A stretch of 32,260 nucleotides of DNA from IMG/VR virus record IMGVR_UViG_3300046812_000093, positions 1-32,260 of that record, one strand, 5' to 3'. Below, in pieces: positions 1 through 32,260 of this stretch; position 1 is the first letter of the stretch, and each line of letters opens with the position of its first letter. A model generated the notes under the pieces. That model was not told where the DNA came from and did not search any database. It saw only the letters and a list, made by a program, of their open reading frames with translations. The position numbers were made by a program, and so were the translations under genes. This DNA is from a virus.

Positions 1-363
1 CAGGCCCTGGCACAGGCAGCGCACTAGCTGCGCCTTCGATGCGTTGACCAGGGTGAAGCACAGGTCACGCCGCTGGGCCTGCCAGTACGCCTCCATGCCG
101 CCGACGCCGCAGCCCAGGGACAGCACACGAGCGCCCAGCGGGACGTTTACACGCTGCAGCACCCTCAGGCTGTGCCGATGCTCGTCGCCCTGGGCGAGCA
201 TGAACAACTGGAAGATCGTCTGCCCACGCTCCAGCAGCCAGTCGGTGACCGAGGCAACGCGGGCGTCGTCGCTGTAGAGCGGATGGCCCTCTGGCGGCCA
301 ATTACCAGAGACGTAATGCGATGGCTCGACATCGTGGCCGTTGACCTCAACCCTGGGCTCCAT
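1..363 (-). CDS. SAM-dependent methyltransferase, N-terminal part (cut by window edge)
   Basis: Reading leftward from the ATG at 363, the frame stays open for 121 codons to the window edge, so the C-terminal part is missing. Residues about 77-85 contain a class I methyltransferase motif I (VLSLGCGVGG), the glycine-rich loop that binds S-adenosylmethionine, and the stretch after it (about FTLVNAS) fits the second strand of the Rossmann fold. The gene starts 5 nt after the stop of the small-terminase-like gene, so both are read from one late transcript. The target (DNA, protein or small molecule) cannot be told from this half. A GTTTACACG site at 145-153 lies inside it, giving the rare codon GTA in an Arg-Val-Asn context. 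Confidence 0.75.
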   Translation of the reverse strand, partial: MEPRVEVNGHDVEPSHYVSGNWPPEGHPLYSDDARVASVTDWLLERGQTIFQLFMLAQGDEHRHSLRVLQRVNVPLGARVLSLGCGVGGMEAYWQAQRRDLCFTLVNASKAQLVRCLCQGL

Positions 364-368
364 GAGCG

Positions 369-743
369 CTACGCCTCTTTCCTGATGACCACGGTCAGCG
401 GGCCGCCGCCCTCGCCGACGACCTCGGAGCGGTTGAGCTTGGGCGCTGCGAATTCGGCAAGCTGGGCCAGCAGCCGGGCTGCACCAGCCGGGTCGGGAGG
501 CCGCCCAGGCACCGTCTTGCCGCCGACCTTGCGGTTGCGCGAGCCCTCGGCCGTCTGCTTGAGCCACAGGGCGACGTTCTCGCGGTTGTCGTCGAGCAGC
601 GCCTGAACGGTGTCCCTGAACGCGACCGTCGACTTGTTGGGCACGCCAGCCTTGCGCCCAGGGCCGCCTGCACCACCGGGCTGGAAGCGCCCTTTGGTGC
701 TGGTTTGTTTTTCGGGCTCACCGGGCGTCGAGGGGTTTGACAT
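369..743 (-). CDS. Small terminase subunit-like protein
   Basis: A 124-residue protein starting at the ATG at 743. The N-terminal third is polar and low complexity, with a GRFQPGGAGGPGRKAGVPNKST-type stretch: a Gly/Arg-rich segment followed by Pro-Asn-Lys-Ser/Thr. That is typical of the DNA-binding small terminase-like proteins found next to packaging genes in many phages. A helical middle (TVQALLDDNRENVALWLKQ) follows, and the C-terminus is basic. If the call is right, it recognises phage DNA and recruits the large terminase. It is the first gene leftward from the divergent control region and is followed at once by the methyltransferase. The large terminase is not visible here, so the assignment rests on sequence style and position. 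Confidence 0.55.
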   Translation of the reverse strand: MSNPSTPGEPEKQTSTKGRFQPGGAGGPGRKAGVPNKSTVAFRDTVQALLDDNRENVALWLKQTAEGSRNRKVGGKTVPGRPPDPAGAARLLAQLAEFAAPKLNRSEVVGEGGGPLTVVIRKEA

Positions 744-786
744 GGCCGCGAATGTACAGCCAATCGCCCGCGCCGCGAAATCGGCC

Positions 787-823
787 GAACAGCCCCCGAA
801 CAGCCTGAACAGCCCGAACAGCC
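787..823 (+). repeat. Four direct GAACAGCC repeats (iteron-like)
   Basis: GAACAGCC occurs exactly at 787-794, 798-805, 807-814 and 816-823, with start-to-start spacing of 11, 9 and 9 bp. Evenly spaced short direct repeats in a divergent intergenic region are typical of protein-binding arrays, either for a replication initiator or for a regulator. Confidence 0.75.
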
Positions 824-908
824 TGTCCGCCTATACGCGGGTCGCGTTTCGCGCGCACGCGCGCAGCCGCCCCACAATCCCTTCTTCTCCCTTGTATGGG
901 AGACGACA

Positions 909-993
909 GGCTGTCCTAAGCTGTTCTACCGGGCGTAGCGGCCTCCGGCCAGGGCTGTCCCAGGCTGTCCTGCAGGACTGTCCTTGGCTGTTC
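909..993 (-). repeat. Inverted block of GGCTGTYC repeats
   Basis: Units related to the reverse complement of GAACAGCC lie at 909-916 (GGCTGTCC), 920-926 (GCTGTTC), 953-960 and 963-970 (GGCTGTCC), 976-983 (GACTGTCC) and 986-993 (GGCTGTTC). Together with the direct array upstream they make two opposed blocks about 85 bp apart. Confidence 0.7.
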
Positions 994-1048
994 CGGCACT
1001 ATTTCACGCCGACCCAGACAAACGGTAGCCTGGGGCTTCAAAAGTCTC

Positions 1049-1054
1049 TAGAAT
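1049..1054 (+). promoter_or_regulatory. Possible -10 box of the early promoter
   Basis: TAGAAT matches five of six bases of the sigma-70 -10 consensus and lies 36 bp before the first early gene, in a locally AT-rich patch. No good -35 box is seen 16-18 bp upstream, so an activator or phage factor would be needed if the promoter is real. A TTGACA at 1061-1066 has no matching -10 box before the ATG. Confidence 0.3.
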
Positions 1055-1089
1055 CCAAGCTTGACAGACACCACAAGCGGAGCTTCCAG

Positions 1090-1452
1090 ATGACCACCCA
1101 GACCCAGACCCAGGCAGCGTTCGTCGGCCCCCTGCCCCAGGCCAAGAAGGGCCGCCCGGCCAAGTACGCCAACGCCGCCGAGCGCCAGCGCGCATGGCGT
1201 GCCGCCAACACCGTCAAGACCCTGTCGCTCGACGGCAAGGTCGGCCCGACCATCGCCCGCCTCGCCGAGCAGTTCGACTGCACCGAGACGCATGTCGTCA
1301 ACAACCTGCTGCGCTTCGCGCTCGCCAACCGCAACTGGAACACCCTCGGCATCGGCGGCTGGGACAAGGACGACAAGCGCTTCGCCAACGGCAAGCGCCC
1401 GGCCCCGGTGGTCGACATGAGCGCCCTCGACGCCGAATTCCCCCTCGTTTAA
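1090..1452 (+). CDS. Probable DNA-binding regulator, first early gene
   Basis: A 120-residue protein. The frame is open further upstream, but this ATG was chosen because the upstream part would cross the repeat arrays and has no protein-like character. After a polar Thr/Gln-rich start comes a GRPAKYANAAERQRAWRA segment and then a helix-turn-helix or ribbon-helix-helix-like segment (about residues 54-77: TIARLAEQFDCTETHVVNNLL). The basic GRP..Y....ERQRAWR style is shared with small plasmid and phage regulators of the RepB type. Its place next to the GAACAGCC arrays makes it a candidate ligand of those repeats. Its stop codon lies inside a GTTTAAAC site (1447-1454). Confidence 0.55.
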   Translation: MTTQTQTQAAFVGPLPQAKKGRPAKYANAAERQRAWRAANTVKTLSLDGKVGPTIARLAEQFDCTETHVVNNLLRFALANRNWNTLGIGGWDKDDKRFANGKRPAPVVDMSALDAEFPLV

Positions 1453-1470
1453 ACCTCAAGGACCACCCCC

Positions 1471-1788
1471 ATGAACACCGCCCAGCAACGCGCCCTAGAG
1501 GCCTTCAAGGCCTTCATGCAGACCCAGGTCAGCAAGAACCCCGAGTACAAGGACACCGTCAGCGTCGAGGTCGAGCAGAGCGACTACGGCATCACCTGGG
1601 TGACCGCCAGGACCGACATGACCGGCCTGCCCGAGGGCAACATGCTGCGCTACGTCGCCGCCCAGTACTGGTTCGTCAAGGTCGGCAAGCGCGGCGGCCT
1701 GGAGGTCAGGATGGCCCCCCGCTGCTACGACCAGTTCATCGGCCGCCGCGCCTTCGGCATGCGGTTCAGCCACACCGCCAGCAAGTAA
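1471..1788 (+). CDS. Hypothetical early protein (105 aa)
   Basis: I do not recognise a family. It is a small, soluble, charged protein with no membrane segment or clear metal site. The N-terminal half (ALEAFKAFMQTQVSKN) should be helical; the rest alternates charged and aromatic residues as a small alpha/beta fold would. The ATG has an AAGGA ribosome binding site 8 nt upstream and lies 18 nt after the preceding stop. The strong C/G preference at third codon positions supports real coding. Confidence 0.65.
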   Translation: MNTAQQRALEAFKAFMQTQVSKNPEYKDTVSVEVEQSDYGITWVTARTDMTGLPEGNMLRYVAAQYWFVKVGKRGGLEVRMAPRCYDQFIGRRAFGMRFSHTASK

Positions 1789-1811
1789 CCTCACCACCCT
1801 GGAGCTACACC

Positions 1812-2174
1812 ATGACCATCCCCGCCTGGACCTTCGACAACACCTCGATGATCGTCGTCGTCGGCCACAACCCCGAGGCCGCCGACATCACCAACCCGAC
1901 CGGCGCGATCCACGGCGTCCTCAACTTCGTCCGCGCCTCCAACGCCCACGGCGACACCCGCGAGCTTGCCGTGACCTCGGGCTCGCTCGATCCGATGCTG
2001 GCGGCCATGTCCCTGGCCGACCGCCTGAACCGCCGCATGAGCCTGGGCAAGCTCCCGGTGGGCTTCGACCTCTGGCCTGCCGGCCGCCCGGTCTACGGCA
2101 GCGATGCCTACGTCGAGTACGGCCAGGACGACGACATCGCCCTGGAGGCCCGCGAGGCCCAGGACGAAGCCTGA
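1812..2174 (+). CDS. Hypothetical early protein (120 aa)
   Basis: No family recognised. The protein starts with a hydrophobic beta-like strand (SMIVVVGH), has a middle helix (LDPMLAAMSLADRLNRRMS) and ends in an acidic tail (DDDIALEAREAQDEA). Strongly acidic tails are common in phage proteins that bind host DNA-binding proteins or mimic DNA, but that is only a possibility here. The start is fixed by the leader CCCTGGAGCTAC, which also precedes two other early genes. Confidence 0.65.
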   Translation: MTIPAWTFDNTSMIVVVGHNPEAADITNPTGAIHGVLNFVRASNAHGDTRELAVTSGSLDPMLAAMSLADRLNRRMSLGKLPVGFDLWPAGRPVYGSDAYVEYGQDDDIALEAREAQDEA

Positions 2175-2181
2175 GCCTGCC

Positions 2182-2346
2182 ATGCGCTACGACCAGCCGA
2201 TGTCCCAGTTCGTCCTGTCCGGCGTGCCCCAGGCCGCCGGCCGGGTCCGCCCGACCCTGTTCCTGCGCCTGCCGATGGCCTTCGGCCAGTGCCGCTGGAT
2301 CACCCTCCGCACCTTCCCCACCATCAACCCTGGAGCTACAGCATGA
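2182..2346 (+). CDS. Small hypothetical early protein (54 aa)
   Basis: A 54-residue frame starting 7 nt after the preceding stop, whose TGA overlaps the ATG of the next gene (ATGA). It has a mixed Arg/Phe/Leu composition with no recognisable motif. The start lacks a strong ribosome binding site, so translation may be coupled to the upstream gene. Spacing and the overlap are the main evidence that this is a gene; it could also be a spacer read by chance. Confidence 0.45.
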   Translation: MRYDQPMSQFVLSGVPQAAGRVRPTLFLRLPMAFGQCRWITLRTFPTINPGATA

Positions 2347-2750
2347 AGACCCTGCAAGTGATCTGGAACGGCCAGGAGGTCGGCACCCGCAAGTCCGACC
2401 GCCCCTACACCTGGGCGCTCGTCGCCCATACGTTCCGCGAGGCCGACTACCGCGAGCGGATGGCGAAGGCCAAGTACCACCACCTGACCGCCGCCTACCT
2501 CGACGAGACGTGCGCCATGAAGCACAAGCCCAGCGTCATCTCGTACCACGGCAGCGCCGAGCTTGCCCACGCGGCGGCCGGTGCCAAGCGCCTCGACCAC
2601 CTGTGCTGCTCGATCTCGGTCGTGCCCGTTCAGGTCAAGGCCGCCAAGCCCCGCAAGAGCAAGCTGGCACCGCTCGCCGAGCGGCTGCAGGACGAGGGCA
2701 TGTACACCAACCAGTTGACCACCAAGGCCGATCCCTCGGTCGTCGGCTGA
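2343..2750 (+). CDS. Hypothetical early protein (135 aa)
   Basis: No family recognised. The protein opens with MKTLQVIWNGQEVGTR, has a helical His/Tyr-rich middle (AKYHHLTAAYLDE) and a C-terminal basic stretch (VKAAKPRKSKLAPLAERL). The two adjacent cysteines near residue 88 are not a clear metal site. The leader CCCTGGAGCTAC ends 3 nt before the ATG, and the start overlaps the previous stop by 4 nt. After the stop comes the first copy of the TTTCGTTACGG element. Confidence 0.6.
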   Translation: MKTLQVIWNGQEVGTRKSDRPYTWALVAHTFREADYRERMAKAKYHHLTAAYLDETCAMKHKPSVISYHGSAELAHAAAGAKRLDHLCCSISVVPVQVKAAKPRKSKLAPLAERLQDEGMYTNQLTTKADPSVVG

Positions 2751-2755
2751 CCCCA

Positions 2756-2772
2756 TTTCGTTACGGAGAATT
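2756..2772 (+). repeat. TTTCGTTACGG element, copy a
   Basis: TTTCGTTACGGAGAATT, preceded by CCA. The GGAG inside it is placed as the ribosome binding site of the next gene (ATG at 2775). It is one of six copies in the window (see 4076, 6269, 9090, 17188, 26539). Confidence 0.85.
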
Positions 2773-2774
2773 GC

Positions 2775-2921
2775 ATGTTCACCCTCCTCGTACTCCTGGG
2801 CTTCCTCGCGGCCATGCTGCTCCTCTGCTACCTGTCGGTCGACACCACGCCCGACCCGTGGGCGAACCCGAGCCCCGAGGAGAGCAAGCGCCGCATGACG
2901 GCCTACGCCGAGGGGGATTGA
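2775..2921 (+). CDS. Small single-pass membrane protein (48 aa)
   Basis: A 48-residue protein with one hydrophobic segment at residues 2-20 (LLVLLGFLAAMLLLCYL core) followed by a short polar tail with several prolines and a basic patch (EESKRRM). It should sit in the inner membrane with most of the tail on one side. It follows the TTTCGTTACGG element, whose GGAG gives the ribosome binding site. Tiny early membrane proteins of phages often affect host envelope or exclusion functions, but nothing here shows which. Confidence 0.6.
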   Translation: MFTLLVLLGFLAAMLLLCYLSVDTTPDPWANPSPEESKRRMTAYAEGD

Positions 2922-2974
2922 CAGCCCCAGGCTGCAGCCCCCAGAATCGCCACCCCAACCAGAGCATCACCACC

Positions 2975-3580
2975 ATGAGCAAGCGAGTCACCCTCAAGCT
3001 GAAATCGCCCATCGAGGCCAACGGCGGCAGCATGGAACGCACCGAGGTCTACGAGGTCACCGAGATGGCCGATGGCACCCTGTCCCTGTGGGGCATGCAC
3101 CCGACCAAGGACCCCAGCGTCTGGGTGCGCGGCAGCGCCGGCTACAGCGGCGTGCCCAACATGGTCGCCTTCGCTGCCGAGCGGCAGGCTGAGAACGACA
3201 AGCGTGCGACCCAGGCCAGCAAGGCCGTGGTCGAGGAGCGCGAGCGGCAGGTCCGCAAGGAGGAGGCAGCGCCTGCCGTGCGTGCCATCCAGGCGGCCCA
3301 CGGGCTGCTCCGCAGCGACTGGGAGCATCGCATGTGGGAACAGGTCGGCGAGGACATCGGCGGCCGGCTGCTGACCTTCTGCATGGTCGAGATGTCGCAC
3401 CCCGAGGAGAAGGCCCGCGAGGTCGCCCTCAGGAAGCTGTTCCGGCCCTTCCTCACCGAGGCCAAGCAGAACGCCCGCGAGGAGTACCCCGAAGACTACC
3501 GGGAGGCCGACGACAAGGAAGACTTCTACGCCGACTACATCGACGACATCGCCACCCACATCGCCGAGAACATCGGCTGA
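2975..3580 (+). CDS. Hypothetical early protein with coiled-coil middle (201 aa)
   Basis: No family recognised. The first 75 residues look like a small beta-rich domain (ERTEVYEVTEMADGTLSLWG); then comes a long charged helix with coiled-coil character (about 75-115, ending ERERQVRKEEAAPAVRA), and an acidic C-terminal half rich in Asp, Glu and Tyr (EYPEDYREADDKEDFYADYIDD). The ATG is placed by the start of protein-like sequence. The 53-nt spacer before it includes CCCCAGGCTGCAGCCCCC. The gene ends 12 nt before the next start, linked by CCCTGGAGCTAC. Confidence 0.65.
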   Translation: MSKRVTLKLKSPIEANGGSMERTEVYEVTEMADGTLSLWGMHPTKDPSVWVRGSAGYSGVPNMVAFAAERQAENDKRATQASKAVVEERERQVRKEEAAPAVRAIQAAHGLLRSDWEHRMWEQVGEDIGGRLLTFCMVEMSHPEEKAREVALRKLFRPFLTEAKQNAREEYPEDYREADDKEDFYADYIDDIATHIAENIG

Positions 3581-3592
3581 CCCTGGAGCTAC

Positions 3593-3868
3593 ATGAAGCA
3601 CCCCGACATCCCCCTGATCCTCGCCTTCGTCGTCATGGCCGTTCTGGTCATCGCGGTCCTGCGCGTCCTCTTTGAGTCGTACATGGCCCACCGCGACTAC
3701 CAGCGCCGCACCAGGGCCGCCCAGGACGACATCTACGCCGCCGCCTGGGAGCGCCAGAGGAAGCTGCTCGACAACGCCGCCTGGGAGCAGGCCAGGAACA
3801 ACTGCACCGAGCAGAACATCGCCCAGGCCCAGGCCGACGCCTACAACACCAACCGGAGCATCCGATGA
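3593..3868 (+). CDS. Single-pass membrane protein with charged cytoplasmic tail (91 aa)
   Basis: Residues 6-26 form a strong membrane segment (IPLILAFVVMAVLVIAVLRVL); the remaining 60 residues are a charged Gln/Ala/Arg-rich helix likely to be a coiled coil (RRTRAAQDDIYAAAWERQRK). The short N-terminus and long soluble tail resemble spanin-like or envelope-associated phage proteins, but the gene lies among early genes rather than a lysis cassette, so a lysis role is not claimed. The start follows the CCCTGGAGCTAC leader directly; the stop overlaps the next ATG. Confidence 0.65.
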   Translation: MKHPDIPLILAFVVMAVLVIAVLRVLFESYMAHRDYQRRTRAAQDDIYAAAWERQRKLLDNAAWEQARNNCTEQNIAQAQADAYNTNRSIR

Positions 3869-4056
3869 ACGCCATCGACCTCGACAACCTGTCCAACTGG
3901 CGCTTCGCCCGCCGCTGCGGCGAGCTTGTGCCCGACGCCACCTACGCCTGCGCCCTGGAGCGCCCGGCCCGCTACAGGCGCACCAGCGTCCTCATCGCGT
4001 GGCTCGGGATCATCGCCCTCCTGACGGTCGGCCTGATCGCGTCGATGGCGCTGTAG
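3865..4056 (+). CDS. Small C-terminal-anchored membrane protein (63 aa)
   Basis: A 63-residue protein with a soluble N-terminus containing two cysteines (RRCGELVPDATYACALE) and one hydrophobic segment near the C-terminus (about 43-62, IAWLGIIALLTVGLIASMAL). It overlaps the preceding membrane-protein gene by 4 nt (ATGA), so the pair is probably translated together and may act as one membrane complex. Function unknown. Confidence 0.6.
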   Translation: MNAIDLDNLSNWRFARRCGELVPDATYACALERPARYRRTSVLIAWLGIIALLTVGLIASMAL

Positions 4057-4075
4057 CCTGGGCCTTCCAGCACCA

Positions 4076-4092
4076 TTTCGTTACGGAGAATT
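4076..4092 (+). repeat. TTTCGTTACGG element, copy b
   Basis: TTTCGTTACGGAGAATT, identical to copy a over 17 bp and also preceded by CCA. It ends 6 nt before the next ATG at 4099 and supplies GGAG upstream of it. Confidence 0.85.
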
Positions 4093-4098
4093 AGGAAA

Positions 4099-4320
4099 AT
4101 GCACGTCATCCGCGAGCCAGACGGCGAGCGCTACACCACCCTCTGGCGTGGCCGGCACGTTTACACGGGCGCTCGCCTGACCGCCTGGAGCATCGGCCAG
4201 GAGCTTGAGTACGGCAAGCGCTGCCCGCACTGCATCGTCAAGCTGCACCCCGCCTCGCTTGTCCATCCCAAGCCGGCCTGCCATGGCTGGAGGGATGAGC
4301 ACAAGACCGACGAACGGTAG
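4099..4320 (+). CDS. Hypothetical early protein with CxxC pair (73 aa)
   Basis: A basic 73-residue protein. The middle carries a CPHC motif (about residues 42-45), and later His and Cys residues (HPKPACHGW) could complete a single zinc site, as in a small zinc finger. The start is set by the TTTCGTTACGG element directly upstream. A GTTTACACG site (4159-4167) runs through codons for Val-Tyr-Thr. Function unknown; nucleic-acid binding is possible. Confidence 0.55.
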   Translation: MHVIREPDGERYTTLWRGRHVYTGARLTAWSIGQELEYGKRCPHCIVKLHPASLVHPKPACHGWRDEHKTDER

Positions 4321-4344
4321 CGACAGGGGTTGTAGCCCTGGGCT

Positions 4345-4350
4345 TATAAT
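4345..4350 (+). promoter_or_regulatory. Probable -10 box (TATAAT)
   Basis: A perfect TATAAT in a GC-rich stretch, 34 bp before the ATG at 4385. The -35 region 17 bp upstream (GACAGG at 4322-4327) is weak. It would give a short leader for the DUF6011-like gene and those after it. Confidence 0.45.
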
Positions 4351-4384
4351 GGCGAGGCCAATCCCGGCATCGACAAGGACCACC

Positions 4385-5059
4385 ATGAGCTTCAACCCCC
4401 AAGACTACTCGGCCGGTGCCCTCGGCGCACAGGCCCCCGCCCCGATCCAGGCCACCGCCTCGGCGCACGCCGTCGCTGCTCTAGAGCAGGCTGCCGCCCG
4501 CTTCGCGTTGCGCCAGCGCCAGGACGACTTCACGATCCGCTCGCAGCAGGCCTGCCTCGACATCGCCGCCAAGCTCCAGCGCTTCGGCTCGTTCGCCTCG
4601 CCCGCCCAGGCGGCCTATGCCGACAAGCTGGTCGCCTGGAGCCAGCCCCTGGTGCCCGTGGCGGCCCCTGCAGCGCCCGTGGCGGCCCCCGCGCCGGTCG
4701 TCCAGACCATCGCCCTGCCCAGGCTGTTCGACCTGATGCAGCGCCTCGCCAAGCTGCGCTTCGCCGGCCTGACCATCGCCCGCAAGAACGGCGACAGCCT
4801 GTGCTGGATCAAGGTCGAGGGCGTCGAGAAGGTCGTCGGCAAGATCGAGCGCGGCACCCTGACCCTCTGGCAGCGCCCGATGGTCGACCTGGGCGACCTG
4901 ACCCGCCGCCTGCTGGAGATCGAGCGCGATCCCGAGGCCGCTGCGGTCCTGTACGGCAAGGCCTCGGGCAACTGCTCGATCTGCGGCCGTGACCTCACCG
5001 ACCCGGAGAGCATCGAGCGCGGCATCGGTCCGATCTGCGCCGGCAAGTACTTCGGCTGA
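4385..5059 (+). CDS. Zinc-finger protein with DUF6011-like C-terminus
   Basis: A 224-residue protein. Residues 1-80 are an Ala/Gln-rich helical domain; about 90-112 is an Ala-Pro linker (VAAPAAPVAAPAPV); then comes a beta-rich domain (about 115-190). The last 30 residues hold CSICGRDLTDPESIERGIGPIC, which fits the DUF6011 pattern C-x2-C-GR-L-DP-S-x-GIGP-x-C common in phage and plasmid proteins. The three or four cysteines should bind zinc. The biochemical role of this family is not known to me; DNA or RNA contact is a reasonable guess. A TATAAT box precedes the gene and the start has an AAGGA site. Confidence 0.7.
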   Translation: MSFNPQDYSAGALGAQAPAPIQATASAHAVAALEQAAARFALRQRQDDFTIRSQQACLDIAAKLQRFGSFASPAQAAYADKLVAWSQPLVPVAAPAAPVAAPAPVVQTIALPRLFDLMQRLAKLRFAGLTIARKNGDSLCWIKVEGVEKVVGKIERGTLTLWQRPMVDLGDLTRRLLEIERDPEAAAVLYGKASGNCSICGRDLTDPESIERGIGPICAGKYFG

Positions 5060-5064
5060 CCACC

Positions 5065-5385
5065 ATGACCAACGCAGCACCCTGGAACTACCCCGTGTAC
5101 CTCCCACAGAAGAAGCTCCCCACACTGGCCCAGGCAGCCATGGCGGTTGCCCAGGCCGATGTGAGGACTGCGATGGCCCAGGCCGACTACATCGCGGCCG
5201 TCACCCAGGCCAAGCGAGATGCCCCCGGGGAGGTCGACATCCAGACCGGCCCGATGCGCTCGCTCCACAAGGCCGCCGTCAGCGCCTCCCTGGAGGGCAC
5301 GCGCGCCAGGGCCATCCTCCATCAGGCCGTCCTGCGCGAGGCCGCCCGCATCCGTTCCACCACCACTGTCAGGAGCCCCCTGTGA
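5065..5385 (+). CDS. Hypothetical early protein, Ala-rich helical (106 aa)
   Basis: No family recognised. The protein is largely helical and Ala/Gln-rich (AMAVAQADVRTAMAQADYIAAVTQAK), with a basic C-terminus. It follows the DUF6011-like gene after 5 nt and overlaps the next gene by 4 nt (GTGA), so it is part of the same transcript. Confidence 0.6.
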   Translation: MTNAAPWNYPVYLPQKKLPTLAQAAMAVAQADVRTAMAQADYIAAVTQAKRDAPGEVDIQTGPMRSLHKAAVSASLEGTRARAILHQAVLREAARIRSTTTVRSPL

Positions 5386-5585
5386 GAGCCTACATCAATG
5401 CCTACAAGCAGGCCGTCGAAGCCTGGGTCGCCGAGGTCATCTCGGAGCAGGACTACCACGAGCGTGGAGCCCACGCCTTCACATGGCGGACCCGGGAACA
5501 CAAGCTCCCGACCACGGCCCGCAAGGAGGCCGAGGCCTGGGCCGACCGCAATGGCTACACCCTCGTGACCGTGGAGCAGATGTGA
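5382..5585 (+). CDS. Small hypothetical early protein, GTG start (67 aa)
   Basis: The likely start is a GTG that overlaps the previous stop (GTGA) and has AGGAG 6 nt upstream; the longer open frame upstream is a shadow of other genes. The 67-residue product (RAYINAYKQAVEAWVAEVIS at the start) is an amphipathic helix followed by a basic segment. Its stop is followed by an immediate ATG (TGATG). No family recognised. Confidence 0.55.
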   Translation: MRAYINAYKQAVEAWVAEVISEQDYHERGAHAFTWRTREHKLPTTARKEAEAWADRNGYTLVTVEQM

Positions 5586-5866
5586 TGGCCGCCCAGTCGA
5601 AGGCCCTGAAGAACTACAAGGAGCAGTGCAAGCGCCGGCAGGCCAACCTGCTCGACCCGAGCTTCGGCGGCAGCAACGCCGCCCGAGCCTTCCCGCAGTG
5701 GTACCCCGGGATGCTGACCAGCGAGTACGTCCGGCGCTTCCAGGCCCTGAGCCCGATGAAGGAGTGCGGCTACATCTACTCGTTCAGCCACGTCGCGCCG
5801 ATGCTCGACATTTATTCGCCCGAGGTGGTTGATGAATCGGACGCTGGCGGGGTATACCAAGAGTGA
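5585..5866 (+). CDS. Hypothetical early protein (93 aa)
   Basis: The start ATG shares one base with the preceding stop. The 93-residue product has a basic N-terminus (KALKNYKEQCKRRQANLL) and a Tyr/Phe-rich, acidic C-terminus (MLDIYSPEVVDESDAGG). No motif recognised. Its TGA overlaps the GTG of the next gene. Confidence 0.55.
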   Translation: MAAQSKALKNYKEQCKRRQANLLDPSFGGSNAARAFPQWYPGMLTSEYVRRFQALSPMKECGYIYSFSHVAPMLDIYSPEVVDESDAGGVYQE

Positions 5867-6102
5867 GCAGCCTCACCGACACCAGCAAGCCGGTGACGCG
5901 GATCACGATGGCCTACACCCGCGACAAGGGCTACCGCCAGATCATCGCCACGCTCGACGGCCCGCTGCTGATCCTCAGGTGCAAGGGCCTGAGGCAGCGC
6001 GAGGAGGTCGACATCCAGGGCATCTACGAGCAGGCCGTCAAGGCCCGCGTCTGGGCCGCGAAGAAGGCCAAGAAGGACGCCCGCAAGAAGGGAGGCAAGT
6101 GA
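5863..6102 (+). CDS. Hypothetical early protein with basic tail, GTG start (79 aa)
   Basis: A GTG start overlaps the previous stop (GTGA). A beta-rich first half (YRQIIATLDGPLLILRCKG) is followed by a helical, very basic C-terminus (KKAKKDARKKGGK) that could bind nucleic acid. The stop and next start overlap as TGATG. Function unknown. Confidence 0.55.
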   Translation: MSSLTDTSKPVTRITMAYTRDKGYRQIIATLDGPLLILRCKGLRQREEVDIQGIYEQAVKARVWAAKKAKKDARKKGGK

Positions 6103-6305
6103 TGGCCGCCGAGGACTGGTTCGACGAGTACGACTTCGACCTCGACCACGATGGCGAGCCCTTCATCGCCCGGCGCGAGCGAGCCCGGCTAAGGCTCGCC
6201 GAATTCAGCGCCTTCCTGGCCCGACTCAAGGCCGGCAAGGCCAAGCCCCGGGCTTCGGCCCAGGCCCATTTCGTTACGGGAGATTGCAATGAAGAAGGAC
6301 CTTAA
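6102..6305 (+). CDS. Small hypothetical early protein (67 aa)
   Basis: The product has an acidic N-terminus (EDWFDEYDFDLDHDGE) followed by a basic helix (RRERARLRLAEFSAFLARLKAGKAK). The last 17 nt overlap the next gene, and the TTTCGTTACGG element lies inside its last codons, which read HFVTGDC. That suggests the true end of useful coding is before the element. GGAGG precedes the start. Confidence 0.5.
   Translation: MAAEDWFDEYDFDLDHDGEPFIARRERARLRLAEFSAFLARLKAGKAKPRASAQAHFVTGDCNEEGP
6269..6285 (+). repeat. TTTCGTTACGG element, copy c
   Basis: TTTCGTTACGGGAGATT, preceded by CCA. It ends 3 nt before the ATG at 6289 and gives it a GGGAG site. Just upstream is a short GGGC-TTCG-GCCC hairpin (about 6249-6260). 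Confidence 0.85.
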
Positions 6306-6498
6306 ACAGTCGGTGCAGCGGTTACGCAAGGAGGGGCTGGTCCTCCGGGTCGAGCCGACCAATGCCCAGCACTGGAAGCTGCACCTGTCGAACGGCGACA
6401 CCTACATCGCCGCCGCCACCTCGTCCGACTGGCGGGCCTGCTTGAACCTTGAGGCTGCTGTCCGACGAATGGTAAAGAAAACGCTTGCACAAGCTTGA
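6289..6498 (+). CDS. Small hypothetical protein, hexameric-toxin-like size (69 aa)
   Basis: A basic N-terminal helix (MKKDLKQSVQRLRKEG) is followed by beta-like strands that read LVLRVEPTNAQHWKLHLSNGDTYIAAATSSDWRA in two pieces, then a basic C-terminal helix (AVRRMVKKTLAQ). The layout recalls small HicA-like double-stranded RNA-binding folds (K/R-rich helix, strand with a His, strand, helix), but there is no HicB partner next to it, so this is only a fold guess. It uses the TTTCGTTACGG element as ribosome binding site. Confidence 0.5.
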   Translation: MKKDLKQSVQRLRKEGLVLRVEPTNAQHWKLHLSNGDTYIAAATSSDWRACLNLEAAVRRMVKKTLAQA

Positions 6499-6514
6499 AG
6501 ACTGGGTTTACACT
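6485..6514 (+). promoter_or_regulatory. Candidate promoter for the SprT-like gene
   Basis: TTGCAC (6485-6490), an 18-bp spacer and TACACT (6509-6514) give a moderate sigma-70-type match. The -10 part overlaps a GTTTACAC-type site (6506-6514), and a GTTTAAAC follows at 6533-6540, so this leader carries two of the repeated sites just before the ATG at 6553. Confidence 0.45.
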
Positions 6515-6552
6515 CGCGTTGCGCCATCCAGCGTTTAAACCGAAAGACCCAG

Positions 6553-7143
6553 ATGACCCAAGTCAAGATCACCCGCGAGCAGTGGCTGGAAGCTGCCGTC
6601 CACGCCATCGCCGTCGCCAACCCCAGCGTCACGCTGCCCCCGGTCAAGGTGTCCTGCTCCTGGCCGGGCGGCGGATCGGCCAGGAAGCGCATCGGCGAGT
6701 GCTGGGCTCGACGCATGAGCAAGGCCGGCATCAACGAGATTTTCATCTCGCCCAAGATCGAGGCCAGCGACCGCGTCGTCAGCATCCTGACCCACGAGCT
6801 TGCCCACGCCATCGACGACTGCAAGAACGGCCACAAGGCCGGCTACGTCAAGATCGCCAAGACCCTGGGCCTGGAGGGCAAGCCCACCCAGATGGAGCTT
6901 CCCACGGCCCTGGCGAGCGCCATCGCCAACGCTGTCATCGCCAAGGTCGGTGTCTTCCCCCACAGCACGCTCGACCTGTCGAGCCGCAAGAAGCAGACGA
7001 CGCGGATGCTCAAGCTGGAGTGCGGTGCCTGCGGCGCGGTCTGGCGCATGGCCGCCAAGCACGCCATCAACGTGACCGCCTGCCCCTGCTGCCAGACCGA
7101 GATGGCTGGCGACGGCAGCGACGACGAAGACGGCGACGATTGA
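6553..7143 (+). CDS. SprT-like zinc metalloprotease
   Basis: A 196-residue protein with the metalloprotease motif HELAHA at residues 81-86: the two His bind zinc and the Glu is catalytic. A zinc ribbon near the C-terminus uses C157, C160, C177 and C179 or C180 (CGAC...CPCC). This is the order seen in SprT/SPRTN-like proteins, which in eukaryotes cut proteins crosslinked to DNA. The C-terminus ends in an acidic tail (GDGSDDEDGDD). In a phage it could clear proteins from replicating DNA or cut a host DNA-binding protein; neither is shown. It lies just before the replication module and has its own candidate promoter. Confidence 0.8.
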   Translation: MTQVKITREQWLEAAVHAIAVANPSVTLPPVKVSCSWPGGGSARKRIGECWARRMSKAGINEIFISPKIEASDRVVSILTHELAHAIDDCKNGHKAGYVKIAKTLGLEGKPTQMELPTALASAIANAVIAKVGVFPHSTLDLSSRKKQTTRMLKLECGACGAVWRMAAKHAINVTACPCCQTEMAGDGSDDEDGDD

Positions 7144-7169
7144 CAACCAGGGAGCCCGGGGTGTATCCT
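7140..7169 (+). promoter_or_regulatory. Probable promoter for the replication module
   Basis: A perfect TTGACA (7140-7145), an 18-bp spacer and TATCCT (7164-7169) match the sigma-70 pattern. The -35 box overlaps the stop codon of the SprT-like gene. Transcription starting about 7 nt after the -10 box would begin only a few bases before the ATG at 7179, so the small gene would be nearly leaderless and the next one (7279) the main beneficiary. Confidence 0.55.
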
Positions 7170-7178
7170 CGGGCTCCA

Positions 7179-7268
7179 ATGAAGCGCACCACCCTCCTCG
7201 TCATCCTCGCCGCCTGCCTCTGGCTCGCCATCTCCCTGTTCATGTGCCTGAGCAATAGCTGCAACTGA
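7179..7268 (+). CDS. 29-residue hydrophobic peptide
   Basis: A 29-codon frame: basic start (MKRTT), a hydrophobic segment at about residues 6-23, and a short polar end with a final Cys. It also shows LAAC at residues 10-13, which resembles a lipobox, but the sequence after it stays hydrophobic, so a single membrane helix is more likely. It is placed right behind a good promoter and 10 nt before the next gene. It may be a real small membrane peptide or a leader. Confidence 0.4.
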   Translation: MKRTTLLVILAACLWLAISLFMCLSNSCN

Positions 7269-7278
7269 GAATCAACCC

Positions 7279-8388
7279 ATGTCCGCACACGCTCCCTTCG
7301 CTCCCTCCTCGGCCACCCGCTGGCTCAACTGCCAGGGCTCCTTCGGCCTGGGGCTCCAACTGCCCGACGCACCGTCGAGCGAGTACGCCGACGAGGGCAG
7401 CCGCCTGCATGACGTGGCCCGCGACTACCTCAAGGGCACGCCCGACAACGCCCACCCGGTGATGTCCGGCGAGGACTTCGCCTTCCTGCGGCCGTACCTC
7501 GACTACTGCATGGCGCTGAAGCCCCGCTGCAACCGCTACGAGATCGAGCAGCGCCAGGAGTTTTCCCAGTTGCTGTTCGGCACGCCCGACTTCGTCGGCA
7601 TCGGCCCCGACTGGCTGGAGATCGTCGACCTGAAGACCGGGGCCGGCATCATGGTCGAGCCCGAGGAGAACGACCAGTTGCTCTGCTACGCCTTCATGGT
7701 GCTGAACGCCCGCAAGGGTTGGGCACCCAGGGAGGTCAGGCTGACCATCGTCCAGCCGACCGACGAGGACCGGCCGGTGAAGACCTGGGTGACCACGGCC
7801 AAGCACGTCATGGAGTGGGGTGTGCGTGCCCAGGCCGCCATGCAGGCCGCCATCGAGGGCTCGTTCCAACTGGAGCCCGGCGACCACTGCCGGTTCTGCA
7901 AGGCCAAGCCGGTCTGCCCCAAGCTCATGGGCCACGTCACCGAAAGCCTGCCGGTGGTGGTGCGCGAGCTTCGCCCCGACCGCCTCGCCTACTGGCTCGA
8001 CAAGGCCGACCTGATGCAGCAGTGGCTCGACAGCCTGCGCGAGGTGGCACATGACCTCGCCTGCAGCGGTCACCCGATCCCCGGCTACGAGTTGAAGCCC
8101 AAGCGGGCAACCCGCTCGTGGTCCGACGAGGACAAGGTGCTGGAGATCGCCCGCAAGCGCAAGATCAAAATCTGGCAGGACAAGCTGATGTCGCCTGCGA
8201 TGGCCGAGAAGGCCCACCCGAAGTTGCCGGAGGAGTTGACGAGCCTCATCGTTGCTGTATCCTCCGGGTCGAACCTCGTTAAGAGCAAGGGACCAAAACC
8301 CCAGGCTCCTATCGTGGCCTTGGAGTCTGAAGCACAGCCGATGGCGAAGCTGATGGCGAATTTTTCATTGCTGAAGCACAGGAGATAG
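7279..8388 (+). CDS. Cas4/AddB-like PD-(D/E)XK nuclease (DUF2800 family)
   Basis: A 369-residue protein. It begins with the HAPFAPSSATRWLNC pattern of DUF2800 proteins. C18 together with C204, C207 and C213 (CRFCKAKPVC) fits the one-plus-three cysteine arrangement that holds a 4Fe-4S cluster in Cas4 and AddB nucleases. Residues 115-120 (IVDLKTG) are the catalytic D-x-K of the PD-(D/E)XK core. Such proteins are single-strand DNA exonucleases in recombination; in phages of this kind the gene is linked with the DNA polymerase and VapE-type helicase, as here. The last 35 residues contain a shift to AT-richer codons just before the following gene. Confidence 0.8.
   Translation: MSAHAPFAPSSATRWLNCQGSFGLGLQLPDAPSSEYADEGSRLHDVARDYLKGTPDNAHPVMSGEDFAFLRPYLDYCMALKPRCNRYEIEQRQEFSQLLFGTPDFVGIGPDWLEIVDLKTGAGIMVEPEENDQLLCYAFMVLNARKGWAPREVRLTIVQPTDEDRPVKTWVTTAKHVMEWGVRAQAAMQAAIEGSFQLEPGDHCRFCKAKPVCPKLMGHVTESLPVVVRELRPDRLAYWLDKADLMQQWLDSLREVAHDLACSGHPIPGYELKPKRATRSWSDEDKVLEIARKRKIKIWQDKLMSPAMAEKAHPKLPEELTSLIVAVSSGSNLVKSKGPKPQAPIVALESEAQPMAKLMANFSLLKHRR
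8236..8263 (+). promoter_or_regulatory. Candidate internal promoter
   Basis: TTGACG (8236-8241), a 16-bp spacer and TATCCT (8258-8263) lie inside the 3' end of the nuclease gene, about 130 bp before the next gene. The -10 box is the same TATCCT as in the 7140 promoter. It could raise expression of the ssDNA-binding candidate. Confidence 0.4.
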
Positions 8389-8391
8389 ACC

Positions 8392-9057
8392 ATGTCTGGA
8401 GAAGTCATTACGTTCGACCCGAGCAAGTTTTCGGCCGTCGCCGCCAACCTGAAGCGGGCCGCGTCGACCCGTGTCGGGTTCCTGAAGATGGACAAGACCG
8501 GAGCCTGGAACTACGGCACCGACGAGATCGAGGTCGGCGAGGACGACCACGTCTTCATCGACCCCAACGGGTTCGTCCATGGCTGGCAGTGCTGGGCCGA
8601 CACCGACATCGCCGGGGTCCAGTCCGAGCTTCTGGGCGACATCATCGCCCCGATGGACCAGCCGCTGCCGGATCGCCCGGCCAAGGTGCCCGAGAACGCC
8701 CGCCCCTGGGGCGAGATGCGCGGCATGAGCATCCTGCTGGCCGGCGAGCGCCTCGTCTACTCGACCACCAGCGTGGGCGGCATCAACGCCTTCGCCGCCC
8801 TGGCCGAGGACTACATGGCGCAGTTCGCCAAGGACCCGACGAAGATGATCGCCGAGGTGAGCTTGAGCAGCGACAGCTACAAGCACAAGAACAAGACCTT
8901 CGGCCGCATCTACACCCCGGTCTTCACCGTGGTCAAGTGGCATGCCCAGTTGCCGCAGGCTGCCAGCAAGCCCGAGCCGGTGGCCCCGGTGACCCCGAAG
9001 CGGATGGGCGTGGCGAAGAAGATTCCGGTCGCCAAGAAGACGCGCAAGGCAGCGTAG
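8392..9057 (+). CDS. Probable single-stranded DNA-binding protein
   Basis: A 221-residue protein. Its core is beta-rich with aromatic residues (GFLKMDKTGAWNYG, GWQCWAD), and its C-terminus is Pro/Lys-rich and very basic (KKIPVAKKTRKAA). It lies between the Cas4-like nuclease and the DNA polymerase, where phages with this module usually encode a DUF2815-type or other ssDNA-binding protein. I cannot recognise the exact family from sequence, so the role is inferred mainly from the neighbours. The unusual basic tail (not the acidic tail of bacterial SSB) argues against a standard SSB. A terminator-like hairpin follows. Confidence 0.55.
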   Translation: MSGEVITFDPSKFSAVAANLKRAASTRVGFLKMDKTGAWNYGTDEIEVGEDDHVFIDPNGFVHGWQCWADTDIAGVQSELLGDIIAPMDQPLPDRPAKVPENARPWGEMRGMSILLAGERLVYSTTSVGGINAFAALAEDYMAQFAKDPTKMIAEVSLSSDSYKHKNKTFGRIYTPVFTVVKWHAQLPQAASKPEPVAPVTPKRMGVAKKIPVAKKTRKAA

Positions 9058-9064
9058 GCACCGA

Positions 9065-9092
9065 GGGCCAGGGGTAGCTCCCTGGCCCTTTT
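9065..9092 (+). terminator. Rho-independent terminator-like hairpin
   Basis: GGGCCAGGG (9065-9073) and CCCTGGCCC (9080-9088) form a perfect 9-bp stem with a 6-nt loop, followed by TTTT. The TTTCGTTACGG element begins in the T run. Because the next gene has the same direction, it probably attenuates rather than ends transcription, or a new start lies behind it. Confidence 0.65.
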
Positions 9093-9106
9093 CGTTACGG
9101 GAGATT
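9090..9106 (+). repeat. TTTCGTTACGG element, copy d
   Basis: TTTCGTTACGGGAGATT, identical to copies c and e. It starts in the T tract of a hairpin and gives GGGAG seven nt before the TTG start of the DNA polymerase gene. Confidence 0.85.
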
Positions 9107-9110
9107 AAGA

Positions 9111-11174
9111 TTGAAGCTACATCTGGACTTTGAAACCCGCTCCGAGGTCGACCTGCAGAAAGCCGGGGCCTACGTCTACGCCCGCCATCCTTCGACCCAG
9201 GTCCTGTGCGCGGCCTACGCCATTGGCGACGAGCCGATCCGCTACTGGGCGGCGGGGGCCAACTACCCGATGCCCCGGGACCTCCAGCTTGCGCTGACGA
9301 ACCGGCGGGTCGAGGTGCATGCCTGGAACGCCCAGTTTGAGCGGCTGATCCTGGCCCACGTCCTGGGCTTCCCGCTCGACCTCAAGCGGTTCCGCTGCAC
9401 GGCCGCCCTGGCCCGAGCGCGCGGCCTGCCGGGCAAGCTTGAGACGGCCCTGGCGTTCCTGGGCGACGAGGTCGACCTCGCCGTCAAGCGCCGGGGCACG
9501 GCCCTGATGATGAAGTGGTGCCGGCCGCTGCCGGAGGGCGGCTGGGCCAATGACCCCGACGAGTACGCCGACCTCATCGCCTACTGCATCGGCGACGTGA
9601 AGTCCGAGCGCAGCATCAGCAAGCGCCTTTGGCCGCTGTCGGTGGTCGAGCAGGCCGAGTACCTGCTGACCGAGGTCCTCAACGACCGGGGCCTGCCCAT
9701 CGACACCGAGCTTGCTGCCGCAGCCCAGGGCTACGGGGACGAGGAGAAGCAGGAGCTTTCGGCCTACCTCGGCTGGATGACCGGCGGCGTGATCACCACG
9801 TCCAACCAGCATGCCCGCATCAAGTCCTGGCTCAAGCACCGCCTGGGCGACGAGACGTTTAAACGGTACTTCGCCAAGGACGGCAAGGAGTCGACCGACA
9901 GGAACGCCCGCGCCGACTTCTTGGGCTCGGAGGCCGCCAAGGAGGCCGACCCGGAGGTGATCGAGTTGATCGAGGTGGTTGACGATGCCGGCCGGTCGAG
10001 CGTGTCCAAGTACGCCACGATAGGTGCCCGGGCGGTCGACACCGGCCGGGCCGAGGGCTCGTACCTGTGCTGGGGCGCTGCCCAGACCAAGCGCTACAGC
10101 AGCCGGGGCGTGCAGGTCCACAACCTCCTCAGGAAGGGCCCCCCTGACCTCCAGGCGGCGATTGCGGCCGTCCTGGGGCACAACGTCCAGGGCAAGGTCA
10201 TGCACGTCCTGGCGAGCCTCCTGCGGCCCACCATCAGGGCCCCCAAGGGCAAGGTGCTGGTCTGGGGTGACTGGGCGGCCGTCGAGGCGCGCGGCATGCC
10301 CTGGCTGGCCGGCTGCCAGTGGAAGCTCGACCTGTACCGCCGGGGGGTCGACGTGTACCGGGACAACGCCCAGTCGATCTTCTCGGTCGACGCCGCTGAG
10401 GCCAGCGACACCCAGCGCCAGATCGGCAAGGTCGCCGAGTTGTCGCTGCAGTTCGGTGGGGCCCGGGGAGCCCTCAGGGCGATGGCCCGCAACTACGGCA
10501 TCACGCTGCCGCCGGGGATGGACGAGAGCATCGTCTACGCCTGGAGGGCGTCGAACAAGTGGGCGGCCGAGTACAGCTACGGGCTTTACCGGGCCTTCCT
10601 GCAGGCCTGCATGGGCGAGGACTCGTGCCACGGCAAGGTGAGCTACCGGCAGATTCTGCCGATGCTGCCCGGCACCGTTTCGGTGGCCTGTGACCTCCCC
10701 GGCGGCACGACTCTCTATTATCACGGCATCAAGGGCCACATCGCGGTCGACCACCCAACCATACGCCGCCCGATCAAGCTCTCCATCGGCGATGGAGACG
10801 CAGGCTGGCCCGAGGAGCCACTGAACCTGTGGGAGACGGAGGTCGTCTTCACCAAGACGCTGCCGGCGGGCTTCAGGACCGAGCGCATCTGGCACGGCCT
10901 GTTCGCCGAGAACACCACCCAGGCCCTGTGCGCTGCGTTGCTGCGCGATTGCGTGCGCCGTGTGGACAGCCGCCTCGATGCGCGGCAGTTCACCACCACC
11001 GGCCGCATTGAGGTGATCGGTCACACCCATGACGAGATCATCTTGGAATGCGATGCCGAGGTCGCTGACGCGGCGGCAGGGTTGCTCTCGACCGAGATGC
11101 GGAGAGTGCCAAAATGGCTTGATGGGTTCCCACTAGATTGCAGCGTCACGAGCGCGCAGCGGTACGGGAAGTAA
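9111..11174 (+). CDS. Family A DNA polymerase with 3'-5' exonuclease
   Basis: A 687-residue protein that replicates the phage DNA. The exonuclease domain starts at once with LHLDFETRS (D6 and E8, Exo I). Polymerase motif A is at about 384-395 (VWGDWAAVEARG), motif B (O-helix) at about 436-449 (RQIGKVAELSLQFGG), and motif C at about 638-643 (HTHDEI). These are the catalytic Asp, Lys and Asp residues of PolA-type enzymes. The start is TTG at 9111, supported by GGGAG 7 nt upstream and by DFE following immediately. A GTTTAAAC site lies at 9857-9864 in Thr-Phe-Lys-Arg codons that use the rare TTT and AAA. A strong terminator follows the gene. Confidence 0.95.
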   Translation: MKLHLDFETRSEVDLQKAGAYVYARHPSTQVLCAAYAIGDEPIRYWAAGANYPMPRDLQLALTNRRVEVHAWNAQFERLILAHVLGFPLDLKRFRCTAALARARGLPGKLETALAFLGDEVDLAVKRRGTALMMKWCRPLPEGGWANDPDEYADLIAYCIGDVKSERSISKRLWPLSVVEQAEYLLTEVLNDRGLPIDTELAAAAQGYGDEEKQELSAYLGWMTGGVITTSNQHARIKSWLKHRLGDETFKRYFAKDGKESTDRNARADFLGSEAAKEADPEVIELIEVVDDAGRSSVSKYATIGARAVDTGRAEGSYLCWGAAQTKRYSSRGVQVHNLLRKGPPDLQAAIAAVLGHNVQGKVMHVLASLLRPTIRAPKGKVLVWGDWAAVEARGMPWLAGCQWKLDLYRRGVDVYRDNAQSIFSVDAAEASDTQRQIGKVAELSLQFGGARGALRAMARNYGITLPPGMDESIVYAWRASNKWAAEYSYGLYRAFLQACMGEDSCHGKVSYRQILPMLPGTVSVACDLPGGTTLYYHGIKGHIAVDHPTIRRPIKLSIGDGDAGWPEEPLNLWETEVVFTKTLPAGFRTERIWHGLFAENTTQALCAALLRDCVRRVDSRLDARQFTTTGRIEVIGHTHDEIILECDAEVADAAAGLLSTEMRRVPKWLDGFPLDCSVTSAQRYGK

Positions 11175-11187
11175 TCGGTCCAAAGAA

Positions 11188-11225
11188 AAAGCCCCGGGGC
11201 TTGCGCTCCGGGGCTTTCCCCCCTT
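11188..11225 (+). terminator. Rho-independent terminator after the DNA polymerase
   Basis: AAAGCCCCGG (11188-11197) pairs with CCGGGGCTTT (11208-11217) around a 10-nt loop, followed by a C/T-rich run ending in TTT. It is flanked by A-rich sequence on the 5' side, so it could also stop transcription from the other strand. Confidence 0.8.
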
Positions 11226-11258
11226 TGACTCACCACAAGACTCAGGAGGCATCGACAA

Positions 11259-13550
11259 ATGCAGCGAGACTCTAGCACAGAGCAATTCAAATTCCTCGCC
11301 ACGCTCGCCTCAGGGATTCCCGAGGGCTCCCACTTCCTCGTCGCCAAGCCCAGCGCCAACGGCCTGCCGTCGCAGGCATGGCGTGAGCAGTACCTTGAGG
11401 GCCAGTGGTACTTCTCGACTGGCTCCAGCAGCAGCAACTGGCAACGACGCCGCGAGGACATGACGGCCGTGCGGGCCATCATCCTCGACGATGTCGGGAC
11501 CAAGGTCGACCCCGACAGCATCGCCGCCGCGCCGACCTGGGTGCTGGAGACGAGCCCCGGCAACAGCCAGTGGGGCTACATGCTGAAGACCTGGGATGAA
11601 GACATCCCCAAGGCCGATGCCCTGATGCAGGCCCTGGTCGATGCCGGCCTGCAGGACAAGGGCGTCAACACCGCCTGCCGGCTGTTCCGCCTGCCGGGCA
11701 GCGTCAACACCAAGCCCGGCCGCGACAACTACGAGGCCGAGCTTCACTCGTTCGACAAGGACATCGTTTACACGCTCAACAGCCTCGCCAAGGCCCTCAA
11801 GGTCAAGCCCGGCAAGCCCCAGGAGCCAAAGCTCGACACAGGCGAGCGGCCGGGTGCCGGCAAGCCGGACCCGTTCATGGTGTGGCTCAACGACCAGGGC
11901 ATGGTGGTCCGCGAGGCTACAGGTGGCTGGTGGGAAATCCTGTGCCCCTTCGCCGAGGAGCATACCGACGAGCGCGTCGACGCCAAGTACCTGCCGAGCT
12001 TCGCCAGCATGAACGGCAAGCACAGGGTCCAGTGCAAGCACGGGCACGGCGAGGACGAGGCAGCCTACGCCAAGCGGTTCATGGCCTGGGCCGCCAAGCA
12101 GGGAGCGCCGACCGGCGAGGGCACCGACCCGGCCGAGCTTCGCAGGATGTTCGCCGCCATCAGGACCGAGCCGCCCGAGCCGCCCAGGCAGCTACCGCCC
12201 AGGGACGACAGCGACCCCGCCGACGAGTACACCTTCGGCACGCTCATCGAGGCCATCGGGCCGATCCCGCCGACCGCCCTGCCCGACCTCGACGAGACAG
12301 AGAAGGGCAAGCCCAAGAAGATTCAGCCTTGCACCATCAACAACATCGAGGCTGGCCTGCGGCACCTGGGCTTCCAGCCCCGGCTCAACCTGATGACCGC
12401 CAGCACCAGCTACATCATCCCCGCGCGGGTCGAGATGCGGCGCTTCGGTGCCAAGACCCGCTACGAGATCGACGACATGATCCGCTGGTCGCTGCGCTCG
12501 GTCTTCAACCGGGTCGGCATCGTCCACGAGCAGAAGGTCGACGCCTGTATCGCCGGGCTCGCCAACAGCCTCTACTGGCACCCCGCCAAGGACTGGATCG
12601 AGTCGAAACCCTGGGACGGCCAGGACCGCCTGGAACACCTCACGAAGTCGGTGACAGCCGCAGACCCCGACCTGTTCCGGCGCTACTTTCGTCGCTGGTT
12701 ATTGCAAGGCGTCGAGGCCGCCTGCGGCTGGGAAGTCAGGCGCGAGGAGCAGAAGGCGCTCTGCCTCGTCCTGGCCGGCAAGCAGGGTATCGGCAAGTCC
12801 CGCTGGCTGGCTACGCTCGCCCCAGGCTACTTCGCCGGGGGCAAGCACCTGTCCCTGGACAGCAGTGTCTCGGGCTCGCGCGACAGCAAGCACGAGGTCC
12901 TGCAGGGCATGGTCGTCGAGCTTGGCGAGTTGGACACCACGTTCACCAAGTCCGCCAACGGCAGCCTGAAGGCGTTCCTGTCCCAAGCGGTCGACGTGTA
13001 CCGGCTGCCCTATGCGGAGCAGCCGATCCAGCGGCCACGCTGCACCTCCTTCGCCGCCAGCGTCAACGACGACCAGTTCCTGCAGGACGACACCGGCAGC
13101 CGCCGCTATGCCGTCATCTGGGTCGACCACTGCGCGGTCGACCACGCGACCGACATGCAGCAGTTGTGGGCTCAGATGCACTCGTACTGGAAGGCCGGTG
13201 AGCAGTGGTGGCTGACGCCAGAGGAGGAGAAGCTCCAGACGAAAAGCAACGAGACGTTCCAGGCCGCTGACGGCATCGCCGATGCGGTCGCCATGCAGAT
13301 CGAGCTTCGCACCGACAACGACCGCTACCCCCTGGAGTGCAGCCTGAACGCGACCGGGGTCCTGATGCTGCTGGGCATGCGCTACGAGGACCGGGCGCTA
13401 CGCCGCCGGGCCAAGGCCGCCTGCACCAAGCTCCTCGGCCCCGAGCAGAACTACCGTCGACGCGGCGGGTCGGCCGAGTCCTGGGCGTTCTACCTCGACA
13501 GCCGCGAAGCAGAGAACCTGGGGGTCAAAGTCCTCAAGCCTCGGCTGTGA
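11259..13550 (+). CDS. Primase-helicase: AEP-like primase plus VapE-type ATPase
   Basis: A 763-residue protein. The N-terminal 190 residues look like an archaeo-eukaryotic primase fold as found in RepB-like phage primases: IILDDVG at 74-80 gives the metal-binding Asp pair, and CRLFRLPGSVN follows near 140. A linker region (about 200-340) contains a possible cysteine/His-bearing DNA-binding part (CPFAEEH...C..GHGE). The C-terminal half is a VapE/VirE-type superfamily 3-like helicase with Walker A GKQGIGKS at about 507-514, acidic Walker B (VVELGEL) and a sensor-type segment (SFAASVNDDQFL). It should prime and unwind at the phage replication fork. It starts 85 bp after the polymerase stop, behind the terminator, with AGGAGG upstream. 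Confidence 0.85.
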   Translation: MQRDSSTEQFKFLATLASGIPEGSHFLVAKPSANGLPSQAWREQYLEGQWYFSTGSSSSNWQRRREDMTAVRAIILDDVGTKVDPDSIAAAPTWVLETSPGNSQWGYMLKTWDEDIPKADALMQALVDAGLQDKGVNTACRLFRLPGSVNTKPGRDNYEAELHSFDKDIVYTLNSLAKALKVKPGKPQEPKLDTGERPGAGKPDPFMVWLNDQGMVVREATGGWWEILCPFAEEHTDERVDAKYLPSFASMNGKHRVQCKHGHGEDEAAYAKRFMAWAAKQGAPTGEGTDPAELRRMFAAIRTEPPEPPRQLPPRDDSDPADEYTFGTLIEAIGPIPPTALPDLDETEKGKPKKIQPCTINNIEAGLRHLGFQPRLNLMTASTSYIIPARVEMRRFGAKTRYEIDDMIRWSLRSVFNRVGIVHEQKVDACIAGLANSLYWHPAKDWIESKPWDGQDRLEHLTKSVTAADPDLFRRYFRRWLLQGVEAACGWEVRREEQKALCLVLAGKQGIGKSRWLATLAPGYFAGGKHLSLDSSVSGSRDSKHEVLQGMVVELGELDTTFTKSANGSLKAFLSQAVDVYRLPYAEQPIQRPRCTSFAASVNDDQFLQDDTGSRRYAVIWVDHCAVDHATDMQQLWAQMHSYWKAGEQWWLTPEEEKLQTKSNETFQAADGIADAVAMQIELRTDNDRYPLECSLNATGVLMLLGMRYEDRALRRRAKAACTKLLGPEQNYRRRGGSAESWAFYLDSREAENLGVKVLKPRL

Positions 13551-13849
13551 GCGAAGCAGCCCTGGAGCGCGCCTGCCGGGCCCACGCCACCTCGCGGGGT
13601 GTCCGGTCGGCCAAGCTCCAGGGCGGCATCGTCGGCGACCCCGACCGGGTCTTCTTCCTGCCCAACGAGCGATGCTGGCTCGTCGAGTTTAAACAGCTAA
13701 ACGGCCGCCTCACGCCCAGGCAGAAGATCGTCCACGAGGAGTACCAGCACCTGGGCCACCCGGTCAGCGTGGTCTACACCACGCTCCAGTTCAAGGTGGC
13801 GCTTGACTTGAAGCTTCAGGCTGCTGTAGACTGCAGGCTCACCACCTGA
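13547..13849 (+). CDS. VRR-NUC domain nuclease
   Basis: A 100-residue stand-alone VRR-NUC protein. GGIVGDPDR at about 26-34 supplies the catalytic Asp, VEFK (E47, K49) the PD-(D/E)XK core, and LTPRQ (Gln59) the helix that follows. Viral VRR-NUC proteins cut branched DNA such as Holliday junctions and flaps, so it probably resolves replication or recombination intermediates before packaging. The GTG start overlaps the stop of the helicase gene (GTGA). A GTTTAAAC site (13687-13694) falls in the E-F-K-Q codons of the active site and forces TTT AAA. Confidence 0.85.
   Translation: MSEAALERACRAHATSRGVRSAKLQGGIVGDPDRVFFLPNERCWLVEFKQLNGRLTPRQKIVHEEYQHLGHPVSVVYTTLQFKVALDLKLQAAVDCRLTT
13803..13832 (+). 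promoter_or_regulatory. Candidate promoter for the SNF2-type gene
   Basis: TTGACT (13803-13808), an 18-bp spacer and TAGACT (13827-13832) lie 26 bp before the ATG at 13858. A 10-bp palindrome TGAAGCTTCA (13809-13818) sits in the spacer and could be an operator. Confidence 0.4.
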
Positions 13850-13857
13850 AGGCAGCC

Positions 13858-15261
13858 ATGCAGTACAACCCGCTCCCGTTCCAGCAGAAGGCGATCTCCC
13901 TGGTCTGCGAGAAGCCTGGGTCCGCCCTCCTCCTCGACCCGGGCATGGGCAAGACGGCCATCACCCTGGCCGCCCACTGCGTGCTGCAGCACCACCAGAT
14001 GATCAAGGCCACCCTGGTCATCGTGCCGATCCGGCCGATGTACCTGACGTGGCCCAACGAGATCAAGAAGTGGGAGCAGTTCAGCCACCTCAAGGTGTCG
14101 ATCATCCACGGCACGGCCGCCCAGCGCTTCGCCGCCATCGAGGCCAAGGCCGACATCTACCTCATCAACCCGGAGAACACCGAGTGGCTGACCATCGCCC
14201 TGGCCGGCAGCCTCGACCGCTTCGGCACCACCCCCGGGCTCCTGGCGGTCGACGAGTCGACCCGGTTCAAGAACGGCCAGAGCAAGCGCTTCAAGGCCCT
14301 GAAGACGATCCTGCCGTTGTTCCCCCGCCGCACGATCCTGACCGGCACCCCGGCCCCGCAGAGCATCGAGGACCTGTTCGCCCAGATGAACATCGTCGAT
14401 GACGGCAAGCGCCTGGGCCGCTACATCACCCACTTCCGCAAGCTGTTCATGTACTCGACGCCGCTCCGCATCGGCGGCGGCCGGACCATCGACGAGTGGC
14501 ATGTCCGGCCGGGCGGTGCCCACATGGTCGCCGAGGCCATCAAGGATGTCGCCCTCAGGCTCCAGGCCGAGGACTACCTGACGATGCCGGCGATCTCGTA
14601 CAACGTCATCCCGGTCGAGCTTCCCAAGGCTGTACGCTCGGTCTACAAGTCGATGGCCGACGATCTCGTGGCCGCTGTCGGCGACCAGAAGATCACGGCC
14701 GTGACGGCAGCCGCCGCGACGATGAAGCTGCGCCAGATCACCAATGGCTGGGCCTACAGCGAGGATGGCTCGGTCAAGGTCCACGATGCCAAGCTCGACG
14801 CCCTGGCCGACCTCGTCGAGGAGCAGCAGGGCACGCCGCTGCTGGTGGCCGTCGCCTTCCTGCACGAGGTGCCGGCGATCCGCGAGGCCCTCAAGAACGT
14901 GCTGCCCAAGGGCACCCCGATCCCCTACCTGGGAGGCGGTGTCGCCCGCCACATCGCCGACGACATCGTCAGCGAGTGGAACGAGGGCAAGCTCCCGGTC
15001 CTGCTGGCCCACCCGACCTCGGTCGCCCACGGGCTCAACCTCCAGGCCGGCGGGCACGCTGTCTGCTGGTTCGGCCTGACATGGAACCTTGAGGAACACA
15101 TCCAGTTGAACGCCCGGGTGTACCGCCAGGGTCAAACCAAGCCTGTGGTGATACATTACCTGACCGCAAAGGACACGGTCGACGAGAGCATCGCCAAGGC
15201 GCTCGTCGACAAGTCCGATCTGCAATCCGCAATCCTTAATCGTCTCAAGGGAACGAAATGA
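13858..15261 (+). CDS. SNF2-type helicase/ATPase
   Basis: A 467-residue protein with both RecA-like domains of the SNF2 group. Motif I is LLDPGMGKTA (about 25-34), motif II is AVDESTRFKN (DEST at about 132-135), motif III is LTGTPAPQSIEDL (about 160-172), and the C-terminal motifs V/VI are HGLNLQAGG and NARVYRQGQ (about 420-428). It is shorter than cellular SNF2 proteins and lacks extra chromatin domains, like the compact phage versions linked with VRR-NUC and VapE genes. It should move along duplex DNA or displace proteins. The stop overlaps the next ATG. Confidence 0.9.
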   Translation: MQYNPLPFQQKAISLVCEKPGSALLLDPGMGKTAITLAAHCVLQHHQMIKATLVIVPIRPMYLTWPNEIKKWEQFSHLKVSIIHGTAAQRFAAIEAKADIYLINPENTEWLTIALAGSLDRFGTTPGLLAVDESTRFKNGQSKRFKALKTILPLFPRRTILTGTPAPQSIEDLFAQMNIVDDGKRLGRYITHFRKLFMYSTPLRIGGGRTIDEWHVRPGGAHMVAEAIKDVALRLQAEDYLTMPAISYNVIPVELPKAVRSVYKSMADDLVAAVGDQKITAVTAAAATMKLRQITNGWAYSEDGSVKVHDAKLDALADLVEEQQGTPLLVAVAFLHEVPAIREALKNVLPKGTPIPYLGGGVARHIADDIVSEWNEGKLPVLLAHPTSVAHGLNLQAGGHAVCWFGLTWNLEEHIQLNARVYRQGQTKPVVIHYLTAKDTVDESIAKALVDKSDLQSAILNRLKGTK

Positions 15262-15575
15262 GAAAACTGAAAGCGCCGGCCAGCCGGCCCGAAGGGTCAC
15301 GCCTCGTCATCGTCAAGCTGCCGCGCGAGATGCCGGACGGCAAGACAACGACCACGCACCCGCTGCTCTGGCTGATCCGCGAGCGCCTGGGCGAGGATAG
15401 GAACAAGTCCGACCTTGCGCGCGACATGGGCGTCCGCCCACAATCGCTCTACAAGTGGGAGCGGCTGTGCAAGGCTGACCGCAACTTCCCGCTGCCGGCA
15501 CCCCGTGCCTTGCAGATCGCCAAGTTTTTCGGGGTCAAGCCGACCCTGCTGCGTCCCGATCTCTTTGGAGCCTGA
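15258..15575 (+). CDS. HTH DNA-binding protein (XRE/Cro-like)
   Basis: A 105-residue protein. After a 30-residue basic, flexible start, residues about 36-70 form the helix-turn-helix (KSDLARDMGVRPQSLYKWER), where the second helix should read DNA. Then FPLPAPRALQIAKFFGVKP fits the following helices. It overlaps the SNF2 gene by 4 nt and precedes the PEP-CTERM genes, so it could switch late or moron gene expression. A perfect 8-bp inverted repeat at 15752-15769 is a possible target nearby. Whether it represses or activates is unknown. Confidence 0.75.
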   Translation: MRKLKAPASRPEGSRLVIVKLPREMPDGKTTTTHPLLWLIRERLGEDRNKSDLARDMGVRPQSLYKWERLCKADRNFPLPAPRALQIAKFFGVKPTLLRPDLFGA

Positions 15576-15579
15576 GAGC

Positions 15580-15831
15580 ATGCCCGCACCGACCCAGTCC
15601 TACCCGATCTCGTTCGACGAGCCCGAGATGAACCTCGTCCTGCAGGGCCTGGGCAAGCTCCCTGCAGAGCGGAGCTTCATGCTCCTGCAGCGCCTGGGCA
15701 GCGAGATCGCCGAGATCAACCGCCGGGCGCAGGAGCCCCCCATGCCGCCCGCCCCCGTGAACACGGGGGGCAGCGACAACGCTGCAGCCCTGGGCATCGG
15801 CGGCGGCGAGGTCCACAATTCCCTCAACTAG
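15580..15831 (+). CDS. Conserved-looking small phage protein (83 aa)
   Basis: The N-terminal 55 residues form an amphipathic helical pair (MNLVLQGLGKLPAERSFMLLQRLGSEIAEI) of a kind often seen in small phage proteins with the pattern LNLVL..LGKLP. The C-terminal part is Pro/Gly-rich and disordered. It starts 4 nt after the previous stop with GGAG upstream, and its stop overlaps the AGGAG site of the first PEP-CTERM gene, so all four genes (15258-17148) may share a transcript. Role unknown. Confidence 0.6.
   Translation: MPAPTQSYPISFDEPEMNLVLQGLGKLPAERSFMLLQRLGSEIAEINRRAQEPPMPPAPVNTGGSDNAAALGIGGGEVHNSLN
15752..15769. repeat. Perfect 8-bp inverted repeat, operator-like
   Basis: CCCCCGTG and CACGGGGG are separated by AA. 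The site lies in codons for Pro-Val-Asn-Thr-Gly, 177 bp after the HTH gene and about 70 bp before the first PEP-CTERM gene. The tight symmetry suits a dimeric HTH protein, or a small RNA hairpin. Confidence 0.45.
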
Positions 15832-15839
15832 GAGTGTCC

Positions 15840-16487
15840 ATGAAGCAAGCCCTTCTCGCCCTCGCCCTCACCGCCGCCTCGCTGGGCGCTAACGCAGGGA
15901 TCGTTGGCTTCGCCAACGAATTCAGCGGTGGCGTCAAGTGCGCCAACCTCGTCACCGGCTGCGCGGAGTTGGAGACGACCGCCATTGCCGGCGGGGTCCA
16001 CTTCGTCCTGCAGGGCACGATGACCGGCACGGAATTCATCACCGGCCTCTACGGCAACATCGGCCCCTACAGCGGCGTGACGGTGGCTAACCTCACGGGT
16101 GCCACCAACACCATCGGCGGCGGGTTCAGCTTCGCGCCGGACACGTTCAAGGCCGATGGCGATGGGTTCTTCGACTGGAACCTCGACCTGTCCAGCAACC
16201 CGCCCCGCTTCAGCGGCACCGACACGCTGTCGTGGGACTTCCTCGGCATCACCCTGGCCCAGACCAACGACATCAGCGTCAACGGCCCGGTCGGCAAGAC
16301 CGGGTTCCAGTACGCCATCCATGCCCAGGGCCTCGTGAACGGTGGCAGCGGCTGGGACAGCCAGACAGGCTGCCCTGACTGCTCCATCACCCCGGTCATC
16401 GCGGTACCGGAGCCGGGCACGGTCAGCCTCATGGTTGCGGGACTGGCTGCCCTGGGCATCAGCCGCCGCCGCCGCCAGGACAAGTAG
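15840..16487 (+). CDS. PEP-CTERM exported protein 1
   Basis: A 215-residue secreted protein. The ATG at 15840 has AGGAG 5 nt upstream and was preferred over the GTG at 15834. Residues 1-19 are a Sec signal peptide ending ANA before Gly. The mature part is beta-rich and Gly/Asn/Thr-rich. The C-terminus is a complete PEP-CTERM sorting signal: VPEP at 189-192, a hydrophobic segment (VSLMVAGLAALGI) and a basic end (SRRRRQDK). In hosts with exosortase such proteins are cut at the PEP motif and put on the surface or into exopolysaccharide. The signal is host-type, so the phage depends on host exosortase. Base composition resembles the neighbouring phage genes, so the gene is not an obviously recent import. 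Confidence 0.9.
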   Translation: MKQALLALALTAASLGANAGIVGFANEFSGGVKCANLVTGCAELETTAIAGGVHFVLQGTMTGTEFITGLYGNIGPYSGVTVANLTGATNTIGGGFSFAPDTFKADGDGFFDWNLDLSSNPPRFSGTDTLSWDFLGITLAQTNDISVNGPVGKTGFQYAIHAQGLVNGGSGWDSQTGCPDCSITPVIAVPEPGTVSLMVAGLAALGISRRRRQDK

Positions 16488-16496
16488 CGGGGTCTT

Positions 16497-16520
16497 CCCA
16501 GGCACCTCTTTAAGCCTGGG
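16497..16520 (+). other. Hairpin between the two PEP-CTERM genes
   Basis: CCCAGGC (16497-16503) and GCCTGGG (16514-16520) form a perfect 7-bp stem with a 10-nt loop. No T run follows, so it is not a standard terminator; it could stabilise or tune the transcript before the AAGGAG of the second gene. Confidence 0.5.
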
Positions 16521-16539
16521 TGTTCTAAGGAGAATCGAC

Positions 16540-17148
16540 ATGCGGAAATCTTTGTGGGCGCTGGTCCTGGCGGCAATCGCCCTGCCGGCCAGCGCGGTAG
16601 GCAGCGTCATCTGCGATAGCTGCGACTACATCAACGGTCAGGTGGCGACCAACCTGGGGCTGTACAACCCGACGCACTTCGACAACGGCACGTTCAGCAA
16701 CGCCACCACGGGGCAGAACGGCAACTTCGACAACTTCTGGGTCTTCAGCATCAACCCGGCCGGCAACACGGCCATCAACGCGATCTTCCAGCCGGTCAAC
16801 AACATCAGCAACTTCGATGTCAAGCTGTTCGGCGTGACGAGCGACATCTGTGCCGCGAACACCGGCACCGCTGGCGGACTCTGCACGGCGTTGACGCTGG
16901 GGGCGCTGCTCGACGACCCGGGATCGAACCCCAACTTCGTCTCCAACATCAACTTCCAGACGCTGAACGCGGGGGTCTATGCCTTTGAAGTCTCGGGGAC
17001 CATCTCGGGTCTGGTGGCGGGGCAGCCGGCCTCGTACACCGGCAACCTGCAGGTCACCCCGGTGCCCGAGCCCGAGACGTACACCCTGGTCCTCGCCGGC
17101 CTGGGCGTCATGGGCGTGGTTGCCCGCCGCCGCAAACGCGAAGATTAG
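16540..17148 (+). CDS. PEP-CTERM exported protein 2, FxDxF-like
   Basis: A 202-residue secreted protein with a signal peptide (residues 1-20, ending ALPASA before Val) and a full PEP-CTERM tail: VPEP at 175-178, a membrane segment (TYTLVLAGLGVMGVVA) and RRRKRED. The middle holds NFDNFWVFSIN and ISNFDVKLFG, matching the Phe/Asp-rich pattern of the FxDxF group of PEP-CTERM proteins. A cysteine pair (CDSC) follows the signal peptide and another pair lies near residues 105-116. AAGGAG is 7 nt upstream. It shares little sequence with protein 1 outside the sorting signal, so the two are not a recent duplication. A terminator follows. Confidence 0.9.
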   Translation: MRKSLWALVLAAIALPASAVGSVICDSCDYINGQVATNLGLYNPTHFDNGTFSNATTGQNGNFDNFWVFSINPAGNTAINAIFQPVNNISNFDVKLFGVTSDICAANTGTAGGLCTALTLGALLDDPGSNPNFVSNINFQTLNAGVYAFEVSGTISGLVAGQPASYTGNLQVTPVPEPETYTLVLAGLGVMGVVARRRKRED

Positions 17149-17168
17149 CCCCCAGGCTACCAACCCCC

Positions 17169-17190
17169 GGCCCGCTTCGGCGGGCCTTTT
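17169..17190. terminator. Convergent terminator with UUCG loop
   Basis: GGCCCGC (17169-17175), TTCG, GCGGGCC (17180-17186) and TTTT form a perfect 7-bp stem with the very stable UUCG loop. It ends the rightward transcript after the second PEP-CTERM gene; the stem would also form in the opposing late transcript. Confidence 0.85.
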
Positions 17191-17204
17191 CGTTACGGGA
17201 GATT
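17188..17204 (+). repeat. TTTCGTTACGG element, copy e
   Basis: TTTCGTTACGGGAGATT, starting in the T tract of the terminator just as copy d does. No rightward gene follows; a GTTTAAAC site (17207-17214) and the end of a leftward gene come next. This shows the element is not only a ribosome binding site. Confidence 0.85.
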
Positions 17205-17216
17205 GTGTTTAAACGC

Positions 17217-17414
17217 TCACCGGCCCCGGAGAAGCTCGACGAGCTTGGCCTGCTTGATCGCCTCGGCCGCCGGGTCGAGCGGGGCCGCCTTGGTGAAGCT
17301 GATCCCGGTCGCCGGGTCCGGCCCGGGCGGTGCCACCACCGGGGTCGCCACGGGCGGCCCGATGCCGGCATTGCGCTCGCGGTCGGCGTTGGTCTTGCGA
17401 AAGATGTCTGCCAT
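17217..17414 (-). CDS. Small protein downstream of the fibre (65 aa)
   Basis: The last leftward gene. The ATG at 17414 has GGAG upstream and lies 14 nt after the fibre stop. The 65-residue product has a basic start (MADIFRKTNADRERN), a Pro/Ala-rich middle (PVATPVVAPPGPDP) and a helical end (AAEAIKQAKLVELLRG). No family recognised; genes at this place are often fibre assembly or small virion proteins. Confidence 0.55.
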   Translation of the reverse strand: MADIFRKTNADRERNAGIGPPVATPVVAPPGPDPATGISFTKAAPLDPAAEAIKQAKLVELLRGR

Positions 17415-17428
17415 GTGTAGCTCCGAGG

Positions 17429-19558
17429 TTATCCGACACGCATCCAGAGGCCGACGCCCCCGGCCGTCGATGCGCCGATGTTGCGCCATGTGCCGAATGT
17501 GATGCTGGTGGCGCTGCCGCCTGTGTACCCACCCCATGCGAGGGGGTTGCTGCCGCTAGCGGCAAACGTGCCGAGGCCGGTGAGCGCCGCACTGCCGCCA
17601 GGGAGCGTGGCCTGCCCGAAGACGATGGCACCGATGGGGATGCTGGCTACAGTAGGTCCAGTATCAATAGCAATAGCGTACCGATTACCTGAGGTATCAG
17701 AAATAGAACAAGGAAAATTCCCATATGGGATTCTCATCTTCTCCAGCGGTGAGGTCGGTCCTGTACCACCAGTCTGAGCAGTGGCAAAGACAATTTGACC
17801 TGAAGATGCAAGACCACCAACTTGTGAACCTCGTTCAACCCAAATACTAGCAATAACACTTGGAAAGGCAATATCACGGAATGATGAGAATGCAATGCCG
17901 CCAGCAGTATAGGTATTTGTATCACCACTGCCACCGCCTAGATTTTGGATATGGATGAAGTTATTCCAATCTCCAAGACTGTCGGTGTCGTTCCTGATAT
18001 TGATGGCTCCGTTGCCGAGGGAAGGCAACTCCGCAGCACGCCCCAGCAACAGCCGGCCACCTGACATCGTCAGTTCATTCCGGCTGCGGACGTAGCTGTA
18101 CAAGCTCCAGTCTGTGGCACCGATGCTGCCCACGTTCATCCCGAGGGCGTACCGCGCGGCCTCCCCCGAGCTATCGTCATACCATGCGATTTGTACGCCG
18201 TTGCCGTTGGTCGTATCACCAACCAATGCCAAAGTCGCTGCTGCGCCGCTAGACACACCTTTCAGCTTGAGGATGGCAGAGCCGTTGCGCTGGATGCTCA
18301 CGCCGTTGACGTTGGGGGTAAGGCCGATGCCGATGTTGCCGCTGTTGTCGATCCGCATGCGTTCAACCGTGGCGTTGTCGTTAGCCGTGAGGAACAGCAG
18401 GTTCGATCCGTAGTCGGTGTCGCTGAGGCGGTTGTAGATCACTGACAGTCCAGCCTGCGCGACCTCAGAGCCGCCAGACTGGATGGCCGAGAAGACCATG
18501 TACCTCTGGAGCGGCGTAGCGCCAGCGCCGGGGTATGGCGAGCCGACATTGAAGTTGCCGTTGCCTACGAACAAGGCGTAGCCGGGATTGCCGGGGCCGA
18601 TGCCGACATTGCCTGTAGCCGTGATCGTCACCCTCTGGCTGCCTCCTGCCCAGAAGGCCATCGGCCCGCCATCGCCGCTGAGAACCAGACCCGTGCTGCT
18701 TCCCTCGGGCACGGTGATGCTGCCGCCCGAGAAGCCGGTGCTGTCGAGCAGCCTGATGCCGACGCCTGCACCGCCAGCACCCGCACCCCCCGTGCCCCGG
18801 ATCGTGCCGATCACGTCGAGATGGATGCCTGTCGTGTTGGGGCTCGTGCCGATGCCCAGGCCGTTGGTCGTGAACCGGGCGATCTCGGCGGTGCCGCCGG
18901 GCATGAAGCGGATGTTGCTCGATGCCGCAGAGGCCATCAGCGCCAGCCCCTGGGTGGCGTTGCTGAAGATCAGCCCCGTGACGGACACCGCCGGCAGACC
19001 CGTGTAGCCGCTGCTGGTGGTCCCGATGAGCGTGCGCTGGCCGCTGCTGTTGACCGCATTGAAGATCGAGGTCGCAAGGGTGCCGCTGCTGTTGTTGGTG
19101 ACGAAGAAGCCTGCGTCTCCGTTGAAGCTCTCAAGGACCCCGATGTCGTCGAGCGCGGTCAGGCCGTTCTCGGCCAGGATGCCGCCGACCACCGTGAGCG
19201 TGCCGTCGACCGTGGCGTTACCAGTGATTTCGGTGTTGCCGGCGATGTTGCCGCTGTAGCCTGCGGATGACCACTGGCCGACCTCGACCCCCATGACGGC
19301 CACGCCCATGACCCCGGCCGAGGCCCGGTACAGGCCGGTGCCAGTCTCCGAGGAGAAGGCGAAGGCCGGCTGGGACACCGTGCCGTCGATCAGCCGGAAC
19401 GGGGCGATCATGCCGCCCCGGCCGTTCCTGTCGAGCGAGTCGGTGATCGCCTGGGCGATGTCGTTCTCGGTCGTGTTCGCCCAGGCCGCCTGGATGACGG
19501 TGTTGGGGACGACCGGCGGCAGCGGCAGGCTGTAGGTGCCGGATACGTTACGGGGCAT
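17429..19558 (-). CDS. Tail fibre protein
   Basis: A 709-residue, Gly/Ser/Thr/Asn-rich protein with the build of a trimeric phage fibre. The N-terminus (MPRNVSGTYSLPLPPVVPNTVIQAAWANTTENDIAQAI) is the virion-attachment type often shared between fibres. After it come repeated beta-strand units of the type NVGIGxxPxx (for instance NGLGIGTSPN, NVGIGPGNPG, NIGIGLTPNV), expected for a beta-helical shaft. No intramolecular chaperone (S74) domain is seen. It should bind the host receptor. The DNA for the distal part (17641-18000) has only 45% G+C by direct count, far below its surroundings, which points to replacement of the receptor-binding part. Confidence 0.85.
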   Translation of the reverse strand: MPRNVSGTYSLPLPPVVPNTVIQAAWANTTENDIAQAITDSLDRNGRGGMIAPFRLIDGTVSQPAFAFSSETGTGLYRASAGVMGVAVMGVEVGQWSSAGYSGNIAGNTEITGNATVDGTLTVVGGILAENGLTALDDIGVLESFNGDAGFFVTNNSSGTLATSIFNAVNSSGQRTLIGTTSSGYTGLPAVSVTGLIFSNATQGLALMASAASSNIRFMPGGTAEIARFTTNGLGIGTSPNTTGIHLDVIGTIRGTGGAGAGGAGVGIRLLDSTGFSGGSITVPEGSSTGLVLSGDGGPMAFWAGGSQRVTITATGNVGIGPGNPGYALFVGNGNFNVGSPYPGAGATPLQRYMVFSAIQSGGSEVAQAGLSVIYNRLSDTDYGSNLLFLTANDNATVERMRIDNSGNIGIGLTPNVNGVSIQRNGSAILKLKGVSSGAAATLALVGDTTNGNGVQIAWYDDSSGEAARYALGMNVGSIGATDWSLYSYVRSRNELTMSGGRLLLGRAAELPSLGNGAINIRNDTDSLGDWNNFIHIQNLGGGSGDTNTYTAGGIAFSSFRDIAFPSVIASIWVERGSQVGGLASSGQIVFATAQTGGTGPTSPLEKMRIPYGNFPCSISDTSGNRYAIAIDTGPTVASIPIGAIVFGQATLPGGSAALTGLGTFAASGSNPLAWGGYTGGSATSITFGTWRNIGASTAGGVGLWMRVG

Positions 19559-21197
19559 TTTGTTGGTCCTCGATTGCGCGGGCCGTGCCCGCACCGACTG
19601 TGCCGCCGCCCCGCACCGACACCTTGCGGAGCGCCTGCAGGATAGCCTCCTGGGCCCTGGGGGCCAGCCGGCCCATGAGGAAGTCCTGCGCGGTCTTGGT
19701 CCCGTAGCCGGCCAGCGACAGGGCCCCGGCGATGGCCGGCACCGACATGCCGCTCAGGCCCGCACCGCCCATGATCCCCATGCCGGTCAGCGCCCGGGAC
19801 ACCGTGCCCGAGTCGGGGAGCTTGGTCTGCATCGTCTGGCCCAGCCGGGCAAGCTCCTGCTGCGGAGCCTCGCCCCGGATGTACTGGCTCTTGTTGGGCG
19901 TCCGGTCTACAGTCCTGGCCGCCCTGGTCAGGACGGCCGGCGAGTAGGCGCTGGGCACCCCCTCGCTCGCGGCGGCCCCGGTCGTTTTGGCGGCCTGCTG
20001 CACGGCCTTGAGGGCTGGGTAGCCCCGGTCGAGCGCGGCTATTTCGCTACGGGTAGTTGCACCCTGGAGGGCTCCGCGCCACGTCTGGCCGTACTCGTGC
20101 GCGACCTTGTTGAACAACTGGCCGAGGTCCTGCTGGGCCGGGTCCTGGGAGCCCATGTAGCGGGCAGCCAGGGTCTTCATCTCGCTTTCGGTGCCGTGCG
20201 CGCCTGCGGCCGTGGCCTGGACCCCGGGGGTCGGGTTCTGCATGTGCTTCAGGCGGATCGCGTTGAACGTCTCGTCCACGAGATCGCGCTGGGCCTGGGA
20301 GATCGGCAGCCCGGCCGACAGCGCCCTGAGGTCGGGCTGGTAGGTCACGCTGGCGTAGGGCAGGCCCTCCTTGGACAGGGCCGTCTCGTAGGCATCGCTG
20401 ACGGCCTTGCGGGCGGTGTCGACCGACTCGGCTGCCGCCTTCGGCGCACCGGCCGGCAGCACCGCCTCGCGGGTCGCACGCTGCCAGTCGGCCATGCCCT
20501 CGGCCCTGCGTGCCGCCAGGGGCGCACTGGCGAGCGGCACCGACAGGGCACCCTCCTCGCTCTTGCCGATGGCCTTGCCCAGGGCCGTGCCCTTCTGCGC
20601 CATGCCCTGGCCGAAGGTCGGCTTGACGCCCACAGCTTCAAGGGCGACGGTGTCGACGGCCTTGTCGCCGATGGGCTTGGCGACCCGGCCCAGGGCCTTG
20701 GTCAGCAACTGTCCGCCCGCCGCGCCTGCGGCACCGATGCCGCCGGCCTTGGCACGCTCTGCCAGATCGCCGGGGGTCATCGCTGCAGCGCCGGCACCCT
20801 GGGCCGCGATCTGGGCGAGCGCACCGCCGGGGATCAGCGCCAGGGGTGCCTGGGCACCGATGCCGCCCGCGATCTCGCCAGCGGTCGTCTGCCAGCCCTC
20901 GGGGCGGTACTTCTGGTAGAGGGCCGCGTCCTCCTCGTCCTTGGACGTGTCGGCCCCGACCAAACCCTTCAGCCCCTGCCACGCCTTGGCCGCCTCGGCA
21001 CCGGCACCGACCGTGAATTTCTCCAGGCCGCTCATGCCTTTGTCGGGGGAGTAAAGCTCGCGGTCGGCCGCGATCCTGCGGGCGGCCTCCTCCGGGTCGG
21101 TGGCGCGGCGGCCAGCCGGCTTGGAGATGGCATCCCACTCGCCTGCAGACGCAGGCTTTGAGATGGCGTCCCACTCGTTGCCGTTGGCGATGTTCAT
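19548..21197 (-). CDS. Probable internal virion / DNA ejection protein C
   Basis: A 549-residue Ala/Gly-rich protein. The N-terminus contains an exact double motif EWDAISKPA (about residues 8-16 and 20-28), related to repeats at the start of many phage virion proteins. A long Gly/Ala-rich hydrophobic region (about 105-165, AGEIAGGIGAQAPLALIPGG) could enter membranes; the rest is helical, ending in another small hydrophobic Gly/Ala part (about 475-505). In podoviruses, three consecutive genes of this type encode proteins that leave the particle with the DNA and form a channel across the host envelope. The start overlaps the preceding stop by 4 nt, and the stop overlaps the fibre start by 11 nt. 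Confidence 0.6.
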   Translation of the reverse strand: MNIANGNEWDAISKPASAGEWDAISKPAGRRATDPEEAARRIAADRELYSPDKGMSGLEKFTVGAGAEAAKAWQGLKGLVGADTSKDEEDAALYQKYRPEGWQTTAGEIAGGIGAQAPLALIPGGALAQIAAQGAGAAAMTPGDLAERAKAGGIGAAGAAGGQLLTKALGRVAKPIGDKAVDTVALEAVGVKPTFGQGMAQKGTALGKAIGKSEEGALSVPLASAPLAARRAEGMADWQRATREAVLPAGAPKAAAESVDTARKAVSDAYETALSKEGLPYASVTYQPDLRALSAGLPISQAQRDLVDETFNAIRLKHMQNPTPGVQATAAGAHGTESEMKTLAARYMGSQDPAQQDLGQLFNKVAHEYGQTWRGALQGATTRSEIAALDRGYPALKAVQQAAKTTGAAASEGVPSAYSPAVLTRAARTVDRTPNKSQYIRGEAPQQELARLGQTMQTKLPDSGTVSRALTGMGIMGGAGLSGMSVPAIAGALSLAGYGTKTAQDFLMGRLAPRAQEAILQALRKVSVRGGGTVGAGTARAIEDQQNAP

Positions 21198-22681
21198 TCG
21201 CGCACCCGGCGCTGGCCGTCAGGGGTGATGAACGGCGTGCCCGAGGGCAGCCGGGACGCCTCCAGGGCGCTGTTTACACGCACAGGAGCCCCAGGCTGCT
21301 GTGCGCCACCCTGGGGTGCAGCGCCTGCGCCCGGGATCGGGCTGCCCTGGACCCGGCGGTTGGGGTTGGCGAATTCGCCGGTCTGGTACTTCCTGGCAAG
21401 CTGCTCGATGGCGTCGAGCGCCGCCGCGCGCTGCTGGATCGGCAGGCTGCTGTCGGCGACGTTGCCGGCCATCGCCTTGTAGAGGGCCACGTCCTTGTCG
21501 GACTGCGGGCCCTCCATCCGGGGCTGGGCCATCACGAGCGCACCGCCCACGGTGTTGAGCTTGGCGGTCGCCTCGGCACCCTTGGTCGAGGCCCCGAAGA
21601 AGTTGGCGGCGGCGTCGACCTTGGCACCCATGCCCGAGCCCGTGGCGTTCTTCAGGTAGCCGCGCGCCTCGCCGACGAGGTCGATCAGGTGCTGCGGGTC
21701 GACCTGTCCGCCCTTGTTGCCCGCACCGCCGGCACTGAGCTTCGGGCCGTAGGCCCCGGCCGCATAGGGGACCTGCTGGCCCTGGGCGTTGATGGTCGAC
21801 AACTGGTTGGTCTTGCCGTTGTGGAAGACTGGGGCTTGCGTGGTCGGGTCGGTCCCGACAGGGGTCCACGTCCCGGCCGCGTTGGCCCCGCCCTCCTTCA
21901 TGCCGGCAATGACGCGGAGTGTCTCGTCGTGGCGGGCCTTCTCCTGCTCGGTCAGCAGGCCCAGGCGGCGATGCTCCTGCAGCGTCAGGTTGCCCTCGCG
22001 GGCCTTCTGCAGGGCCGTGATCCGCGCCTCGATCTGCTTGAGCTTCAGTTCCTGGCCGTAGGCCGGGTCCTCCATGAAGCCCTGGTCGGTCATCGTGCCG
22101 CCCACGGTCTTCAGCGGGGCCTGCGACTCGGCGTACTGCTTCAGCGCCTGGGCCTGGAAGGGCTCGTAGCCCGCCCCGGCCTGCTGGGCAGCCAGGGCCA
22201 GGGTGAGCTTGTTCGCCCCGGCATTCGACTGGCGCTTGTACATCTCCTCCATCGCCGACCGATCCGGCGGCTGCATCAGCCGCTGCTGCTCGGCCATCGC
22301 CTGCTGCTCGCGCTGCTGGATGTTGGCGTAGTCGGCCGCCAGCGGGTCGCCCGGGCCCTGGGGCACAGGAACAGGGCTAGACGGCCCTCCAGGCGCTCCA
22401 ATCGGCGCGGGAGGGGTAGCACCAGGGCGAGCGGCCATCGCCTGCGGCAGGGCCGTCCTGGGCGGTCCTGGCGGCATCGGCTGGGGCGGCGGCTGCTGCG
22501 GCGGCGGCATCTGGGGCATCGGAGCCACGGGGGCCATCGGGCTCGGGCCGCCGGGCATGCCGCCGGCACCCGTGGCGAACGAGCCCGGCTCGTTCCCGCG
22601 CAGGGCGTTTACACGCGCCGCGCCGGGGGTGTAGCCGGGCTGCAGGTCGCCCAGGATCGAGTCGATGGCGTCCTCGTACAT
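21194..22681 (-). CDS. Probable internal virion protein B
   Basis: A 495-residue protein. After an acidic start (MYEDAIDSILGDLQPGY) there is a long Pro/Gln/Met-rich, low complexity region (about 35-95, PPPQQPPPQPMPPGPP), then a long helical, Gln/Ala/Lys-rich part with coiled-coil character, and a C-terminal SRLPSGTPFITPDGQRRVR segment typical of phage virion proteins. It overlaps its neighbour by 4 nt and should form part of the ejected inner body of the capsid. Two GTTTACACG sites lie in it (21272-21280 and 22607-22615), both within Arg-Val-Asn codons. Confidence 0.55.
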   Translation of the reverse strand: MYEDAIDSILGDLQPGYTPGAARVNALRGNEPGSFATGAGGMPGGPSPMAPVAPMPQMPPPQQPPPQPMPPGPPRTALPQAMAARPGATPPAPIGAPGGPSSPVPVPQGPGDPLAADYANIQQREQQAMAEQQRLMQPPDRSAMEEMYKRQSNAGANKLTLALAAQQAGAGYEPFQAQALKQYAESQAPLKTVGGTMTDQGFMEDPAYGQELKLKQIEARITALQKAREGNLTLQEHRRLGLLTEQEKARHDETLRVIAGMKEGGANAAGTWTPVGTDPTTQAPVFHNGKTNQLSTINAQGQQVPYAAGAYGPKLSAGGAGNKGGQVDPQHLIDLVGEARGYLKNATGSGMGAKVDAAANFFGASTKGAEATAKLNTVGGALVMAQPRMEGPQSDKDVALYKAMAGNVADSSLPIQQRAAALDAIEQLARKYQTGEFANPNRRVQGSPIPGAGAAPQGGAQQPGAPVRVNSALEASRLPSGTPFITPDGQRRVRE

Positions 22682-22690
22682 GGGACCTCC

Positions 22691-23107
22691 TCAGGTCGGG
22701 CCACCCATGCCGGCCTGCGGCTGCAGGTAGGGGTCGGGGGTCACCGGGGGCGGCTGGTAGCCGACACGCTGCTGCAGCGGCAGCGCATTCTGCTGGGCCT
22801 GCCGCTGCTGCTCGGCGAGGTCGGCAAGCTGCGAGCGCCGGTCGCCCATCACGTTCGCCTGCTGGGTGTTCACGTCGCGCTGGCCGATGCCCGCCATCAC
22901 GTTGCCGGCGATGTTGCCGATGGCCGACAGGGGGCTGGCTGCGCGCACCGTGCGAGCGCCGCCGCCCTGGATCATGTCGGGCATCTGCGATGTTTGGCGC
23001 AGTTGGTTTACGAGCGCCTGTTTGCGTGCGATGCTTTGATCAGCAGCGTTGTTGCCGCCCTGCTGCATCATGTAGTTGAGGAGCATCTGCTCGTTCTGCG
23101 GGTCCAT
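22691..23107 (-). CDS. Small Gln-rich virion protein (138 aa)
   Basis: A 138-residue protein, very rich in Gln, Met and Ala (MMQQGGNNAADQSIARKQALVNQLRQ), with one moderately hydrophobic Gly/Ala/Ile segment (about 60-73, LSAIGNIAGNVMAG). Composition and position between two probable internal virion genes suggest it belongs to the same inner body. The start has GGAG in a good position. Confidence 0.5.
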   Translation of the reverse strand: MDPQNEQMLLNYMMQQGGNNAADQSIARKQALVNQLRQTSQMPDMIQGGGARTVRAASPLSAIGNIAGNVMAGIGQRDVNTQQANVMGDRRSQLADLAEQQRQAQQNALPLQQRVGYQPPPVTPDPYLQPQAGMGGPT

Positions 23108-23119
23108 CTCGATCTCCTG

Positions 23120-24253
23120 TTAAATCGCCATCGCCGCGATGCCGGCCACCGAGCCGATACCGGACATGAGGCTTTGGTTGGCCTGCTGCTTCGCGTTGTA
23201 GGCGTCCATGCCGGCGCTGTACTGGTTCTGCGCTGCCTGGGAGTAGTTGGCCCCGCCTGCGCTCGTCGAGGGGTTGAAGTTGGGCATGTTGGGCATGGAC
23301 ACCTGGGCTCCAGTGAGCAGGGCGTTCATCTCGTTGAGCGGCATCTGCCGCTGCTGCGTCTGCTCGGCGATGTCCTGCTGGCGCAGCGTGTTCTGGTACT
23401 GGCTGGCCTGCAGGGCCTGCTGGAAATTCTGCTGGCCCGCGCCCGACATCATCCCGAAATTCTGCTGGTTGGCCGCCAGCCCCTGACCGAAGCCCTGGGC
23501 TTGTGCCGCGTTCTGGAATTGCCCGGCCTGCAGGTTCTGGTTGAAGCCGGCCTGCTGGCCCTGCAGGGCCATGTTGAATTCGTTGGCCTGCATGCCCGAG
23601 GCCGCGTTCATCGCGTCGTATGACTGGCGCGACTGCTGATCAGCGAGGTTCTGCGACTCGCGGTTCCAGGCTTCACTGCCCCGGGTGAGCCCCATGTTCT
23701 GGAGCTTGCCCTCCAGGGCCGACTGCGCCTGGGCGTTCTGCGGGGCCATGCGCTGCAGGTTCGCCTGCAGGACTTGGTTGAACGTCTGGTTGTTGGCCGT
23801 GGGGATGCCCTGGCCGGCACCCTGGATGCCACCCAGGATGCCCTGGCCTGCACCCTGGGTCTGAAACTGGCTGGGATCGAGGGCCCCGGCCTGGACACTC
23901 TGGCCCTTGGCGGCGAGGTTGTTCCAGTCGAACGGGTTCGCCATCGCCTCGCCGGCACGGCCGATCTGGGCCTGGGCAAGCTGGCTCTTGCCGAGGTCGA
24001 CCGCCTGCTGCGAGTCGAGCGCAGCCTGCATCTGCGGGTCGAGCGTGGTGTTCTGCGTCCACTTGGTGACGGTCTTCCCGGTCGCCGGGTCGATCATCGA
24101 CGACGAGTCCCACTTCTGCGTCCCGAAGGGAGTGATCTGGTCCGGCCGGTTGGCCCAGTCGGCACGGGTCTGCGCTTCCTGACTTGAAGCCGCAGTCTTC
24201 TCGGCCATCGCCGAGTAGTCGGGCGGCGGCGGGGGTCCTGACTTCTTGCCCAT
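23120..24253 (-). CDS. Probable internal virion protein A, Gln/Asn-rich
   Basis: A 377-residue protein starting MGKKSGPPPPPDYSAMAEKTA, a start shared by a widespread group of podovirus virion proteins. It is extremely rich in Gln, Asn and Ala, with QNA.AQ repeats (for instance NQNLQAGQFQNAAQAQGFG), which make long helices. The end (NQSLMSGIGSVAGIAAMAI) is a short hydrophobic tail. It probably makes the first layer of the ejection apparatus or the capsid core. The ATG at 24253 overlaps the stop of the acetyltransferase-like gene. Confidence 0.55.
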   Translation of the reverse strand: MGKKSGPPPPPDYSAMAEKTAASSQEAQTRADWANRPDQITPFGTQKWDSSSMIDPATGKTVTKWTQNTTLDPQMQAALDSQQAVDLGKSQLAQAQIGRAGEAMANPFDWNNLAAKGQSVQAGALDPSQFQTQGAGQGILGGIQGAGQGIPTANNQTFNQVLQANLQRMAPQNAQAQSALEGKLQNMGLTRGSEAWNRESQNLADQQSRQSYDAMNAASGMQANEFNMALQGQQAGFNQNLQAGQFQNAAQAQGFGQGLAANQQNFGMMSGAGQQNFQQALQASQYQNTLRQQDIAEQTQQRQMPLNEMNALLTGAQVSMPNMPNFNPSTSAGGANYSQAAQNQYSAGMDAYNAKQQANQSLMSGIGSVAGIAAMAI

Positions 24254-24678
24254 CAGTGGGTCCTCCGTGGCGCGAGCCACTTGCATTCCTCGCGGCGCAT
24301 CCGCAGCAGGAACAACGAGCCATCGGGGTGTGCCCCGTCAAGCTCGACCACGAGCGAAAAGCCCAGGCGACGATTGATGTCGAGCGCGACGAGATTGTCG
24401 CTCGGGACGAAGGCCAGGACCTGATTGCAGCCCATGACGTTGAACGGATAGTCGAACGCCGCGTGCAGCAGCCGCTTGTCGAGCCAGCCGGGATCGCCGG
24501 CCATGTGCATCACGCAGGATGCCTCGTTGTAGCTGTCGTAGCCCACCACGCCCCTGAGGACACTCGGATCGCGGTCGGAGATCGAGCCGATGCAGCGGAT
24601 GTTCGCCGAGGGCACGAGGCCGATCCGGCTGCATAGCCAGTACACCAGGGCGTTCTGCGGCTGGGTGGCGATGCTCAC
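24253..24678 (-). CDS. GNAT-fold acetyltransferase-like protein
   Basis: A 141-residue protein. A GTG start at 24678 overlaps the stop of the preceding tail gene. VLRGVVGYDSYN followed by SCVMHMAGD, then LLHAAFDYPFN.MGCNQVLAFVPSDNLVALDINRRLGF is the signature of the phage GNAT-like family found in tail regions of many podoviruses. The residues VP-SDN-ALD.N..LGF fit the acetyl-CoA-binding part (motif A/B). The cell target, if any, is unknown, and such proteins may be virion parts or modify host proteins early after entry. Confidence 0.8.
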   Translation of the reverse strand: MSIATQPQNALVYWLCSRIGLVPSANIRCIGSISDRDPSVLRGVVGYDSYNEASCVMHMAGDPGWLDKRLLHAAFDYPFNVMGCNQVLAFVPSDNLVALDINRRLGFSLVVELDGAHPDGSLFLLRMRREECKWLAPRRTH

Positions 24679-26309
24679 AGTACACCCCCAGGCTCCACAA
24701 GCGCCTGCCAGCCGACGAACAGCGTGTCGGCCGAGGCGCGGACCTTCATCGCCAGGGCGGCGTAGCGGCCGGTGCCGGTGGCCCCGGTCCAGGCCTCGTA
24801 GCTCTGGCCCGAGCCGGACCAGACGGCCACGTCCCACAGGCCCACGTCCCAGGCTCCCGAGCCGGCCCCCAGGTAGGCCGGGGCGCTGCCGACGATCTCA
24901 AGGTTCCACTCGCTGTTCAGCGCCGCCTGGATGCCTGGGGCTGAATCGGAGATGAAGCTCGGCCGGACCATCTGGAACCGCTTGACCCGGACTGCCTCGC
25001 CCAGGGGCTGGAATGTGGTGACGACGATGCCCTCAAGGTCGGCACCCGAGATGGCATCGACCTGTCCATCGGTGCCGCCCTCAAACATCTGCCAGATGTT
25101 GCCCGAGAGGTCGCCGGCAAAGGTCTTGCCGTTGAAGCTGATCACCGTCAGGATCGGGTAGCCGCGCAGGATGGCGAATGCCTTGTTGTTGACCTCGTAG
25201 ACCCACTGCAGGTTCTCGATGTCGACCTCGGCCCGGTTGATCATCAGCAACTGCTCGTGCGGCAGGAAGCAGATTTCCCAGTAGCGGGTGTCGAGCGAGT
25301 TTGCGATCTCGACCGCCAGGGCGCTGTTGATGTTCGACGCGATCTTCGGGTTCTCCCACTGGCCGTCGCCGCGCATAAGCTCCGACATGAAGCACATGCC
25401 ACGCTCGGAGAGCAGGGCTACATCCTGCTGGTAGTTGGAGAAGAACCGATTGCCGACCGGGACGCGGCCGATGAACCAGCGGCCGACCACTTGGAACGTG
25501 CTGGCCGAGGCCGGGTCGTCGCCACCGTAGACCAGCACGTCGCCCTGGTTGGCAACGATGACAAGCTGGTTGTTGACGCCAACGCCGCTCGACCCGTCAT
25601 AGGTCCAGTTGATGAGCGCCTGGAGCGAGCCACCGTTGGGCAGCATCGAGCCGAAGTCGAAGGCGGTCGCCGTGCCGGCGTACTGGCCGAAGGGCAGGTA
25701 CCACGCCCTGGTGGTGTCCTTCTCGATGAACCAGACCCGGTTCTTGTAGACCGTGACGAAGCTGAAGAAGTTGGGGTTGACGCCCAGAATCTGGTTGGCC
25801 CCGGCACCGAGCGTTATCTGTGTAAACGTCGTGCCATCGTAAATCCAGTAGCCAGACCCAGGATTCACCATCAGCAGCACATGCGTGCCGACATTGGTCG
25901 TGAAGTTGAGCGAGGTCCACTCGCCGATGGGCGCACCCGTGGGCACCGCCAGCACCGGGGTCGGGACGAAGCTCGACGGATGCGTGGTGGTGACGTTGTA
26001 GACATCGCCTGCGGCCGTGGCGGCCAGAAGCTGGTTGTTGCCGGTGGGCGACTGGTACTTCATCTGGCTCCGCACCTCGCCCGAGAGGTGACTCAGCCAG
26101 CGGATGTAGCCCCGGCGCATCTGGCAGCCCAGCGTGCGGGGGATGAGGTTCTCCAGGCGGATCGCCGTGTTGGGGTTGCCGCCCGGCAGCGGCTGGGTCA
26201 CGTCCAGGCCGCCCAGGGGCGCACCGAACGGGTACGCCTGATGGTTCTGCGTGGCGCTCGACCGCCTGGGAGTCGTGCGACGTGGGCCCTGGTAGGGTTG
26301 CAGGCTCAT
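24675..26309 (-). CDS. Tail hub / DNA-stabilisation protein (P22 gp10-like)
   Basis: A 544-residue protein. Near the N-terminus (about 30-60) PFGAPLGGLDVTQPLP..NPNTAIRLENLIPR.LG...R.GY is the pattern shared by P22 gp10-like packaged-DNA stabilisation proteins; the same Gly-Asp-Val/Pro-Leu-Pro-Gly-Gly-Asn start is found in many podoviruses. The body is beta-rich with Tyr/Trp-containing strands, as expected of a propeller-like tail hub. It should close the portal channel and carry the fibre. The start overlaps the upstream small gene by 4 nt (ATGA). A GTTTACACA-type site is found at 25819-25827 on the minus strand. Confidence 0.7.
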   Translation of the reverse strand: MSLQPYQGPRRTTPRRSSATQNHQAYPFGAPLGGLDVTQPLPGGNPNTAIRLENLIPRTLGCQMRRGYIRWLSHLSGEVRSQMKYQSPTGNNQLLAATAAGDVYNVTTTHPSSFVPTPVLAVPTGAPIGEWTSLNFTTNVGTHVLLMVNPGSGYWIYDGTTFTQITLGAGANQILGVNPNFFSFVTVYKNRVWFIEKDTTRAWYLPFGQYAGTATAFDFGSMLPNGGSLQALINWTYDGSSGVGVNNQLVIVANQGDVLVYGGDDPASASTFQVVGRWFIGRVPVGNRFFSNYQQDVALLSERGMCFMSELMRGDGQWENPKIASNINSALAVEIANSLDTRYWEICFLPHEQLLMINRAEVDIENLQWVYEVNNKAFAILRGYPILTVISFNGKTFAGDLSGNIWQMFEGGTDGQVDAISGADLEGIVVTTFQPLGEAVRVKRFQMVRPSFISDSAPGIQAALNSEWNLEIVGSAPAYLGAGSGAWDVGLWDVAVWSGSGQSYEAWTGATGTGRYAALAMKVRASADTLFVGWQALVEPGGVL

Positions 26310-26539
26310 GGCAGGGCGTTGTAGTAGGGCTGCTGCTGCGTGCGACACTGGGCCATCGACTGAGCCTGAGTCTCACAGTCCTCCTGGGCCCCGGACGCAC
26401 AGACGTACTGCCCATGCTCGTCGGTGCAGATGTAGGTCTGCCGGGAGAAATAGGCCCCTGCGGCCGGCGTCCCCACGTTGGGATTGGGGACGATTTCGAC
26501 CTGAGGAGTGATCACCCAGCCTGGAGGAAGCGTTGCCAT
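26306..26539 (-). CDS. Small virion protein with cysteines (77 aa)
   Basis: A 77-residue protein starting MATLPPGWVITPQVEI; the second half has four cysteines (ICTDEHGQYVCASGAQEDCETQAQSMAQC), perhaps disulfide- or metal-bound. Its ATG is inside the TTTCGTTACGG element (copy f) read in the opposite direction. It overlaps the next gene. Small proteins at this place could be minor tail or head-completion proteins. Confidence 0.55.
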   Translation of the reverse strand: MATLPPGWVITPQVEIVPNPNVGTPAAGAYFSRQTYICTDEHGQYVCASGAQEDCETQAQSMAQCRTQQQPYYNALP

Positions 26540-26555
26540 TTCGTTACGGGGAATT
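26539..26555 (+). repeat. TTTCGTTACGG element, copy f
   Basis: TTTCGTTACGGGGAATT, again preceded by CCA. It lies between two leftward genes, with CAT at its left end (start codon of the 77-residue gene on the minus strand) and TTA at its right end (stop of the connector-like gene). It therefore runs against the local transcription. Confidence 0.85.
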
Positions 26556-27336
26556 AGTTCTGCCGCATCCCGTACAGCGAAGCCTCGGGCAGGTTGCCGA
26601 TGCCGATGTACGGGTAGTCGTGACGGCCGCCGGCCATGTTCAGGATGTTGGCTCCCTTCTCGGCACCGATGCGGCTGTCGAAGGCGAGCAGGAAATCGCG
26701 CACGGCAGCGGATGAGTCGAAGCCCCGGGCTTCCAGCCACTTCATCCGGGTGCAAAGCGCCATGAGGATGCCGTCAAGCTGGAACGTGTCGCCGGCCTTG
26801 GTGGCGACGTTCTTGTAGAGGTCAGGGTTGTCCGCGTCCTGCACCAGGGCCTGGGACAGGTACATGAACTTGAAGTCCTGCCCAGGAGGAGCCGGAGGAT
26901 TCAGGAACCACAACTGGCGCTGGCGCACCTGCCACGTCAGCGTGAAGTTGGCGCTGATCGGGAAGACGCGATACGTCATCCAGCCTTGCGGCGACACCGG
27001 GCCGACCGCAGGGAAGCGCATGCCTGCATTCCACTGGGTCTGGTCGATGAAGCGGTAGAAATCGCCCGGGAGGTCGAAGGGAATCTCGCTGGATTCACCC
27101 GGCACCGGGGGCACCACGGTGTTGACGTTGATCACGCCTTCCTTGGTCAGTTGCGACCACTCGTAGGCATTGAGCATCTCCAGGCTGGCGAGGTTCGCCA
27201 CCGTCTTCATCAGCACGAGGTTGGGGTCGCTGGAGCCTGCCGGGTCCGTTGGCACCGGCAGGTTGAGCATGGCGCAGACCTGCTGCATCAGCACCTGCAA
27301 GGTGCTGAAGTTGGTCATCGAGTAGCTGGTCGCCAT
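26554..27336 (-). CDS. Head-tail connector / tail tubular-like protein
   Basis: A 260-residue protein of mainly helical start and beta-rich middle. LVLMKTVANLASLEMLNAYEWSQL followed by FDLPGDFYRFIDQTQWN and GPVSPQGW is the pattern of podovirus adaptor proteins similar in role to P22 gp4 or T7 gp11, which extend the portal. Gene order (capsid, small proteins, adaptor, gp10-like hub) agrees. The P22 comparison is structural and by position, not by direct identity. The stop codon is inside TTTCGTTACGG copy f. Confidence 0.6.
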   Translation of the reverse strand: MATSYSMTNFSTLQVLMQQVCAMLNLPVPTDPAGSSDPNLVLMKTVANLASLEMLNAYEWSQLTKEGVINVNTVVPPVPGESSEIPFDLPGDFYRFIDQTQWNAGMRFPAVGPVSPQGWMTYRVFPISANFTLTWQVRQRQLWFLNPPAPPGQDFKFMYLSQALVQDADNPDLYKNVATKAGDTFQLDGILMALCTRMKWLEARGFDSSAAVRDFLLAFDSRIGAEKGANILNMAGGRHDYPYIGIGNLPEASLYGMRQN

Positions 27337-27351
27337 GCTGTATCCCCAGGC

Positions 27352-28044
27352 TTACTTGCCGAAATTCTTCACCACTGACTTGCCGCCGCGATGCTCGTCG
27401 ACCTGACGCTGCTGATCGGACGGCAGCACATGGTCGCCCTGGGCCACATGGGGCTGGGCAAGCTGGGCCTCCAGCGCCTTGATGCGCTCCAGCAGCGCCT
27501 CGTTGCCGTTGACCGTCAGCAGGTACTTCTTCGCCGCGTCGGACATCTCGCGCGCACCCATGAAGGTCATGTTGGTGTCGGAGAGGTTCGCCAACTGCTC
27601 GATGGTGCGAATCTTGAAGTAGGCAAGCTCCTCGATGTGCGCCTCGGTCAGGAACGGTGCGACCTTCAGCGGCGTGCCGACCACCTGATCCTTGACGCCA
27701 GCCAGGAACTGCGCCCAGTGCTGCGGCCAGCGCCTGCGGTGGAGGTCCCAGACCTCGGCCGTGACGATGTTGTTCTTGTCGCCGGGGATCATCACGGTGA
27801 CGAAGGCCACATCCTTGTAGATCGGCCGGTTGGCCTTGGTCGACTCCTCGATGTCGATGCGGGGCTTCATGTAGAAGTGGACGTGGAGCTTGTCGTCGTG
27901 CCCCGGGCCCATGCCTGGGGGCAGGCCGCCAGGAGCGCTGCCGAACTGGCGGGCGTCGACACTGACGGTCTGGTCGAACTTCGACCAGTCGGTCGGGGGT
28001 TGGCTGTTCTGCAGGGCTTCAACCTGCTGTGCATCGAGGGCCAT
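27352..28044 (-). CDS. Virion-region protein of unknown function (230 aa)
   Basis: The ATG at 28044 has AAGGAG upstream. The 230-residue product has a soluble central domain (KLHVHFYMKPRIDIEESTK...VAFVTVMIPGDKNNIV) followed by a helical domain (about 130-215, AHIEELAYFKIRTIEQLANLSD) and a polar end. The central VHFYM..IDIEES.K..RP.YKD pattern is found in proteins of unknown function near capsid genes of several podoviruses. It could be a decoration or head-assembly protein. Confidence 0.55.
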   Translation of the reverse strand: MALDAQQVEALQNSQPPTDWSKFDQTVSVDARQFGSAPGGLPPGMGPGHDDKLHVHFYMKPRIDIEESTKANRPIYKDVAFVTVMIPGDKNNIVTAEVWDLHRRRWPQHWAQFLAGVKDQVVGTPLKVAPFLTEAHIEELAYFKIRTIEQLANLSDTNMTFMGAREMSDAAKKYLLTVNGNEALLERIKALEAQLAQPHVAQGDHVLPSDQQRQVDEHRGGKSVVKNFGK

Positions 28045-28111
28045 GAGGGTTCTCCTTGTGCGCGGGATGTTTGGGAATCTAGGCTGGCCCATCCCACTGA
28101 AGCCTGAGCGT

Positions 28112-28684
28112 TTAAATGCCGAGAGTCGGGACCGACTCCACGATGAGCCGGGCGTTGGCGAGGATGAGGTTAAGCGTGCCGCCGCCGGTTACCCGGGAAG
28201 CGGTCACTGCGTAGGCGTAGTTGGCCCCATCGGGGCTGGTCGTGCCGATGCTGAGTGCGACACCGACGAAGTTGGTCGCACCCTGGCCGCTGACCGTGAC
28301 GCCCCCCGGGATCGGCACGCCATTGCGGGTGACGGCGAAGGCGACCTCGTTGCCTGCAGCAGCCTCCATGTCGGCGTAGAAGCTGATGCGGTTGACTGTC
28401 GTCGGCAGGCCCTGGGCGAGCCGGGTGACCGTCCCGGCCCCGAGGCCGATGGTGTACTCGGGTGTCTGCGCCAGGGTGGTGACGTAGGGGATGACGCGGG
28501 GCGTGGCGGTCAGCGCCGCCAGCGTCAGGTTCGCGTTGGACACGATGCCGTAGCCTGGGGCGAACGAGTCGATCACGTCCTTGATGAGCGAGCGCACGGC
28601 AGCGGCCGTGATCAGGTGCGTGGCGTTATCGGGCAGGTTCGCATCGGCCTCGGCGAGGAGGGCGAGCATTGTCTTGCGTGCCAT
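28112..28684 (-). CDS. Probable head fibre / decoration-like protein (190 aa)
   Basis: A 190-residue protein. The N-terminal part is helical (ARKTMLALLAEADANLPD.ATHLITAA..RSLIKDVIDS), which is a typical virion-attachment start. From about residue 60 on it is beta-rich (TPEYTIGLGAGTVTRLAQG, VTRNGVPIPGGVTVSGQG), like a jelly-roll domain. Head fibres and decoration proteins are built like this. The ATG overlaps the stop of the upstream gene. A GTTTAAAT site overlaps the stop codon. Confidence 0.5.
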   Translation of the reverse strand: MARKTMLALLAEADANLPDNATHLITAAAVRSLIKDVIDSFAPGYGIVSNANLTLAALTATPRVIPYVTTLAQTPEYTIGLGAGTVTRLAQGLPTTVNRISFYADMEAAAGNEVAFAVTRNGVPIPGGVTVSGQGATNFVGVALSIGTTSPDGANYAYAVTASRVTGGGTLNLILANARLIVESVPTLGI

Positions 28685-29082
28685 CAGGGGCTCCCGTTGT
28701 CGTAGGCGTTGTTGAAGCCCTGGTCGTAGGCTCCCGGGCCGATCACGGGCGGGATGATGCCGTCGCTGATCGACAGGAACCCCTCGGCCGTCAGCGGCAG
28801 GCCGGCGTACCAGTAGACCGGCAGATCGTGGCTGATGCGTAGCGAGCCCTGCTCGTTGGTGATGGGGCCACCGTGCCCCACCAGCGGGTTGTCACTGTCG
28901 GTGATCGCCCCGTCGTCGAGGTAGCCGATGGCCGCGAAGTAGAGGTTGGGGTTGGCCCCTGCGGCTGCAGCAAGGCCGCCATCGGCCCCAACGGGGGTGC
29001 CCCCGTTGAAGTCGAGCGGCGGCCCGGCCGACAGGATGATCCGGCCCTGCGGGTCGAACTTCAGCACGCCTGCGATCAGCAT
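28684..29082 (-). CDS. Structural-region protein (132 aa)
   Basis: A 132-residue, acidic, Gly/Asp/Pro-rich protein (KFDPQGRIILSAGPPLDFNGG, NPNLYFAAIGYLDDGAITDSDNPL) with beta-strand character and no membrane segment. The ending (GAYDQGFNNAYDNGSP) is typical of minor virion parts. It starts 12 nt after the upstream gene and overlaps the next. No family recognised. Confidence 0.5.
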   Translation of the reverse strand: MLIAGVLKFDPQGRIILSAGPPLDFNGGTPVGADGGLAAAAGANPNLYFAAIGYLDDGAITDSDNPLVGHGGPITNEQGSLRISHDLPVYWYAGLPLTAEGFLSISDGIIPPVIGPGAYDQGFNNAYDNGSP

Positions 29083-29094
29083 GGCGTGCTTGCC

Positions 29095-29703
29095 TTAGCT
29101 CGGTGCGGCGCTGGCGGTTCCGAAGGAGCCGAACACCGACTGACCCGTGACCAGGGCAACGCCCGAGCGGTTGCTGTAGCCAGTCTCGACCACGCCACCA
29201 GTGGCGACCCCGGCCGCTGCCGTGACCATCTTCATCACGAAGCCCGTGTAGGCCGGTCCTGCGCCGGCATCGCGGCTGCCGCCCTGGCCCGCAGCACCGA
29301 TGCCGAAGCCTGCGGTGTACGGGTTGGCCGTGCCGTTGGCGTCGTTGTTGCTGCGTCCGCCGCCGATGTACATCAGCTTGCTGTTGGCCGAGGCCGTGCC
29401 GTCCGGCATGGTGACGCCTGGGGTGTAGTCGTCGTTGAAGCCTGCCAGCACAATGGAGGCAGGGGCGGTCAGCCCGATCACGGGCGGCGAACCGAACCCG
29501 ATCCCGGTACTGAGGGCCCCTGTCGATGCTTCCCCGCTGGCCGCGAAGCCGGTGCCTGCAGGGCTGCCCAGGTAGGGCACGTCGACATCGCGGTCCTTGG
29601 GCGAGCCCTTGGGACCGGAGAGCAGATCGAAGATGGTGAAGTTGCCGGTACTCGGATTCGCCAGATTCTGCGTCGAGGTGGCACCTGAAAGTCCTGCGGG
29701 CAT
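29095..29703 (-). CDS. Gly/Ser/Ala-rich structural-region protein (202 aa)
   Basis: The ATG at 29703 has AGGAG 6 nt upstream; the longer frame to 29835 is not supported. The product is rich in Gly, Ala, Ser and Thr and should be beta-rich (ASGEASTGALSTGIGFGSPPVIGLTAPASIVLAG). It has a pattern of small residues like head decoration or fibre-like proteins. It follows the Pro-rich gene by 25 nt. No family recognised. Confidence 0.5.
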   Translation of the reverse strand: MPAGLSGATSTQNLANPSTGNFTIFDLLSGPKGSPKDRDVDVPYLGSPAGTGFAASGEASTGALSTGIGFGSPPVIGLTAPASIVLAGFNDDYTPGVTMPDGTASANSKLMYIGGGRSNNDANGTANPYTAGFGIGAAGQGGSRDAGAGPAYTGFVMKMVTAAAGVATGGVVETGYSNRSGVALVTGQSVFGSFGTASAAPS

Positions 29704-29728
29704 GTGGTTCTCCTGAAGCCTGGGGCTC

Positions 29729-30202
29729 TTACTTCGGTGCCGCCATCGGGGCGATGTACGCCACCACCGGGACCGTGCCCGGGCCGTACCAGAGCAGCGC
29801 CGGTTGACCCGGCGAGCCAGCCTTCGGCTCGGCATGGGGCAGCGGGATGACCAGCGCCACCAGCACGCCAGGGCCCTCGGGCAGCGGCGGCAGGACGATG
29901 GGGTTGGCCGGGTGGCCGGGGGCGACCGCTACCGGGGGCAGGCCGTTGTCGGGGCTCCCGGGCAGGACGATGGGCAGCGAGATGCCCACGTCCGGGTCGA
30001 TGTCGATGCTGATCGGCGGGATCGGCGGCCATGTGGTCACCGGGGGCGGCCACTTGCCGACCAGCGGGGGCAGGGCGTTGTCGGGGCGGCCGGGGCGTCC
30101 ACCGGGCAGGCCCTGGTCGGGGCGGCCGGGGCGACCACCGGGCAGGCTGTTGTCGATATCGAGGCCGTTGCCGGTGACGATGAGTGCGGGAGTCGTGGTC
30201 AT
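29729..30202 (-). CDS. Pro/Gly-rich virion-region protein with repeats (157 aa)
   Basis: A 157-residue protein, about one quarter proline. Near the N-terminus the unit LPGGRPGRPD appears twice in tandem, then more PP/LPP segments (WPPPVTTWPPIPPIS). No signal peptide or membrane segment. It comes just after the capsid gene and its terminator. It may be a flexible decoration or head-fibre stalk protein; that is inference from composition and place. Confidence 0.5.
   Translation of the reverse strand: MTTTPALIVTGNGLDIDNSLPGGRPGRPDQGLPGGRPGRPDNALPPLVGKWPPPVTTWPPIPPISIDIDPDVGISLPIVLPGSPDNGLPPVAVAPGHPANPIVLPPLPEGPGVLVALVIPLPHAEPKAGSPGQPALLWYGPGTVPVVAYIAPMAAPK
30081..30152. repeat. Two 36-bp tandem repeats in the Pro-rich gene
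   Basis: Units at 30081-30116 and 30117-30152 are nearly identical (differences only at about four positions) and encode the repeated GLPGGRPGRPD/NSLPGGRPGRPD units. Length variation by slippage would be expected between relatives. Confidence 0.75.
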
Positions 30203-30223
30203 TGGAGGTGTCTCCTGAAGCTG

Positions 30224-30249
30224 AAAAAGGCCGGGGCCGAAGCCCCGGC
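30224..30249 (-). terminator. Terminator after the capsid gene
   Basis: On the minus strand GCCGGGGC, a 4-nt TTCG loop and GCCCCGGC are followed by CTTTTT. The perfect 8-bp stem lies 22 bp after the capsid stop. Because more virion genes follow, it probably lets a part of the transcripts through and gives the capsid gene a higher level. Confidence 0.8.
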
Positions 30250-30270
30250 AATACTTGACAAGGAAACCGA

Positions 30271-31242
30271 TCAGCCGCCGACCAGCCGACCCTGGAACTG
30301 CCTGCCGCTGCAGGTCAGGTTGCCGGCCCAGGCCAGGATGCTGACTTCGGCATCTTGGTTGACGGCGTACCGCTTGTTGGGGTCCAGGGCGACCATGTCG
30401 CGGGCCGTGTGCGGGCGAAGGAACAGGTACTTGGTGTTCAGGAAGAACGTGGTGTTGGCGGTGTTGAAGCCCCCGATACCACCATCCAGAACCACGTCCG
30501 CATCCATGAATTTGATGGATGGGAACCCCAGGTTACCGACTGCCGGCGACGTGAACCGCTGCTGTGCCTGCAGCGAGGCCATGTAGACACCCCAGGCCAC
30601 GTTGTCCTGCACGAGCAGGTCGGGCCGGTCGGTGCCGCGCACGAGACTCGCCCACATCGTGTTCATAAAGCCCTGGATGTTGGCCGCCGTCTGCACCGCC
30701 GTCAGCGTGTACTTGGAGGTCCAGAACGTCCACGTCGAGCCGACGATGCCACCGTAGGCCGTGGTCTGCGAGGCTGGCGCGAGCGCCGGCACCGCAGCCC
30801 CGAGGCCGGTCAGCGACTTGCCACCGTAGGTGGTGCCGTCGCTGTAGATGCCCTCGGCCATCAGGTTCGCCATCGTCGACTCGGAGACGTTGATACGCGC
30901 CTCCAGCAGGTCGATCATCTGCTCCTTGCCGGCGTTCTGGATTTGCTCCAGGCCCGACATCGTGACGGGACAGGCGAGTTGCTTGATGTTGAATTCAGCC
31001 GCCGAGATCACGTCGCTCGCTGCCACCGGCAGGAGGTCGTATCCCGAGTACCAGCCGCCGTTCGCGTTCTGGGCGAAGGAAAGCTCTTGGTAGATGACGT
31101 TGCCGCCGCTGAACGTCTTGCGGTTGCCGCGTTCGTCGAGCCGCATGTACAGGGCGTTGTTCTTGGTCACGTTGTCCGCGATCTTGCGGGTGCGTGACTG
31201 GATCGTCGTGGCGACGATGTCCGAGACGTTTGGAAATGCCAT
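30271..31242 (-). CDS. Major capsid protein (HK97-fold type)
   Basis: A 323-residue protein. The start PNVSDIVATTIQSRTRKIADNVTKNNALYMRL, then SGYDLLPVAASDVISAAEFNIKQLACPVTMSG, is the pattern of a widespread major capsid group of podo- and siphoviruses. The later part (TDRPDLLVQDNVAWGVYMASLQAQQRF; FPSIKFMDADVVLDGGIGG; FLNTKYLFLRPH...NQDAEVSILAWAGNLT) completes the A-domain and P-loop regions. It makes the icosahedral shell. It follows the scaffold-like gene after 141 bp and has its own terminator, so it is probably the most strongly expressed late gene. Confidence 0.9.
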   Translation of the reverse strand: MAFPNVSDIVATTIQSRTRKIADNVTKNNALYMRLDERGNRKTFSGGNVIYQELSFAQNANGGWYSGYDLLPVAASDVISAAEFNIKQLACPVTMSGLEQIQNAGKEQMIDLLEARINVSESTMANLMAEGIYSDGTTYGGKSLTGLGAAVPALAPASQTTAYGGIVGSTWTFWTSKYTLTAVQTAANIQGFMNTMWASLVRGTDRPDLLVQDNVAWGVYMASLQAQQRFTSPAVGNLGFPSIKFMDADVVLDGGIGGFNTANTTFFLNTKYLFLRPHTARDMVALDPNKRYAVNQDAEVSILAWAGNLTCSGRQFQGRLVGG

Positions 31243-31383
31243 CTTGGCCTCCGAATGAAGTATGTAACCCGCGTTTACACGCGGACCTATTCATCCGAAG
31301 TCCTTCGATGGCCGCCAGCCTGGGGTGTCGATGGCCGGTCTATCCCTCCGGTTCGACTATCGCCCGGGCCCGGTTCTCGGACC
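31243..31383 (-). promoter_or_regulatory. Leader of the capsid gene with palindromic GTTTACACG site
   Basis: The 141-bp gap before the capsid gene has no coding character. It holds CCGCG-TTTACA-CGCGG-like symmetry: CCGCGT (31269-31274), TTAC and ACGCGG (31279-31284) form a perfect inverted repeat around a GTTTACACG site (31273-31281). A GGAGGCC lies 6-12 nt before the capsid ATG as ribosome binding site. A promoter could be here (TTACATACT on the minus strand), but no strong match was found. Confidence 0.45.
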
Positions 31384-32260
31384 TCAGTACCCCGAATGCG
31401 CCTCGATGGCCGCCTCGATGCTTTCGCGGATCGAGGTTGGTTCGTGCGGTGTCGGATTGCCAACAGGAGCGGTGCCCCTGACGCTGACCGCTGCGGACTT
31501 CGCCCGCTGGGCGTTCTGGGTCAGTTGCCGGGCATTCACACCCTGCTGCCGTGCGAGCATAACCTTGGAAACCTCCGGGTGCAACATCGCTGCCTGCCGG
31601 TAGGCCTCGGCGATGCTCACCGAGCGGCCACGCTTGTCGGCAAGCTCGATGATGTCGGCCATCTCCTGCCGGAGGTCTTGGAAGAATTCGTTGGCCGGGT
31701 CGGCCGCGAACGCCTCAAGCTCGGTGCGGGCCTCGCCATCGGCCTGCTGCACGATCTGGTCCTGGCGCTGCCGCGCGGCCTGATACAGCGGGGCCAGGGC
31801 CTGCTGCACCGCAGCATTCACGTCCGGCCCCTGCTGCTGGACGCCCTGGGGCATCGGCTGGCCCGCCAGGGCCGAGTCGAGCGCCTGGATGTCGACCCCG
31901 TAGACCTTGACGATCTGCGCCAGGGTGTTGGCCTTCTCGTACTGGGTGCCGGTACGCAGCGTCCGGGTGACGTTCATCAGGTTGGTCACGGCCGTCAGCG
32001 GGTCGACCCCCTCGGCCTGGATGATCGGCATGAAGGGCTGCACGGCCTGGAAGAACCGCTCGCCAAGCTGGCGGGCTGGTGCCACCTCGTTGACGAACCG
32101 CTGCATCTCCGACTCGCGCCGGGCGACCTCCTTCTGGACCTCCGGGTTCATCGCCTTCCAGTGTTCCCGGGCGCTCGGCGACCACGAGGCCGGGGCCTGC
32201 AGTGCAGCGGGCTGCGGCGCGGGCTGGATGGCCCCAGGCTGCGTCGGAGCGGCCTGGGTG
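31384..32260 (-). CDS. Scaffold-like protein, N-terminus outside window
   Basis: The frame is open to the right edge. The ATG at 32151 is internal: upstream codons in the same frame read SPSAREHWKAM just before it, preceded by a Pro/Ala/Gln-rich stretch. At least 291 residues are present. The part EVQKEVARRESEMQRFVNEVAPA...GERFFQAVQPFMP is typical of podovirus scaffold or capsid-assembly proteins encoded before the capsid gene. The rest is a charged helical protein, Gln/Ala-rich, expected for a scaffold. It should shape the procapsid and then leave. The disordered N-terminus and position next to the capsid gene support the call. Confidence 0.75.
   Translation of the reverse strand, partial: TQAAPTQPGAIQPAPQPAALQAPASWSPSAREHWKAMNPEVQKEVARRESEMQRFVNEVAPARQLGERFFQAVQPFMPIIQAEGVDPLTAVTNLMNVTRTLRTGTQYEKANTLAQIVKVYGVDIQALDSALAGQPMPQGVQQQGPDVNAAVQQALAPLYQAARQRQDQIVQQADGEARTELEAFAADPANEFFQDLRQEMADIIELADKRGRSVSIAEAYRQAAMLHPEVSKVMLARQQGVNARQLTQNAQRAKSAAVSVRGTAPVGNPTPHEPTSIRESIEAAIEAHSGY

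Follow-up and report, generated by a model that had tools for sequence, protein, structure and literature searches.

Recombination is an ordinary route by which phages vary the part of the virion that meets the host, and mosaic tail fibres are a well-known outcome. In the portion of PMC10684548 drawn on here, recently emerged mosaicism between families or lifestyles is reported for tail fibres and tail spikes only, and the corresponding portion of PMC9786124 describes recombination, between genera, in the tail fibre gene of Litunavirus phages.

The fibre gene described here is carried by an IMG/VR virus record of 32,260 bases, which was taken whole as the window for analysis; it may be less than a whole genome, because several related contigs measure approximately 38–42 kb. 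Among named phages (best 8 of 11 records), its major capsid protein is nearest to those of the Stenotrophomonas phage BUCT555 (66.3% identity) and the Myxococcus phages Mx8 (56.5%) and Mx9 (55.7%). The fibre N terminus is 60% identical to that of BUCT555 and 47.5% identical to that of Mx8, and at E 1e-5 these fibre matches span residues 1–48 only in BUCT555 and residues 3–120 only in Mx8 and Mx9. The features of the locus are as follows.

17429–19558, minus strand: tail-fibre gene, an open frame of 709 amino acids beginning MPRNVSGTYSLPLPP, with PHROG and Mx9 matches
19184–19558, minus strand: conserved N-terminal part (approximately codons 1–125), conserved in relatives
17648–17980, minus strand: AT-rich segment (codons 527–637), defined by segment, change-point and codon-use analysis
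17729–17758, minus strand: GC-rich seam within the segment (codons 601–610, PTSPLEKMRI), third-position G+C 80%, permutation p of about 0.017 (weak)
17432–17647, minus strand: conserved GC-rich C-terminal tip (codons 638–709), identified by identity to relatives, the predicted fold being confident from about its start
17609–17647, minus strand: conserved stretch at the right edge (codons 638–650), ASIPIGAIVFGQA, identical to relative L102 at 36 of 39 bases
17217–17414, minus strand: small gene of 65 amino acids (MADIFRKT...), directly downstream of the fibre gene
15834–16487 and 16540–17148, plus strand: two tandem PEP-CTERM genes (Pfam PF07589)

The fibre gene is the final large gene of a minus-strand late block. 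Its residues 153–611 match PHROG 18345, ‘tail fiber protein’ (E 2.9e-6), this tail fibre family being its sole PHROG match at E 0.01, and residues 3–120 share 47.5% identity with the putative Mx9 tail fibre. The Pfam search gave no match at E 0.01; matches of pieces of the fibre to nec1 (0.074) and Beta_helix (0.045) fell short of the Pfam cut-off and were judged to be chance, and the PDB sequence search gave no match. The N-terminal part is, from general knowledge of fibres, presumably the one that attaches to the virion. The small downstream gene has matches at 12 loci, two of which (L088 and L095) repeat other contigs in the set; the match in L089 comprises residues 46–65 only, at the contig end, and those in L097–L099 comprise residues 1–19 only.

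Beyond the fibre and the small gene sits the PEP-CTERM pair, carrying a surface-sorting signal, which we judge unusual in a phage. The PEP-CTERM-type C-terminal pattern matches 10 other contigs (L004/L020/L095, L025/L088, L086, L089, L090, L091, L092, L093, L094 and L096, slashes joining loci of one contig), of which L089 is near-identical to the window; loci lacking a match often stop short of the region.

The distal part of the fibre gene departs sharply in composition from the rest of the window. A direct count over positions 17641–18000 gives 162 G or C in 360 bases (45.0%), the same as in the preliminary description of this DNA, and the lowest 360-base stretches of the window, starting at 17644–17649, have 44.7% G+C (z = −5.7). 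With stretches starting at 16941–18340 set aside, the next-lowest is 57.2%, at 8072, and the remainder have a mean of 66.9% (s.d. 3.3). The maximal AT-scoring segment, 17648–18004, scores 35.2, against 8.4 for the runner-up in the window and 11.2 for the highest of 300 shuffles in 12-base blocks. Third-position G+C (GC3) is 26% in codons 527–637 and 85% in the remaining fibre gene, and the best segment score in 2,000 codon shuffles was 22.2 versus 101.4 observed. Change-points within 3 log units fall at codons 525–528 and 636–639, which places both edges to within about 2 codons. First- and second-position G+C of the segment lie mostly within the range of the remaining gene, the exception being the 15-codon block 526–540, in which second-position G+C is low (0.20). 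As the preliminary description had stated, the minus-strand frame runs through unbroken, open over all 709 codons, and codons ending in A or T dominate (82 of 111; GC3 0.261). Its placement of the patch near the C terminus is correct as to nearness, but the patch is not at the end: the 72 codons that follow (638–709) are conserved, GC-rich and of ordinary composition. The segment alone has no PHROG or Pfam match.

The codon choice of the segment is foreign to the phage. The mean log codon probability under the usage of the phage is −2.22 in the segment and −0.96 in the rest of the fibre; across the 15 remaining open frames of the window, no 111-codon stretch falls below −1.47 by this measure or below 0.69 in GC3. 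Isoleucine is encoded by ATT at 8 of its 11 positions and asparagine by AAT at 5 of 6, versus 92% ATC and 92% AAC, respectively, in the other frames. The amino-acid composition broadly resembles the rest of the fibre, although isoleucine is somewhat raised and leucine lowered.

The right edge of the segment coincides with an abrupt gain of similarity to relatives. Immediately left of codon 638, DNA identity is 17/33 to L102, 18/45 to L025 and 20/45 to L020; over the first 13 tip codons it rises to 36/39, 34/39 and 33/39, with residue identity of 13/13, 11/13 and 9/13, and over the tip residue identity is 53/72, 50/71 and 42/70. GC3 just left of the edge is 0.09–0.13, compared with 0.73–0.82 in the relatives, and the predicted tip turns confident near codon 638, where the block pLDDT rises from 51 to 81. 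Weak protein similarity to the same three fibres reaches into the segment over 11–15 codons (codons 623–637: 5/11, 3/15 and 7/15). This pattern is best read as the expected trace of a crossover at a conserved anchor beside a domain boundary, the donor fibre having carried a tip of the same kin; selection on the conserved protein alone could also explain much of the DNA likeness at the ASIPIGAIVFGQA stretch. At the left edge the composition shifts at codons 526/527 and similarity to G001/L016 extends to about codon 532; comparison with relatives revealed no clear anchor there. Composition thus switches at both edges, and a switch in DNA identity is seen at the right edge alone.

Relatives were collected with the protein encoded at 26554–27336 (best 80 of 97 confirmed loci), with the small downstream gene (12 loci) and, for L102, with the tip alignment. 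The fibre N terminus is shared with relatives, and matches elsewhere in the fibre are patchy and mosaic-like. The same patch in all close relatives, which the preliminary description had named as the sign of an old and native feature, was not obtained: none of seven complete close-relative fibres contains a comparable AT-rich segment. The minimum 100-codon GC3 is 0.75–0.84 in L016, L020, L086, L090, L093 and L094, all distinct contigs, and the L102 fibre is GC-rich throughout, with GC3 of at least 0.73 in every 30-codon block except the first (0.57), which lies mostly upstream of the start codon. The close relatives therefore do not have the patch as a common native trait. An eighth close relative, L025, has a GC-rich tip and a split fibre. 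The latter (18079–18351 and from 18398 onward) changes frame after codon 90, which may reflect either misassembly or disruption of the gene.

More distant loci are less uniform. In L069, positions 9648–10007, at and just past the fibre C terminus, have 42.8% G+C against a locus mean of 58.8%, possibly a second case of the same process; dips in other distant relatives are shallower. The AT-richest 360 bases lie wholly within the fibre in 4 of 28 related loci (L044, L055, L067 and L078), at 56–57% G+C, in a set that contains repeat contigs and incomplete fibres. AT-rich distal fibre parts may thus recur among relatives. Contigs from other IMG/VR records represent the same population at 98.6–100% identity (L005–L012 and L089, L005 and L008 being one contig). 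They cover 7220–17280 and 19381–32260 of the window and none spans 17281–19380, so that the segment is seen in a single assembly only.

Within the segment, the GC-rich seam separates AT-rich parts with GC3 of 23% and 15%. It encodes a motif similar to ERMRI, which recurs in these fibres (VERMRI at codons 398–403). Either coincidence or the remnant of an anchor may account for the seam, which is at odds with one clean import.

The preliminary description had suggested a search against phage fibres of other hosts; no donor came to light in searches of viral_contigs, genome_contigs, phages and plasmids. Peptide patterns yielded no donor in viral_contigs or genome_contigs, and neither did tblastn in phages and plasmids or blastn in phages. 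The tip alignment had no match in genome_contigs and six loci in viral_contigs, of which only L102, which is GC-rich, lay on a new contig. Among the candidates set aside, 21 phage records found by tblastn (cyanophages, Pelagibacter and others; E 0.3 and up) begin to match at codons 374–399 and end by codon 470, short of the segment; blastn matches in phages comprise just 24–41 bases (E 0.04 and up); another tblastn search gave weak matches (E 5–8); L084/L085 match the segment weakly (29%, E 0.11); and L097–L099, reached through the small downstream gene at 46–47% G+C, have no fibre match. These searches reach only fairly close relatives, and we estimate that a donor below about 70% identity could escape them.

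The foreign codon choice, the sharpness of both edges, the lack of the segment in close relatives and the identity jump at the right edge together lead us to regard the segment as probably a fibre module that recombination brought in from a phage of lower G+C whose fibre carried a related tip. In the proposed sequence of events, co-infection or a resident prophage would bring two fibre genes together, and strand exchange would occur within short conserved sequences bordering the module, for which the ASIPIGAIVFGQA stretch is the candidate right anchor. The exchange would swap the stretch before the tip, keeping the frame, the conserved N terminus and the C-terminal tip. Its likely effect, deduced as are the donor and the exchange step, would be an altered distal shaft or receptor-facing surface. 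To the preliminary description the replacement looked recent; that is justified only insofar as the codons have yet to converge on the usage of the genome.

The role of the segment bears on the reading closest to this one, in which the receptor-binding part itself was replaced. It overlaps with the gain of a module from a lower-GC phage and differs just in the role of the segment. Because it precedes the tip, the segment may be distal shaft or part of a receptor-facing surface, and its distal position and the approximately 15 tip-family-like codons inside it (623–637) make replacement of the receptor-binding part plausible; conservation and GC-richness of the final 72 residues speak against it, and on balance we consider it unlikely. 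Of the corresponding claim in the preliminary description, origin from another source is borne out by codon use, edges and relatives, but replacement of the receptor-binding part does not follow, the final tip being conserved and the segment lying before it. Structure prediction for codons 420–709 (AlphaFold2) has a mean pLDDT of 42.7, too uncertain to use. A fold search with that model gave the Mu fibre as its best match (E 2.2e-3), unconvincing at a TM-score of about 0.1, and the fold search with the tip gave nothing better than E 2.4, every Z being below 2.

A more tentative extension, to which we give little credence, is that the fibre family is built of cassettes bounded by short conserved motifs also serving as anchors for recombination, namely the ERMRI-type motifs in the interior of the fibre and, at the tip, the ASIPIGAIVFGQA stretch. 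If so, phages of very different G+C could swap modules in frame, and the seam at codons 601–610 would be a native anchor that survived where two imported pieces meet.

A metagenome assembly chimera, in which the assembler joined a piece of the fibre of another phage into the contig, is improbable. The segment does occur in one record only, and the near-identical contigs stop either side of the fibre (L006 ends at 19586 and L008 at 19381; L089 starts at 17280). Against such a join, the reading frame is kept across both edges of the segment, the gene is open over 709 codons, the last 15 codons of the segment weakly continue the protein sequence of the tip family, and contig ends show no clear excess at the distance of the fibre (0.07–0.27 per kb) over positions closer to the anchor gene (0.08–0.32 per kb; 62 of 80 loci, the last 18, L068–L085, omitted).

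We find it equally hard to credit an old native feature in which local selection, acting on slow codons or on a regulatory or structural nucleic-acid element, maintains AT-richness. The four loci with their AT-richest stretch inside the fibre and the fall of L069 at the fibre end would suit it, yet the former reach only 56–57%; the feature is absent from the seven close relatives, and the shift sits in third positions, extends over 111 codons and begins and ends abruptly. Between 17150 and 18300, promoter- and terminator-like matches are at chance level, the single promoter-like match inside the segment scoring 9/12. Hypermutation in place, by a diversity-generating retroelement or otherwise, has only the distal position in the fibre in its favour and is scarcely credible, the 32-kb record having no second copy (template) of the segment and a search of the genome against itself with 17201–19600 giving two weak matches, both outside it.

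Gain of a module from a lower-GC phage would make this locus a clean natural example of apparent module exchange across a large G+C gap within one fibre gene, and the placing of one edge to about 2 codons at a conserved stretch could help to map the joints of fibre modules. Like the tail fibre gene recombination of Litunavirus phages in the part of PMC9786124 referred to above, the event would lie in the fibre gene; there both genera are named, whereas here no donor was found. The locus also resembles the mosaic fibres and shuffled receptor-binding proteins treated in the cited part of PMC10684548, in that part of the fibre appears to have been exchanged and the N-terminal part kept. It differs from those mosaics in that the exchanged part is internal, ahead of a kept C-terminal tip, and was recognized by its codon use, because no donor is known.
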